From the IMG/VR virus record IMGVR_UViG_3300042888_001491, positions 1-52,205 of that record: a stretch of DNA of 52,205 bases; one strand, written 5' to 3'. This document shows positions 1 to 52,205 of the stretch, one piece after another. Below the pieces are notes generated by a model. That model saw nothing but the letters and a program-made list of their open reading frames with translations, had not been told where the DNA came from and searched no databases. The stretch comes from a virus. How positions within the stretch are numbered: the first letter of the stretch is position 1; the number at the start of each line of letters is the position of its first letter. Position numbers and translations under genes: made by a program.

Positions 1-1
1 G

Positions 2-133
2 GTTGCGGAGAAACTAAGTTATGAAACTTGTGAGACCTGTGGAGAAAAGGGAGAATTAAGAACAAATATAGGTTGGCATACAACATTATGTGATAAACAC
101 TATGAAGAACATAAATCAAATATTCAAGAATAA
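2..133 (+). CDS. C-terminal fragment of a small zinc-finger-like protein (partial, cut by window edge)
   Basis: An open frame enters from the left edge and ends at TAA 131-133. The 43 visible residues contain C-x2-C (CETCGEKG) followed by GWHTTLCDKHYEEH, a Cys/His arrangement suggesting one small zinc-binding knuckle. The start lies outside the window. The next gene overlaps its 3' end by 32 nt. The specific role is unknown. Confidence 0.55.
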   Translation, partial: VAEKLSYETCETCGEKGELRTNIGWHTTLCDKHYEEHKSNIQE

Positions 134-413
134 TAAACATCTGATGGACGAACCAGAAGTAATGGAGTTAATAGAGTATTGTCGAGAATTGGAAGGTGAT
201 GTTTTGGATGTTAAAATAAATAAACAATACGATAAGGAAGAGATCTTACATAATATTGTAAAAGAAATATATTCTAGTTGTCGTCAGTTAATTAAAGATG
301 AAGAAGAATCCGTAAGATTTGGTGAGACACCAAGAGTTGATTTTGAGAAATCTATAGTTAACCTTAAGAGGTATATCGAAGATATAAATGTAACGTATAA
401 ATTTGGGTTGTGA
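102..413 (+). CDS. hypothetical protein, acidic, helical
   Basis: A 103-residue protein starting MKNINQIFKNN; an upstream GTG at 90 is possible but ATG 102 is the better start. It is rich in Glu, Asp, Lys and Ile, mostly predicted helix by eye, with no signal peptide or membrane segment. I do not recognise a family. Its stop overlaps the GTG start of the next gene (GTGA), which implies co-translation. Confidence 0.6.
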   Translation: MKNINQIFKNNKHLMDEPEVMELIEYCRELEGDVLDVKINKQYDKEEILHNIVKEIYSSCRQLIKDEEESVRFGETPRVDFEKSIVNLKRYIEDINVTYKFGL

Positions 414-730
414 AAAAAATAACATTAAGTGAAAATTGTTTTGGTGTTGATGTATATGTGGATGATGAATCTTTATTCATCCACGAATATGACAATAGAA
501 ATCCTGAAATGATTAGTGACCTACAAGACAAATTATTGGATAAATTAAAATCCTTAAAACATAAACTAGGTATGAATGATTGGACTGATATTGCCAACAT
601 AATTATCGATAAAGGGGATGAGTTCGAATACGATACTGAAAATTCAAGGGACTACGAACCTTGTGATCAGTGCGGAAATTGGAATCATAATCATACTTAT
701 ATAAAAAAAGAAAATGACACAGAAAGTTAA
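410..730 (+). CDS. hypothetical protein with C-terminal CxxC
   Basis: A 106-residue acidic protein using a GTG start that overlaps the preceding TGA. Near the C-terminus, EPCDQCGNWNHNH carries C-x2-C followed by His residues and could bind a metal. There are no membrane segments. Function unknown. Its last 17 nt overlap the next gene. Confidence 0.6.
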   Translation: MKKITLSENCFGVDVYVDDESLFIHEYDNRNPEMISDLQDKLLDKLKSLKHKLGMNDWTDIANIIIDKGDEFEYDTENSRDYEPCDQCGNWNHNHTYIKKENDTES

Positions 731-1019
731 ATTAATAATGATTGAAGAAAAACCATATGTCGTATCATTAAATGATATTGAGATAGGGGATAAAGCAATT
801 GTTACGGTAAATGGGCAATACCCATCAATTGTTGAATGCGAGAATGAGACGGTCTTAAATTTATTAACGCAGTCTAAATTATCTTCAACAAAATCGTTTA
901 AGATCTTTATGGAACCTGAACACATAAAATTTACTTCAGAACAAATTGAAAAAATTCTTGAAAACGAAGGTTTGATGGATGTGACTTTAGAAGATGGAGT
1001 TTATAAATATAGTTTATAA
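714..1019 (+). CDS. hypothetical protein
   Basis: A 101-residue protein starting MTQKVKLIMIEEKPYVV. Alternating hydrophobic residues suggest a beta-rich N-terminal half, followed by a helical C-terminal half with EQIEKILENEG. No recognised domain. It overlaps both neighbours and ends in TAATG with the next start, typical of a tightly coupled phage operon. Confidence 0.6.
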   Translation: MTQKVKLIMIEEKPYVVSLNDIEIGDKAIVTVNGQYPSIVECENETVLNLLTQSKLSSTKSFKIFMEPEHIKFTSEQIEKILENEGLMDVTLEDGVYKYSL

Positions 1020-1657
1020 TGGCTTATATAGAGCACAATTTTTTCCCACTTAAGGTGTGGGTTCGAAACGAATATATGTATCAACATAAGAAAGGTCAGG
1101 GTGATCTAACACCAGGTGTTATTATATCTGTTAGGTGTATGCCAGGTCAAGCGGCTTTATTCCAAGTGTTGTTAGAAAATGGGGTACTAAGGGATAAATT
1201 ACCAAGTCACGCTCTATTACACGAACCTGAGATCCCTAAAGATGATTTACCATTCCACTACTTACAGATTTGGAATTGTTTCTCATATAACTTCACCTTG
1301 TTACATTTATCGTACCTATACGATACAAAAGTTGAGGTCTTTATGAAAGATAAGAAGTTTTATTCAGGAAGTTATTATGGTACAATCAACTGGGGTTCAA
1401 ACGATATGAATACGGACCTATCATTGGCTGAAGATCCATTAGAACATAAGAGTCATCATATTATTTTACTTGATAACGGACAAATTGCGTTACAACCAAA
1501 TAATAGAATAAAATGGTCTGAACCAAGTTTTGTAACCAAACCATTCCCCGAAAAACCTGACTATTTGGTAAACAAGGATTATTATAATTGTGAGGGGTTT
1601 GATAAGTGGCATACTGAGGATAGCGATAGGATGTTCTATGATACAGAAAATGAATGA
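1019..1657 (+). CDS. hypothetical phage protein, 212 aa
   Basis: The start overlaps the previous stop by one base (TAATG). The protein is rich in aromatics (FHYLQIWNCFSYNFT) with a central segment KVEVFMKDKKFYSGSYYGTINW that looks like beta strands. It has no signal peptide, membrane helix or catalytic motif that I recognise. It is probably cytoplasmic and of unknown function. Confidence 0.65.
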   Translation: MAYIEHNFFPLKVWVRNEYMYQHKKGQGDLTPGVIISVRCMPGQAALFQVLLENGVLRDKLPSHALLHEPEIPKDDLPFHYLQIWNCFSYNFTLLHLSYLYDTKVEVFMKDKKFYSGSYYGTINWGSNDMNTDLSLAEDPLEHKSHHIILLDNGQIALQPNNRIKWSEPSFVTKPFPEKPDYLVNKDYYNCEGFDKWHTEDSDRMFYDTENE

Positions 1658-1943
1658 TGAAAATATAACCGAATACGAATATAATCAAATGATTATTGAA
1701 ATATTGGAAAAGAATATTGTCCTTCTAAATCTAAACTTAATAATGAGTTTGTTTGTTATTGTTGAGGTTATTTTATTAATGTTAGATTACATTTCATTTG
1801 TGTTTATGGTTTATGGTCCTTTGATGTTTGCGTTATTCAAGATTTGGAATAACAGACAAGAATTAATTGCAAATGGGATAACGATCCAATACATCCAAGA
1901 TCTCAGAGATAAGAATAAGGAAGACAAAGATTTACCACTTTAA
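1650..1943 (+). CDS. small membrane protein, two transmembrane helices
   Basis: Starting at ATG 1650 (MNDENITEYEYNQ), the protein is 97 residues. An acidic N-terminus is followed by two adjacent hydrophobic helices (roughly residues 22-45 and 48-65), then a charged tail with IQDLRDKNKEDKD. It overlaps the preceding stop by 8 nt. It resembles other small phage inner-membrane proteins only in general layout. Function unknown. Confidence 0.55.
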   Translation: MNDENITEYEYNQMIIEILEKNIVLLNLNLIMSLFVIVEVILLMLDYISFVFMVYGPLMFALFKIWNNRQELIANGITIQYIQDLRDKNKEDKDLPL

Positions 1944-1959
1944 ATAATTTATTGGATTA

Positions 1960-1994
1960 TACTAGGACACTTACATAGACAAGGTGTCTTAGTA
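1960..1994 (+). other. imperfect hairpin after operon
   Basis: TACTAGGACAC and GTGTCTTAGTA form an 11-nt arm inverted repeat with a 13-nt loop, just downstream of the small membrane-protein gene. No T tract follows, so it is not a classical terminator. It could be an mRNA 3' stabiliser or a small RNA. The 1944-2074 interval holds only this hairpin, the terminator and the promoter described next. Confidence 0.4.
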
Positions 1995-2029
1995 TTAAAA
2001 CAAAATGAATAAGATTTTAGAAAAAATGT

Positions 2030-2064
2030 ATCCCCCGATTTGATTAAGTTGGGGGATTTTTTTA
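2030..2064 (+). terminator. Rho-independent terminator
   Basis: CCCCC and GGGGG pair across a 14-nt loop and are followed by a run of T. The stem ends the first operon. The downstream promoter overlaps its T tract. Confidence 0.65.
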
Positions 2065-2070
2065 TTTTTG
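2040..2070 (+). promoter_or_regulatory. Bacteroidota-type promoter (TTG-N20-TATTTTTG)
   Basis: TTG at 2040-2042 and TATTTTTG at 2063-2070 are separated by 20 nt, matching the known -33/-7 pattern of Bacteroidota housekeeping sigma. The -7 box ends 4 nt before ATG 2075, so transcription would begin at or beside the start codon. Confidence 0.6.
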
Positions 2071-2074
2071 TGGT

Positions 2075-3922
2075 ATGTTAGTAGTTGAAGGTAAAACATT
2101 CAGTAAGTTTGTTGAGAAGAAGTCGTATAGAATAAAGACTTTCCTCAACTATTGTCCTGTTAATAAAAATTTATCGGGCGTTAGAACATATAACACTGAC
2201 GATTACGCCTTATCTGATAATAAAGAAAGGTTTTATTCTGACTCATTATTGTTAACTGAGGAGGACTTTATTAAACATTATGGTAATGTACTTTCTGCGG
2301 TTCATTTTGAAAGACAAAGAGTTTTTATTGAGGAGTGTGAAAATAAAATCTCTATTAAGTATCAATACCAAACTAGAGACAGAAGAGTTGGGAAAAAATA
2401 CTTTAGGGTAAGAAAAACAACAAGGTACCTCACATTCAACTTCAAAACAAAATTATTTTATTCGGGGGTCTTTTCTACCAAACAGAAAAAAATTATTAGT
2501 AGAACTATGAAAATAAACCCTACTAATGAGGCAATTTATGGATTGTATAGTAGTTTAGGTATTGATAAAGATATTAAACCTGACTTTTACTTCTTTAGTT
2601 TTTTTGAAAAAATTTGGGATAGATTGGGTATAACTAATGCCCAAGACTTTAAAACTGATAATATTAGAAATTTCTATACCCTAACCACCTATTTGGTAAA
2701 TGGTGTTAAAGTACCTAATAATTGGAAGAAGTTCGGAGGAACATTTTTCTCAAGGGTTGAATTGCGTAAACACAATATGAATCTTGTTGATGCGATGATG
2801 AGTAAGATGAATCTCAAAGGATCCAAAGTTAAAAAGATCCTCAACGAGATTGAATGGGTTGCTTTCGATAGAATGTTTATGATGTATACTATGTTAGGGA
2901 TCGATAGTTTTAACCAACTTCCGGATGAATTATTTGATGAACGATATAGAGTGGGTAGATCATACCCAAATCAAAACATAGAAGATCTAATTCCGGTTCC
3001 TAATTACGATGAAGAGGTGCCGGTTTCTGTTCACTATGATGAAGAAAGATGTGGTAGATATTGGTACTCAACCTCAAAGGAACAACAAAAAAATCTTATT
3101 AATGTATTGGGAAATGTTTTAACAAAAAAAGAAAAAGAGAGAATTGTTAAAATAGGTTTTCTGTGGGATGATAGACATTTTGATACCCTATATGAACACA
3201 TAGCATTTAAGAGTGAACTTGAGAAATTGGGTGAAAAAGTAAGATTTAAATTTAACTCTGAAGCGGAATTTAATGAGGAACACGAGGAATTCAGTCGATT
3301 AATTGATTCATATAAAAAAGGTGAGGTTGAAAGATTCTATGGTGATGTTGATTCGTTAGAAACCCCAATTGAGTATGAAAATGAAACATATTATCCGGTG
3401 TTACTCCGTAAAACAAATGATTACGAAAAAGAGTCCCAACACCAAAGAAACTGCGTGAGAACTTACACTGAAAGACCTGAATGTTTAATATTCTCAATAA
3501 GAAAGGGATCCGTCGATGGTGATGATAGAATTACGGTGGAATATCAATACAGAAATAATGAATTAATAAACGTCCAAGAACGAGCAAGATTTAATAATGA
3601 ACCTTCTTTAACATTCTCACACGTCGCAAGAATCCAATTGGTGAATATTAATTTATTGTATAAATTGGGAACTCTTAAATTACCAAAAATGATTAAAAAA
3701 TATCGTAATGGTAAAGAGATTGAACAACAGGCGGTGTTTAATGAAGCCAATTTAGTTGGTGAAAGGGGTAGACTGATTAGAATGACACCAAGTTGGGACG
3801 TTACCACTACTGAATTTTCACCCTATTATGACCCCCTTTTTGAATATCCGTTGCCGGAATATAATGAAATTGAACCTGTAAGATACGATGATTGGTTAGC
3901 CGGTGACGATCTATTACCATAA
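2075..3922 (+). CDS. PcfJ-like protein
   Basis: A 615-residue protein. The C-terminal third carries the pattern seen in PcfJ-like proteins of phages and conjugative elements: QHQRNCVRTYTERPECLIFS, then ITVEYQY and INVQERARFNNEP (about residues 450-510), i.e. a conserved Cys-containing helix followed by a strand-rich core. The N-terminal part is basic and aromatic with no recognised domain. The molecular function of PcfJ-like proteins is not established. It is monocistronic or leads the short operon with the lipoprotein at 3937, and its promoter gives a possibly leaderless mRNA. Confidence 0.6.
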   Translation: MLVVEGKTFSKFVEKKSYRIKTFLNYCPVNKNLSGVRTYNTDDYALSDNKERFYSDSLLLTEEDFIKHYGNVLSAVHFERQRVFIEECENKISIKYQYQTRDRRVGKKYFRVRKTTRYLTFNFKTKLFYSGVFSTKQKKIISRTMKINPTNEAIYGLYSSLGIDKDIKPDFYFFSFFEKIWDRLGITNAQDFKTDNIRNFYTLTTYLVNGVKVPNNWKKFGGTFFSRVELRKHNMNLVDAMMSKMNLKGSKVKKILNEIEWVAFDRMFMMYTMLGIDSFNQLPDELFDERYRVGRSYPNQNIEDLIPVPNYDEEVPVSVHYDEERCGRYWYSTSKEQQKNLINVLGNVLTKKEKERIVKIGFLWDDRHFDTLYEHIAFKSELEKLGEKVRFKFNSEAEFNEEHEEFSRLIDSYKKGEVERFYGDVDSLETPIEYENETYYPVLLRKTNDYEKESQHQRNCVRTYTERPECLIFSIRKGSVDGDDRITVEYQYRNNELINVQERARFNNEPSLTFSHVARIQLVNINLLYKLGTLKLPKMIKKYRNGKEIEQQAVFNEANLVGERGRLIRMTPSWDVTTTEFSPYYDPLFEYPLPEYNEIEPVRYDDWLAGDDLLP

Positions 3923-3936
3923 TAAAAAAACATAAT

Positions 3937-4170
3937 ATGAAAAAATTACTTTTTATTTCTCTTTTATTGGTATCTTGTGCTGGTAAAAAATACAAATACG
4001 AAATCAGAGGAAAGGTCTATGTCCCAACCTCAGGTATAAACCCAATGCACGATGCCATTTGGTATACCGATACCATATCGTTTGATGGGGACACTGCATA
4101 TTATTTTAATAGTGATGGGAGTGAAGTAAGAATTAAACCTCCATTTAAAATTTTTAAATTAAATAAATGA
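3937..4170 (+). CDS. small lipoprotein
   Basis: A 77-residue protein with a type II signal peptide: MKKLLFISLLLVSC followed by AGKK, a good lipobox with the lipidated Cys at residue 14. The mature part is about 60 residues, beta-rich and without a recognised domain. It should be anchored in a host membrane facing the periplasm or surface. The gene overlaps the next start by 4 nt. Confidence 0.65.
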   Translation: MKKLLFISLLLVSCAGKKYKYEIRGKVYVPTSGINPMHDAIWYTDTISFDGDTAYYFNSDGSEVRIKPPFKIFKLNK

Positions 4171-4748
4171 AAACATATAAACAATTACCGATACCTGAAG
4201 ATTCTGCTTGGAGTAGAAATACTTTATTTAGTAGATTACATTGGAGAATAAAATACTTTCTTACCGGTGTAAAAAACATTTTTAAATGGATGCCAACTAT
4301 TTACCACGATAGAGATTGGGACGGTAACTTTATCCTAAAAATATTACAAAAGAAAATCGAGTTCCAAAGAAAGGAACTTGTCAATGCCAATAGACATATG
4401 GATATTGATAGAGATAATCGTTATATGACTTTGGCTCTTAACTTACTTGAAAGAGTTATGGAAGAACATTATCAATTAGAATGTATGGATTATTGGGACA
4501 CTAATATTAGTTTTGAAGATGTACCAAATAAACCAGATCTAAAATCTATTGAGATTGAAATAACGGGTGAAAGATTTGATGAATACTTAAATAAGTATCC
4601 TTCTTCAGTTCGTGATGTTATCAAAAAGAATGGAGAACAAGTTGATAAAAAACGTTTATGTTTATTGGTGTCTTACCATAACCATAATAAAGCAAATAAA
4701 CTTCTTTTCCGAGTTTTGGAGGAAAGGCTGGCTCAATGGTGGGATTAA
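4167..4748 (+). CDS. hypothetical phage protein, 193 aa
   Basis: Starts with ATGA overlap after the lipoprotein. The pattern NTLFSRLHWRIKYFLTGVKN then YHDRDWDGNF, and a long helix KILQKKIEFQRKEL, resembles a hypothetical protein family I associate with tailed phages, but I cannot name it. No membrane helix or catalytic motif is evident. Confidence 0.6.
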   Translation: MKTYKQLPIPEDSAWSRNTLFSRLHWRIKYFLTGVKNIFKWMPTIYHDRDWDGNFILKILQKKIEFQRKELVNANRHMDIDRDNRYMTLALNLLERVMEEHYQLECMDYWDTNISFEDVPNKPDLKSIEIEITGERFDEYLNKYPSSVRDVIKKNGEQVDKKRLCLLVSYHNHNKANKLLFRVLEERLAQWWD

Positions 4749-4766
4749 AATTAGAACAAATTCCAT

Positions 4767-4797
4767 TTGATAGTAATTGAAAAAATGATTAAATTTG
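4767..4797 (+). promoter_or_regulatory. Bacteroidota-type promoter (TTG-N20-TAAATTTG)
   Basis: TTG 4767-4769 and TAAATTTG 4790-4797 are exactly 20 nt apart. Unlike other promoters here it leaves a leader of about 37 nt before ATG 4839. It would drive the small membrane protein and SPFH genes. Confidence 0.6.
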
Positions 4798-4838
4798 TAT
4801 CTCACAAGTAATAACCAATAAATAAAATATGAAGTAGT

Positions 4839-5057
4839 ATGTTTAATAAAATTAAATTAGGAGGGTGGGGAGTCACCATACTAGTTATAATACATCTTTA
4901 CGTTGTAAACTTATACACTGAGTTTATCTTAAGTAGGGAAGTATCGATCGAATTACAAATTGTGTCGACATTAGGAGTTTTGGTTAGCACATATTATATG
5001 TTTAAACTCATTTACAAATTTATTTATAACAATTTAAAAGAAAAAAAAGATGATTAG
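4839..5057 (+). CDS. small membrane protein, two transmembrane helices
   Basis: A 72-residue protein with two hydrophobic helices (about 10-28 and 38-62) and a lysine-rich C-terminal tail (NLKEKKDD). It overlaps the start of the SPFH gene by 8 nt, so the two are probably made together and may interact in the inner membrane. No family recognised. Confidence 0.6.
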   Translation: MFNKIKLGGWGVTILVIIHLYVVNLYTEFILSREVSIELQIVSTLGVLVSTYYMFKLIYKFIYNNLKEKKDD

Positions 5058-6003
5058 TACATTAATTTTTATTACAGGTTTAATTGCGGCAATCCTCATC
5101 GCATTAAAAACACGAGGAAGTATGTTTAAAGTTGAAACAGATCGATGGAATGATACCAGAGAGACATTTCAAGCGAGTTGGTTAATCAAGCCTATTGGTG
5201 TTTTCGTTTTAGGTTTAATTTTATCGATGGTTCAACCATTTGCCCTTGAAAAAGTAGATAGTGGATACAAAGGTTTAAAAGTTAGTTTGGTAGGATCTCA
5301 ACGTGGTGTTACAAATTACCAATACAAAACAGGGTGGGTAGTTTATAATACTTGGACAGAACAGATGTTAGAGTTCCCAACGTTCCAACAACACATTGAG
5401 TATGATGACCAACAAGTAATCACAAAAGGTGGATTCCCTGCAACCATTAAACCAACATTTAACTACTCTTTGAAAGAGGCAAATATTGGGGATATGTTCG
5501 TGAATTTACGATTGGATGTGAAACAAGTAGAGCAAGGATGGTTGAAAAACGCAATTATCGGAGCGGTGAATGACGTGGCAAACACTTGGGAGGTTGATAG
5601 TATCTTTGGACACAGACAAGCATTTGAAGCATCTATCGTCGCTGAATGTAACGTTCGATTATCTAAATGGTTCAACGTATCACAATTACGTACAAACATC
5701 ACACCACCTGAAGCATTACAAGAATCAATTATCGCTAAAACAAAGGCGATCCAACAAGCGGAAGCATCGGAACAACAAGCATTAACTGCGATTGCTGAAG
5801 GTAAACGTAAAGTTGCTGTAGCTAGAGCTGACTCTGCGGAATTAATCATTAACGCTTACGCCGCGGCACAAGCAATTAAGATTAAACAAAATCAAATTAC
5901 ACCAATGTATATTGAGTATTTGAAAGCACAAGCTTGGGACGGGAAATTGCCAACAACAATGGCAGGTAATAGTGGAATGTTTTTAAACTTAAATAAAAAA
6001 TAA
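5050..6003 (+). CDS. SPFH/Band 7 (prohibitin-like) membrane protein
   Basis: A 317-residue protein with two N-terminal membrane helices (residues 1-19 and about 48-66), then a Band 7/SPFH domain: VDSGYKGLKVSL, VITKGGFPATIKPTFNYSL, IGAVNDVANTWEVDSIFGHR. A long Ala/Glu/Gln-rich coiled coil follows (IAKTKAIQQAEASEQQALTA) and the end reads WDGKLPTTMAG, as in many prohibitin/HflC-like proteins. Family members form large ring scaffolds on membranes and modulate membrane proteases. In a phage it could organise the host membrane or protect lysis or secretion machinery; that role is inference. Confidence 0.8.
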   Translation: MISTLIFITGLIAAILIALKTRGSMFKVETDRWNDTRETFQASWLIKPIGVFVLGLILSMVQPFALEKVDSGYKGLKVSLVGSQRGVTNYQYKTGWVVYNTWTEQMLEFPTFQQHIEYDDQQVITKGGFPATIKPTFNYSLKEANIGDMFVNLRLDVKQVEQGWLKNAIIGAVNDVANTWEVDSIFGHRQAFEASIVAECNVRLSKWFNVSQLRTNITPPEALQESIIAKTKAIQQAEASEQQALTAIAEGKRKVAVARADSAELIINAYAAAQAIKIKQNQITPMYIEYLKAQAWDGKLPTTMAGNSGMFLNLNKK

Positions 6004-6004
6004 T

Positions 6005-6226
6005 ATGCAAACATTAATTTTTAATACAACCTTAAAAACGGTTAAAGTACTAAGTAATTATAGACACACAGGAGATGTTGTGGAATCTTTTGATAATGTC
6101 CCAACCGTTAAATGTTCTGAGTTAGGTTTTTACGAGGTAATGCAGAAAATGGATACAGAATCCTTAGGTGTAATCCCCGTGATGAGATTACCAATCTCAA
6201 ATACAAATATGATTATTGTTAAATAA
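6005..6226 (+). CDS. hypothetical protein, 73 aa
   Basis: A short protein starting MQTLIFNTTLKTVKVL immediately after the SPFH stop, with a strand-rich pattern ending in PISNTNMIIVK. No recognised family. A strong terminator follows, making this the last gene of the SPFH operon. Confidence 0.6.
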   Translation: MQTLIFNTTLKTVKVLSNYRHTGDVVESFDNVPTVKCSELGFYEVMQKMDTESLGVIPVMRLPISNTNMIIVK

Positions 6227-6235
6227 TTAAACCAA

Positions 6236-6263
6236 CCCCACCCCAATAAGGTGGGGTTTTTTT
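6236..6263 (+). terminator. Rho-independent terminator
   Basis: CCCCACC, loop CCAATAA, GGTGGGG, then seven T. The same loop recurs in the next terminator at 6711. Confidence 0.85.
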
Positions 6264-6306
6264 ATATGTTAATTCTCATATAATGGAGAATATATGGTAG
6301 TTAACA

Positions 6307-6315
6307 TATATTTAT
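6307..6315 (+). promoter_or_regulatory. ATATTTAT-type promoter candidate
   Basis: TATATTTAT lies 4 nt before ATG 6320 and no TTG is found 20 nt upstream. The same motif precedes other leader-peptide genes in the window. Confidence 0.4.
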
Positions 6316-6319
6316 CATT

Positions 6320-6655
6320 ATGAAAAAGATTGTAAAACTTACAGAATCCGATTTAATTAGAATCGTACAAAGAGTTATCCAAGAAGGTAAAACAGATAAA
6401 GGAGTTAAGGAAAAGGATGTTGACGTTAAACTCGATAGATTTCAAGAAACAATTAAAAACTTTATTAAATCACACGATTGTAAAGTAAAACAAGTTGGTA
6501 ACGATTTTGAAATTCATTGTGATGGAAAACACGTTGGACAAGTTATGTTCCGAAAAGATGGAATAACCGTTAAAAAGGTTGGTAGTAAATTTGGTAAAGA
6601 ATTTAAATTTAATGAACTTGGTAAAGTAAAAAGTGAAATAAAAGGATTGATCTAA
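6320..6655 (+). CDS. leader-peptide protein (KLTESDL type), candidate virion protein
   Basis: A 111-residue protein whose N-terminus reads MKKIVKLTESDL then IRIVQRVIQEG, an amphipathic leader also found in shortened forms in other genes here. LTE within it fits the [I/L]-x-E cleavage rule of T4-type prohead proteases. The rest is Lys-rich: a helix (FQETIKNFIKSHDCKV) followed by short strands. Function unknown. The stop overlaps a mini-ORF that repeats the leader. Confidence 0.6.
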   Translation: MKKIVKLTESDLIRIVQRVIQEGKTDKGVKEKDVDVKLDRFQETIKNFIKSHDCKVKQVGNDFEIHCDGKHVGQVMFRKDGITVKKVGSKFGKEFKFNELGKVKSEIKGLI

Positions 6656-6702
6656 TGAAAATTATCAAACTAACCGAATCTGATTTAACCAATATTATAT
6701 AA
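6655..6702 (+). CDS. orphan leader-peptide mini-ORF
   Basis: A 15-codon ORF, MKIIKLTESDLTNII, starts in the stop codon of the previous gene and ends just before a terminator. It consists only of the leader motif. It may be a relic of a deleted paralogue or an expressed peptide. Coding status is uncertain. Confidence 0.35.
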   Translation: MKIIKLTESDLTNII

Positions 6703-6710
6703 TATTAATA

Positions 6711-6735
6711 CCCACCCCAATAAGGTGGGTTTTTT
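6711..6735 (+). terminator. Rho-independent terminator
   Basis: CCCACC, loop CCAATAA, GGTGGG, then six T. It is nearly a copy of the terminator at 6236. Confidence 0.8.
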
Positions 6736-6752
6736 ATTTAAAAATGTTTTAT

Positions 6753-6760
6753 TATATTTG
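6753..6760 (+). promoter_or_regulatory. TATATTTG -7 box
   Basis: TATATTTG ends 4 nt before ATG 6765. A clear TTG is not seen at the expected distance because the region overlaps the upstream terminator. This spacing argues for a start at 6765 and against an ATG at 6744, which lies upstream of the box. Confidence 0.5.
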
Positions 6761-6764
6761 TGAT

Positions 6765-7298
6765 ATGAGTAAGATAGATTGGATTTTAGAACAACACAAA
6801 AGTACGAATCATCAATATGATACGTATCTTCCGTATGAATTTCACTTGAGAATGGTTTCAAATGTTGCACAGGAATTTATTAATTTTGTGCCGGATAGAA
6901 ATGATGGGGAAACTTCATTTAGAGGATCAGTACTTATTGCAACTTGGGGTCACGACCTAATTGAGGACACTCGTGTTTCATACAATGATGTGAAGAATCA
7001 TTTGGGTCAAGATGCTGCCGACATCATTTACGCAGTTACCAACGAGAAAGGTAAGAACCGTAAAGAACGAGCAAACGACAAATACTACGAAGGTATTAGA
7101 AATACGCCAGGTGCGGTGTTCGTTAAGTTGTGTGATCGTATTGCGAACGTACAATACTCAAAGATGACAGGTAGTCGTATGTTTGAGATGTATAAGAAAG
7201 AAAGTGATAACTTCTTGACTAGCTTAGGTTTTGTTGAAGGGCAAGCACATCCCCTTGGTGAAATGTGTAATTATTTAGAAAACTTATTTAATGATTGA
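6765..7298 (+). CDS. HD-domain metal-dependent phosphohydrolase, SpoT/MESH1-like
   Basis: A 178-residue protein with the HD signature IATWGHDLIEDT (His63-Asp64), an upstream His27 and a later KLCDRIANV (Asp about 125), the order expected for the HD domain of RelA/SpoT-type and MESH1-like hydrolases that remove the 3' diphosphate from (p)ppGpp. No synthetase or TGS domain is present. It could lower host alarmone or hydrolyse another nucleotide; the substrate cannot be read from sequence. It has its own promoter, and the next gene starts 2 nt after its stop. Confidence 0.75.
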   Translation: MSKIDWILEQHKSTNHQYDTYLPYEFHLRMVSNVAQEFINFVPDRNDGETSFRGSVLIATWGHDLIEDTRVSYNDVKNHLGQDAADIIYAVTNEKGKNRKERANDKYYEGIRNTPGAVFVKLCDRIANVQYSKMTGSRMFEMYKKESDNFLTSLGFVEGQAHPLGEMCNYLENLFND

Positions 7299-7300
7299 TT

Positions 7301-7519
7301 ATGGAAAATAGAAGTAGACATTACGGAGACGTTGTAAAATGGATTGAAAAGGTAATTGATTCTTGTGAGACATATCAACAAACATTAGCAGCTAAAATGT
7401 TAATAGTTAATTTTGGTAAACAAATGTCTCGTAACAAAGTTGATACTAGATTAATGTGGGGTATAAGATCTTCATTGGATCTTACATTAACTATTAAACG
7501 TGATAAATTGATAAATTGA
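7301..7519 (+). CDS. hypothetical protein, 72 aa
   Basis: A basic, helical protein starting MENRSRHYGDVVKWIEKVID. No signal peptide or membrane helix. It follows the HD-domain gene by 2 nt and is probably co-transcribed. Family not recognised. Confidence 0.55.
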   Translation: MENRSRHYGDVVKWIEKVIDSCETYQQTLAAKMLIVNFGKQMSRNKVDTRLMWGIRSSLDLTLTIKRDKLIN

Positions 7520-7532
7520 TAAAACTTGCGGA

Positions 7533-7784
7533 ATGAATGGTAAACTAGTAAAATCACTTGGTGAATGGTTTGTTAAGTATGATAATGACGGACATATTGT
7601 ACTTTACCCATTGTGCCCACAAACTTTAGTGTGGGCGAATAATCCATTGACCCAAAAGTTTATAAAAGAAGACATTGAGGTGGTTTTTTCTTTAATAGTT
7701 AAGGGTGAGTATTGTGAAACAAAAGAAATGTTGTTAAAAAACTATCAGGCAAAAATCACCTCCGTTGATCACGAAACAATATAA
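7533..7784 (+). CDS. hypothetical protein, 83 aa
   Basis: Starts MNGKLVKSLGEWFVKYDNDG. Tryptophans are spaced through a strand-rich first half (IVLYPLCPQTLVWANN), followed by a helical C-terminal half. No recognised domain. It lies in the operon that starts at 6765. Confidence 0.55.
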   Translation: MNGKLVKSLGEWFVKYDNDGHIVLYPLCPQTLVWANNPLTQKFIKEDIEVVFSLIVKGEYCETKEMLLKNYQAKITSVDHETI

Positions 7785-7787
7785 AGA

Positions 7788-8228
7788 ATGATTGATTTAT
7801 CAAAATACAAGATTATAAAATACGCATACCCCTTTTCTTCAGATGAATTAGGAGTAATGATATGGGATAAAATGAATGATCAAGAATCCAAATGGGCGAT
7901 TCAGTTAACCTTGAAAGGTGTTAATGACACTGGTGGAACAGACACTGATTCTTGGGATTGTTTTTTTCTTGATGATAAGTTAAAAAATAAAATCGATGAG
8001 GTATTAGTTAAATACAATGTTCCGTTTGAGGTGGAAGATGAAACTCACTTACTTTTAGAAAATATTGATTTATTACCTATTACGCTGATTGAAAAGTTAG
8101 ATAAATATTTAGTTGAAAATTTAAGTATTGACGATGTGTTGGATAGAATATCGGAAGTTGGACTTCCTAACATAACAACCTTTGAGAGATACTTTTTAGA
8201 TAAACACAAAGATGACGAACAAGATTGA
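7788..8228 (+). CDS. hypothetical protein, 146 aa
   Basis: An acidic protein starting MIDLSKYKIIKYAYPF. DDVLDRISEVGLPNITTFE near the C-terminus may be a short helical region. No catalytic motif seen. It overlaps the next gene by 17 nt. Confidence 0.6.
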   Translation: MIDLSKYKIIKYAYPFSSDELGVMIWDKMNDQESKWAIQLTLKGVNDTGGTDTDSWDCFFLDDKLKNKIDEVLVKYNVPFEVEDETHLLLENIDLLPITLIEKLDKYLVENLSIDDVLDRISEVGLPNITTFERYFLDKHKDDEQD

Positions 8229-8820
8229 TAATATAGAACAAATAAAAAAATTACTCAACTTCGAAAATAAGGGTGACTTTTATATGCTTTACGTTCTTAA
8301 ACGTAAGAAGGACCAACCTGAGGGGGAAAGAGATAATCACCAGTCAGTTAGAACAATTAAATCATATTGTATTGAGTCCATTGAACATTTGGATCGTAGA
8401 TACGATGAGATTAAACAACTTTGTGAGATGTTTAAGGCTCGTGCTTATATCCACGTCCAAAAACAAAATCATACGGACGTGTCATTGAATATGATGGTTG
8501 ATCTTGCTAAAAGAATACAAGACGGTAATCATAAACAACAAGGTTTATTTGATTCTGTTGTGGGACAAGTTAAAACACAAGAGAAACGCTGGATTGTCGA
8601 TATCGATACGACCGATTATCACGCTGTTACTGAAGTGACACAATTTATAACCAGCCTCAGACCTGAAGGTCCAAAGGTTGAAATGGTAATCCCAACTAAA
8701 AATGGATACCATTTAATAACTGCTAGATTTGATGTTAAAACCTTTTCTGAAAAATATCCGGAAATTAGTATTCAAAAAAAGAATCCGACACTACTTTATT
8801 TACCAAACGTTCTTTCGTGA
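8212..8820 (+). CDS. hypothetical phage protein with primase-like motifs
   Basis: A 202-residue protein. After an N-terminal helix (IEQIKKLLNFENKGDFYMLY) come YIHVQKQN, RWIVDIDTTDY and later VIPTKNGYHLITARFD. The D-x-D strand and the GYH segment resemble motifs I and II of archaeo-eukaryotic-type primases, but the match is short and the rest is not recognised. It may be a nucleotide-binding phage protein with an inactive or minimal fold. Family assignment is tentative. Confidence 0.5.
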   Translation: MTNKIDNIEQIKKLLNFENKGDFYMLYVLKRKKDQPEGERDNHQSVRTIKSYCIESIEHLDRRYDEIKQLCEMFKARAYIHVQKQNHTDVSLNMMVDLAKRIQDGNHKQQGLFDSVVGQVKTQEKRWIVDIDTTDYHAVTEVTQFITSLRPEGPKVEMVIPTKNGYHLITARFDVKTFSEKYPEISIQKKNPTLLYLPNVLS

Positions 8821-8825
8821 TATTT

Positions 8826-9545
8826 ATGGGTATGATAGGAATATACAAAATTACCAACCCAAAAAATAAAGTCTATATTGGACAAAGTGTTAATATTGAA
8901 GAAAGGTTTAAAAAATATATTAAATTAAATTGCCCATCTCAAACAAAATTACTGAATTCACTAAAAAAATATGGTATTGATAGTCACAAATTTGAAATTA
9001 TTGAAGAATGTTTGTTGGAAAACTTGAATGATCGAGAGAGGTATTGGCAAGATTACTATAACGTTTTAGAGGAAGGGTTGAATTTAATAAAAACCAAAAC
9101 AGACACTAAAAGTGGTTATTTATCTGAAGAAACTAAAAATAAAATAAAAACATCCATGTTAGGTAAAAAAATACATAGTGATGAGTACAAGGAAAAGTTA
9201 AGACAAAGAATGTTAACAAACAACCCAAACAATATTGAGGGGGTTAGGGAAAAAATAATAAAGAATAAAACAGGAAAAAAACAACCTAAAATTTCTGAAT
9301 CTAAAAAAGGTAAAAAACGTCCAGATATTTCTGGTGAAAAAAGTTTTTTTTACAAAAATAGACCCGCAAATGCTGGAACACCAAAAAAGGAAATTATACA
9401 AATTGACAAATTAACTAATGAGATTATCCAAATTTTTCCAAGTATAAGCGAGGCAATGAGAAAAACAAATATAAAAGGAATTAAAGATTGCCTATCAAAT
9501 AGACAAAAAACATCTGGAGGTTTTATTTGGAAATATCTAAATTAA
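8826..9545 (+). CDS. GIY-YIG homing-type endonuclease with NUMOD domains
   Basis: The N-terminus has GIYKITNPKNKVYIGQS, the GIY...YIG core, then ERF with the conserved Arg and a downstream Glu (NDRERYWQDYYN). Repeats of the NUMOD3 kind (GKKIHSDEYKEKL, GKKQPKISESKKGKKRP) follow, and the C-terminus (IDKLTNEIIQIFPSISEAM) is a NUMOD1/IENR1-like DNA-binding module. It is a free-standing mobile endonuclease; no split gene is visible next to it. Start chosen at ATG 8826; a GTG at 8817 and ATG at 8832 are alternatives. Confidence 0.85.
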   Translation: MGMIGIYKITNPKNKVYIGQSVNIEERFKKYIKLNCPSQTKLLNSLKKYGIDSHKFEIIEECLLENLNDRERYWQDYYNVLEEGLNLIKTKTDTKSGYLSEETKNKIKTSMLGKKIHSDEYKEKLRQRMLTNNPNNIEGVREKIIKNKTGKKQPKISESKKGKKRPDISGEKSFFYKNRPANAGTPKKEIIQIDKLTNEIIQIFPSISEAMRKTNIKGIKDCLSNRQKTSGGFIWKYLN

Positions 9546-9552
9546 TAATATA

Positions 9553-9918
9553 ATGAAAATCAACAGACAAGAAGTTTATGATAAGTGTTCAGGTCATTGC
9601 GCTTATTGTGGAATTGAAATAACATTCAAACAGATGCAAGTGGATCACATAAAACCATTATATCGTAATGATAAAGTTGAGACACTTGAGGCTTGGGGTG
9701 TTGAACGAGGAACAGATGAGATGGACAATTTAAATCCATCCTGTTCTCGTTGTAATAAATGGAAATCAACATTCAGTTTAGAGATGTTTAGAACCATAGT
9801 CGAAAACTCTATCGATAGAATGGAGAGAGATACTCCTAATTTCAGATTAGCTCGTGATTACGGACTTATTGAAGTCAAACAAAATCCTGTGGTTTTTTAC
9901 TTTGAACGAAAGAATTAG
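9553..9918 (+). CDS. HNH endonuclease
   Basis: A 121-residue protein with a zinc-bound HNH fold: CSGHCAYCG, then MQVDHIKPL with the catalytic His, and DNLNPSCSRCNKWKS supplying the Asn and the second Cys pair. It is a small single-domain nuclease of the type found as free-standing phage homing enzymes or packaging-associated nucleases. It sits 7 nt after the GIY-YIG gene, so two mobile nucleases are adjacent. Confidence 0.85.
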   Translation: MKINRQEVYDKCSGHCAYCGIEITFKQMQVDHIKPLYRNDKVETLEAWGVERGTDEMDNLNPSCSRCNKWKSTFSLEMFRTIVENSIDRMERDTPNFRLARDYGLIEVKQNPVVFYFERKN

Positions 9919-9930
9919 AATAAATACCGG

Positions 9931-9961
9931 TTGTCTGATTTTAAATTTATTAATATATTTG
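9931..9961 (+). promoter_or_regulatory. Bacteroidota-type promoter (TTG-N20-TATATTTG)
   Basis: TTG 9931-9933 and TATATTTG 9954-9961 are 20 nt apart. The box ends 4 nt before ATG 9966, so the mRNA is probably leaderless. Confidence 0.65.
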
Positions 9962-9965
9962 TATT

Positions 9966-10283
9966 ATGGAAAAAGTTATTATAGAAAAAGATGCGGTTCG
10001 CAAATGCGTAATCTTGGAAAAAGACGGTGAGTTTGTATTTCGTTCAGGGCCAGGAGAGTTCCACGAAGATGTTGCAAATAGATTCAGAGGAATTGATCCA
10101 GAACTAAAGGAATGGAGAATTCGTGGTGGTGGTAGAGTTAGATGGTCTGATCTTGGTATTAGAGTTTACGGTTATTCGGTTGACTACGGTCGTATGGATA
10201 AAGATGTTGTTGAACAACTGGTATCAGAGTTTGCAAATGAAAATGGTATTGAATTTATAAATGAAACAGGAGAGGGTTATTAA
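9966..10283 (+). CDS. Janus/Ocnus-family protein, phosphohistidine-phosphatase-like
   Basis: A 105-residue protein with the layout of the 14-kDa phosphohistidine phosphatase family (PHPT1, Janus, Ocnus): VRKCVILE with Lys13 early, GEFHEDVANRF with His33 in the position of the catalytic His, then RIRGGGRVRW (GGGR 54-57) and RVYGYSVDYG (67-75). The length matches the animal enzymes (about 125 aa). Known members remove phosphate from histidine or lysine side chains. A phage copy could act on host phosphorelays; that is inference. It has its own promoter. Confidence 0.65.
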   Translation: MEKVIIEKDAVRKCVILEKDGEFVFRSGPGEFHEDVANRFRGIDPELKEWRIRGGGRVRWSDLGIRVYGYSVDYGRMDKDVVEQLVSEFANENGIEFINETGEGY

Positions 10284-10284
10284 A

Positions 10285-10572
10285 ATGAGAAAGTTAGTAT
10301 TTTTAATGGGATTATTCCTATTGGTGTCTTGTGAAAGAGAAATTGAAGTAACCGTCGAAAAAACAACTGAGGTGGAAGATATTGGTGGTCTTGAGTTTGA
10401 ATATACCGATATGGATGTGTACCACATTCAAGAAATTGATGGGTGTGAATACATTTTAGTTAATGGAATGGATAATCGTGAACCGGCATTAACACACAAA
10501 GGGAATTGTAAATATTGTTTGGAACGAAACAAACAAAGGGTAATTGAGGTTAATGAAAAAGAAGAATATTAA
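10285..10572 (+). CDS. small lipoprotein
   Basis: The start at ATG 10285 gives MRKLVFLMGLFLLVSC, a lipoprotein signal with lipidated Cys16; an in-frame ATG at 10261 would bury it and is rejected. The mature part is acidic and contains IDGCEYILVNG and a later GNCKYCLE, so there are three further Cys. It is probably membrane anchored. Function unknown. Confidence 0.65.
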   Translation: MRKLVFLMGLFLLVSCEREIEVTVEKTTEVEDIGGLEFEYTDMDVYHIQEIDGCEYILVNGMDNREPALTHKGNCKYCLERNKQRVIEVNEKEEY

Positions 10573-10573
10573 T

Positions 10574-11005
10574 ATGAAAAATTTATTATTTATTACCTTA
10601 ATGGTATTTGGATTGTTTTCTTGTGATATGCCTGTCAAAAAAAGAGGTAGAACGGAAAATATCTATTTACGACAATTAGTTAAAACGGATGAGGTAACGA
10701 AAGAGGGTTCCGCTAGTTATTTTTTAGTGATGGGATCGGCGTCTTATAGTGAGGAAGTTACCACTAAAATTAAATTGATGGGTAAAGTGAATGGGTTCTA
10801 TCGTCTTATTGAGTTTGATTTTAAAGATGCGAGAATTAAAATTGATAACACAATTAATAAACCATACCTTTATATAACTTATCGAGATTATTATAATCGT
10901 AGTACAAACCAATTACTTGGTAGTGAGTGGTATTTAGTTACCTCATTCGTTATTGTATGTCCTGAGAAATATCTACCCGAAAAATTATTACCAATAAGTT
11001 TATGA
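10574..11005 (+). CDS. lipoprotein
   Basis: Start at ATG 10574: MKNLLFITLMVFGLFSC with lipobox LFSC, then a 127-residue mature region rich in beta strands (YRLIEFDFKDARIKID, YLYITYRDYYN). It follows the previous lipoprotein by one base, so the pair is co-translated and both should sit in the host envelope. No family recognised. Confidence 0.65.
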   Translation: MKNLLFITLMVFGLFSCDMPVKKRGRTENIYLRQLVKTDEVTKEGSASYFLVMGSASYSEEVTTKIKLMGKVNGFYRLIEFDFKDARIKIDNTINKPYLYITYRDYYNRSTNQLLGSEWYLVTSFVIVCPEKYLPEKLLPISL

Positions 11006-11026
11006 AACCTATAGAAGAATATTAAA

Positions 11027-12289
11027 ATGATTAACCCAACAGGAAATAAATTAGAAAAAATTTTATTCGAGATCTTCGATAAATCTATCGAAAACGCCGA
11101 TATATATAACCATAACAAAAGTTTATGGTTAATCTTTACCAATGATATGAAGTGGGTTGTTGAATACACGGACACACAAACTCTGTGGTATAACTACCAA
11201 TTCTTTAAGAATGAAATGGAACTTGTTGGTTTAGATTGTGTTACAAACAAAGACCTTATCCAAAAGTGGTTTGAAACAAGATTCCTTAAACCTAAGGTTG
11301 AAAAAACCATCCAGGATGGGGTAAAACACACCTTTTATCCAAATCGTGGTCAATGGGAAGGTGTTGAAGACACTATTCAAAATTGGGTGAAACACACCCA
11401 TTTTTCTTTAAACCTATTAGACCCATCGTATCGTGTTGAAGACGCCATTAAAAATGGGGTGAAGAACACCGGAAGAAATTATCACTATACGAGAACAGTT
11501 GAAGATACCATTCAAAATGGGGTGAAACACACCCATTTTTCTTTCAAAAAGGTCAACACAATAATTGAAGACACTATTCAAAATGGGGTGAAACACACCA
11601 TACAACACGATCAAGATGTCCTTTTGTTGGTTGAAGATACCATTCAAAATGGTGTGAAACAAACTAAAGGTACTCTACGACATCCGGCATTCGTTGAAGA
11701 TGCGGTTCAAAATGGAGTTATACATACGCAAGAAATTGATTGGAACCGTGATATCGGACTGGTTAAAGACACCATTAAAAATGGGGTGAAAGACACCCAA
11801 CGTGCTTTTGGTGAAAACAAATTACAAGTTGAAGACACCATTCAAAATGGGGTAAAGCACACATCATTAAAGCGTTTAGATCCATCGTATCGTGTTGAAG
11901 ACGCCATTAAAAATGGTGTTAAAGAAGTGAAAGAAGTAAGTGAACTTAGTTTAGTAAGTGAAATATTTAAGGTTAATAGTAAAAGGGTAATTCAAAATGG
12001 GGTGAAGGAGACCACAACCAACAGATACCATCGTCGTAAGGAAGTTGAAGATACCATTGAAAATGGGGTGAAAAAAACTTCAGATAGACCTTTGGGGATA
12101 GAACTTGAGTGCATTAACGACATTATCCAAAATGGAGTGAAGTCCGTCTGTTTTGCTTATAATTGTGGCGATAATAGTGTTGAGGATATTATTGAAAATG
12201 GGGTGAAGTACGTTGATTTTGCTTTTGATCTTGGTTATTATGGTGATACTACGGTTGAGGATATTATTGAAAATGGTGAAAAAATATAG
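11027..12289 (+). CDS. tandem-repeat protein A (VEDTIQNGVKHT repeats)
   Basis: A 420-residue protein. Residues 1-90 are a globular N-terminal domain (NPTGNKLEKILFEIFDKS, WLIFTNDMKWVVEYT, TLWYNYQFF, KWFETRFLKPK) shared with the next gene. From residue 91 to the end there are about 15 repeats: a conserved 12-residue unit VEDTIQNGVKHT followed by 9-19 unrelated residues. One variable segment (LDPSYR) with its downstream repeat variant VEDAIKNGVK occurs twice, which indicates internal duplication. No signal peptide is seen. The repeat could form a short helix with display loops. Function unknown. Confidence 0.75.
   Translation: MINPTGNKLEKILFEIFDKSIENADIYNHNKSLWLIFTNDMKWVVEYTDTQTLWYNYQFFKNEMELVGLDCVTNKDLIQKWFETRFLKPKVEKTIQDGVKHTFYPNRGQWEGVEDTIQNWVKHTHFSLNLLDPSYRVEDAIKNGVKNTGRNYHYTRTVEDTIQNGVKHTHFSFKKVNTIIEDTIQNGVKHTIQHDQDVLLLVEDTIQNGVKQTKGTLRHPAFVEDAVQNGVIHTQEIDWNRDIGLVKDTIKNGVKDTQRAFGENKLQVEDTIQNGVKHTSLKRLDPSYRVEDAIKNGVKEVKEVSELSLVSEIFKVNSKRVIQNGVKETTTNRYHRRKEVEDTIENGVKKTSDRPLGIELECINDIIQNGVKSVCFAYNCGDNSVEDIIENGVKYVDFAFDLGYYGDTTVEDIIENGEKI
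11297..12286 (+). repeat. coding tandem repeats in protein A
   Basis: About 15 copies of a 36-nt unit encoding VEDTIQNGVKHT, separated by variable segments that always keep the reading frame. Many copies end in a potential GGTG...CACC mini-hairpin, but codon changes between copies are mostly synonymous or conservative, so protein-level selection explains them better than an RNA function. Confidence 0.8.
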
Positions 12290-12292
12290 AAG

Positions 12293-13486
12293 ATGAAAAA
12301 CCCATCAGGAAATAAATTAGAGAAACTTATGTTTAGGTTGTTTGACCAAATGGTTGAAGGATCTGACAAGTATATAACAAAACAAGGGTCAACTTGGTTG
12401 ATATTCACCGAAGAAAAAAAATGGATAACCGAATTTACGGAGTCAGGGACTTTATGGTTTAATTATAACTCTTTCCAATCAGAATTAGAATTAATTGGAA
12501 AAAAATGTGCGGATGAAACCAAAACAATATCCAAATGGTTTGAGTTAAGATTTTTGAATAAACCAACTATTGGACATACCTCACCTTACAAACACCGAGT
12601 AACAAAAAGAGTTGAAGATACCATTCAAAATGGGGTGAAAGACACCTTTGAAGCATTTGGGAGTTATGGCAGGTTAGTTGAAGATACCATTCAAAATGGG
12701 GTGAAACACACCGAGTCGTTCGACTTAGATATGATACGTGTCGTTGAAGATACCATTCAAAATGGGGTGAGACACACCGATATATTGGAATCAGGAAGAA
12801 CAGATAGTGTTGAGGACACCATACAAAATGGAGTTAAAGAAACCAAACTGAATTGGTTCAAACAAGAAAGGATTGTTGAAGACACAATTCAAAATGGGGT
12901 GAGAGAAACCAGCGGTCGAGTGTGTAATGCGAAGGAATATGTTAAAGATACCATTGAAAATGGGGTGAAACACATAGGTCCACGACAATGGGACAATACT
13001 GAAAATATTGATAACGCAATTAAAAATGGTGTTAAAGACACCCGTCAGATAGATTGGGAAATAAACTGGTCGGTTGAAAATACCATTCAAAATGGTGTGA
13101 AAGACACCAAAGTGGTTGAATTTGACCACTTTAAAACGGTTGAAGATACTACCCAAAATGGGGTAAAGGAAATTTATAGTACATTACGACGAACTAAGCT
13201 CGGAGTTGATGACATTATTGAAAATGGCGTTAAAGTAGCTAAACCAATGGAGGAATGGGTCAATACCGAACGTATTGTTGATGAAGTCGTAAAAGATGGG
13301 GTTAAAGAAATAAAAGAGTTACCTGATAAAAGCGGAGAACTTAAAGGTTATGGTGATTACTATCATAGACAAGAAAATTGGACAAAACCACATACAGATT
13401 ATGTTAAGGAAGTGATTGAAGATCATTACCATCATATGGGTAGAGTTGAAGGTATAATTAGAAATACGGATAAAGATGGGATTTGA
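12293..13486 (+). CDS. tandem-repeat protein B (paralogue of A)
   Basis: A 397-residue paralogue of the preceding gene starting 3 nt after its stop. The N-terminal domain is clearly related (NPSGNKLEKLMFRLFDQ, WLIFTEEKKWITEFT, TLWFNYNSF, KWFELRFL). Residues 107-340 hold 11 repeats, most exactly 22 aa: 12 conserved plus 10 variable residues. A non-repeat tail (residues 341-397) is rich in His and Tyr (DYYHRQENW, DHYHHMG). The variable decapeptides differ in charge and hydrophobicity, unlike a normal solenoid. Function unknown; the pair may form a variable binding surface. Confidence 0.75.
   Translation: MKNPSGNKLEKLMFRLFDQMVEGSDKYITKQGSTWLIFTEEKKWITEFTESGTLWFNYNSFQSELELIGKKCADETKTISKWFELRFLNKPTIGHTSPYKHRVTKRVEDTIQNGVKDTFEAFGSYGRLVEDTIQNGVKHTESFDLDMIRVVEDTIQNGVRHTDILESGRTDSVEDTIQNGVKETKLNWFKQERIVEDTIQNGVRETSGRVCNAKEYVKDTIENGVKHIGPRQWDNTENIDNAIKNGVKDTRQIDWEINWSVENTIQNGVKDTKVVEFDHFKTVEDTTQNGVKEIYSTLRRTKLGVDDIIENGVKVAKPMEEWVNTERIVDEVVKDGVKEIKELPDKSGELKGYGDYYHRQENWTKPHTDYVKEVIEDHYHHMGRVEGIIRNTDKDGI
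12611..13312 (+). repeat. coding tandem repeats in protein B
   Basis: Eleven units, mostly of 66 nt (36 nt conserved plus 30 nt variable). The period mimics a CRISPR array but every unit preserves the frame of one long ORF and the conserved part varies mainly at wobble positions. Confidence 0.8.
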
Positions 13487-13793
13487 TAAGAAAATATTGG
13501 AATTGAGTAGGACGATCTACCAAACATCTGTTATGTCTCACGGGTCCAAAAAAAACCCAGACGAACAGATTGATAAAATTAGATCGATGATCCGAGAGTT
13601 TATTAGAATGGAAGTGGTTCCGTATGAATTAACAAATCAGGAAAAAATGACATTCATACTTGATAACGAATTGAAAATAACTGAAGCGGTTATGAATGGT
13701 CATAGCGCAAACGATGGAGATGAATTCCAAGCAACAAGGATTAAGATTAAAAAATTTAGAAAAGAATTAGGGATTATTAAAGATGGAAAATAA
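13476..13793 (+). CDS. hypothetical helical protein, 105 aa
   Basis: The start overlaps the end of repeat protein B by 11 nt. The protein is charged and helical (KILELSRTIYQTSVMSHG, DEQIDKIRSMIREFIRMEV) with no membrane segment. No family recognised. Confidence 0.6.
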   Translation: MGFDKKILELSRTIYQTSVMSHGSKKNPDEQIDKIRSMIREFIRMEVVPYELTNQEKMTFILDNELKITEAVMNGHSANDGDEFQATRIKIKKFRKELGIIKDGK

Positions 13794-13992
13794 GGAAACA
13801 ATTAAAGAAGTTGCTGAAAGATTAACTGAAAACGCTTATCGTGATGATGTGTGGGAAGAAGGTAGGTTAAAAAGAGTTGGTTATTACCAAGGAATAATTG
13901 ATGGTATGTTATGGATGGAAGATCAGATGGAGTCCCTTAAAGATTTTAACACTTGGAAGGAATGGAAAAATAAATCAAAAGATTTGATATAA
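13783..13992 (+). CDS. hypothetical protein, 69 aa
   Basis: An acidic protein with GYYQGIIDGMLWMEDQMESL, a helical segment that I associate with small phage proteins of unknown function. It overlaps both neighbours (11 nt and 1 nt). Confidence 0.55.
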   Translation: MENKETIKEVAERLTENAYRDDVWEEGRLKRVGYYQGIIDGMLWMEDQMESLKDFNTWKEWKNKSKDLI

Positions 13993-14177
13993 TGAAAAAT
14001 TTTGACTATTATAAGATGGTGATTGAAATGATTGATAAACTATACGAACACGAGGGATTCCAAGAATGGTACGATAGTTTAGACATTAGTGTTGAAGATC
14101 AAATTGAAAAAGATCTTGTTGGGATTGTGAAAAGAAGAATTAGTAAAAATAAAATAGAAGACAATGAAAATAATTAA
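13992..14177 (+). CDS. hypothetical protein, 61 aa
   Basis: The start shares one base with the previous stop (TAATG). A short charged helical protein (YYKMVIEMIDKLYEHEGFQEW) with an Asn/Glu tail. Not recognised. Confidence 0.5.
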   Translation: MKNFDYYKMVIEMIDKLYEHEGFQEWYDSLDISVEDQIEKDLVGIVKRRISKNKIEDNENN

Positions 14178-14370
14178 AAGAAAATCGGCAAGTCCCATAC
14201 AAACAATGTCAATATTCGTGATTCCCGCAATGACATACTTTATCCAAAGTTTAATGGGTATAGTTAACCCTAATAGAGAGTGGATATGGTGGGTTGGAAT
14301 ACCAACAATGGCGGCATTGTGGTTCGTGGTTAATTTCAAAATTAAAAAACAAGATGGAACAACAAAGTAG
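14164..14370 (+). CDS. small membrane protein, two transmembrane helices
   Basis: A 68-residue protein with a basic N-terminus (MKIIKRKSASP), two hydrophobic helices (about 14-33 and 40-58) and a basic C-terminus. The topology would suit a small inner-membrane or holin-like protein, but it lies far from the lysis genes. Function unknown. Confidence 0.55.
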   Translation: MKIIKRKSASPIQTMSIFVIPAMTYFIQSLMGIVNPNREWIWWVGIPTMAALWFVVNFKIKKQDGTTK

Positions 14371-14533
14371 TACATTTGAGGGGATTTATGATGAGATAGT
14401 TGAGGATTTGAGAGGTAATTTAACTAATGAAGAATACCGAGAATTGATAACACTTGAGTATGTTCTAACCCAAGGTTACGATAAACCTGGTGACGAAGAA
14501 AGATTTAAAGAATTAAGGGTTAAAAAACGATAA
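14354..14533 (+). CDS. hypothetical protein, 59 aa
   Basis: The start is placed at ATG 14354 (MEQQSSTFEGIYDEIVEDL), because the upstream ATG at 14294 lies deep inside the preceding gene. An acidic helical protein with a basic end (RVKKR). Not recognised. Confidence 0.5.
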   Translation: MEQQSSTFEGIYDEIVEDLRGNLTNEEYRELITLEYVLTQGYDKPGDEERFKELRVKKR

Positions 14534-14557
14534 TCAATTTAGGGAAATACATAAATT

Positions 14558-14998
14558 ATGGCAACAAACCCAAAACAAAAAAGATTATGGATTAAACAGG
14601 AGAAGCGAATTGTTCGTCTTCTGTATAGAAAAGGATTACTTTCAGATTTTAAGGTATCTGATTTTTATTGGGCTGAATATCATTGGTCAAATAAAAAGAA
14701 GTATAGATCAAAACACAGTAAATACAGATATCCTGTGTATATGCCTGAAGTTCATTATGGAACCACCGATTATTGGGGTGAAAGTGATGAACATAGTATT
14801 GTGGATAATATTTTACAAAGTTTATTTTGGGAAAACATTGATAACGAGAACTGGGACTCAACTTCAGGAGAGTGGCCAAAATCGACATTCCCAAGAATGA
14901 ACCGAGAACAATTCATTAAGTATTTGAGTAAATTACCTACAAAGGTAAACAACAATAAAATAAATAAAATCTTAAAAACACAGAACATAGATGAATAA
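14558..14998 (+). CDS. hypothetical protein, 146 aa, basic and aromatic
   Basis: Begins MATNPKQKRLWIKQEKRIVR. Strongly basic N-terminal half with many Tyr and Trp (FYWAEYHWSNKKKYRSKHSK), then an acidic stretch. It could bind nucleic acid, but no named domain is evident. It overlaps the thymidylate synthase start by 8 nt. Confidence 0.55.
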   Translation: MATNPKQKRLWIKQEKRIVRLLYRKGLLSDFKVSDFYWAEYHWSNKKKYRSKHSKYRYPVYMPEVHYGTTDYWGESDEHSIVDNILQSLFWENIDNENWDSTSGEWPKSTFPRMNREQFIKYLSKLPTKVNNNKINKILKTQNIDE

Positions 14999-16238
14999 TT
15001 TAGACATAAAATACCAAGAGTTACTTCAAGACATTTTGGACAATGGGAGTACTAAAAGTGATCGTACTGGTACTGGTACCATTTCAGTATTCGGTAGACA
15101 GATCCGTCATAAAATGAGTGAGGGGTTTCCTTTACTTACAACCAAGAAAATGGCTTGGAAAACTATGGTGACCGAGTTATTATGGTTCCTTCGTGGTGAT
15201 ACAAATATCAAATATCTTGTTGATAACGGTTGTCATATTTGGGATGGTGACGCTTATAAGTTCTTTAAGAATAGTTTTCCTATAAAAAAATCTAATCCAC
15301 CAAAAGATTACATCAATGAAGATGGTCAGTTATTGACACAAGAAGAATTCATCAACAAAATTAAAACAGATGATGAGTTTGCTAAGAAGTGGGGTGAGTT
15401 AGGCCCAATTTATGGTAAGCAGTGGAGAGGTTGGACTTCGACAAAGGCTGTTGAGTTTGATGAGGATACATTTGTACCTATTAAATACGAAGATGTTAGA
15501 GTTAATGACCAAATCCAAAACCTAATCAACGACCTTAAAACAAACCCAGACTCAAGACGATTGATGGTCAATGCTTGGAATGTTGGAGAATTAGACCAAA
15601 TGGTTCTTCCACCTTGTCATTATGGATTTCAAGTTTATACAAGAGAGTTGAGTTTGGAAGAAAGAACAAAACTTCTTGTAAATAAAAGTGATAATAAGAA
15701 AGATTTCTATGATAGGAATGGAAGATTAATTGTTGAGGATGAATCTGTATTAAATGATTCAAATATTCCTAAACGAACAATCTCTCTAATGTGGAATCAA
15801 CGTTCAGTAGATACATTCTTAGGATTACCATTCAACATTGCATCTTATGGTTTGTTATTGGAAATAATTGCGAAAGAAGTGAATATGGTTCCTGATGAAT
15901 TGGTTGGTAATTTAGGTGATGTTCATTTGTATTCAAACCATATCGAACAAGCAAAAGAACAGATTGGTAGAGATTTGACTGAAGATGAAAGATATGAATT
16001 AGTAACTCAACAGATGAGTAAATTACGGGCTATTACAGATGAGGATTACATTAAATATAATATTCCAAATAGAACAAGAGAACCATATCCACTACCCTTT
16101 TTAAAACACATGAAAACGTATGAGTTCTACAAATCTTTAAGTGAGGATCATTCACTATTCCACCACCTAAATCCAACAGATTTTATGGTGGAAAACTACC
16201 AATCACACCCAAGTATTAAAGCACCCTTATCAAATTAA
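14991..16238 (+). CDS. thyA: thymidylate synthase
   Basis: Makes dTMP from dUMP and methylene-tetrahydrofolate in the cytoplasm. The signatures are intact: SDRTGTGTISVFG near the N-terminus, DSRRLMVNAWN, the catalytic Cys209 in LPPCHYGFQVY, SLMWNQRSVDTFLGLPFNIA, and GNLGDVHLYSNH. At 415 residues it is well above the usual ~264, owing to insertions around residues 95-135, about 45 residues after the active site (218-262), and additions near the C-terminal end. No dCMP hydroxymethylase features are seen, so it most likely supplies dTTP for phage DNA synthesis. Confidence 0.93.
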   Translation: MNNLDIKYQELLQDILDNGSTKSDRTGTGTISVFGRQIRHKMSEGFPLLTTKKMAWKTMVTELLWFLRGDTNIKYLVDNGCHIWDGDAYKFFKNSFPIKKSNPPKDYINEDGQLLTQEEFINKIKTDDEFAKKWGELGPIYGKQWRGWTSTKAVEFDEDTFVPIKYEDVRVNDQIQNLINDLKTNPDSRRLMVNAWNVGELDQMVLPPCHYGFQVYTRELSLEERTKLLVNKSDNKKDFYDRNGRLIVEDESVLNDSNIPKRTISLMWNQRSVDTFLGLPFNIASYGLLLEIIAKEVNMVPDELVGNLGDVHLYSNHIEQAKEQIGRDLTEDERYELVTQQMSKLRAITDEDYIKYNIPNRTREPYPLPFLKHMKTYEFYKSLSEDHSLFHHLNPTDFMVENYQSHPSIKAPLSN

Positions 16239-16239
16239 T

Positions 16240-16377
16240 ATGGAAAATCACAATGTTTGGTTTAAACGATGGTTTAATCCGACACTTAGAAAAATATTCA
16301 AAGTAGAAATATGTTCTATAATAATGGACAATGAAGTCATTGGTTATGGGATCAGAAAATATAAAAAGTTATGTTAG
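16240..16377 (+). CDS. small hypothetical protein, 45 aa
   Basis: An ORF beginning MENHNVWFKRWFNPTLRKIF one base after the thyA stop and ending with TAG inside the start of the next gene, the standard overlap here. Basic and aromatic. Too short for a family call. Confidence 0.45.
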   Translation: MENHNVWFKRWFNPTLRKIFKVEICSIIMDNEVIGYGIRKYKKLC

Positions 16378-17063
16378 GGTTAAGAAAGGTTGATGGTGGC
16401 ACGAGAGATGTTAGTTGGAAAAATGATTGGATGGAGTTTTATCCCGGGTTCCGTAAGTGGAATGTAAGATACCTACCAAGTAATGGTTTGGATTGGAAAT
16501 TGGATTTTTCTTTTATTTGGGGTCAGTTTTATTTAAAATTTAAAACAAACCGTCCGCCAAAATATAAGGATGAAACACCTACATATGGTTTTTATTTTTA
16601 TTCGGTAGGTAGTTGGTTTCCTGATTCATTATGGATTTATAGGGGAACTAAAAAAATAAAATGTATTGATTTACCTTGGCAATATGATTGGATAAGAACC
16701 TCCAAATACCTAAAAGATGGGACTTGGGCCAACCACACTAAAAAAAACAAAATTGATTTTTATAGTGAAGAATGGAAAGAAAAGATTCATAAAGAAACCC
16801 ATAAGTACTATTACATTCACGATGAGTTCCAAGAGACAGAAGCAACTTGTGAGTTAGAGGAAAGAGAATGGAGACCATTAATGTTTAAGTGGACACGACT
16901 TTTTAGAAAAGTAAAACGAAGTATTGATGTTGAGTTCAGTAAACCTATTGGTAAAGGTGTTACTTCATATAAAGGAGGCGTTTATGGTACAGGACACAAC
17001 ATTAAAAAAGGTGAGACAATTAAACAATGTCTCAAAAGGATGATGAAGGAAAGAAAATTTTAA
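16371..17063 (+). CDS. hypothetical phage protein, 230 aa
   Basis: Many aromatic residues in the first half (FSFIWGQFYLKFKTN, YGFYFYSVGSW), then a basic region and a C-terminal motif SYKGGVYGTGHNIKKGET followed by CLKRMMKERKF. This ending is familiar to me from hypothetical proteins of diverse tailed phages, but no function is known to me. Confidence 0.65.
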   Translation: MLGLRKVDGGTRDVSWKNDWMEFYPGFRKWNVRYLPSNGLDWKLDFSFIWGQFYLKFKTNRPPKYKDETPTYGFYFYSVGSWFPDSLWIYRGTKKIKCIDLPWQYDWIRTSKYLKDGTWANHTKKNKIDFYSEEWKEKIHKETHKYYYIHDEFQETEATCELEEREWRPLMFKWTRLFRKVKRSIDVEFSKPIGKGVTSYKGGVYGTGHNIKKGETIKQCLKRMMKERKF

Positions 17064-17068
17064 AAAAT

Positions 17069-17308
17069 ATGAAAACAATTAAGATTAGATTTGTAAAAAA
17101 TAGTGATGAATCTTATAATATCCAAAGAAAGGGATGGTTCAGATGGAAGTATCTTGGGTACTCGGTTGATATGGGATATGGTGGTTTTTACGCATATTAT
17201 AATGGTAAAACAAAAGAAGAGTTACTCAAAGAAGTTTTAGATAAACATTACCAAGTATGTAAGAAACACGTTGAAATTATAGAACACCCAACAATAAAAA
17301 TTTATTAA
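17069..17308 (+). CDS. hypothetical protein, 79 aa
   Basis: Start at ATG 17069 (MKTIKIRFVKNSDESY); an upstream ATG at 17027 falls inside the previous gene. Strand-rich, with YLGYSVDMGYGGFYAYY, then a helix EELLKEVLDKHYQVC. Not recognised. Confidence 0.55.
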   Translation: MKTIKIRFVKNSDESYNIQRKGWFRWKYLGYSVDMGYGGFYAYYNGKTKEELLKEVLDKHYQVCKKHVEIIEHPTIKIY

Positions 17309-17311
17309 AAT

Positions 17312-17749
17312 ATGAAGACAAAAGTATATTCAGCATTCCCCGGTGTAGGGAAGACGACCTACTTCAACACTACAGATAGAAATGTGTTGGACAGCGATAG
17401 TTCAAAGTTCGATAAGAAACATTTTCCTGATAACTATATTGAACACATTGAAAGAAACATTCAGGATCCAAAGGTGGATAAGATTTTAGTTTCATCACAT
17501 AAAGATGTGAGAGACGCACTTCTTAAGAAAGGAATCCCATTTGTATTGGTTTATCCAAACAGAGACATCAAAGATGAATACATCCAACGATATAAAGACA
17601 GAGGAAATAACGATGCGTTTGTTGACTTATTGGAAAAAAATTGGGATAATTGGATGGACGAGATGGATCAGATGGAAGCACCAAAAGGTCAAACATTATA
17701 CAAAGTTAAATTAGAAAAGGGTCAGTATTTGGCTGATGTAATTGATTAA
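17312..17749 (+). CDS. P-loop NTPase, nucleoside-monophosphate-kinase-like
   Basis: A 145-residue protein with a Walker A motif at the N-terminus (FPGVGKTT, residues 9-16) after a single strand, then DSDSSKFDKKHFP, a strand ILVSSHKDVRDALL and FVLVYPNRDIKDEYIQRYKDRG with Arg-rich lid-like residues. The layout is that of small phage kinases of the NMP-kinase superfamily. It lies near thyA, which fits a role in nucleotide metabolism, but the substrate is not determinable. Confidence 0.7.
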   Translation: MKTKVYSAFPGVGKTTYFNTTDRNVLDSDSSKFDKKHFPDNYIEHIERNIQDPKVDKILVSSHKDVRDALLKKGIPFVLVYPNRDIKDEYIQRYKDRGNNDAFVDLLEKNWDNWMDEMDQMEAPKGQTLYKVKLEKGQYLADVID

Positions 17750-17750
17750 A

Positions 17751-17987
17751 ATGGAAACACCAAGTATAGAGATTTTCAATGATATGAAACAAGCTGCAAC
17801 TCAAGTATGGGAAACATACGATAATGAGTATGGGTATGTGGATGAGAAGTTAAACTACGTTAATGGGTTAAATAATATCCAAGACAACGCGATGGTATTT
17901 TACAGAATGTTTGATTGGGAGAACCAAAGAAAGTTCAAACAACTTGTAAATGAAGAAACATTAGAATATATAAAAAACAATCAATAA
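17751..17987 (+). CDS. hypothetical protein, 78 aa
   Basis: Start METPSIEIFNDMKQAATQVW, one base after the previous stop. Acidic and helical with many Asn and Tyr. Probably a small phage-specific protein between the kinase and clpP genes. No domain seen. Confidence 0.55.
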   Translation: METPSIEIFNDMKQAATQVWETYDNEYGYVDEKLNYVNGLNNIQDNAMVFYRMFDWENQRKFKQLVNEETLEYIKNNQ

Positions 17988-17990
17988 TAA

Positions 17991-18716
17991 ATGGATTACG
18001 GAAAAGAGTTTAGAAGTTTCGCAAAGAGCGAAGGAATTAGTTCACTGGCGTTGGATCAGTTTGAGAATGGATTAACACCATATATTTTGGAAGAGAGAGA
18101 AATGAGAGTAACTCAAATGGACATCTTCTCAAGATTAATGAGAGATAGAATACTTTGGTTGTCAGGTCCGGTAGACCAACATATGTCAGACATCGTCCAA
18201 GCACAATTATTGTTTTTAGATTCGGTTGAAAAGAAAGACATCACCCTTTACATTAATAGTCCTGGTGGATCTGTTATGTGTGGACTTGGTATTGTGGACT
18301 TAATGAACTACGTTAGTTCAGATATCGTTACAACAAACTTGGGTATGTGTGCGTCAATGGGATCTGTTCTATTATCATCAGGGACAAAAGGTAAAAGATC
18401 GTCACTTATCCACTCAAAAGTAATGACCCACCAAGTTAGTCACGGAACACGAGGAAATATCCAAGACACTCGTATTGACCAAATGGAAGGTGAGAAATAC
18501 AACTACATCTTATTTAAGATATTAGCTGAGAATTGTGGGAAAACATTCCAAGAAGTTTTAGATTTCTCATCAAGAGATAGATGGTATACTTCAGATGAGG
18601 CTTTATCTTTTGGGTTAATTGATGAGGTTATTGGTGTAGATAACAGCAAAAGTATTACGAACTACTTAGATGGGTTTGAAGAATACTATAAAAAAGAAGT
18701 AATGGGTGTAAAGTAA
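17991..18716 (+). CDS. clpP: ClpP-family serine protease
   Basis: A 241-residue protein with all ClpP landmarks: RILWLSGPVD, ITLYINSPGGSV (oxyanion glycines), catalytic Ser122 in GMCASMGS, His147 in VMTHQVSHG, and Asp196 in SRDRWYTSDEAL-GLID. The N-terminus is longer than usual (about 50 residues before RILWL) and there is a short C-terminal extension. No ClpX/ClpA partner is in the window, so it could pair with host ATPases, or be a ClpP-fold maturation protease. It ends a run of overlapping genes. Confidence 0.88.
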   Translation: MDYGKEFRSFAKSEGISSLALDQFENGLTPYILEEREMRVTQMDIFSRLMRDRILWLSGPVDQHMSDIVQAQLLFLDSVEKKDITLYINSPGGSVMCGLGIVDLMNYVSSDIVTTNLGMCASMGSVLLSSGTKGKRSSLIHSKVMTHQVSHGTRGNIQDTRIDQMEGEKYNYILFKILAENCGKTFQEVLDFSSRDRWYTSDEALSFGLIDEVIGVDNSKSITNYLDGFEEYYKKEVMGVK

Positions 18717-18741
18717 ATATTTACACACATTACTTCTTAAT

Positions 18742-18750
18742 TAAATTTAT
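18742..18750 (+). promoter_or_regulatory. TAAATTTAT promoter candidate
   Basis: TAAATTTA ends exactly 4 nt before ATG 18754, the same spacing as the TAnnTTTG boxes, but with A in the last position. No TTG found 20 nt upstream. Confidence 0.35.
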
Positions 18751-18753
18751 AAT

Positions 18754-19053
18754 ATGGAAAAAGAAATATTAAAAGAAACCGTGAGTAAAGAAAAGCCGTC
18801 ACCCACAAAAAAAAGAACTTACAAACCAAGGAAGAAAAAAACTGAAAATAAAAATACAGAAGGATCAGTTGTTGATGATATGGTTATGAGATCTGGTGAA
18901 ATCCATTTACCAAACTCATTTAAAAGAAGAAAAGAAGTTGGATCGTATAAGATCGGAAGATCTTTCCAAATATACTTTGAAAAGAAACCAAATCCTATTC
19001 ACAGATTTTTTTCTAAATTATTGTTAGGTTGGGAATGGCACGACCAAAAGTAA
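18754..19053 (+). CDS. lysine-rich hypothetical protein, 99 aa
   Basis: The N-terminal half is extremely basic (KEKPSPTKKRTYKPRKKK), likely disordered and nucleic-acid binding. The C-terminal half is aromatic and ends LLLGWEWHDQK. No family recognised. It overlaps the next gene by 19 nt. Confidence 0.55.
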   Translation: MEKEILKETVSKEKPSPTKKRTYKPRKKKTENKNTEGSVVDDMVMRSGEIHLPNSFKRRKEVGSYKIGRSFQIYFEKKPNPIHRFFSKLLLGWEWHDQK

Positions 19054-19283
19054 TACGAATACACGTTAATCAGCACCACGTCAGGTCCAACAAAACTAAA
19101 GGAACTGATCTACCTGTCATAACCATTAAAGAAGGTAAAACTAATACCTATTGTAATGAGGTGGAAATACTCGGACCAAGTAAGGTCATATATGGAGGTT
19201 CTGGTTGTGATACCAAACCAATATTGAGTTGTGGGGCGAGAGTCGTTATTGAAACAACAAGTGAGATAAAAATTATATCATAA
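19035..19283 (+). CDS. hypothetical phage protein, 82 aa
   Basis: Start MARPKVIRIHVNQHHVRSN. It has a strand-rich pattern PVITIKEGKTNTYCNEVEIL and LSCGARVVIET, a small conserved-looking phage family known to me only as hypothetical. The two Cys and the His-rich start could bind metal. It ends at a bidirectional terminator. Confidence 0.6.
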   Translation: MARPKVIRIHVNQHHVRSNKTKGTDLPVITIKEGKTNTYCNEVEILGPSKVIYGGSGCDTKPILSCGARVVIETTSEIKIIS

Positions 19284-19312
19284 AAAAACCCCTCCGTTAA
19301 GAGGGGTTTTGT
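19283..19312. terminator. bidirectional terminator between convergent genes
   Basis: AAAACCCCTC, loop CGTTAA, GAGGGGTTTT. The symmetric A and T tracts allow it to terminate both the + strand gene ending at 19283 and the - strand endolysin gene ending at 19316. Confidence 0.85.
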
Positions 19313-19315
19313 GTT

Positions 19316-20143
19316 TTACTTAAGTAAGTTGTAATATTCTTTAAAGTGTTTGATACGATCAGGTAATCCGATTGTCCCACCATTCACTCTTTTAGTTACT
19401 GCCGTTACCGTAGCATCATCAGCACCTTTATCACAGATTGACCAAAGTTTATTTGAGTCAAAGAAGAAAGCGGCTGAAGCTAAAGGGTATTTTGTTGCAA
19501 CTAAATCAGGATTTGCAACACAATCCTCACCAATGAACTTAGTAAAGTTTGTGTAGTTTGATTTACCTGTTAATTGAATGTAACCACGACCTCTGAATTT
19601 AAAACCTTCTTTAGTTGATTCATCACCATTACCCATTCTCGATGCGTAAACACGAGCAGCAATCTTTTCAGGTTGACGAGCGTAAGATTCGTTTAAGTTA
19701 CCAGGGAAGTACTTACCAAAAATCTTTTTTAATCCATCCGCAGAGTAATTCAAGTTCTCACTAACCGCTTTGAAACCAGCTGATTCGTGACCACATTGTG
19801 CCAAGAAGTGAGCCAATCTTAAGTTGTTTGTGATGTTAAATTTCTTTGCAGTGTCAGGGATCTGTGCAATAACTGACTCAGGAATATGACCCTTCAATTT
19901 CTCAAGATTCAATGAGCCACCACTTGGGATAACAACATCTTCCTTAATTACTTCAGGTTTTGATCCAAACATTTTAGACCAAGTAGCGTCACCAACAATT
20001 CCGTCAGCTTTTAATCCGTTAGCTGTTTGCCAAGCTTTAACCGCGGCTTCAGTTTTAGGACCGAACGTTCCTATCGCTTCCACACCTAATTTTACTTGGA
20101 GTTTTTTTACATCCTCTCCTTTGGATCCATTTTTTAGTATCAT
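19316..20143 (-). CDS. endolysin: peptidoglycan-binding domain plus GH19 chitinase/lysozyme domain
   Basis: A 275-residue protein. Residues 1-57 form a PG_binding_1 repeat (LKNGSKGEDVKKLQVKLG, DGIVGDATWSKM). Residues about 75-270 are a GH19 glycosidase domain: LAHFLAQCGHESAGFKAVSE with the catalytic Glu, FKFRGRGYIQLTGKSNY, and PDLVATKYPLASAAFF. It lacks a signal peptide, so it should cross the membrane through a holin and cut cell-wall glycan. It is transcribed opposite to its neighbours. The sense-strand motif TATTTATA (20159-20166) sits 16 nt upstream of its start. Confidence 0.9.
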   Translation of the reverse strand: MILKNGSKGEDVKKLQVKLGVEAIGTFGPKTEAAVKAWQTANGLKADGIVGDATWSKMFGSKPEVIKEDVVIPSGGSLNLEKLKGHIPESVIAQIPDTAKKFNITNNLRLAHFLAQCGHESAGFKAVSENLNYSADGLKKIFGKYFPGNLNESYARQPEKIAARVYASRMGNGDESTKEGFKFRGRGYIQLTGKSNYTNFTKFIGEDCVANPDLVATKYPLASAAFFFDSNKLWSICDKGADDATVTAVTKRVNGGTIGLPDRIKHFKEYYNLLK

Positions 20144-20299
20144 AATATTTGATTTTTCTATAAATAGTGAATCGATTTATAAAGTAAAGATTTAATAGTA
20201 AAAAAGTTGTCGGTTTAATGGTATTGAGATACTTATTAGTAAAATGGTCTTAACACAAATAGATAAAATTTTAAACACTAAAACTAAAAAACTACGAAA
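20144..20299. promoter_or_regulatory. divergent promoter region between endolysin and T9SS protein
   Basis: A 156-nt AT-rich gap. Towards the endolysin, ATATTTAT-like TATTTATA (complement of 20159-20166) is placed for transcription of the - strand gene. Towards the + strand gene no TAnnTTTG box was found; the last 40 nt before ATG 20300 are A-rich, as in Bacteroidota leaders lacking a Shine-Dalgarno. No gene is seen here. Confidence 0.4.
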
Positions 20300-22210
20300 A
20301 TGAAATTAATTAAGGGGTTAATCCTTACAATGTTATTATCACTACCTTTTATAGGGTTATCACAAGTACCTTCAGCACCATCTAATGGTTTGTGGGGTAT
20401 CATTGCGTCTCAATATCAGATTGGGACTTCAGCACAAGGGTCAACAACCGCCAAAATTACACTACAAAATACAACCCTAACAAAATTCGCTGGGGTTCAG
20501 CTTAGAGTATTTTATGATAAGGTAGCATTTACAAATGCAACGGTATCTTTGATAGGATCAACAACAAACTTAGATCTTCAATATGTGACTAACACTGCGA
20601 ATGGTTACATTACAATGACATTAAGTTACACTGGTCCAAGTTCTACGTACACTATACCAAACGGTGAAAAATTCTTAATCACATTTACTCACGCTCCAGC
20701 ATCAACATTTAATAACTTATCAACAATAAGTAACTTAACTTGGACAGGAGTTCAAACGTTTACACCATACGCCGCAAAACAAGATGGTATGGATACAACT
20801 TTGAGTGTTCATAACTATGGTGGTGTGTTTACACCTGTAAACTTTGATTACCACGGAACATTTACAAACGTAACTGGTACAGGAGCTAAAACATTAACTT
20901 TAGCGTTAGAGAAAAAACCATCAGGTGGATCAACTTGGACACAACATTCTGTTTATGTTACGGATAATAACGGAGACTTTAATATTTCGGTTCCATTGGA
21001 TACGACATATTGGGACGTTCGTTTAGCTGTTAAAGGAGATACTATGGGTGTTGGTAATGTTGTATCAACAACAGATGCTCAATTAATAAACCAATGGGTT
21101 TTGGGTAACGGAACAATGACAGGGTTTGATTACTATACTGCAGATGTTAACGGATCTAACAACACAACAATCTCAGACGTTTGGGGTGTGTTTGGTAGAG
21201 TTTCAGGAAGATTTACATCTTGGCCTAACAATACAAAAGATGTTAAATTCTTTACGTCAACGGAATATACGACAATTAATGGTTCGTCAACTAACTACAC
21301 CTCATCAATTGCTGGTGTAACTAACTTTACATTTGATATCCTACCGGGTCAACCTGATTCAGTTGTTTATTATGTGATGGTACCGGGTGATGCAAATGGG
21401 ACAGGATATAATATGGCTCGTATAACCCCTATTGAGGTAGTGGTTGGTCCAATACCTGGTTTAGAAAATCAAATATACAATGTTATTGACACTAAAGTGG
21501 AATACGATTTCCCAACACAATCTATTGAAATAAATGTTCCTAATATCTCAGTTCAGGCTGGTAACTTAGTTGAACTTCCTGTGAGTGTTATAACAAATGG
21601 AATTGAATTAAGTTCATTACAATTTGGTTTGAAATACAATGACACCTTATTACAATTTAAAGGTATTACATCATCAGCCGAGGCAATGAAATGGATTTCA
21701 TACGTTAACCCTAACGACAACGAGATTGAATGGGGAGGGTTTGATCCTACAAATAATGACAACACATTAAAAGATGGTAATCAAGTTGTTATAATACAAT
21801 TCTTGGCGTTACAACCACAGAACTTATGGGATGCAAGTCCTTTGTACACTAATAGAAAATTTGCTGGAACTACATACTCAAGTGATTTGTCTTTAACACC
21901 AACTAACGGAATCCTTCAGGTATTAAAAATGGAAGGTGGAAACATCTTGAACGATAACAATATGGAAGTATATCCTAATCCATATCAAGACGAAGTTACA
22001 ATCACATTCAAAGTTGAGGAGACAACAAACGCAACACTATCGGTATATGATTTAGTTGGTAGAAAGTTAGTTACAATATTAGACACACAAATACCTGATG
22101 GGATTTATAACTACACTAAAAACTTAGGTGAGTTAGAACCAGGGGTTTACATAGTTAAACTTAGTGTTGAGAACGGAGTTCCATCATTCGAAAGAATAAT
22201 TAAACAATAA
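20300..22210 (+). CDS. secreted protein with type IX secretion (Por) sorting domain
   Basis: A 636-residue protein. Residues 1-21 are a Sec signal peptide (MKLIKGLILTMLLSLPFIGL). The body is Thr/Asn-rich beta sheet, with a dockerin-like calcium pattern around TTDAQLINQWVLGN and TADVNGSNNTTISD, and a cohesin-like strand region (NISVQAGNLVELPVSV). Residues 551-636 form a type-A T9SS C-terminal sorting domain: MEVYPNPYQDEVTITF, LSVYDLVGRKL, LEPGVYIVKLS. Such domains direct proteins through the host's type IX secretion system to the cell surface or medium. A phage gene exploiting that route is unusual. Its role may be adhesion or surface coating. Confidence 0.85.
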   Translation: MKLIKGLILTMLLSLPFIGLSQVPSAPSNGLWGIIASQYQIGTSAQGSTTAKITLQNTTLTKFAGVQLRVFYDKVAFTNATVSLIGSTTNLDLQYVTNTANGYITMTLSYTGPSSTYTIPNGEKFLITFTHAPASTFNNLSTISNLTWTGVQTFTPYAAKQDGMDTTLSVHNYGGVFTPVNFDYHGTFTNVTGTGAKTLTLALEKKPSGGSTWTQHSVYVTDNNGDFNISVPLDTTYWDVRLAVKGDTMGVGNVVSTTDAQLINQWVLGNGTMTGFDYYTADVNGSNNTTISDVWGVFGRVSGRFTSWPNNTKDVKFFTSTEYTTINGSSTNYTSSIAGVTNFTFDILPGQPDSVVYYVMVPGDANGTGYNMARITPIEVVVGPIPGLENQIYNVIDTKVEYDFPTQSIEINVPNISVQAGNLVELPVSVITNGIELSSLQFGLKYNDTLLQFKGITSSAEAMKWISYVNPNDNEIEWGGFDPTNNDNTLKDGNQVVIIQFLALQPQNLWDASPLYTNRKFAGTTYSSDLSLTPTNGILQVLKMEGGNILNDNNMEVYPNPYQDEVTITFKVEETTNATLSVYDLVGRKLVTILDTQIPDGIYNYTKNLGELEPGVYIVKLSVENGVPSFERIIKQ

Positions 22211-22234
22211 ATAAACAAACAAATAAAAACAAAA

Positions 22235-22567
22235 ATGTCAGAAGAAGCGCAAGAGACCAATGACGGAACTTGGTCAGGGTTGAAAAAAACAATCATCGGG
22301 ACTTTAACTACCGTAATTGCTGGTGGTGGAGTATGGGTGAGTACATTATTATTCGGAGGTGGAGATGAATCCGCTGAGGAAACTAAAACTGAACAAGTAG
22401 CACCGGCAAGTCAACCTGTTATTGTAAACGTTCAACAAAATCAAGAGAATAAACAAAAAGTTGAAAATGGTGGAGGAACTCACGTAATTGAACGAGTAGT
22501 TGAAAAACCGTCAACAACACAAGCACAACCTGAAAAACCAAAAAAGGTTGAAGAAGAATCTTGGTAA
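22235..22567 (+). CDS. single-pass membrane protein with Pro/Gln-rich tail
   Basis: A 110-residue protein with a hydrophilic N-terminus, one hydrophobic segment (about 19-42, TIIGTLTTVIAGGGVWVSTL), then an extended polar tail (QQNQENKQKVENGGG) ending in KPKKVEEESW. The layout fits a phage inner-membrane protein with a periplasmic stalk, possibly part of lysis (spanin- or holin-like), given the endolysin and holin-like neighbours. Assignment tentative. The leader is A-rich with no Shine-Dalgarno. Confidence 0.6.
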   Translation: MSEEAQETNDGTWSGLKKTIIGTLTTVIAGGGVWVSTLLFGGGDESAEETKTEQVAPASQPVIVNVQQNQENKQKVENGGGTHVIERVVEKPSTTQAQPEKPKKVEEESW

Positions 22568-22594
22568 ATTAATAAACAAATAAATAAAACAAAA

Positions 22595-22879
22595 ATGGCA
22601 GAAAAGAAAACAAAAAAGAAATCATTCTTAGTAAGAATGTTTATGGATCAAAATGATATAAACGAAAAATCAATAGTAGGATTTGGATCATTTTTAATGA
22701 TGGTGGTGTGTCTTGGTGTGGATATTTGGACTGGTTTTCACGGACAAGAAATGCCAATTAACCAATTCATCTATGACGGATTTTTGTGGATTACTTTAGG
22801 TTCTTTTGGTATTGCATCTGTTGATAAGTACTTATCGGGTAAAACTGCAACTAAAGAAGAAGAGGAAGAAATCGGATAA
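22595..22879 (+). CDS. holin-like small membrane protein
   Basis: A 94-residue protein: a very basic start (MAEKKTKKKSFLVRMF), two membrane helices (about 27-46 and 58-76), and a charged, acidic C-terminus (ATKEEEEEIG). The size, double-helix topology and charged ends are typical of phage holins, and a GH19 endolysin is 2.5 kb away. No holin family motif can be named with certainty. Confidence 0.55.
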   Translation: MAEKKTKKKSFLVRMFMDQNDINEKSIVGFGSFLMMVVCLGVDIWTGFHGQEMPINQFIYDGFLWITLGSFGIASVDKYLSGKTATKEEEEEIG

Positions 22880-23622
22880 TGAAAAAAGTAGTATTCATAC
22901 TATCAATATTTAGTTTATTCAGTTGTAAAACAACACAAGCTCAGCCCCCACAAACCAGTGGGGGTATTGGTTCTGTGAAAACTGAACAATATCAAGCTGA
23001 ATTTGAGAAGAAGCAATCTATCAATGATGTGTCAGATTATACTGATACAATACAAGTTCCCATCCAATTATTAAAGATTGGTATTAATGAGGAGTTGTAT
23101 GAGTTATATCCTGAACTTAAAGACAAACGAGTTGGTTTAGGTGTAACAAACATTGTGATTGAGTATTTAGAGTATACGGGTAGATTTGTTTTTACCGAAG
23201 AAAAAGAAGACATCAAACAACGAATGATTGCTCAGGACAAAGCTTCTGATAAAGGAATTTCAGTTAATAAGATTGATGTAAAAGGAAATGTAATCTTAGC
23301 AAAATACTTTGTATACATTGAGGTATATGACTTCAGTGTATCGGAGGATGAGGTTGTTAAAGTTAACGGACAACAGACAACAACACAAACAACACGATTA
23401 GGATTACAAATTAAATTCGTAGATGCTGAGACAAGTCAAGTGATCGTTGGATCAGGATTGGGTGAGGCAAGTACGGTAAAGACCTCAACAATATTGGGGG
23501 ACATCTCAGATGATGTTAAATTTAACCAATCAACTATTGGTATAACAACAAAGAAGGCGTTAGAGACAGCATCTTCAAGAGTGGTGAGTCGACTTATCAC
23601 AAAAGGAGTATTTAAAAATTGA
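22879..23622 (+). CDS. csgG: CsgG-family outer-membrane lipoprotein
   Basis: A 247-residue protein with a lipoprotein signal (MKKVVFILSIFSLFSC, Cys16). The mature part follows the CsgG/HfaB pattern: GLGVTNIVIEYLEYTGRFVF, ILAKYFVYIEVYDFSV, RLGLQIKFVDAETSQVIVGS, and a C-terminal helix with TTKKALETASSRVV. CsgG forms a nonameric outer-membrane channel that exports curli subunits; CsgG homologues are also known in marine phages, with unknown purpose. Here it directly precedes a barrel-like protein and several secreted proteins, so it may provide an export pore. Confidence 0.75.
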   Translation: MKKVVFILSIFSLFSCKTTQAQPPQTSGGIGSVKTEQYQAEFEKKQSINDVSDYTDTIQVPIQLLKIGINEELYELYPELKDKRVGLGVTNIVIEYLEYTGRFVFTEEKEDIKQRMIAQDKASDKGISVNKIDVKGNVILAKYFVYIEVYDFSVSEDEVVKVNGQQTTTQTTRLGLQIKFVDAETSQVIVGSGLGEASTVKTSTILGDISDDVKFNQSTIGITTKKALETASSRVVSRLITKGVFKN

Positions 23623-25235
23623 AACTAAATGTATTCATATTATTGTTTTATTGCGTGTTTGGGTTCTTTAACCTGAATGCGCAATCTTACAATTATAGTT
23701 ACTCTGATCCCTGTACGGGAAATCTTAAAACTATAGTCATACCGATAAATGGAAACGTAATAGTTTCATACTACGGTGAAACGGGATCGTTTAGTCAAAA
23801 CGATTTTACAAACGGGACATTTGAATCTTGGACTAATAACATATTTTCACAATATGGAACAAATAGTCCTTGCTCTGAAATAATAGGTTTGGGTACGGCA
23901 ATTAACATAACCCAAGGAACAGCATTAAACGTAATCGGAATTCTTAATTCATTATCCACAATCTCAGATTTAGCGGGGGGATCCACAAATTTAATAGGTG
24001 GGTCTGTAACTACTATTAATAATACAGGGAATGGAAATTCAAAGGGTAACGATAAGAAGGGGAATAAATCCCAAAATGGAAGTGGAAATAATACTACAAA
24101 TAATAATACCACAACCAATAATACTCAAAATCAAACGAATGGAACAGGTAACTCTACTCAAGGAGGTACAACCACTTCTGGAACAAATGAAGGAGGTACA
24201 AACGGAGGAAATGGAACCACTAGTCAAAATGTTGGAACTCAAAATCCAACACAAGCAGGAGGAACTACAACTCAAGGTGGATCAAATGAAACTGGAAATC
24301 AATCGACTAACCCGACTATAAATGGGGGAACTCAAACAACAGAACCAAATGGTGGTGGTCAAACAACTGAAACACCAATAAACAATCAAACAACAAGTGG
24401 AAATGGAAATAGTAGTAGTGAGCCTGGGAATGGGTCTAATGGTGGGGCAGGGAATAACGGGACTGGTTCGGGAAGTAATAAACCTGAGGAAAATAAAACT
24501 CCTGAAACAGGAAAAGAAGAAGGTGGACAAACAAATATAACAGGTGGTGCAACCACAACGGTAAAGGCAACCCCAACTAGTAAAGAAGGTGGTAAACCCA
24601 CAATAGTCGCTAGTGGTGACTTTGTTGGGTTTAACTTTAGAGATTCTGAAGTGAATACAGGGTTAAAAGTAACAGGTGGGTATACTGCAATGAGATGGGA
24701 TGGTAAAAGAAGTTCGGGGGTTTTAGGTGACTATACTTCAGCCCTTAGAGGTCCTAATATAACTGCGTTCTATGCTTTTATTAGACCTAAATCAATTGTG
24801 ATTGGTTCTGGAACACTAACCATTGGGTTTGAAGGTAATAAGTCATTATACGGTACGGTAGCAATAGGACAAATGTTTACGTTTAAGAAACCTAAATCTC
24901 TTAAACTTCTTTATATGGGGACGGTATCTTATGGAAATGTTTATAGAGAATCATTTTTGGGGACTGCATTAATTGTTGGGGGGACTTACGATATGAGGAT
25001 AGGTAAACGAATAGATGTTAAATTAATGAATTTATTTGTTTACGCTCCGTATGTTAGTTACTATAATGATGTTGTATTGAAATCTCCTTATGTGATGTTA
25101 CCAAGTATTGGTACAAATATTAAAATTACAAAGAAGTTCAAATTCAACATAAACGCAGGTGGTGCTTGGGATTTAAAAACAAGTGCTTTAAATTATACGG
25201 TAACGTGTGGAGCAAGAATGTTAGTAGGACAATAA
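23619..25235 (+). CDS. exported outer-membrane protein with Gly/Asn/Thr-rich linker and C-terminal barrel-like domain
   Basis: A 538-residue protein that uses a TTG start overlapping the csgG stop; no in-frame ATG is near, and only the TTG gives a full signal peptide (MKLNVFILLFYCVFGFFNLN, then AQS). Residues about 130-310 are low-complexity (Asn, Gly, Thr, Gln), probably a disordered stalk. Residues about 320-538 alternate aromatic and polar strands (VGFNFRDSEVNTGLKVTGGY, TAFYAFIRPKSIVIGSGTLT) like an outer-membrane barrel. It probably works with CsgG in the outer membrane. The frame-overlapping start suggests coupled translation. Confidence 0.65.
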   Translation: MKLNVFILLFYCVFGFFNLNAQSYNYSYSDPCTGNLKTIVIPINGNVIVSYYGETGSFSQNDFTNGTFESWTNNIFSQYGTNSPCSEIIGLGTAINITQGTALNVIGILNSLSTISDLAGGSTNLIGGSVTTINNTGNGNSKGNDKKGNKSQNGSGNNTTNNNTTTNNTQNQTNGTGNSTQGGTTTSGTNEGGTNGGNGTTSQNVGTQNPTQAGGTTTQGGSNETGNQSTNPTINGGTQTTEPNGGGQTTETPINNQTTSGNGNSSSEPGNGSNGGAGNNGTGSGSNKPEENKTPETGKEEGGQTNITGGATTTVKATPTSKEGGKPTIVASGDFVGFNFRDSEVNTGLKVTGGYTAMRWDGKRSSGVLGDYTSALRGPNITAFYAFIRPKSIVIGSGTLTIGFEGNKSLYGTVAIGQMFTFKKPKSLKLLYMGTVSYGNVYRESFLGTALIVGGTYDMRIGKRIDVKLMNLFVYAPYVSYYNDVVLKSPYVMLPSIGTNIKITKKFKFNINAGGAWDLKTSALNYTVTCGARMLVGQ

Positions 25236-25243
25236 TAACAATA

Positions 25244-26212
25244 ATGTTATTTGTGATTCCGTTTATGGGGTTTACTCAAACCTTTACATATTCGGGATAC
25301 ATTTATAATGCGGATGGAACAGGCGCGGTTAATGTACCTGTTAAGTTGTATAAAAGAACAACACCGGTAATGAATGGATTTACCAATCAACAAAACTTTA
25401 ATGGGCACTCATATTATAGATCAACAGGGTCAATGACTTGGACGGACGCAAGACAAGCCTGTATTAATATGGGGGGACATTTAGTTACCTCAACATCATT
25501 AGCCGAAAACAATTTCCTATTCAGCCTTTGGCCAAATGGGTGGATCGGATTAACCGATGAGGTCAATGAAGGTGTGTGGAGATGGGTTACGGGTGAACCT
25601 TATTCTTGGTCGTATTGGAATAGTGGAGAACCAAACAATGCCGGTAACGAGGACTACATTCAATTCGTCGGAGGAGGTAGATGGAATGATTTACCTAACA
25701 CATCATTACCATATGTTTTGGAGTTTGAATATATTGTGACTTTTACCCCTTGGGTGTTACATCAAACGGTTTACACTAACTCATCGGGGTACTATAACTT
25801 TTCACAACCGACAAGTCCTGCGGTTGAGTGGTACATACAATATGATGCTCCAACACCGGTAACTACACTACAAACTACGGATATGGTAGAAGTTTCTAAA
25901 TTAATATTAGGTGTTACACCAATTAAAAGTATTCATTACCACAGATATGATGTGAACTATGATGGGAGAATAAACGTTGCCGATCAAAATTATATTAATC
26001 TTAGACGATATGGTTTATTAGGGGGTTGGATTAATATGAGTCCATCCAGATTATATACAACCGCACAATACACAACATTAACGACAAATACATCAGATCT
26101 AAGATCAACAATACCTGGTGTGTCATCAATAACAATAAACTCACCTGTAAGTGGGGGATCACAAAACTATTATCTGATCGCTCCTGGGTATAAAACAACC
26201 GTATCATATTAA
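25244..26212 (+). CDS. secreted C-type lectin-domain protein with dockerin-like segment
   Basis: From ATG 25244 the protein starts MLFVIPFMGFTQTFTYSG, a short hydrophobic export signal; the true start may be a non-ATG codon slightly upstream. A C-type lectin domain spans about residues 50-165: HSYYRSTGSMTWTDARQACI, GGHLVTSTSLAENNF, WIGLTDEVNEGVWRWVTGEP, then EPN (129-131) and WND (147-149), the Ca2+ and mannose-type sugar-binding motifs. The usual disulfide Cys are mostly missing. After it, YDVNYDGRINVADQNYI is a dockerin/EF-hand-like calcium loop. It probably binds glycans on cell surfaces. Confidence 0.75.
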   Translation: MLFVIPFMGFTQTFTYSGYIYNADGTGAVNVPVKLYKRTTPVMNGFTNQQNFNGHSYYRSTGSMTWTDARQACINMGGHLVTSTSLAENNFLFSLWPNGWIGLTDEVNEGVWRWVTGEPYSWSYWNSGEPNNAGNEDYIQFVGGGRWNDLPNTSLPYVLEFEYIVTFTPWVLHQTVYTNSSGYYNFSQPTSPAVEWYIQYDAPTPVTTLQTTDMVEVSKLILGVTPIKSIHYHRYDVNYDGRINVADQNYINLRRYGLLGGWINMSPSRLYTTAQYTTLTTNTSDLRSTIPGVSSITINSPVSGGSQNYYLIAPGYKTTVSY

Positions 26213-26213
26213 A

Positions 26214-26807
26214 ATGAAAAATTTATTACTAACATTATTATTAACATTACCATTATTTGTTTTCAGTCAGAAAGCGTTAAGAGATTCCGTCTACATTAAA
26301 ACAGATATGTTTGAGATTGTTTATTCTGAAAAATTACAACAACCAAAGTTCATTCGTTATACGGTACAATGTCCCAATGGATCCGCACCAAGAAAAGGTA
26401 TGGATTTCTATACTTGTGATTCGATACTGACATCTGACGATAAGGATTATGCGAACAACCCATATGATAAAGGGCACTTAGCGCCCGCGGCAGATTTCAA
26501 TTGTACTAAAGAATTACTATTCAAAACATTCACATACTTAAATTGTTCACTACAACAAGAGAACTTAAATAGAACTACTTGGAGATTGTTAGAGGTTAGA
26601 GAAAGAGAATTGGCGAAGACAAATAAAAGTGTGATCGTTGAAATTCGTTGTGTTTATTCAACCAAATCAATTGTGTTACCAACAGGAGCTACGGTACCTG
26701 ACGGATATTATAAGACAATTAAATACGGAAACAAAATCGAGAAATACTATTTCAAAAACGAGAAACCATCAACAACCGACTTTACTAAATACCAAATTAA
26801 ATTATGA
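26214..26807 (+). CDS. secreted DNA/RNA non-specific endonuclease (NUC1 type)
   Basis: A 197-residue protein with a signal peptide (MKNLLLTLLLTLPLFVFSQ) and a Serratia-nuclease-like core: NPYDKGHLAPAADFN (catalytic His88 in the DRGH-type motif, Asp replaced by the common Lys variant), then NCSLQQENLNRTTW with metal-binding Asn119 and LEVRER. It cuts DNA and RNA without sequence preference. Export means it acts in the periplasm or outside, for example on DNA entering or leaving the cell. The gene ends overlapping the next start by 4 nt. Confidence 0.85.
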   Translation: MKNLLLTLLLTLPLFVFSQKALRDSVYIKTDMFEIVYSEKLQQPKFIRYTVQCPNGSAPRKGMDFYTCDSILTSDDKDYANNPYDKGHLAPAADFNCTKELLFKTFTYLNCSLQQENLNRTTWRLLEVRERELAKTNKSVIVEIRCVYSTKSIVLPTGATVPDGYYKTIKYGNKIEKYYFKNEKPSTTDFTKYQIKL

Positions 26808-27259
26808 AAAATATAATCTTACTACTTGGTATGTTACTACTTGGTAACATCGCTAAAGCTCAACAATGTGTATTTGTTGATTCTGTATACTCGACTGCGA
26901 AATTAAGAGAACTTGGTAATAGAGATATTCGTTTTGGGGTTAAACAAATTGTTGAGGATGAGTTATCTGAAAAATATTGTTTATCAGAACAAGGGGATAA
27001 AATAGATGTTGAAATTTACTATTTTGGTTTACCTAAGACAACCATAAGAGTTGTTGGTGTTGAAAAAACAAATACAATAACTCAAGTTGGAATTAAACTT
27101 CATTATAAAGGTAATTGTTACCAAGGGATGGGTGAGTCAGACACAGAGATTAGAGCAATTATTATTGAAGTTCAAGAGGGATCGATACCTTTTGAGAAGA
27201 TGACATTGTCTTCAGCATTGAAGAAAGCAATACACGACGCAGCAATTAAATTACCGTGA
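26804..27259 (+). CDS. exported hypothetical protein, 151 aa
   Basis: A signal peptide (MKNIILLLGMLLLGNIAKAQ) with a good AKA-Q cleavage site, then a mature domain of mixed strands and helix with two to three Cys (QQCVFVD, EKYCLSE, KGNCYQG). The pattern IRFGVKQIVEDELSEKYCLS followed by VEIYYFG is loosely reminiscent of CsgG/TolB-associated lipoprotein folds but not recognisable. It is part of the exported-protein operon. Confidence 0.6.
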   Translation: MKNIILLLGMLLLGNIAKAQQCVFVDSVYSTAKLRELGNRDIRFGVKQIVEDELSEKYCLSEQGDKIDVEIYYFGLPKTTIRVVGVEKTNTITQVGIKLHYKGNCYQGMGESDTEIRAIIIEVQEGSIPFEKMTLSSALKKAIHDAAIKLP

Positions 27260-27708
27260 GAATATGGACACTCTTACTGGTTATGTTCACTTTCACACCA
27301 ATATTTGGGCAAATAAAAATAACGGATGTTGGTGATGGATGGAAAGGGAAAGTCGAACAAGCGTTAGATACAATACAAAAATACGATAAAGAAAAGTACT
27401 ACCTTATTATGGAAACGTGTAAGGTAGTTGCTTTTTGGAATGGGGGATTCTCAACCACAGAATCAGATAGTGTTATCACAATACCATCCAAAGAAATGAA
27501 TAATGGTAATATCTATAACATTTCGGCAATCCTCGTTCACGAATCATTACATTTATACCTCCTAAAAACTAACCTTAATTTGAACCCAAATGTGGAGGAA
27601 GTCATTGCGTACCAACACGAATTGGAGTTTTTAAAAAAAATACCTTACGTTGATAAATGGTTGATTGAAAACGCCAAAAACAAAATACAATTTTATACAA
27701 AACCATAG
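27256..27708 (+). CDS. secreted zinc metallopeptidase-like protein (HExxH)
   Basis: A GTG start overlaps the previous stop and yields a signal peptide (MRIWTLLLVMFTFTPIFGQ). The 130-residue mature domain carries SAILVHESLHLYLL with HESLH at residues 95-99, followed 18-22 residues later by EEVIAYQHELEFL, which supplies Glu and His residues, as in gluzincin-like peptidases. No pro-domain is visible. It may process secreted or surface proteins. This is the last gene of the exported block. Confidence 0.65.
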   Translation: MRIWTLLLVMFTFTPIFGQIKITDVGDGWKGKVEQALDTIQKYDKEKYYLIMETCKVVAFWNGGFSTTESDSVITIPSKEMNNGNIYNISAILVHESLHLYLLKTNLNLNPNVEEVIAYQHELEFLKKIPYVDKWLIENAKNKIQFYTKP

Positions 27709-27756
27709 TTGATTTGGTGGTGTTAATGTGGTATCATTAATAACAAACTATAGAAG

Positions 27757-28128
27757 ATGGAAAAACCCGACAACGTAGCAGATAATCCTGGACTATTACC
27801 ATATGGTAGTAATGTTGGGGCGCCATCTATTAAACTGACCGACATCCAAAGTTGGAAAGAACCCAGAATAATGGATCTTAATAAACAATTTATTGATAGA
27901 TTTGAGGAATTAAAAAAAGAGTATCAGAAACTTGTTGATGAATACCAATGGAATGATTTGGTTTATCAATCAAAATTTACTTTTGAACCAGTAATTGGGA
28001 AAATTTACCACCTTTATGTTGGTAACAACCAAAAAAATTTCCTATCTTTGATAGAACCAAATTTTTGGGATAAAGAACACATTGGATCTTTTAAGTATAA
28101 TCACGACAATAAATGGATTAAAATATGA
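27757..28128 (+). CDS. DUF2452 family protein
   Basis: A 123-residue protein with the family signature: KPDNVADNPGLLPYGSNVGAP at the start, a helical middle (RFEELKKEYQKLVDEYQWND), then FEPVIGKIYHLYVGN and FLSLIEPNFW. DUF2452 proteins occur in bacteria and phages; no function is known. It overlaps the next gene by 4 nt. Confidence 0.75.
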   Translation: MEKPDNVADNPGLLPYGSNVGAPSIKLTDIQSWKEPRIMDLNKQFIDRFEELKKEYQKLVDEYQWNDLVYQSKFTFEPVIGKIYHLYVGNNQKNFLSLIEPNFWDKEHIGSFKYNHDNKWIKI

Positions 28129-28817
28129 AATTAACAATTATATCGGATACTCACGGAAAACACAAACACATTACAGGTGATTTACCTGGTGGTGATTTGT
28201 TGTTACACGCTGGTGATTTAAGTTCTATGGGTTACGAACACGAGATCCGTGAGTTTGCGTCTTGGTATAATAAACTTGACGACTACGGACACAAAGTATT
28301 CATTGCTGGTAACCACGATTGGGGTTTCCAAAACAACGTAGAGAAAATCAAAGGTATTCTCACTGAATACAAACACATTGATTACGTACAAGACGAGTTA
28401 ATTACAATACAAGATGGTGATGGACCTGAAGTTAAAATTTGGGGATCTCCTTGGCAACCTGAGTTCTATAATTGGGCGTTTAACTTACCTAAAAATGGTG
28501 AAGAGTTGAAAGCGGTTTGGGATATGATTCCTGAAGGGATAGACATCTTAATTACTCACGGACCAGCTTGGGGATTCTTGGATGACGTTGAAGGTCGTCG
28601 AGGACAACACTTAGGTTGCGAATTACTTGCAGAACGAATCAAACAAATCAAACCGAAGATTCACATCTGTGGTCACATCCATAGTGGTCACGGACATTAT
28701 TACGACGGACACACACACTACTTCAATGCGTCTGTGTTGGACGAACGATACCTTTATTCTCACTTGCCGTGGAATATTGATTGGAATCCAATAACAAATG
28801 AAATTAAATTTTTATAA
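28125..28817 (+). CDS. calcineurin-like metallophosphoesterase
   Basis: A 230-residue protein with the full metal-ligand series in order: ISDTHGKH, HAGDLSSMG, IAGNHDWG, ITHGPAWG and CGHIHSGHG. The layout is closest to the MPPED1/YfcE-like branch of single-domain metallophosphoesterases. The substrate could be nucleotides or RNA ends. Codon usage looks slightly less AT-rich than neighbours, which may indicate host origin. Overlaps the next start by one base. Confidence 0.85.
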   Translation: MKLTIISDTHGKHKHITGDLPGGDLLLHAGDLSSMGYEHEIREFASWYNKLDDYGHKVFIAGNHDWGFQNNVEKIKGILTEYKHIDYVQDELITIQDGDGPEVKIWGSPWQPEFYNWAFNLPKNGEELKAVWDMIPEGIDILITHGPAWGFLDDVEGRRGQHLGCELLAERIKQIKPKIHICGHIHSGHGHYYDGHTHYFNASVLDERYLYSHLPWNIDWNPITNEIKFL

Positions 28818-29314
28818 TGGAAAAGGCACATTTAGTTGAGAATAGAATTTTTATGGATAAAAGAGGAACCTTTAGTCCGTTAGATCTTACTAAGTTAGAT
28901 AAGAATTGGGTTCAAAGTAATGTAAGTGTCAACCCCCAGAAATTTACGTTAAGGGGGTTGCACTTTCAAAAGGACGAGTACGCTCAAGCCAAACTAATAA
29001 AAGTCATTGGTGGTAAGATATTGGACTTTGTGGTGGATCTTAGATGGGTATCTGAAGATTATAATAAAGTATTTTTCTTTGAGATGAACGAAGGTGATGA
29101 GATATATGTACCAAGATACTTCGCCCACGGATTTATCACTATAGAAGACAATACTATTGTTCAGTACTTAGTTGATAATGATTATAGTCCTGAGAACGAG
29201 GGGGTGAAAGTTTGGTCTGACTATCCTGAGATATATGGTAAAATAAAAGAAATTTACCCATCCTTTAATGATGACCTTGTTTTGATTGCCGATAAAGATT
29301 TAATTAACAAATAG
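28817..29314 (+). CDS. RmlC-like dTDP-sugar epimerase (cupin)
   Basis: A 165-residue cupin protein following the dTDP-4-dehydrorhamnose 3,5-epimerase pattern: MDKRGTFSPL, FTLRGLHFQKDEYAQAKLI with the catalytic His, GGKILDFVVDLRWVS, and YVPRYFAHGFITIED. The length is slightly below the usual 180. In bacteria it makes dTDP-L-rhamnose precursors. With no RmlA, B or D in the window it would complement host enzymes or act on another sugar, in line with the glycosyltransferase block downstream. Confidence 0.8.
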   Translation: MEKAHLVENRIFMDKRGTFSPLDLTKLDKNWVQSNVSVNPQKFTLRGLHFQKDEYAQAKLIKVIGGKILDFVVDLRWVSEDYNKVFFFEMNEGDEIYVPRYFAHGFITIEDNTIVQYLVDNDYSPENEGVKVWSDYPEIYGKIKEIYPSFNDDLVLIADKDLINK

Positions 29315-29324
29315 AAAGTCGATG

Positions 29325-29332
29325 ATATTTAT
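29325..29332 (+). promoter_or_regulatory. ATATTTAT promoter candidate
   Basis: ATATTTAT sits 12 nt before ATG 29345, in the only spacer between the RmlC-like gene and the next gene. Confidence 0.35.
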
Positions 29333-29344
29333 AATAAAAATATT

Positions 29345-29827
29345 ATGAGTGAATTTGATTTAAGTGAGCAGTTAAAGGTTGAATTGTTAAGAAGAAATCT
29401 TTTAGAACAAGAAGAAGATAAAACAGAGGACAAAGAAGAGGATTCAAAAGAATCTAACACTAATGAAGGTTTTTGTGAAATGATATGTCATTTATTGCAA
29501 TCACAAACTCAAGTACACGTTTTTCATTTAGGAACAAAATCATATTCTGAACACAAGGCACTTCAAAAATACTATGAAGGTATTGACGCATTAACTGACG
29601 GTTTGGTTGAATCTTACCAAGGAAAGTATGGTTTGATGACTAACTATAAATCATATAAGATGAGTGGTTATAAAAGCGGTAAACAAGTATTAAGTTACTT
29701 TACACAATTATTAAGTGTTATTGATAAAAATAGAAACGACGTTGAAGATAGTTATATCCAAAATCAAATTGATACGGTACAAGAACTGATTTATTCAACA
29801 ATGTATAAATTAAAGTTTTTATCTTAA
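29345..29827 (+). CDS. DUF5856-like phage protein with leader, ferritin-like helices
   Basis: A 160-residue protein. The first 25 residues (MSEFDLSEQLKVELLRRNLL, then EQEED) form a leader-like helix containing LSE and LLE, which fit the [I/L]-x-E cleavage pattern; an acidic linker follows. The core has helices with HLLQSQTQVHVFHLGTKSY, SEHKALQKYYEGIDALTDGL and VESYQGKYG, recalling the Dps/ferritin arrangement (His...Glu/Asp). I associate this with the phage family DUF5856. Likely a virion or late protein; iron binding is speculative. Confidence 0.65.
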   Translation: MSEFDLSEQLKVELLRRNLLEQEEDKTEDKEEDSKESNTNEGFCEMICHLLQSQTQVHVFHLGTKSYSEHKALQKYYEGIDALTDGLVESYQGKYGLMTNYKSYKMSGYKSGKQVLSYFTQLLSVIDKNRNDVEDSYIQNQIDTVQELIYSTMYKLKFLS

Positions 29828-30573
29828 CGAACTGAAATAACAACCCAGATAGAATCTGGGTTTTTTTCATCTATATCATATTCTTGAAAAGGATCGTTGT
29901 AAGGAACGTAAGAATCTAATATTTTAATTTGATTAATTGATGGTGGACTCTCTATTTCGTCACTTTCTTCACTACTTAATGAAGTCCCTAACTTTAAATT
30001 TCTTAATTCATCATTTAAAGTGTACGTTATTAGAAGTTTCTTTTCCCAAAACAAATCTTCACTCTCAACCTCACCTGAACCTCCACATTCATCACAATTT
30101 TCTAACCCACTTCCAGAACAATTACCGCAAGTAACTCCCCCATCACCATTACATCCATAACAAGGATCACCAGTTTCATCTTCACCCGATCCATCACAAA
30201 GATCACAAGTGGATTCACCATTAGTGTCACATTCATTGCAATCAAACGCTCCATTACCCTGACATTCGGGACACGTAAAATATCCACTACCCAATTCACT
30301 AAAGATCATACTTTCAATAATAGTAAATTGATTTAAAACATCGTTAACCGATTGATCAACATCACCCTCCAAATCATATAGATAAACCATAAATGATAAT
30401 CTAATTTTATCTGTGTTTGTAACTCTTTGGGTTAAAATCTGTAGAAATTCATCATCAGTGATTTCTTTGTAAATTTTTGAAGGATTAAAAAGATAGTTTT
30501 CACCTTGATCGTCAATTATATGATTGTATATTTGTTTTGTAAAAATCTTGTATTTTTTTTGATCTAAAGCCAT
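29824..30573 (-). CDS. DnaJ-type zinc-finger protein without J domain
   Basis: A 249-residue protein. Residues 101-168 hold repeated Cys-rich units of the DnaJ central domain: CPECQGNGAF, CNECDTNGE, CDLCDGSG, CYGCNGDG, CGNCSGSG, CDECGGSG, giving at least three zinc sites. No J domain (HPD) is present. Flanking regions are acidic. Such domains bind unfolded proteins, so it may be a chaperone accessory for virion assembly. It is one of three - strand genes; a sense ATATTTAT (complement of 30588-30595) lies 14 nt upstream. Confidence 0.75.
   Translation of the reverse strand: MALDQKKYKIFTKQIYNHIIDDQGENYLFNPSKIYKEITDDEFLQILTQRVTNTDKIRLSFMVYLYDLEGDVDQSVNDVLNQFTIIESMIFSELGSGYFTCPECQGNGAFDCNECDTNGESTCDLCDGSGEDETGDPCYGCNGDGGVTCGNCSGSGLENCDECGGSGEVESEDLFWEKKLLITYTLNDELRNLKLGTSLSSEESDEIESPPSINQIKILDSYVPYNDPFQEYDIDEKNPDSIWVVISVR
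29842..29868 (+). terminator. terminator inside the 3' end of the convergent gene
   Basis: AACCCAGAT, loop AGA, ATCTGGGTT followed by T. It follows the + strand gene ending at 29827 and lies within the coding end of the - strand gene (29824-30573). Confidence 0.7.
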
Positions 30574-30609
30574 CTTCCCTTTTAGTTATAAATATTGTAT
30601 AATTATAAT

Positions 30610-30891
30610 ATGGAAAAAAATCCACAAATAAATAAAGATTTGTTTTATCATTTGGCGAGACACCATAGTATAGTGTTCCCACCTGATGGGATTTATAATT
30701 CTGAATTACCAAGTTTATTTATAGAGGATGGTAGGACGTTTAAGATTGAAGGTAATAAGAAATATCTTAAACATAAACTACTTGAAGAGGTGGAATTTAG
30801 TAACCCTGAATTAATTAATGACGATAACATCGGATCAACAAATAAAACAATAAAACACTTTTTAGAAAGTGCATCAAAAATAAGAAAATAA
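30610..30891 (+). CDS. hypothetical protein, 93 aa
   Basis: Start MEKNPQINKDLFYHLARHHS at ATG 30610; ATG 30595 upstream is less likely. Mostly helical and charged, with a strand around SLFIEDGRTFKIEG. No recognised domain. It shares one base with the next start. The 36-nt divergent gap contains overlapping TATAAATA/ATATTTAT motifs. Confidence 0.55.
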   Translation: MEKNPQINKDLFYHLARHHSIVFPPDGIYNSELPSLFIEDGRTFKIEGNKKYLKHKLLEEVEFSNPELINDDNIGSTNKTIKHFLESASKIRK

Positions 30892-31244
30892 TGGCACATC
30901 CAAACCTACATTCAAAAAGTTCAGCCAAAAAGTTTGGCGGAAAATGGGAAGATTATATACATCTACACAATTGGTTAGATGAGAGTAAGGGTTGGTACGG
31001 ACATTCCTTACATAGAGCCTTCAGACACCATTCAGAGGGGATATTTGAAATGGAACAAAAGTTTGGGTCTGAGTTTATAAATAGTGATGGGAAGATTGTT
31101 TACACAAGATATGTTGGGGAACAACACGTAAAAGAAGATTGTGACGGACACATTCCTTCGGCATCAGAGTGGATGAAAATATTAATATCAGGTGAGAGAC
31201 CTACTTGGGTAACAAGAACTAAAAAGTTGGAGTTTGAAGATTAA
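30891..31244 (+). CDS. DUF6915 family protein
   Basis: A 117-residue protein with the family pattern: MAHPNLHSKSSAKKFGGKWEDY, IHLHNWLDESKGWYG, LHRAFRHHSEGIFEMEQKFG, NSDGKIVYTRYVGEQHVKED and IPSASEWM. The many conserved His suggest metal binding. Found in phages and bacteria; function not established. Confidence 0.7.
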   Translation: MAHPNLHSKSSAKKFGGKWEDYIHLHNWLDESKGWYGHSLHRAFRHHSEGIFEMEQKFGSEFINSDGKIVYTRYVGEQHVKEDCDGHIPSASEWMKILISGERPTWVTRTKKLEFED

Positions 31245-31246
31245 TG

Positions 31247-31253
31247 TATTTAT
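31247..31253 (+). promoter_or_regulatory. TATTTAT promoter candidate
   Basis: TATTTAT in the short gap between two genes, 15 nt before ATG 31269. It overlaps TATAAATA, so it reads as the same motif on both strands. Confidence 0.3.
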
Positions 31254-31268
31254 AAATAAATAAGCAGA

Positions 31269-32006
31269 ATGGAATTAACTGAAATACAAAAAAAAGACCT
31301 ACAAAAATATTCATTATTACTTAACTCATTAAATGAAGAAGATGGGATAAGTTGGAGTAGAAATTATTACGACGGTGAATGGGAGGATGACTTAGGAGGA
31401 CCATTTTATAATGGTAAGTATACTGATGAACCAAGTTTCATACCTAAATCAATAGAAGAATTATTCGACAACATTGTGGAAGGATTTGACACTAGTAATT
31501 TTTATGATGAAATGTATGATAACGAAACTGGAACTTTGTATTTTGAGATTAATGCTCAAGATAGACAAGTTGTTGTGACATATGAGTATCCAGAACTAAA
31601 TTCTGAGGAAACAAGTGTAACCAAAACTTTTGTTGATTTAGCTAATATACCTAACCCTTGGTATAGTCAAAATAACCCAAATAAACGTGAAAGGTTTTTA
31701 GATAAGGAATTCATTAATGAATTAAAAACTAAATATGGTAATGAAATTTTGTTAACATATGAAGGTAGTGGTGATGAAGGATGGATAAATGATTTTATGG
31801 AAACTGACAAAGGGGAAGTTAGAATGGATTCACTATTGGAAGATATATCTTACAACGTCATTGATTTGTTTCACGGTGGTTGGGAAAATAATGAAGGGTC
31901 TAATGGGTCGATACTAATTAATTTAGATGATGAAGATATTACAATTACACACAATAACAATTATGTTGAGGAAGTCCTAAAACATAATTTTACATTAAAC
32001 TTCTAA
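31269..32006 (+). CDS. hypothetical protein with leader-like N-terminus, 245 aa
   Basis: The N-terminus (MELTEIQKKDLQKYSLLLNS, then LNEEDG) includes LTE and LNE. The rest is acidic, with FDNIVEGFDTSNFYDEMYD, a strand region (GTLYFEINAQDRQVVVTYEY) and a C-terminal HGGWENNEGSNGSILINL. I cannot name the family. Probable virion-associated or late protein by context. Confidence 0.55.
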   Translation: MELTEIQKKDLQKYSLLLNSLNEEDGISWSRNYYDGEWEDDLGGPFYNGKYTDEPSFIPKSIEELFDNIVEGFDTSNFYDEMYDNETGTLYFEINAQDRQVVVTYEYPELNSEETSVTKTFVDLANIPNPWYSQNNPNKRERFLDKEFINELKTKYGNEILLTYEGSGDEGWINDFMETDKGEVRMDSLLEDISYNVIDLFHGGWENNEGSNGSILINLDDEDITITHNNNYVEEVLKHNFTLNF

Positions 32007-32010
32007 CTGA

Positions 32011-32018
32011 ATATTTAT
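32011..32018 (+). promoter_or_regulatory. ATATTTAT promoter candidate
   Basis: ATATTTAT ends 5 nt before ATG 32024, matching the spacing at 6320, 40109, 42371, 44246 and 49235. Confidence 0.4.
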
Positions 32019-32023
32019 CATTA

Positions 32024-32887
32024 ATGGAAAAGTTAATAAAAGAAGAGATATTAAGAATCTCAGAAGTGATGAGGATCCAAACTCTAAACGAATCAGAGTA
32101 TATGGAGTGTGGGAGATTTTCGGACAACAAACAAAAAATGTTGCTTTGCAAAAAAATCGCATCATTAAAAAGCTGGTTACATAAAGACGATGGACTTGGA
32201 CTTAAAAGGATTATTAACAATAAAACCGAAGAACTTAAAACAGACGTTCCTGATTCCTTGAAACAACAATTCATTAAGGGGGCGGAACTACTCCAATCAT
32301 TAGGTAAGATAAGTGAGAAACAAAAAGAATACTTTATAAATAACAAAGTTAATTCAAGTAAGTTAGTTTACATAAATGGCGAATGGCAACCAATTAATAA
32401 GTTGAATACCAACTATTCGGATCTTTCTGAGTTGATTACGGATTTAATTTATAAAGGTGGTGAAAATGCTAAACCCACAATACAATCTATCATTAATAAC
32501 CCAACCGAAGGATTAAAAAAAATCAAACCATACATTGGAAGATTGGTTGATAAGTATTTTGAAGATCCTAACGTACTATTGGATTATACTAAAAACATTC
32601 AAAGAGCAAGTGCGATCGGTGAGAGTGCTGAGAATAGAATTAAAGAAACCTTAGAGGATATGGGGTTTGAATCCGAATATAGTGGAGGTAATGGTGATCT
32701 AATTGATATGACTTTTGGTACCGATCTAATAATGACACACCCAACTCACGGAACAAAAACAATTCAGGTTAAAAATTCAGAAAGAGCTTGGGATAGAAAA
32801 GATGCTTACTCTTATGTTGATTGGGTTATTATTGCAAATCCTTTTACTATCTACGATAATAAAACTAAAAAACCTATTCAGATATGA
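32024..32887 (+). CDS. PD-(D/E)XK-like nuclease domain protein with leader
   Basis: A 287-residue protein. N-terminal leader MEKLIKEEILRISEVMRIQ contains ISE. The middle is helical. The C-terminal domain (about 195-287) has SAENRIKETLEDMGFESEYS, then GGNGDLIDMTFGTDLI and KTIQVKNSERAW: a Glu helix, an Asp strand and a Q-x-K strand, the order of restriction-endonuclease-like folds (QxK instead of ExK). It may be a virion-delivered nuclease; activity is not proven. Confidence 0.6.
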   Translation: MEKLIKEEILRISEVMRIQTLNESEYMECGRFSDNKQKMLLCKKIASLKSWLHKDDGLGLKRIINNKTEELKTDVPDSLKQQFIKGAELLQSLGKISEKQKEYFINNKVNSSKLVYINGEWQPINKLNTNYSDLSELITDLIYKGGENAKPTIQSIINNPTEGLKKIKPYIGRLVDKYFEDPNVLLDYTKNIQRASAIGESAENRIKETLEDMGFESEYSGGNGDLIDMTFGTDLIMTHPTHGTKTIQVKNSERAWDRKDAYSYVDWVIIANPFTIYDNKTKKPIQI

Positions 32888-33615
32888 TGACACCAGGGCA
32901 AATGTGGGTTAAAAGAAGATATAAGGATCTTATAAGTGATGTTGAAGAGGCAACATCTCTCATAAATGTTGAGGATCATAAAGACTTCAAAGACTATGCT
33001 ACTGAAGTATATGATTCGGCTTTAGATATCTATATGTCACATACTGACCACGAGTTAGATAATTTTTGGGACATATATAGTAGTATAATGGATTCAATGG
33101 AAGATATTTTTAATGATCAGTTGAAAGATTATTACGGTAATTCTGAAGAAACCCTAAATGAAAACTTTGATCAGATTCTTGATTTATACAAAAAAGTTAA
33201 GGAAGGCGAAAAGTTAAAACCATCCGAACAATCTATGATGAGGTCGTTTAAAAATTTTGTTGATAAAGGTGGTAACGCAGAAGAGTTTGTTTACGATCTT
33301 GATCAAGAGATGATGCCAGATGAAAGAGAGGGTGAAAGATTTAGATGGGAAAGACACGGAACTCCTTTAACTTATGAGTTTTCCGAAGAATATGAATCAG
33401 ATGGGGAAATAAATTACTTCGGTGAGATAAAATATATGGGCGATGAATTCCTTGGGGTTATCTCAACAGACAAAAGAGGTTATCTAACCGATTATGACTT
33501 TTATAGTGTGTTCGATGAAGAAGTTAGATTACAGGATATTTTAAAAGAAAATGGACTCGAACCTGAAATAACCAACTTCTTTCAAGAAGAGATAATCAAT
33601 TCATTAAGAAAATGA
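32884..33615 (+). CDS. hypothetical acidic protein, 243 aa
   Basis: It overlaps the preceding stop by 4 nt. Highly acidic and helical in the first 150 residues (DISDVEE-type runs, KDYYGNSEETLNENFDQILD), with a strand-rich end (INYFGEIKYMGDEFLGVIS). SEETLNENFDQI resembles phage virion-linked sequences. No named domain. Confidence 0.6.
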   Translation: MMTPGQMWVKRRYKDLISDVEEATSLINVEDHKDFKDYATEVYDSALDIYMSHTDHELDNFWDIYSSIMDSMEDIFNDQLKDYYGNSEETLNENFDQILDLYKKVKEGEKLKPSEQSMMRSFKNFVDKGGNAEEFVYDLDQEMMPDEREGERFRWERHGTPLTYEFSEEYESDGEINYFGEIKYMGDEFLGVISTDKRGYLTDYDFYSVFDEEVRLQDILKENGLEPEITNFFQEEIINSLRK

Positions 33616-34163
33616 AAATAGTTATCACGGAATCTCAAATGAGAATGGTGATTGAGAGTTCAAACAAACCCACTCGTAAATCCGAAATTCTTAAAAAAAT
33701 GTGGGATAAACAAACTAAAGAGAAAGGTTACCCGACTTTTGATGAAGATATCTTAGGTTATTTCGGTATAGATAGATGGACGGATATTAGGGACTATGGT
33801 GAGTTCTTCAATGATTACATTGGCGGAGAAGAAAAAACTATGGAAATAATTGATAACTTATCAATTAATAACTTCTCAACAAAAGATTTTCCTGAAATGT
33901 TTGTTGGTGGGTATGACTTTGATTGGAGAATCACTAATGTTTACGTAAAAGATGATGTTTATAAAATAGAGTGTCAAGTATCAGAAGGGGGATCTGTTAC
34001 CACTATGGATGGTAGACACTTATCTTTAGAAGATGCTTTGAATGATGATGAGGTTGGATTTGAGATACAGGGTGAAGTAAGTGGAGTTATACAAGATTGT
34101 TTAAACTCATTAATATATCCGAGAACGGGAATAAAGGTTTTAGTGTATTACGTGGAGATATGA
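33612..34163 (+). CDS. leader-peptide protein (MKIxITESQ type), 183 aa
   Basis: Starts MKIVITESQMRMVIESSN: a leader with ITE, related to those at 34160, 34531, 34865 and 40109. The body includes IDRWTDIRDYGEFFNDYIGG and a C-terminal half with YKIECQVSEGGSVTTMDGRH. Function unknown. Lies in an operon of leader genes with 4-nt overlaps. Confidence 0.6.
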   Translation: MKIVITESQMRMVIESSNKPTRKSEILKKMWDKQTKEKGYPTFDEDILGYFGIDRWTDIRDYGEFFNDYIGGEEKTMEIIDNLSINNFSTKDFPEMFVGGYDFDWRITNVYVKDDVYKIECQVSEGGSVTTMDGRHLSLEDALNDDEVGFEIQGEVSGVIQDCLNSLIYPRTGIKVLVYYVEI

Positions 34164-34531
34164 AAATAATAATTACAGAATCACAATTAAAAACTATAAC
34201 ATTTCAAAATACGGTTGATATGTCATTTGACGATATCAAAAAAAAATGTAATAAGATGAACGAACTTGGCGCCGATGCCCCTGAGATTATTAGTTTTGAT
34301 GTTTGTGATCAAATAGAGTCAATTTCAAAAGTTGAAGTTGTAAATGTGTATAAAACAAACAATATGATTGAAATATCGATTATTGTTTATTACGAAACTA
34401 TTTTTCAATCGTTAGATGTTGGTGGATTCCTCTATGAGTTAGAATATCATTTGAGAGAATATTTAGGGAAAGGGAACTTTAAGTTAAAACTACTTAATTC
34501 AATAAATACAAGAGAGGACTTTAACTGGTGA
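34160..34531 (+). CDS. leader-peptide protein (MKIIITESQ type), 123 aa
   Basis: Start at ATG 34160, overlapping the previous stop, gives MKIIITESQLKTITFQNT. An upstream ATG at 34097 is inside the previous gene. The body has an alternating strand pattern (KVEVVNVYKTNNMIEISIIV). Unknown function; leader class as above. Confidence 0.55.
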   Translation: MKIIITESQLKTITFQNTVDMSFDDIKKKCNKMNELGADAPEIISFDVCDQIESISKVEVVNVYKTNNMIEISIIVYYETIFQSLDVGGFLYELEYHLREYLGKGNFKLKLLNSINTREDFNW

Positions 34532-34863
34532 TGAAAATAATAATAAGTGAAAATCAAATGATGAGTTTAAGGTTCAGACGAAGAGGTGTGGAACTTGATA
34601 AAATAAGTGATATAATTGAGTATCAAACTGAAATACAAGATCCTTGTAATTTTGATGATGGTGAAGAATATGCGGATTTTTGTATAAACCAAGGAATTAG
34701 TTTTTATTATTGTGATGAAAATTATTGTGATGAAGATGATGAGGATTACAGAGAACCTTCTGATGAAATGATTGAGGTTAGAGAAGAAGTTGAAACATAC
34801 CTAAATAATAAGTACTATAATTATTTAGTTAATTTATGGGAAGAAGATGGAAATTGTGATTAA
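34531..34863 (+). CDS. leader-peptide protein (MKIIISENQ type), 110 aa
   Basis: MKIIISENQMMSLRFRRRG at the start (ISE), then an extremely acidic body with Cys residues (ISFYYCDENYCDEDDEDYRE). Cys and Asp could bind metal. The start overlaps the previous stop. Confidence 0.55.
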   Translation: MKIIISENQMMSLRFRRRGVELDKISDIIEYQTEIQDPCNFDDGEEYADFCINQGISFYYCDENYCDEDDEDYREPSDEMIEVREEVETYLNNKYYNYLVNLWEEDGNCD

Positions 34864-34864
34864 T

Positions 34865-35167
34865 ATGAAAATAATACTAACAGAAAAGCAGGCGGATAGA
34901 ATATTCAAAGACGAGATTGTTTGTGAGAAATGTGAACACTCTTGGAATAAAGAGGAGGGTGATAGACATCCATACCTTTGCCACGATTGTGGTTGGGACC
35001 TGAAGGAACAAAAATATGACAAAGAAAATCTTTATAAGTTTTGGAAGAAGAAATTATCTAAAGATCCTATTGAGGAAAAATGGTCTGAAAAATATAAAAA
35101 ATCAATAAATTGTAAAAACCCAAAAGGTTTTAGTCAGAAGGCTCATTGTCAAGGGAGAAAAAAATAA
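34865..35167 (+). CDS. leader-peptide zinc-ribbon protein with NPKGFSQKAHCQG ending
   Basis: A 100-residue protein starting MKIILTEKQADRIF (LTE). A zinc ribbon CEKCEHSWNKEEG...CHDCGWDL sits at about residues 20-45. The C-terminus, CKNPKGFSQKAHCQGRKK, is a basic motif I know as a recurrent tail in phage hypothetical and structural proteins. Likely nucleic-acid binding and packaged or late. Confidence 0.6.
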   Translation: MKIILTEKQADRIFKDEIVCEKCEHSWNKEEGDRHPYLCHDCGWDLKEQKYDKENLYKFWKKKLSKDPIEEKWSEKYKKSINCKNPKGFSQKAHCQGRKK

Positions 35168-35174
35168 GTCATTT

Positions 35175-35732
35175 ATGAATTTAATTACATTTATAATACC
35201 ATCGATTAATAGACCCACAATAGACAATACAATCCAATCCTTACTTAATCAAACTAACCCAAATTGGAGTTGTTTTGTTCTTTACGACGGAGTTGTCGGG
35301 AAAGAATTTAATGACCCAAGAATACGAACATTCAACATAGAAAAGTTAGGAGTAAAGGGGGAAAGACACGGAAATGCTGGGTTAGTTAGAAATGAAGGGA
35401 TTAAAATGTGTGAAACAGAATGGATTGGATTCTTAGATGATGATGATACAATACACGAAGATTATGTTAAAACACTTGTAGAAAAATACTTACAATATGA
35501 TTTTGTTGTTTGGAGAATGAAAACAACCGACGGTAAGATATTTCCCGAACTTTCAAGAAACAATCTTATTAGAAACCGAGTTGGTATATCAATATCGTTT
35601 AAGACTACAATACCTAATATGTTATTCGACACTAATGACGATGGTGAAGATTTTGAGTTTGTCGATAAATTACAAAATACCACGAACAATTTTATAATTG
35701 CACCTGAGATCTATTATAACATTAGACACTAA
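35175..35732 (+). CDS. family 2 (GT-A) glycosyltransferase
   Basis: A 185-residue protein with FIIPSINRPTIDNTIQSLLN at the start, a donor-binding VLYDGVVGKEF, GLVRNEGIKMCETEWIGFLD with DDDD (D-x-D metal site). It ends soon after the core, shorter than typical bacterial GT2 (about 230+). First of six consecutive glycosyltransferase-like genes. Confidence 0.75.
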   Translation: MNLITFIIPSINRPTIDNTIQSLLNQTNPNWSCFVLYDGVVGKEFNDPRIRTFNIEKLGVKGERHGNAGLVRNEGIKMCETEWIGFLDDDDTIHEDYVKTLVEKYLQYDFVVWRMKTTDGKIFPELSRNNLIRNRVGISISFKTTIPNMLFDTNDDGEDFEFVDKLQNTTNNFIIAPEIYYNIRH

Positions 35733-35782
35733 AAACAATTTATTAAAATTAATTTTTTCCTATAGTTATAATAAAAAAAGAT

Positions 35783-36529
35783 ATGGGAATGCCTTTAATT
35801 GAACAAAACGCTGGTTATGCTTTAGGTAATTTTATAATGTTAACACCAGGGATAAAAAGGTTATCGGAAAAGGTAGGTCATAAAATAGATGTTTTTTTCA
35901 CAATACCTTACGTTAAAGATTGTTTTATTGATTGTGATTTTATGAATCACGTAGGTAAATTACGAAGAGAACCAACGTTCTCCTCAAAAATGATTAATCT
36001 AAATGTTCCAGATTACGAATACACATTTGAATTAATGGTTGGTGAAAAATGGACTGACAAATACCACACATATGTTGATCCCGCAATTGAAATACCAAAG
36101 AATAACGGAGATTATTTATTGTTATTAAATGGTTTGGGTGGGTTATCACTTAACGATAATGATCCGAAACCAAAATGGTACGGAAAGAAGGAAGTACCTG
36201 AAGAGATATACGACCTAATAAAAGAAAATAGTAACTTACCAATTTATTTCACGGGATCGGAATCAGATATGAAACAAAATCCTTGGATGGAAAAGATATG
36301 TGATAGAATTGAAATTGGTGATATCCGAAAATCATTATCATTAGTGAGAGATGCTAAAAAGATTATTTCTAACGATACTGGATTAGCACATTGTGCTGGT
36401 GCAATGAATAAAGATCTCTTAATACTTTGGAAAGATACTCCATTTATAAAAAATCAAAACCCCGGTAAAAATACAAGATACTCCCAAAAAGAAAGTTGGA
36501 TAAAAGATATTAATGAATACTTAAGTTAA
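35783..36529 (+). CDS. GT9-like (heptosyltransferase-type) glycosyltransferase
   Basis: A 248-residue protein with GYALGNFIMLTPGIKRLSE (N-terminal Rossmann), LPIYFTGSESDMKQ and the C-terminal KKIISNDTGLAHCAGAMNKD, the donor-binding signature of ADP-heptose:LPS transferase-type proteins, then LILWKDTPFIKNQNPGKNT. Overlaps the next start by one base. Confidence 0.7.
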   Translation: MGMPLIEQNAGYALGNFIMLTPGIKRLSEKVGHKIDVFFTIPYVKDCFIDCDFMNHVGKLRREPTFSSKMINLNVPDYEYTFELMVGEKWTDKYHTYVDPAIEIPKNNGDYLLLLNGLGGLSLNDNDPKPKWYGKKEVPEEIYDLIKENSNLPIYFTGSESDMKQNPWMEKICDRIEIGDIRKSLSLVRDAKKIISNDTGLAHCAGAMNKDLLILWKDTPFIKNQNPGKNTRYSQKESWIKDINEYLS

Positions 36530-37149
36530 TGCACATTATAACATTTTACGATAAAAAGATAAAACCATTAGTTGTTGATTTACAACAAAAAGTTTTTAAT
36601 AAATATGGTTTCACAATTAACCAAATTATGGTTGAGAATTGGACAACACACGGAGATGCGGTTGACAATTATTTGAAAGACATATATGACCCTGAAGAGA
36701 TAATTGTTTTATTTGACATTGATGCAATACCATTAAATAAAAAAATAATACCACTTGCAGTTGAATGGGCTAAAAATAACGTTGGATTATTTGGTAATGC
36801 TCAAGTGGCTTCTAAATTAAAACCACCACATAACAAATTTATTTTTGCGGCACCATCATTCTTAGTTTTTAGTATAAGAACATATAATGAGTTAGGGAGA
36901 CCATCCTTCAATACGACTAACAGATCGGATTGTGCTGGAGAACTTTCTCACATTGCGACGGAAAATGAGATGTCAATTAATTTATTATTTCCTAATCACG
37001 CTGAAATACCAAATGTTAAACTTGATGAGAATCATAGTTTTGGGTATGGAACAACATATGGTAACAATACGTACCACGCATTTGAATCTAGGTTCGGTAA
37101 AAAAGATGTATTCTTTATTAATAAATGTAATTCAATATTAGGGGTATGA
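36529..37149 (+). CDS. glycosyltransferase-like protein, GT-A type
   Basis: A 206-residue protein: a strand/helix start (MHIITFYDKKIKPLVVDL), IIVLFDIDAIPLNKK with D-x-D, and later NAQVASKLKPPHNKFIFAAP. It resembles small phage and bacterial GT-A proteins; the acceptor and donor are unknown. ATGA overlap with the next gene. Confidence 0.55.
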   Translation: MHIITFYDKKIKPLVVDLQQKVFNKYGFTINQIMVENWTTHGDAVDNYLKDIYDPEEIIVLFDIDAIPLNKKIIPLAVEWAKNNVGLFGNAQVASKLKPPHNKFIFAAPSFLVFSIRTYNELGRPSFNTTNRSDCAGELSHIATENEMSINLLFPNHAEIPNVKLDENHSFGYGTTYGNNTYHAFESRFGKKDVFFINKCNSILGV

Positions 37150-37844
37150 TTATGGAATATGATTTTTGTGTTTTAATTACAACCTACAATAGATCGGAGA
37201 TGCTTTATAAGTTATTGGACGATATTGATCGTAATAAAAAAGATTATAAAATATTAGTTGCGGTCTTTGATGATGGGTCGACTGAAAAAATAGATTTGTC
37301 AGGAAGAGATGTTATTAAAATAGGTATGTTTCCAAATATGGGTAAGAAGAAATATTACGTTACATACAACGCAACCTTTAGTTTTGTTAAAAACGTAAAT
37401 TCAAAGTATTTTATTTATTTACCTGACGATATTTCTTTAGTAGATAACTTTTTTGATGAAACCAAAAGATTATACGAATCGATAGACTCGACTAAAAAAA
37501 TATGTTTAAGTATATTAACTGACGATAGGGTTAATAAATCACATTGGGGTTATAAAAACCCAAAAGATTTAGGTGAGGTTTTGCGGACACAATGGAATGA
37601 CCTATGTTTCATATGTGAGAAGAATTTCTTTGAATTACTTGATTATAGGGTTAATGCGATTAGCGAAAAAAGATGGATTAATGATCCGCTAATAAGTTCT
37701 GGTGTTGGTCATCAAATCACCCAAAGACTTAATAGTAGTGGTAAATTTTTGTATCACGTAAAAAAATCATTAGTGTATCACGGAGTTCACGAATCCAAAA
37801 TGAATAAAAACGAAAGAAAAAAGAATAATTTAATCACAATATGA
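37146..37844 (+). CDS. family 2 glycosyltransferase
   Basis: A 232-residue protein: CVLITTYNRSEMLYKLLDDI, VAVFDDGSTEKI, YFIYLPDDISLVDNFFDET (acidic metal-binding motif). A typical GT2 N-terminal fold. Start at 37146 overlaps the previous stop; ATG 37152 is a close alternative. Confidence 0.7.
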   Translation: MIMEYDFCVLITTYNRSEMLYKLLDDIDRNKKDYKILVAVFDDGSTEKIDLSGRDVIKIGMFPNMGKKKYYVTYNATFSFVKNVNSKYFIYLPDDISLVDNFFDETKRLYESIDSTKKICLSILTDDRVNKSHWGYKNPKDLGEVLRTQWNDLCFICEKNFFELLDYRVNAISEKRWINDPLISSGVGHQITQRLNSSGKFLYHVKKSLVYHGVHESKMNKNERKKNNLITI

Positions 37845-38743
37845 GTGAAAAAAGAATAGTTAGTGTTGCGTCTTACAAAAGAATAGATAGTTTGGTTAAA
37901 ACAATCGATTCAATTTATGATCAGTGTGATGAGATTAATATATTTTTAAATGATCACGAAGGGGAAATTCCCCCTCAATTTTTAGATGAAAAAATAAACT
38001 TATATTTTTCCGATAATAGGTATGGGGACGCACTAAAGTTTGCAAAATTAATTGATTCGGACGGTTATTACCTTACAATAGATGACGACTTAATTTACCC
38101 ACCAAACTACGTTGACCATATGATCACAAGGTGTAAAGAGTTTTCAAATAAGAGGGTTATAACCCTACACGGAAGAAAGTTTTCTAAAGAACCAATAAAA
38201 TCATTTTATAGTTCTTACATTGAATTTTATCATTGTCTTAGACATCAAAAAAGAGACGCGTTTATACATTTTGGAGGCACTGGTGTTATGTGTTTTCATA
38301 CAAGTTTAATGAAAATACCAATCACATATTTTGAACATCCAAATATGGCAGACGTATGGGTTGGTAAGTATTGTATTGAAAATAATATTGAAGTATTATC
38401 AATTGCTCACGAGAAAGATTTCTTGACATACCAACCACAAACAACAACGATATTTGATACTCATTCTAACTCAGATACAATACAAACAAAAATAGTAAAT
38501 GATTTGTTTAACCCAAGTAAGGAGGTAAACGTGGTAATAGAAACACCACCTATTCATACTAAAATAGAAAAAACTATAGAAAAGAGCCAAAAAACTTTAA
38601 ATTATGAAATGGTAAACAAAATATTTGGGAACCAACACCACTCCACGCCCAAATCGATTAAACCCGTCCAAACCCAACAAACAAGACCTTCAGGTAATGT
38701 CCATATGTTAAGTAAAATAATGGGTAAAAAAAGAGGTAGATGA
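37841..38743 (+). CDS. glycosyltransferase-like protein with basic C-terminal tail
   Basis: A 300-residue protein: VSVASYKRIDSLVKTIDSIY, ADG-type strand with GYYLTIDDDLIYPPNYVDHM (acidic motif) and FGGTGVMCFHTSL. Residues after about 215 form a low-complexity linker and a basic end (HMLSKIMGKKRGR), absent from ordinary GT2 enzymes. The tail could anchor it to DNA or virion proteins; inference only. Confidence 0.65.
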   Translation: MSEKRIVSVASYKRIDSLVKTIDSIYDQCDEINIFLNDHEGEIPPQFLDEKINLYFSDNRYGDALKFAKLIDSDGYYLTIDDDLIYPPNYVDHMITRCKEFSNKRVITLHGRKFSKEPIKSFYSSYIEFYHCLRHQKRDAFIHFGGTGVMCFHTSLMKIPITYFEHPNMADVWVGKYCIENNIEVLSIAHEKDFLTYQPQTTTIFDTHSNSDTIQTKIVNDLFNPSKEVNVVIETPPIHTKIEKTIEKSQKTLNYEMVNKIFGNQHHSTPKSIKPVQTQQTRPSGNVHMLSKIMGKKRGR

Positions 38744-39699
38744 GTTTAAGTGTAATTATACCTACATATGATAATGTGGATTTTTTGGATGAACTATTCG
38801 ACTCAATTAAAAAAAATCAAGCTAACTTCCCCTTTGAGGTTTTAGTAGGTATTGATAATTGCGAAAAAACAAAAGAATATATTAAAGATAAAACCTTCCC
38901 ACCTAATTTCTTCTTTTTTTTCTTTTTGGAAAATGTTGGACCATATAAGATAAAAAATACTTTGTCTGAAATATCAAAATATGATAATTTATTTTTCTTT
39001 GATTCCGATGATGTTATGACGGAAAGTTGTTTATCTGAATTAAATAGTTTGACCTTAAAATATGAATGTGTCAAACCCAAATTTATAAACTTTAGAGATA
39101 ATAATTTTGGTAGGGATTATAAAGACGAAAAGGGGCTTTACGGGGAAGGAGTATTCGCAATAAGAAAGAACTTATTTCTTGCAATGAATGGATTTGAGGG
39201 TTGGAGATGTGCTGCTGATTCGGATTTTATGGGTAGATTATATAGGATGAAAAGAAAAATTAATTTAACAAGTAATATATTATTTCATAGACGACTACAC
39301 CCAAAAAGTTTAACATTAAGTAATGAAACGGGGTATGCCTCCCAAATACGAGGTAAATATTTTAGAATGTCAAAAAATAAAACTAATTTCGGTCCATTGA
39401 CGATATTAGAGAAGGCTGACTACCAAATGTTGGATAATACTACGATTGAGTGGTCAGAATCAATTTCTGTGATAGAACAAAATGAAGTTGATCTGATAAA
39501 AGATCTAAAAGATAAGAAGCACCGATTATTAGAAACAATCTTCCAAAACCTACCAAAAGAAGTTAAACCAAAAGAAGTTAAGGTGATTGATTATAATAGG
39601 GTGAATCAGAATAGTAATACCCAAACAACGAATACTTTAAATAATGCCCTGAAAAAGGCCAAATTAGAAAACCTCAAAAAAAATTATGGAAGAAGATAG
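38740..39699 (+). CDS. family 2 glycosyltransferase with poly-Phe tract
   Basis: A 319-residue protein: LSVIIPTYDNVDFLDELFDS, VLVGIDNCEKTKEY, LFFFDSDDVM (D-x-D), RCAADSDFMGRLY. Residues about 56-63 are FFFFFF within a run of eight T (38915-38936), slippage-prone. The C-terminus carries a polar linker then a Lys-rich end (LKKAKLENLKKNYGRR), like the gene before it. Confidence 0.7.
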   Translation: MSLSVIIPTYDNVDFLDELFDSIKKNQANFPFEVLVGIDNCEKTKEYIKDKTFPPNFFFFFFLENVGPYKIKNTLSEISKYDNLFFFDSDDVMTESCLSELNSLTLKYECVKPKFINFRDNNFGRDYKDEKGLYGEGVFAIRKNLFLAMNGFEGWRCAADSDFMGRLYRMKRKINLTSNILFHRRLHPKSLTLSNETGYASQIRGKYFRMSKNKTNFGPLTILEKADYQMLDNTTIEWSESISVIEQNEVDLIKDLKDKKHRLLETIFQNLPKEVKPKEVKVIDYNRVNQNSNTQTTNTLNNALKKAKLENLKKNYGRR

Positions 39700-39718
39700 T
39701 TGATTTTAAAAAATTAAC

Positions 39719-39726
39719 TATATTTG
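39719..39726 (+). promoter_or_regulatory. TATATTTG -7 box
   Basis: TATATTTG ends 4 nt before ATG 39731. A TTG occurs 16 nt upstream instead of 20, so the -33 box is less convincing. Confidence 0.5.
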
Positions 39727-39730
39727 TTCT

Positions 39731-40090
39731 ATGGAACACAGCTTAAAAATAGGGAGAGCAATTAAATGTACGGATATTAAGTTTGTTAAAAAATTAATTA
39801 AGAAAAAAGGAATTGAATTCCAAGGAAGATTCCAAAGACCTAATGATTGTACCATCAAGGTAGTTAATATTCGAAAATATCAAAACTTATATTACTCTGA
39901 TAAATGTGTTTACGAGGTGGACGTTACTGTTAAACTTAATGAATACTACTACACTTACTTTAATAGAAGAAATAACATCCACGCAAATAAACGAATTAGA
40001 AACTACCAAAATATAACGGATCTTTTAAATGAACTAGTTTATTTTAACATTAAGGATATACAAATTTCAAAAATTACTTTTGAACAGTAA
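39731..40090 (+). CDS. hypothetical basic protein, 119 aa
   Basis: MEHSLKIGRAIKCTDIKFVK start; strand-rich and rich in Tyr, Lys and Asn (YYSDKCVYEVDVTVKLNEYY). No signal or membrane helix. Unknown function. Its promoter is of the host type, unlike the following leader genes. Confidence 0.55.
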   Translation: MEHSLKIGRAIKCTDIKFVKKLIKKKGIEFQGRFQRPNDCTIKVVNIRKYQNLYYSDKCVYEVDVTVKLNEYYYTYFNRRNNIHANKRIRNYQNITDLLNELVYFNIKDIQISKITFEQ

Positions 40091-40095
40091 TTGAT

Positions 40096-40104
40096 TATAT
40101 TTAT
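40096..40104 (+). promoter_or_regulatory. ATATTTAT promoter candidate
   Basis: TATATTTAT ends 4 nt before ATG 40109. It lies just after the stop of the preceding gene. This spacing supports the downstream start at 40109 (MKLSITEQQ) over ATT at 40091. Confidence 0.4.
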
Positions 40105-40108
40105 TAAT

Positions 40109-41020
40109 ATGAAATTATCAATAACTGAGCAACAATATAAGATCATACAATCTCGATTAAATTATAATCAAGTACTTGAGGAGATGGTATTTAAACTTTC
40201 CATCCTTACTGAAGATGAAGAAAGACAACCCGATATGGAGTGGGATTTCACTGAAGTTAAAAATGAGTTAGACCTTTCAAAACTATGGGTTAAGACCAAA
40301 GAAGACGCAAAAGAATATCTATCCAACTTAAAAGAAAAGATTAAAAACCTACCAAGTGATTTAAAAAAAAGAATATTAAAATATGTTCTATATTCTTTCT
40401 TAGGGTTATTATCGTTAAACCAAATCAACAATTACTTAGAAACACCATTACAGAATGTTGTTAAAACAGAGAAGAAGATTTTTAAATCTATGGAGATCCC
40501 AAGGATTCGAAAATCTTCTGAAGGGATCTTTAACCATTTAAAAAGAGAGGAAGGGTCTGTTAGACATAAAGGCGAACCGATTTTAACAGCATACGACATT
40601 GGTGACGGAGCATATACAATAGGATATGGTCACGCAATATTTCCAGGTGAAGATGAGGGTTATGAATTCTTACCTAACTACAATGATATCGTACCAGGTC
40701 AAACTGCAATAACCAAAAAAAATGCTGAAACATTACTTAAAAATGATATCATTGAAGCTGAAGGTATCATAAATAAAATTTTAGATGATTGGGAGAAAAA
40801 AGGTATTAAAACAAAAATAACGCAAGGTATGTATGATGCGATGGTGTCAATGGCATACAATATGGGTAGTGGAATTAGGAAAAGTGATTTCATACAAGCG
40901 GTTAAAAGAGGTGATTTAGAAGGAGCCAAAGAATTGATCCTTCAGACAAGTTCACATATGTTTGATAAATTCCCTGGCCTTGAGGTGAGAAGGAATAATG
41001 AATATAATATGTTTGTATGA
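40109..41020 (+). CDS. GH24 (T4-type) lysozyme with leader and membrane-like segment
   Basis: A 304-residue protein with leader MKLSITEQQYKIIQSRLN (ITE), a helical linker, a hydrophobic helix (about 92-108, YVLYSFLGLLSLNQI) and a C-terminal GH24 domain: LKREEGSVRHK with catalytic Glu148, AYDIGDGAYTIGYGHAIF (Asp and Thr), QGMYDAMVSMAYNMGSG and GLEVRRNNEYNMF. It cuts peptidoglycan. Unlike the GH19 endolysin it carries a virion-type leader, so it may be packaged and used for entry or exclusion. Confidence 0.85.
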   Translation: MKLSITEQQYKIIQSRLNYNQVLEEMVFKLSILTEDEERQPDMEWDFTEVKNELDLSKLWVKTKEDAKEYLSNLKEKIKNLPSDLKKRILKYVLYSFLGLLSLNQINNYLETPLQNVVKTEKKIFKSMEIPRIRKSSEGIFNHLKREEGSVRHKGEPILTAYDIGDGAYTIGYGHAIFPGEDEGYEFLPNYNDIVPGQTAITKKNAETLLKNDIIEAEGIINKILDDWEKKGIKTKITQGMYDAMVSMAYNMGSGIRKSDFIQAVKRGDLEGAKELILQTSSHMFDKFPGLEVRRNNEYNMFV

Positions 41021-41655
41021 TGAACGATAAAAAAATATTAAGTTTATTAAAAAAGTTTGAAGGTGGCACCATTGATGTTGATGGGATGATACTCACACCA
41101 GTAAAAGTGTCCGAAAAAAATGAATATGTTTATTTTAGGGCTCAAAATCCAAACGATGTGCCATATTTTAGACCAATATTATTTTATAAACTTGAAGGTG
41201 TGTTGGATGAATTTGGGGATTATATAAATCAAAAATTAAAACCTATGATTCATAACGAAGACATTGATAATGGGTTATATTTGAGTGAAGAGGTAACCGA
41301 AAAAATACAAAATGTATTAAATAATATTTCCGTTATAACTTTTCATTATCCCGACAAATATAGTGAGGTTAAGATTTATGGGGTTTCTGAAGGATTTAAC
41401 ACTGATTGGGAATTTGATAATTACTCAATAAAAAATATATTTAAACCATTAAGAGCATCCGTTAACGGTAAAGAGGAAAATGTTGGTGAAGCTGTGGAAA
41501 AATATTACGATTTTTTAGAAGAGAAAGAAACGTATTGGGAGTCAGAGCGTTTGTACTCTAACATAGACGATGTGATTAATGAATATCCACTTTTACAGGA
41601 CTACTATAGTGATACCGCTACATATTACGCAACTAGGTTTAACTTAAAATCTTAA
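41017..41655 (+). CDS. hypothetical protein, 212 aa
   Basis: MMNDKKILSLLKKFEGGTID start overlapping the lysozyme stop. Acidic, aromatic, mostly strand/helix alternation (MILTPVKVSEKNEYVYF). ATG 41020 is an equal start. No recognised motif. Confidence 0.55.
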   Translation: MMNDKKILSLLKKFEGGTIDVDGMILTPVKVSEKNEYVYFRAQNPNDVPYFRPILFYKLEGVLDEFGDYINQKLKPMIHNEDIDNGLYLSEEVTEKIQNVLNNISVITFHYPDKYSEVKIYGVSEGFNTDWEFDNYSIKNIFKPLRASVNGKEENVGEAVEKYYDFLEEKETYWESERLYSNIDDVINEYPLLQDYYSDTATYYATRFNLKS

Positions 41656-41703
41656 CATAAATCAAGACATTTTTAATTTACAAGTCCCGATAAAAGGATT
41701 ATG

Positions 41704-41727
41704 TTTTGGTAAGAAAATAAACCAAAA
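41704..41727 (+). other. inverted repeat upstream of YceI gene
   Basis: TTTTGGT, 10-nt spacer, ACCAAAA; the perfect 7-bp arms could be an operator or an mRNA hairpin. The 83-nt gap (41656-41738) contains no TAnnTTTG box with exact spacing. Confidence 0.35.
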
Positions 41728-41738
41728 TAAATATAAAA

Positions 41739-42290
41739 ATGAAACAATTAGTAATTGACCCATCTCACTCTGACTTGGGATTTAAAATTAAACACTTGAT
41801 GGTATCAAATGTTAAAGGAACATTAACTGATTATTCAGGTGGAATGAAATACACTATGGATGATATGTCAGATGCTGAGGTTAGATTTGAGGCTGAAGTT
41901 AAATCAATTTCTACTGGTAACACAGATAGAGATAAACACCTTAACAATGAAGATTTCTTCAACACGGAGAGGTTCCCTAAAATGTATTTTGAATCAACTT
42001 ACGTTAATCTTGACAATGGAAAGATGAAAGGTGAAATGACAATCAAAGATACAACAAAAGAAATTGAGTTGGACATCGAATACAATGGTAAAAATACGGA
42101 TCCTTGGGGTAACACAAAACACGGATTTGAAATTAGCGGAGTAATTAATCGTTCAGATTATGATCTTACTTGGAACGCGACTCTTGACACAGGAGGAGTA
42201 TTATTAAGTGATGAGGTGAAGTTAAACTTAGATGTTCAGATGTTAGAAATGGTAGAAAATTTAGAACCTCAATCTGAAACTGCGGAATAA
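41739..42290 (+). CDS. YceI-like lipocalin protein
   Basis: A 183-residue protein with the YceI pattern: IDPSHSDLGFKIKHLMVSNV, then GTLTDYSGGM, RDKHLNNEDFFNTERFPKMY, MTIKDTTKEIELD and GFEISGVINRSDYDLTWN. YceI proteins bind isoprenoid-type lipids and are normally exported, but no signal peptide is present, so this copy would act in the cytoplasm or virion. Followed by a strong terminator. Confidence 0.8.
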   Translation: MKQLVIDPSHSDLGFKIKHLMVSNVKGTLTDYSGGMKYTMDDMSDAEVRFEAEVKSISTGNTDRDKHLNNEDFFNTERFPKMYFESTYVNLDNGKMKGEMTIKDTTKEIELDIEYNGKNTDPWGNTKHGFEISGVINRSDYDLTWNATLDTGGVLLSDEVKLNLDVQMLEMVENLEPQSETAE

Positions 42291-42320
42291 TATAATTTTC
42301 GTACAACACAAAACTATAAA

Positions 42321-42348
42321 ATCCCTACATAATTGTGGGGATTTTTCT
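42321..42348 (+). terminator. Rho-independent terminator
   Basis: ATCCCTACA, loop TAAT, TGTGGGGAT with nine paired positions (one G-T), followed by T-rich sequence. Confidence 0.8.
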
Positions 42349-42358
42349 TTTATTAAAG

Positions 42359-42365
42359 TATTTAT
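42359..42365 (+). promoter_or_regulatory. TATTTAT promoter candidate
   Basis: TATTTAT ends 5 nt before ATG 42371, which is the start that yields a leader peptide. Confidence 0.4.
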
Positions 42366-42370
42366 ATGTG

Positions 42371-43912
42371 ATGAAAAGTTTAATTAAAAAAGTATTACAG
42401 GAAGAGGTTAAAGGTATTTTAACTGAAAGTGGTATAAGAAACATACGTGAATTAGCAAAGAGATACCCAATGGCTAAAATTTACTTTCACCAAGATTTGG
42501 ATGGAGTAACTACGGCTTTAGCGATGAAAAACTATTTGGAACAACACGGGATCAAAGTTGTTGATGCTGAGATAATCCAATATGGGGACAAAGAGTTTGC
42601 GATTAAGAAACAAGATGCTTCAGGTGATATAATGCCAGTACTTGTTGATTTTGCTCACGGAAAACCAATGTTTGTTATTCATACAGATCACCACGATACT
42701 CAAGCGGGTGTTGAAAAAGGAACCTCAACAAACTTTAAACCATCAAGATCAAACGTTGAGACGATCTCTCAAACAATTTCACCAAAGGATATCTTCACCA
42801 AAGATGATATTGAGTTAATTTCAATGGTGGATTCGGCTGACTACGCAAAGAATGATATCACACCAGAACAGGTAATGAATTATTTGTATAAGTTCGATAG
42901 AGAAAAATCAGTAGGTCAAAACAAAAAACTATTAGGTTTGATTACAAACAAACTTCTTTTAGCATTTAAAAACAAACCTAATTTCTTAAGAGATATTGTT
43001 ATGAATGCTAAACCATCTTTAATGAGTATGTTATTAAACATTAAAGATCAGATGAAAACAAAAGGGTATGCTAGTATTGAGAACTTAGAAAAAAACAAAG
43101 AAGATTATGTTAGGTCTCAGAAAATGAATCCAAACGTCGATCTTCAAGATAAAGTAATCGTTCAATATGGTGGTGGTAATATGATGAGACCTGGATCATA
43201 TGATCGATTTACTCCATTTAGAAATAATCCTGAAGCTGACTTCTTGGTAATTGCTTGGCCAATGGGAATGGTTCAGGCATCTTGTAATCCATTTAAGAAA
43301 GAAAGAGCACTTAAAGGTGTTAACTTAGGTGAGGTTAAAGATGAGGTCTTAGGTAAATGGGAATCTCAATTAAGAGAAAAAATGATTCCATTATCAACAA
43401 TAAAGTGGGTATCTGAATCAGGAAAAGATTTCGGAGGAGAGTCAGTTGGATTTACATTCAAAGATTTTATGGCACTTTATGGTGATAAATTCGATGGATC
43501 AAAAACAAGTGAAAAATCTTTAGAGGTTATCAAAAAAGCAATGGATACACCATTCAAGGAATTATCCGAAAAAGAAATGGACTTAATGGATTCTATACAA
43601 GTTAGCGCTTGGGATTTAATAAATGCTAATAGTGGTGGACACAAATGTATTACAAACATATCGGCATTGAATTACTTTGGTCGTGGAAAAAGACCACCAA
43701 AAGGAAAATATAGTTACGATGCAAATGCTGAAGATTCGGCATATGTTAAGTTTACGAAGATGATCCAACGTGAGTTTGCAAGAGTTCTTAAAGAAAAGAT
43801 TGCAAAAGCTGGTGACGAAAGATATGAACCTGAGTATGAGATTGATGTTAACGAATCGGTTAGAATTACCAAATCAAAAATCAAATCAAAACCTTATAAA
43901 ATCAACAGATAA
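42371..43912 (+). CDS. DHH-family phosphoesterase with leader peptide
   Basis: A 513-residue protein beginning MKSLIKKVLQEEVKG (LQE), then a DHH core: IYFHQDLDGVTTALAM (D-x-D), VLVDFAHGKPMFVIHTDHHD (Asp and DHH), and further down GGHKCITNISAL like the GGH of DHHA1 domains. Family members include RecJ nucleases and nanoRNA or cyclic-di-AMP phosphodiesterases. The leader makes it a candidate packaged enzyme. The start at 42335 is rejected because ATG 42371 fits both the leader and the promoter. Confidence 0.8.
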   Translation: MKSLIKKVLQEEVKGILTESGIRNIRELAKRYPMAKIYFHQDLDGVTTALAMKNYLEQHGIKVVDAEIIQYGDKEFAIKKQDASGDIMPVLVDFAHGKPMFVIHTDHHDTQAGVEKGTSTNFKPSRSNVETISQTISPKDIFTKDDIELISMVDSADYAKNDITPEQVMNYLYKFDREKSVGQNKKLLGLITNKLLLAFKNKPNFLRDIVMNAKPSLMSMLLNIKDQMKTKGYASIENLEKNKEDYVRSQKMNPNVDLQDKVIVQYGGGNMMRPGSYDRFTPFRNNPEADFLVIAWPMGMVQASCNPFKKERALKGVNLGEVKDEVLGKWESQLREKMIPLSTIKWVSESGKDFGGESVGFTFKDFMALYGDKFDGSKTSEKSLEVIKKAMDTPFKELSEKEMDLMDSIQVSAWDLINANSGGHKCITNISALNYFGRGKRPPKGKYSYDANAEDSAYVKFTKMIQREFARVLKEKIAKAGDERYEPEYEIDVNESVRITKSKIKSKPYKINR

Positions 43913-43916
43913 TAAA

Positions 43917-44189
43917 CTACGCAAGATTCTTTAGAACCATCTCCAAAGAGTAGATGGATTCTTTGTCTTGTTTAGTTTTATTTGTCTTAGATCTTAAGTA
44001 GTTCAAACTATCAATAATTTCTTCTCTCTTACTTTTTGATCTCAAAGGTGGGGTTACCAATGAGGGAGTTTTTCTTGTATTCGCCTTACTTAAATTATCA
44101 GATCCAAGAAACTCTCTAACAATCTCTAACGACTTATCAGGATTCCAAGTGAAGATGTTAACCAAAACGTATGCGAATATCTTTTTCAT
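43917..44189 (-). CDS. hypothetical protein, 90 aa
   Basis: On the - strand, starting MKKIFAYVLVNIFTWNPDKS (codon at 44187-44189); an upstream start at 44216 is less likely. Basic and Ser/Lys-rich with a helical centre (REEIIDSLNYLRSK). Unknown. Third - strand gene in the window. Confidence 0.55.
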   Translation of the reverse strand: MKKIFAYVLVNIFTWNPDKSLEIVREFLGSDNLSKANTRKTPSLVTPPLRSKSKREEIIDSLNYLRSKTNKTKQDKESIYSLEMVLKNLA

Positions 44190-44232
44190 ATTATAAAGAT
44201 ACAAAATATTCAACACATAACTATCTTTAAGG

Positions 44233-44240
44233 ATATTTAT
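44233..44240 (+). promoter_or_regulatory. ATATTTAT promoter candidate
   Basis: ATATTTAT ends 5 nt before ATG 44246, the first gene of the leader-paralogue operon, in the divergent gap with the - strand gene at 43917. Confidence 0.4.
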
Positions 44241-44245
44241 TTATA

Positions 44246-44887
44246 ATGAAACAACTCATCAGACATATATTAAAAGAAGAAGTTAATCGAAAATATTCTA
44301 AACCTACACCAAAGGTAGAACAACTTGTTTATAGATGGTTAAATGATTATTTTAATGGTGCTCAAATGTACCACAACAAATCGTGGGAATCAACACATAG
44401 TTTTGAATTTTGTAATCACGGAAAAGAAATATTACATATTACTTTATATTTTAATGTTGATTATAGTGTTTATGATGATAAAAGAAAAACCGAAGAAAGA
44501 GATCTTGAGCGAGGTTACCTAACAGTTCCAAAAAATGTATTTGAAGAGTTATCGTTAGATATTCCTGTAAGGGCAAGTTATTTAAAATACCTTTTTGAAG
44601 AATGGTTTGACGATACTTATTTAGGTGAAATTCAAAAGTTTATGGGTAGAAATGATATCTATATTGATGAATTTGATGTTACTGGTAGAGACGCTGAAAC
44701 TTGCGTACCACCAGTAACAAAACCTGAAGATGTGAGTGATGAGGATATGATACAATATATTCTTAAAACCACACTTTTTAAAAAAGATGATATATTAAAA
44801 TATGAAAATGAAGAACCAGGTTGGATTGAAAAAACTTATTTAGAAAAACTTCGCGGTGATGAAATGGAAAGATTAAGAGGACAATGA
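44246..44887 (+). CDS. leader-peptide protein (LIRxILKEE type), 213 aa
   Basis: MKQLIRHILKEEVNRK at the start (LKE), the clearest form of the leader. The body has YRWLNDYFNGAQMYHNKSWE, strand-rich ILHITLYFNVDYSVYD, and a helical C-terminus. No known domain. First of five adjacent leader genes with 4-nt or 1-nt overlaps. Confidence 0.6.
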   Translation: MKQLIRHILKEEVNRKYSKPTPKVEQLVYRWLNDYFNGAQMYHNKSWESTHSFEFCNHGKEILHITLYFNVDYSVYDDKRKTEERDLERGYLTVPKNVFEELSLDIPVRASYLKYLFEEWFDDTYLGEIQKFMGRNDIYIDEFDVTGRDAETCVPPVTKPEDVSDEDMIQYILKTTLFKKDDILKYENEEPGWIEKTYLEKLRGDEMERLRGQ

Positions 44888-45390
44888 GAGAACTAATAAG
44901 AAAAATATTAAATGAAAGTATAGTCAAGGATCAAGTTAAACAATTGATTGATGATGAAGGTCTTGCAGGTGCTATAGAATATATTGGTGGTGCCGATAAT
45001 TTAATTAAGATCTTATATAATGGTGATATAATGAAATACTACGAAGAAACGGGATTCCGACCGATAAGATTAACTATAGATCCCAATTTATATATTGATG
45101 ATCTAATTGTTCAAAAGTTAAATTTACCATCAATTAGGTTTTCAGGTCAAGATATGAAAGATTTAGGTGAGTTTAGTTGGACAACTAATGGTCATACTTA
45201 TAAGTTTAATGCTCAATTGATACCAAGGGATCTTTACTCAGGTCAAAAAATATGGAGAGTTGTTGGTCAATCAGGTGATTATGGATTTGGTTATTCATTT
45301 ATTACTAAAAGAAATACATTAGGTAAAAGGGCAAGAACACAAATATACAACCAAATAATAGATAAATACGATTTACAAGAGTACCTGTGA
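44884..45390 (+). CDS. leader-peptide protein, 168 aa (EGxxxAxxxxGGxxNL family)
   Basis: MRELIRKILNESIVKDQ (LNE) followed by LIDDEGLAGAIEYIGGADNL, a helix also present in the next gene. The C-terminal half is strand-rich (NGHTYKFNAQLIPRDLYSG). No known function; likely paralogue of 45387. Confidence 0.6.
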   Translation: MRELIRKILNESIVKDQVKQLIDDEGLAGAIEYIGGADNLIKILYNGDIMKYYEETGFRPIRLTIDPNLYIDDLIVQKLNLPSIRFSGQDMKDLGEFSWTTNGHTYKFNAQLIPRDLYSGQKIWRVVGQSGDYGFGYSFITKRNTLGKRARTQIYNQIIDKYDLQEYL

Positions 45391-46232
45391 GAGAACTAAT
45401 TAGACATATCTTAAAAGAACAATCGAATAAACTTAAGTTATTAAAAGTAATTCAAAATGAAGGTATTTTTAGTGCCGCTGAACTTGTCGGTGGACTAAAT
45501 AACCTTAAAAGAGTATTCAAAGATAACAAGGCAATAATTGATAGAATTGAATCTCTTAAAGGTAAAGTCACCTTTGGTTATGATGGAATCGATTTCCCGT
45601 TCAACTTTGATATCATTGGAATGAAGGCAAACAAGTGGAATACTAATTTTTGGCCAATAGTTAATGTTACTTATGACAATAGTGAATTAACTGAGGAGGA
45701 AGATAACTTGGTTAAACGTTTTATTATTGAAGGACAAGATAGTCCATATAATGTTTCTTTAGATAAAAATTACGAAAAAATTAGGTTCAACACACCTAAT
45801 TATATTACTATTAAGGAAATAAATGGTGAAAATGCTGATCAAATTGATTTCCCTATAGTACCATTTACAGATCCATTTGATGAAATGTTACAATTAAGAA
45901 GTAAGTTATATAAAAAAACATCTCTTTACGAAAGTGTTGAGGACACACAGAAAAACGTAATCAATTTTCTTATGAGAAGATATGAAGTTGAGGATAAAGA
46001 TTTGGGTTGGGGTGAAGATAATTTACCGATGAGGTTAGTTAAATTCGACGTTAACGGACAAACCTACGTTATCACAAGTTTCGACACAAAAAGAAAACAG
46101 ATAAATGAGATACTTTATATGTTAATCGAAAATAATATAATCGAGAGACCGTTTGAAAACTTTAACGAAAACGATCCGTATAGACAAAAAATAGTTAGAA
46201 CAATTAAAATGTTTTTGAATAAAGTAATGTAA
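45387..46232 (+). CDS. leader-peptide protein, 281 aa (EGxxxAxxxxGGxxNL family)
   Basis: A GTG start overlapping the previous stop gives MRELIRHILKEQSNK (LKE). VIQNEGIFSAAELVGGLNNL matches the helix of the previous gene. The C-terminal part contains another helix-strand unit (QKNVINFLMRRYEVEDKDLG) that resembles a phage module of its own. Function unknown. Confidence 0.6.
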   Translation: MRELIRHILKEQSNKLKLLKVIQNEGIFSAAELVGGLNNLKRVFKDNKAIIDRIESLKGKVTFGYDGIDFPFNFDIIGMKANKWNTNFWPIVNVTYDNSELTEEEDNLVKRFIIEGQDSPYNVSLDKNYEKIRFNTPNYITIKEINGENADQIDFPIVPFTDPFDEMLQLRSKLYKKTSLYESVEDTQKNVINFLMRRYEVEDKDLGWGEDNLPMRLVKFDVNGQTYVITSFDTKRKQINEILYMLIENNIIERPFENFNENDPYRQKIVRTIKMFLNKVM

Positions 46233-46681
46233 TGAAAGAATTAATTAGACATATATTAAAAGAGGAGGTTAACAATAGTAAAAACATTACTAAAGGTATT
46301 AATCTTGCGGTTAAATTACTATCCAAAAAATATCCATTCATTGTTGGATGGAAATTGGCTAACGAATTAAATGATTATACATATACTATTTATGTGAACT
46401 TACTTGTAGATTTCCCAAAAGTTAAAGAATATTATGGACTTGAGACAAATAAAGTATATTTAAGATCTCCCGAATTTATTTATGACTCAGGACACGGAAA
46501 ACCTTACCCTTTCTCTGCTTTGGATTATGATAAAGTATTTGATGACCCATTTTTTATTAATAAAGAGTTAGTGAATAATTTTTCTGACATATATAATGAT
46601 TTACCTGATAGTTTAAAAATGGAACGTGGTGACGACAAATATAAAGATATAAATGTGGATAGTTATTTTTATGTCAAATGA
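46232..46681 (+). CDS. leader-peptide protein (LIRHILKEE type), 149 aa
   Basis: MKELIRHILKEEVNNSK (LKE), nearly identical to the leader at 44246, with a different body (LLSKKYPFIVGWKLANELND, YTYTIYVNLLVDFPKV). The leader nucleotides are also similar, suggesting recent spread by duplication. Function unknown. Confidence 0.6.
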   Translation: MKELIRHILKEEVNNSKNITKGINLAVKLLSKKYPFIVGWKLANELNDYTYTIYVNLLVDFPKVKEYYGLETNKVYLRSPEFIYDSGHGKPYPFSALDYDKVFDDPFFINKELVNNFSDIYNDLPDSLKMERGDDKYKDINVDSYFYVK

Positions 46682-48324
46682 AAAAATTACTTAATAAAAT
46701 AATACAGGATTTTATTTTACCTGAATACAAACACGTAATATGTGATATTGAGGTTAAAGATCCAAATGAAAGATTTGATACCTTGGGAGGAACTCCATTT
46801 AAATCACCAAGTGTTACTATAACATTTATTGGTGGTCGAGGAACAAAACTTTGGCCCGTTACTCAAGGGATTCAGAAAATGTATGATGACGTAATGGATG
46901 AGGTTTGGCATACCATATATGATTATACTGAAACTGCTGTCGACATCTATAGCAACACCACAAAAGATTGTGGGAAAGAAAACATTTACCTTAAAGAACA
47001 TATTAAAAAAGTTTTAAAAGAAGAAACACAAAAAATTAAAAAAAGAGCTCCATTGGAAAAGGCCGTTACAACTTTTATTGAATCGTTGTTGGAAGATTAT
47101 GATCTACCTGAAAATTTTAAAGGAGTCGCTGTTGATATTGTTGATGGTGGTAAAGAATGTCATATTACAGGACTATTCGAGAATAGTTTTAATCAAAATG
47201 ATTCTAATAAACTATTTTCAGTCTTCAATAAAATAAAGAAAGAAATACCAAATTATTTTGGAGACCAATTTGATTACGTAACAACTGGTAACTCAACCAT
47301 AAATAATTATAACGATCATCAGTGGTGGTATGATAAGAAAAAATCAATTAATGAATCAAAATTCTTTCGTAGAAGAATTGATATGGTCCTGATGGACAAA
47401 GAATTCTATGAGTATTTAAATATCGTTACCAGTCTTTCTTTAGAAAGGATTCTTAATAATGTTGAATTTAATTTTAATGATTTCAACGACGGAGTTATAA
47501 CTCACCTTATAGATGCTTACTATATGGATTTATCCGATAATAGATCAAACAAAGTACCTTATGATGAAATTTATGACTTCCTGTCAAAATATTATTACGA
47601 TAAGATCAAAGATAGGTATGATAGTTTGTTTACCCAAAACATCAATGAACTTTTTAATCGAAAAGACATTAGAAGAAGAACATCTGAATTTAACGAGGAG
47701 AACATCATACGATTGATTAAAAAGGAAATGAGTGAAACAGACCCGAACGATTATTCGGATGAGTATGATTATGCTTCCGACATAATAAGTTGGGTTATTC
47801 CACATTTTTATCCATATAATGAATACGACCCAAAGTATGAGGACACATATGAGGAGATTGATGATTTTATGAAGATGGAATACGGAGGAATGATATTTGA
47901 TTACTTCAATGAAATTAATCCTGATATTAACGATTTAAATGAATCGGAAAACAAAAAGTATGGATTACTTAGACCAATAGAAGAGAATGGTTTATTTCAG
48001 GTAATGCAAGACACAGGACTATCTCTTCAACAAATCATATCAAAGACAGGTGAACTACCAAGAGAAGTATTAGAGAGATACATTAGGGACTTTATAAATG
48101 AGGAAGGATATCATCAGACAAAAGGAGATGTAACGATAGAATTTTCAATAGAATTAGATAAAGATAAAAGTGCCGATTCATTTTATTTGTCGGGAGATAA
48201 GGTTACGGTAGAAGTAAATGAGTATGGTAAGTATGGTATGCAAATAAATGGATTTATAGAAAGACTATCAAACTTCACTGATAAAGAAATTTATATGGTA
48301 GTTAAAGGTATGATTAATTGGTGA
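46678..48324 (+). CDS. multi-module leader protein, 548 aa, apparent gene fusion
   Basis: Starts MKKLLNKIIQDFILPEYK. At residues 105-116 there is a second leader, LKEHIKKVLKEE, followed by a body that behaves as a separate protein (KAVTTFIESLLEDYDLPENF). From about residue 424 a third module (GLLRPIEENGLFQVMQDTGL, LQQIISKTGELPREVLERYI) appears, which elsewhere looks like a stand-alone small phage protein. The ORF is best read as three neighbouring genes joined by loss of stops. Function unknown. Confidence 0.6.
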   Translation: MKKLLNKIIQDFILPEYKHVICDIEVKDPNERFDTLGGTPFKSPSVTITFIGGRGTKLWPVTQGIQKMYDDVMDEVWHTIYDYTETAVDIYSNTTKDCGKENIYLKEHIKKVLKEETQKIKKRAPLEKAVTTFIESLLEDYDLPENFKGVAVDIVDGGKECHITGLFENSFNQNDSNKLFSVFNKIKKEIPNYFGDQFDYVTTGNSTINNYNDHQWWYDKKKSINESKFFRRRIDMVLMDKEFYEYLNIVTSLSLERILNNVEFNFNDFNDGVITHLIDAYYMDLSDNRSNKVPYDEIYDFLSKYYYDKIKDRYDSLFTQNINELFNRKDIRRRTSEFNEENIIRLIKKEMSETDPNDYSDEYDYASDIISWVIPHFYPYNEYDPKYEDTYEEIDDFMKMEYGGMIFDYFNEINPDINDLNESENKKYGLLRPIEENGLFQVMQDTGLSLQQIISKTGELPREVLERYIRDFINEEGYHQTKGDVTIEFSIELDKDKSADSFYLSGDKVTVEVNEYGKYGMQINGFIERLSNFTDKEIYMVVKGMINW

Positions 48325-48352
48325 TAATATATTATTACATATTGATAGTGAA

Positions 48353-48424
48353 ATGATGGGTAAAGTATTTGAAAAGTTATTTAAAAAGAAAGTTAATATT
48401 GTAAGAGGATATGGTGAATTATAA
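48353..48424 (+). CDS. possible basic mini-protein, 23 aa
   Basis: ORF MMGKVFEKLFKKKVNIVRGY plus GEL, in the gap between the leader operon and the next promoter. Very basic and amphipathic, but short. No other support; the 48325-48447 interval otherwise holds only the promoter. Confidence 0.25.
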   Translation: MMGKVFEKLFKKKVNIVRGYGEL

Positions 48425-48435
48425 ATAATTTCTAC

Positions 48436-48443
48436 TATATTTG
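48436..48443 (+). promoter_or_regulatory. TATATTTG -7 box
   Basis: TATATTTG ends 4 nt before ATG 48448, as at 6765, 9966 and 39731. No clear -33 TTG. Confidence 0.5.
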
Positions 48444-48447
48444 CCAT

Positions 48448-49053
48448 ATGGAAGGATATATCTATTTGGGTGAATACTATGATGTTCTCGGAAGAGAACT
48501 CGACACAACCGACAAGAAGATCGGGAAAACAATCTCTTTAACTCAAAGAGAGTATCAACTTAACAGAACAAAATCTCCAATAGGATATAAGATTATCTCT
48601 GCGTATATGGTAGACGATATGGATAAGGTGGAAAAACTATTACACGCCATCCTCGATAGTCGAAGATTGGTTGGGGAGTGGTTTAAAGATGATGAGGACA
48701 CATTAACAGGTGAGTTCATCAACTTTATGAATATCTATGGGGCTACCACTATGGATATGAAACAACTCAAAGAAGAACAAATCTCATTAAGTGGTGATGA
48801 AAGATTAGTGAAGATCGCCGACTCATTTGGTAAAGATACGATGTTGATCCGAACATACAAAGGAATCGACTACGACGTACTATTAGATTCAAAAGGAATA
48901 TTACACTTCAACGGAGAAACCTTTGACACTCCAAATAAGTTCTACAATAGTGGTTTACTTAAGTTCTTAACTGGTAAACGAGGTAATAGTGGTACCAATC
49001 AGGTAACTCAATTTAAAGTTAAGGAAACGAAGGAATCACTAAGAGAATTATAA
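48448..49053 (+). CDS. T5orf172 (GIY-YIG-superfamily) protein with C-terminal RAMA-like domain
   Basis: A 201-residue protein. Residues 1-75: GYIYLGEYYDVLGRELDTTD, KKIGKTISLTQREYQLN, DKVEKLLHAILDSRRLVGEW match T5orf172/MUG113-type nucleases (related to GIY-YIG). The C-terminus (YKGIDYDVLLDSKGILHFNG, ETFDTPNKFY) resembles the RAMA domain associated with modification and restriction proteins. Possibly a nuclease targeting modified or foreign DNA. Host-type promoter. Confidence 0.7.
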   Translation: MEGYIYLGEYYDVLGRELDTTDKKIGKTISLTQREYQLNRTKSPIGYKIISAYMVDDMDKVEKLLHAILDSRRLVGEWFKDDEDTLTGEFINFMNIYGATTMDMKQLKEEQISLSGDERLVKIADSFGKDTMLIRTYKGIDYDVLLDSKGILHFNGETFDTPNKFYNSGLLKFLTGKRGNSGTNQVTQFKVKETKESLREL

Positions 49054-49072
49054 TTTAATGAAAACAATAATT

Positions 49073-49181
49073 AGTCAGGTGGCGGAATTGGTAACGTACA
49101 TATAATGAGAGTTCTGCAGGCTCGCCCGAAAAGTAAGTTATATGGTGGTATAAATACAGGTTCGAATCCTGTCCTGACTAC
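49073..49181 (+). ncRNA. tRNA-Leu-like element A
   Basis: AGTCAGG (49073-49079) pairs perfectly with CCTGACT near 49179. It is followed by TG and a D arm (GCG...CGT, loop with GG), and closed by T arm ACAGG-TTCGAAT-CCTGT and discriminator A. This is a leucine-type frame. Between D and T arms lie 58 nt with no 5+7+5 anticodon arm. Instead CATAATA-type pairing (CATATAA 49099-49105 with TTATATG 49138-49144) closes a 32-nt loop. A terminator follows at once, so the RNA is probably transcribed and released. Confidence 0.65.
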
Positions 49182-49186
49182 ATAAA

Positions 49187-49215
49187 AATCCTTCACAATG
49201 GTGGGGGATTTTTAT
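49187..49215 (+). terminator. Rho-independent terminator after element A
   Basis: AATCCTTCAC, loop AATG, GTGGGGGATT then T-rich. It starts 6 nt after the tRNA-like element. Confidence 0.8.
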
Positions 49216-49220
49216 TTTAG

Positions 49221-49229
49221 TATATTTAT
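49221..49229 (+). promoter_or_regulatory. ATATTTAT promoter candidate
   Basis: TATATTTAT with ATG 49235 starting 5 nt further on. Confidence 0.4.
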
Positions 49230-49234
49230 TAGAT

Positions 49235-49690
49235 ATGAATCTTAAGGAACAAATAAAGAAAGTATTAAGGGAAGAGACAAACATTAAACCTGCGTTAAGA
49301 AATCTAATTGATATGGCGGTTGATGGATTAGACGACTTATATTATGATTGGGCAGAATATGATTGTGGTATGGGAGTATGTTGTGACCCATATGCAATAG
49401 GATTTGTAAAACAAACAAGTGAGTATAACGATTACACCTTCAAGTTGGTTGATGGAGATAAATGGGATGTGTATGGGGATTACCCTGAAGAATTTATTGA
49501 TGACTTACCTGAAGTATGTTATGACACACCCGACCTTAGAAACCCAAACTTCAATACAATAATTTTATATGAAGAATTGGCTAGCGAAATTGAGGATTAC
49601 TTCGGATCGGTTAAAAATTGGGAATCACCTCTATTGGATTTAATAAACGAAAAGTATCATAGTCACGCAACTAGAATATTATTCATATAA
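49235..49690 (+). CDS. leader-peptide protein (LKEQIKKVLREE type), 151 aa
   Basis: MNLKEQIKKVLREETNIK at the start (LRE), strongly like the internal leader of the 46678 gene. The body is acidic with a Cys-rich patch (YDCGMGVCCDPYAIGF). Likely late/virion class; unknown function. Confidence 0.6.
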   Translation: MNLKEQIKKVLREETNIKPALRNLIDMAVDGLDDLYYDWAEYDCGMGVCCDPYAIGFVKQTSEYNDYTFKLVDGDKWDVYGDYPEEFIDDLPEVCYDTPDLRNPNFNTIILYEELASEIEDYFGSVKNWESPLLDLINEKYHSHATRILFI

Positions 49691-49734
49691 TTCACAATAA
49701 AAATCACAAAATAATAGATGTTTTCGTTATTCCA

Positions 49735-49743
49735 TATATTTAT
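49735..49743 (+). promoter_or_regulatory. ATATTTAT promoter candidate
   Basis: TATATTTAT 18 nt upstream of ATG 49762. Confidence 0.35.
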
Positions 49744-49761
49744 TAATTAAAGTAGACAACT

Positions 49762-50373
49762 ATGGAATTAAATAGATTTAAACAATTATTAGAATCAACA
49801 ATGGGCGATGCCAAACCATTGATCTCAGAACAAGAAGAAATGGGTTATACGGTCAAAAATGACGCAACTTTTGAAAATGCAACTAGTGAGGCTAAACCTG
49901 AGTTAAAGATTTTTAAAGGAACTAAGTTTGTTAAAAACGGTGATGTGTTAGTCGCTAACACTAAGTATCAATTTGTTGATAGTAGAACTGGGGTTAAACT
50001 AGGTTATGGACCAAAAGATGCGTTAAAATTTGAGTACGCGGGTAAAGTTACTTACAACTGCGCCGAGGGTAAATTTACGGTAAACGCATCTAAAGATAAG
50101 TATTTCCAACAATACGGCGGTCTAACAAAAGCTTTAGCTCCATTATGTAAAACAAAGGTTGCGCCAACGAACACCGAAACCAAATCAAACCATATATGTG
50201 ACACAGATAAAACAAGTCAATTACAGACAGGTAGATCTTTCAAGTATTGTAAAAATGGTGAGGATTATTATTTCATCGGAACTGCAGGTGAGTTCCAAAC
50301 TAAATACCCTGAATGGACACAGGCGAAAGGTACAGGTTTAGAATCAATCAAGACAAAGATATTCTATAAGTAA
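49762..50373 (+). CDS. leader-peptide protein (RFxQLLES type), 203 aa
   Basis: MELNRFKQLLESTMGDAKPL then ISEQEE: contains LLE and ISE, and is a third leader variant that I know from several phage virion-associated proteins. The remainder is Lys/Thr-rich, strand-rich (TKYQFVDSRTGVKLGYG) with six Cys (YNCAEGK, LCKTKV, HICDTDK). Likely secreted by packaging, not by Sec. Function unknown. Confidence 0.65.
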   Translation: MELNRFKQLLESTMGDAKPLISEQEEMGYTVKNDATFENATSEAKPELKIFKGTKFVKNGDVLVANTKYQFVDSRTGVKLGYGPKDALKFEYAGKVTYNCAEGKFTVNASKDKYFQQYGGLTKALAPLCKTKVAPTNTETKSNHICDTDKTSQLQTGRSFKYCKNGEDYYFIGTAGEFQTKYPEWTQAKGTGLESIKTKIFYK

Positions 50374-50401
50374 AATAACATTACATAAAATAAATAATTT
50401 A

Positions 50402-50432
50402 ATCCTCCACTTGTAAAGATGGGGGATTTTTT
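50402..50432 (+). terminator. Rho-independent terminator
   Basis: ATCCTCC and GGGGGAT pair across 12 nt (one T-G), followed by a T run. Confidence 0.7.
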
Positions 50433-50446
50433 ATATATTAGCGGTA

Positions 50447-50848
50447 ATGAAAGATCTGACGAAATATATTGACTCATTAGTGGAGGGAAATGTGGATAAC
50501 TATGAGATAAACTTCAAAGATGGGGCGTATGTTGTTACGATCATAATAGATATTTCAGATAAAACTTTCCCTGCATATCTTCTTGTGGATATGTTAGCTA
50601 TGTCACGTAGAGATATAGTTAGAAGAATGTTAAGTGGTTATTTACCTAAAAATTTATTTGTTGTAGATCACAAAGTGGTTGGTCAGGAGATAAATGTAAA
50701 ATTAACCTATCCCGATGACATTAGAATAACAGGGTATGTTGATATGGACGACATTCAACCACTAAACATCGGTGACTACATTAATATGAGAGTAGATCCT
50801 TGTAATATAAACGACATATCTACATTCGTAACATATGATCCATTATGA
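50447..50848 (+). CDS. hypothetical protein, 133 aa
   Basis: MKDLTKYIDSLVEGNVDNYE at the start; the segment SLVEG is loosely leader-like. Strand/helix body with MSRRDIVRRMLSGYLPKNLF and VDMDDIQPLNIGDYINM. A degenerate TATATTAG box lies 5 nt before the start. Unknown function; ATGA overlap with the next gene. Confidence 0.55.
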   Translation: MKDLTKYIDSLVEGNVDNYEINFKDGAYVVTIIIDISDKTFPAYLLVDMLAMSRRDIVRRMLSGYLPKNLFVVDHKVVGQEINVKLTYPDDIRITGYVDMDDIQPLNIGDYINMRVDPCNINDISTFVTYDPL

Positions 50849-51099
50849 ATAAGTTAGAGAACATAATGTTGAGATACTTTGAGTTAATAAACTCATTACC
50901 TTACGATGAGGTAAAGATGGCTACGAGTTTAATGGAACCAATGGGGATTGTGGTATTAACAATATACGTTAAAACGATGGATGAAAAATACCTGTATCAA
51001 AAAATGATAAATAGGAAAAGAGTAATTGATATATTAAATGGTGAGATGTCATATATGTTCCCATATGTATTTTTAATGAAGTGTAAAGTAAAAATTTAA
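50845..51099 (+). CDS. hypothetical protein, 84 aa
   Basis: Starts MNKLENIMLRYFELINSLPY; helical with a C-terminal hydrophobic-basic end (YVFLMKCKVKI). Shares 4 nt with the previous gene. Not recognised. Confidence 0.5.
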   Translation: MNKLENIMLRYFELINSLPYDEVKMATSLMEPMGIVVLTIYVKTMDEKYLYQKMINRKRVIDILNGEMSYMFPYVFLMKCKVKI

Positions 51100-51101
51100 A
51101 A

Positions 51102-51263
51102 ATGAAAAAGGAATTAAAAGAAGATCTAATAGCATTAACAATATTGGTGGTGATGTTTTCGGGGTTGGCAATGGGAGTGTTAGGTGGATCATTAACTAGT
51201 TCGTTAGGTGTTGCTTTATTTGTGGTGTCGATAATAGTGGCTTACTGGGTAACATTAGATTGA
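51102..51263 (+). CDS. small membrane protein, two transmembrane helices, 53 aa
   Basis: A hydrophilic start (MKKELKEDL) then two hydrophobic helices (about 10-30 and 33-50, SLGVALFVVSIIVAYW). It starts 2 nt after the previous stop. Candidate phage inner-membrane protein. Confidence 0.5.
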   Translation: MKKELKEDLIALTILVVMFSGLAMGVLGGSLTSSLGVALFVVSIIVAYWVTLD

Positions 51264-51293
51264 TGATTCCGATTGCATAACCTATAATTGGTT

Positions 51294-51324
51294 TTGGAAA
51301 TAAAAAAATAATGTATTATATTTG
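51294..51324 (+). promoter_or_regulatory. Bacteroidota-type promoter for tRNA-like element B
   Basis: TTG 51294-51296 and TATATTTG 51317-51324 are 20 nt apart. The box ends 9 nt before the acceptor stem of element B and no ORF starts here, so the product is an RNA. Downstream genes and elements could be co-transcribed. Confidence 0.65.
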
Positions 51325-51333
51325 AAAAATATT

Positions 51334-51478
51334 AGTCAGGTGGCGGAATGGTAGACGCTAACCAAGTAAATCCAAAAGACAGCCTTGCTACTGCAATAGG
51401 TGTAGGGGATATGGATTTAATAGTATAATGTGCAGAATGATTACTAACGATTTACAGGTTCGAATCCTGTCCTGACTA
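51334..51478 (+). ncRNA. tRNA-Leu-like element B
   Basis: Acceptor AGTCAGG/CCTGACT, D arm GCG...CGC with GG in the loop, T arm ACAGG-TTCGAAT-CCTGT, discriminator A. A 95-nt core replaces the anticodon and variable arms. It contains TAAATCC/GGATTTA (7 bp) enclosing a hairpin TTGC-TACT-GCAA, and a second stem TAGTA/TACTA before the T arm. No normal anticodon loop is found. It has a dedicated promoter. Confidence 0.65.
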
Positions 51479-51500
51479 CAAAAAATTAAAACAAATAGAT

Positions 51501-51617
51501 ATGGACTTTGATGAAGAAAAAGAATGGGATAGACTGTGGATAAAACATAGAAATGCAATGATTCATATGTTAATATGTGGTGTGATACTCGGTTGGTGTA
51601 TTGGAATTTATTGTTAA
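51501..51617 (+). CDS. small single-pass membrane protein, 38 aa
   Basis: MDFDEEKEWDRLWIKHRNAM start (acidic then basic) followed by a hydrophobic helix IHMLICGVILGWCIGIYC. It sits between tRNA-like elements B and C, so it may be translated from the same transcript. Coding status moderately supported by the helix. Confidence 0.45.
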   Translation: MDFDEEKEWDRLWIKHRNAMIHMLICGVILGWCIGIYC

Positions 51618-51626
51618 CTAACAAAT

Positions 51627-51664
51627 AGTCAGGTGGTGGAATTGGTAGACTCAGTCCTGACTAC
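51627..51664 (+). repeat. truncated tRNA-like element C
   Basis: Retains acceptor 5' strand, TG and the D-loop sequence, then jumps to the acceptor 3' strand; the core and T arm are deleted (38 nt in all). Its downstream flank ACAAAAAATTAAA equals that of element B, which suggests origin by unit duplication and deletion. Confidence 0.6.
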
Positions 51665-51678
51665 AAAAAATTAAAGAT

Positions 51679-51912
51679 ATGGAACAAGAGGAAAAACAAA
51701 AATTGATCAATCTAATGTTTGAGATGGTTTTAGCGACAACTAATGACCCTGTTTTTTGTAAAAGACCTAGAGGTGAGAGAATGGCTTGGGTTGCAAATAA
51801 TCTAAGAGATATTGGAATTGACACACACCCAATCGGGATGAGTTGGGGTGTAATGGTAAGTGAAGACTTTAGAGATACCGTTGAAGTCATCAAAGATAAT
51901 TTAGATAATTAA
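51679..51912 (+). CDS. hypothetical protein, 77 aa
   Basis: MEQEEKQKLINLMFEMVLAT start; helical with a central CKRPRGERMAWVANN. It lies between elements C and D, 4 nt before D. Function unknown; not membrane bound. Confidence 0.5.
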   Translation: MEQEEKQKLINLMFEMVLATTNDPVFCKRPRGERMAWVANNLRDIGIDTHPIGMSWGVMVSEDFRDTVEVIKDNLDN

Positions 51913-51916
51913 TCAT

Positions 51917-52014
51917 AGTCAGGTGGCGGAATGGTAGACGCTGATATTTGAGACTACAAGAAACCTAGGAACGGAAGTGGCAGCTCATACAGGTTCGAAT
52001 CCTGTCCTGACTAC
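51917..52014 (+). ncRNA. tRNA-Leu-like element D
   Basis: Same acceptor, D arm and T arm as A and B, with a 47-nt core. The core has TTTGAGAC after the D arm, which looks like a leucine GAG anticodon loop, but the flanking bases do not pair as an anticodon stem. A short TGAG/CTCA pairing across the core is possible. It begins 4 nt after the previous stop. Confidence 0.6.
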
Positions 52015-52082
52015 GAAATCCTGAAAATACATACGTCCGTTTACGGCTATGGAAGTGGTTGACAGCTGGAAAGACAGCAAAT
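52015..52082 (+). other. spacer with tRNA-like relics
   Basis: CGAAATCCTG (52014-52023) resembles the T arm 3' half and GGAAGTGGTTGACAGC (52055-52070) resembles the D arm and loop of the neighbouring elements. Neither is complete. No ORF or promoter is seen in this interval. Confidence 0.35.
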
Positions 52083-52205
52083 AGTCAGGTGGCGGAAGTG
52101 GTGTACGCAGTGGTGTGTTAAATGTGGGAATAGACATAATCCCTAACCCTGAAAGGGGCTAACTGCTTGTCTCTTAGCTACAGGTTCGATTCCTGTCCTG
52201 ACTAC
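52083..52205 (+). ncRNA. tRNA-Leu-like element E (reaches window edge)
   Basis: Acceptor AGTCAGG (52083-52089) and CCTGACT at the window end, D arm GCG...CGC, T arm ACAGG-TTCGATT-CCTGT. A core of about 71 nt holds nested stems GTTA/TAAC with GGGA/TCCC, then CCT-GAA-AGG and GCTAA/TTAGC. Again no normal anticodon arm. The repeat array probably continues beyond the window. Confidence 0.6.

Follow-up and report, generated by a model that had tools for sequence, protein, structure and literature searches.

Translated repeat-spacer arrays in phage genomes may display an evolving set of short peptides

Two adjacent phage genes, A and B, carry arrays in which a conserved repeat alternates with short spacers that differ from one unit to the next, and these arrays are translated into protein. 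They lie on the plus strand of a viral record in IMG/VR that is 52,205 bases long, referred to here as the window. Among related arrays, units are gained, lost, and exchanged, the freshest spacers have a base composition that looks foreign to the phage, and individual peptides are maintained by purifying selection. Each gene would combine a folded N-terminal domain with a rack of short peptides, the whole forming a translated repeat-spacer array. Our favoured explanation, to which we give an even chance, is that the rack gains its units from short pieces of foreign DNA, retains those peptides that are useful, and serves in multi-specific binding.

The original prediction for this region described a paralogous pair of proteins with a common N-terminal domain followed by about 15 and 11 copies of a 12-residue motif, and this layout was confirmed. 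When a copy is defined by an identity of at least 7/12 to VEDTIQNGVKHT, ORF A (11027-12289, 420 aa) contains 15 copies, the last of which reaches the stop codon. Its intervening segments are 10, 12, 9, 10, 10, 9, 11, 10, 10, 16, 10, 11, 10, and 13 residues long, so that 7 of the 14 have exactly 10. In ORF B (12293-13486, 397 aa), 10 copies follow one another at an exact period of 66 nt, and all nine segments between these phased copies are exactly 10 residues long; with the degenerate copies in its tail, the total comes to about 11-12. The N-terminal domains of about 90 residues and the other parts of both genes are located in Table 1. The 3′ half of the A unit at 11399..11470 (LDPSYR-VEDAIKNGVK) is repeated at 11876-11929 (LDPSYRVEDAIKNGVKEV), which represents a partial duplication of a unit inside A.

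Table 1. Positions of the parts of genes A and B, and of leader-bearing ORFs, within the window.
Feature	Position	Strand	Basis or remark
ORF A N-terminal domain, ~residues 1-90	11027..11296	+	50% identity to N-domain of B; W/Y/F pattern invariant in 69 relatives
ORF A array, 15 copies of the 12-residue motif with variable segments of 9-16 residues	11297..12289	+	Canonical 5′ end, degenerate 3′ end
Segment HFSLNLLDPSYR and motif VEDAIKNGVKNT in A	11399..11470	+	
Perfect VEDTIQNGVKHT copy in A, DNA/example GTTGAAGATACCATTCAAAATGGGGTGAAACACACC	11498..11533	+	
ORF B N-terminal domain, residues 1-89	12293..12559	+	A/B identity, W/Y/F pattern of relatives, AF2
ORF B linker, N-domain to first canonical motif	12560..12610	+	AF2 pLDDT <50 from residue 91 on
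ORF B array, 10 motif copies and nine 30-nt variable segments	12611..13240	+	Tandem repeat of period 66
Freshest part of B, spacers FEAFGSYGRL and ESFDLDMIRV	12611..12778	+	Three successive repeats, each 35/36 nt identical to the next
ORF B degenerate tail (MEEWVNTERI...LPDKSGELKGYGDYYHRQ...HMGRVEGIIRNTDKDGI)	13241..13483	+	Common to B-type relatives
Small downstream ORF	13476..13793	+	Near the array in 34/83 related loci
Leader-bearing ORFs	42335-50373 (starts 42335, 44246, 44884, 45387, 46232, 49235); 33612-35167; 40091		

The surroundings of the arrays contain genes of several other types. Two small lipoprotein-like ORFs lie directly upstream (10261-11005), and tandem GIY-YIG-like and HNH-like endonuclease ORFs are found about 1 kb upstream (8817-9918). 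A thymidylate synthase of 415 aa (14991-16238) has long insertions relative to its plasmid homologues, and the corresponding PHROG profile has 335 positions. Near-identical short leaders (MKxLIRHILKEE / MRELIRKILNES, or MKIIITESQ-like) open many unrelated ORFs of the window, and their sequences suggest a common N-terminal tag, for example a capsid-targeting or prohead-protease leader. The ORF at 20300-22210 ends in a type A sorting domain of the T9SS that matches Bacteroidota proteins, which points to a host in this phylum. Phage proteins with a secreted look are encoded at 20300-22210 and 23619-26212, and the third of these has a C-type-lectin-like segment.

Relatives of the arrays are present on well over 100 IMG/VR contigs of up to 318 kb, a length which implies that at least some of the carriers are jumbo phages. 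A profile of the N-domain identified 112 encoding stretches in IMG/VR, rising to 140 with a more distant profile, and a DNA pattern for the motif was found in at least 119 stretches. A search for the same repeat in other genomes, as proposed with the original prediction, was successful: motif and N-domain recur, far beyond chance, in a pooled set of 111 non-redundant array ORFs from relatives, and the array ORFs that were inspected at full length all start with the N-domain. No convincing relative was found in the collection of sequenced phages. Bacterial genomes of 84,980 species gave four isolated pattern matches, which were taken as chance. No Pfam or PHROG family covers the array proteins, and the matches of A and B to Pfam, PHROG, and PDB sequences were either at chance level or inflated by the repeats, such as that of Dodecin to the motif. 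A literature search turned up neither the motif nor arrays of this type, and no described counterpart. Three other contigs carry the arrays of the window in identical form, and a different array is present at more than 20 loci. The occurrence of identical arrays across several metagenomes indicates that their turnover is evolutionary and does not take place in each infection.

The regular geometry of 36-nt repeats and 30-nt spacers, the near-identical repeats, the unique spacers, and the polar decay of the repeats could all be expected of a genuine non-coding CRISPR array over which an open reading frame had arisen by chance. Spacers were defined from the DNA repeats alone, without reference to ORFs, and 670 out of 670 had lengths that are multiples of three, with 566 being exactly 30 nt. 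An in-frame stop is present in only 1 of 571 distinct spacers, compared with 37% and 63% when the other two sense frames are read, and the freshest spacers give the same picture (0 of 82 in frame, 45% and 39% in the others). The repeats diverge mainly at third codon positions (mean minor frequency 0.165, 0.074, and 0.290), and dN/dS amounts to 0.18 for the N-domain and 0.30 for the repeats. Furthermore, a hairpin in the repeat RNA folds no better than in shuffled sequences, the array region has no match in Rfam, and no Cas1 scored above the cut-off in 14 related contigs of up to 318 kb, which are fragments. The statistics on frames and stops exclude a chance reading frame over a CRISPR array and, with a conserved N-domain protein and repeats that drift synonymously, they reduce the probability of this alternative to a negligible level.

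The segments between the motifs are highly diverse. Within the family, 872 segments from 99 arrays include 656 of exactly 10 residues and 606 distinct peptides. For 371 dissimilar 10-mers, entropy is 4.0-4.2 bits at each of the 10 positions; this near-flat profile agrees with the earlier description of segments with no conserved composition, although weak but significant preferences exist for aromatic residues, Leu, or Gly at position 5, for Arg at position 7, and for Lys, Ser, or Arg at position 1. Spacers that are common to several phages have a cluster-weighted dN/dS of 0.39 (95% CI 0.33-0.45), which demonstrates purifying selection, and a value of 0.15-0.28 when pooled over pairs that are up to 30% diverged. 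For example, ELSKRDFF is encoded by four DNA versions that all give the one peptide. The proposal of a rack that displays diverse short peptides is supported by segments that are unconstrained across units, individually under purifying selection, and reshuffled as whole units. Strict conservation of the segments in distant relatives, which had been named as evidence against such a rack, was not clearly observed: the set of segments differs between relatives, and single segments are conserved where they are shared.

Comparisons between closely related genes reveal how the arrays change. Genes in which the N-domain DNA is more than 98% identical (98-100%) often have only part of their units in common, and single units may be inserted or deleted between neighbours that otherwise match, as with a spacer of 63% GC that is present in L022 and absent from L024. 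One array contains DYFEYTNNTL twice, as the result of a tandem duplication, and LDPSYR is likewise duplicated in the window. Exchange is evident from 28 peptides that are found in identical form with N-domains of less than 65% identity, and the order of shared spacers varies between such distant N-domains. Between close pairs, novel units occur along the whole array and not only at its 5′ end, with a shared fraction of 0.35 to 0.48 along the array. The adjacent array genes L207:4265-4921 and L207:4986-6227 have a common spacer that differs by one base (IAHGLISANT / IAHGLMSANT). Both of them carry the array-specific repeat variant VENVIQNGVINT, from which it appears that the repeats are homogenised within each phage.

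Such shuffling and tandem duplication, both seen directly, would suffice if no DNA were captured at all, and the arrays changed solely through recombination among existing arrays and through spacers that diverge rapidly as they circulate in the phage pool. We consider this unlikely in view of the freshest units. Eight repeats in L177, and five and six in L207, are identical over 36 nt, all of them around unique 30-nt spacers, which would not be expected from divergence within the phage pool. In 76 of 79 arrays (median rho -0.66), the repeats become less like the canonical form on the way from the 5′ to the 3′ end. The spacers between identical repeats have a GC content of 0.447, against 0.314 for the locus (p=1e-13). 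At 4-fold sites, the GC content of spacers is 0.413, 0.328, 0.302, and 0.198 as divergence of the repeats rises, compared with 0.174 in phage genes; the contrast between young and old spacers is significant (p=2e-9), and the GC content is still raised without the two most extreme loci. A weaker test, which compared the total GC of young and old spacers array by array, showed no significant difference (Wilcoxon p=0.14, 39 arrays). With age, GC1 and GC2 change little and stay high while GC3 drops from 0.45 to 0.26, which is what foreign DNA should show when it turns native under selection on amino acids. Diverging phage DNA would not yield a 4-fold GC content of 0.41 beside identical repeats that then falls with repeat age to the phage value, and we infer that the foreign-like composition originates from capture. 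The earlier view of the region has held in part, in that the peptide rack is supported; the CRISPR-like geometry of the DNA and the foreign-like fresh segments were absent from it.

A source for the spacers was sought in INPHARED phages, PLSDB plasmids, E. coli genomes, 1.6 Mb of flanking DNA, and the carriers' own contigs, and none was found in these collections, a result that would also be consistent with an absence of capture. Were the captured DNA to come from hosts, Bacteroidota genomes would be its most probable origin. Fresh spacers have no clear codon periodicity, and both in-frame and random-frame DNA are possible as their source. Out-of-frame phage DNA was considered and rejected, as a frame mixture gave no support for it and the GC content is too high. 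Patterns for the old spacers EDGDW and PAQDGN, used to look for them outside arrays, matched only array ORFs and two unrelated chance hits. The fifth spacer of L177:14303-14734 (TATTCAGACGTGATATATCACGTCTCCTAC), which is a fresh one, contains a perfect 20-bp palindrome that matches its own reverse complement, perhaps a clue to what sort of DNA would enter the arrays. No reverse transcriptase (PF00078) is present in the 14 related contigs (fragments); an inserting enzyme could act in trans.

If units are gained by capture, a new one would consist of a copy of the 36-nt repeat and about 30 nt that do not stem from the phage itself, added preferentially in the 5′ half of the array. Units that break the frame or contain a stop would be purged, and recombination in the repeats would also duplicate or delete units and pass them from one phage to another. 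Useful peptides would be kept by selection at the amino-acid level while their synonymous sites drift towards the composition of the phage. The protein would most likely work inside the host cell and bind several targets, with a separate factor of the host, of its defences, or of a rival phage for each peptide. A rack of up to ~25 different peptides, kept while useful and exchanged, would fit a binder directed against variable factors of hosts, defences, or competitors, and we consider this the most likely function. The decoy, epitope-mimic, and inhibitor roles suggested earlier are hypothetical, and a solenoid receptor or a peptide precursor would be a less probable alternative. A more specific version, which we regard as rather doubtful, is that ~30-bp pieces of host or rival DNA are inserted by an integrase, which might be host Cas1-Cas2 if it used the CRISPR-like repeat in trans, and that the resulting 10-residue peptides are selected as binders, making the array a translated genetic memory.

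If the capture of peptide units is correct, the arrays provide a route by which arbitrary short DNA is repeatedly turned into selected peptide, in an ordered and datable array. The origin of functional peptides from unrelated sequence would become directly testable, because the age of a unit can be read from repeat divergence and composition. Phages would gain a modular and exchangeable repertoire of anti-host peptides, and CRISPR-like insertion would have a new context. Should the translated memory also be real, it would mean that phages evolve new peptide functions from captured DNA.

Structure prediction bears on how the peptides might be presented. For a homologue of B, AF2 folds residues 5-89 of the N-domain into a helix, four strands, and two helices with pLDDT mostly above 90, and the array units attached to it in the same run have pLDDT ~30. 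A fold search with the N-domain found nothing significant in the PDB, and four uncharacterised Caudovirales proteins in BFVD (E 8e-6 to 6e-3). A relationship to the poxvirus D5/E5 helicase region, the best VIA alignment, was set aside, as a Z of 3.5 is too weak to use. When given seven units in register, AF2 produced a right-handed beta-solenoid (best model pLDDT 79, pTM 0.76) that resembles generic beta-helices of the SufB/D and pectate-lyase types, with Z up to 13. The arrays might then be ordinary tandem-repeat solenoids, either beta-solenoids or relatives of the FNIP leucine-rich repeats (LRRs), in which the variable segments are loops that arose by unequal crossing-over and divergence. 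The 22-residue unit, the weak hydrophobic preference at spacer position 5, and a match of the family profile to Crov588, an FNIP LRR protein with 22-residue repeats (1.4e-11 summed over repeats), are in line with this. However, pLDDT in the five solenoid models ranges from 79 to 38, and AF2 has been found to produce confident but unrealistic beta-solenoids from near-perfect repeats (PMC11795689). Each Crov588 domain contributes only 8-12 bits to what is a repeat-inflated match, and there is no match to LRR, FNIP, or MORN families in Pfam. Moreover, the first motif copy in a distant subfamily continues the last helix of the N-domain, with W-VEDTIQNG aligned to W-FESRFLNK. This alignment suggests that the array motif is helical, and that the repeat may have arisen from this last helix. 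A solenoid also leaves unexplained the flat composition of the spacers and the foreign-like base composition of the fresh ones, and we view it as somewhat unlikely. A regular solenoid had been given in advance as a finding that would count against the rack; one appears in the seven-unit run and is not clearly present when the N-domain is attached.

An N-domain followed by a constant, recognition-like motif and variable, core-like segments is also the type of organization expected of a precursor polyprotein, whose units would be cut apart so that the variable 10-mers (or 22-mers) are set free to serve as signals or inhibitors. Individual conservation of the peptides would be compatible with such processing, but the neighbour clusters that were inspected include no peptidase or modifying enzyme with a consistent link to the arrays, and the segments have no conserved modifiable residue. 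A precursor of this kind seems very improbable.

Several known systems have features in common with these arrays. The FNIP/FGxxFN leucine-rich repeats of giant viruses, such as Crov588, have 22-residue repeats with an LxFGxxFN core and form large repertoires (PMC9525666). The period of 22 residues and the large viral repertoires are found in both cases, together with a weakly similar stretch (VENVLPNGLTH in FNIP and VEDTIQNGVKH here); the other 10 residues, with the LxFGxxFN core, are conserved in FNIP and free here, and Pfam gives no FNIP or LRR match. We rejected an FNIP-class LRR because the variable half is near-flat at all 10 positions, so that an LxxLxF/FN core is not present in every unit.

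Modular gain, loss, and exchange of coding units are known from the variable lymphocyte receptors of lampreys and from integron cassette arrays. The phage arrays are similar in this respect and differ in having units of 66 nt with a free variable part, without a known assembly enzyme. Diversity-generating retroelements use a reverse transcriptase to copy a template with mutations at adenines. Like the arrays, they can be carried by phages and diversify a protein segment that is displayed. Here, however, whole segments are new and do not derive from a template by adenine mutation, and the 14 contigs (fragments) encode no reverse transcriptase.

The closest parallels are with CRISPR arrays, and several CRISPR subtypes of Bacteroidota have 36-nt repeats and 30-nt spacers. 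Likeness extends from these lengths to identical fresh repeats, unique spacers, foreign-like composition, and decay of the repeats from one end. In contrast to CRISPR, no Cas1 was detected in the 14 contigs (fragments) and no protospacer in the collections searched; the arrays are translated and selected as protein, they contain no frame-breaking spacers, old spacers are conserved as peptides, and recombination takes place inside the array. The arrays are CRISPR-like in geometry, and probably in the gain of spacers, yet as translated, protein-selected sequences they are not CRISPR arrays.
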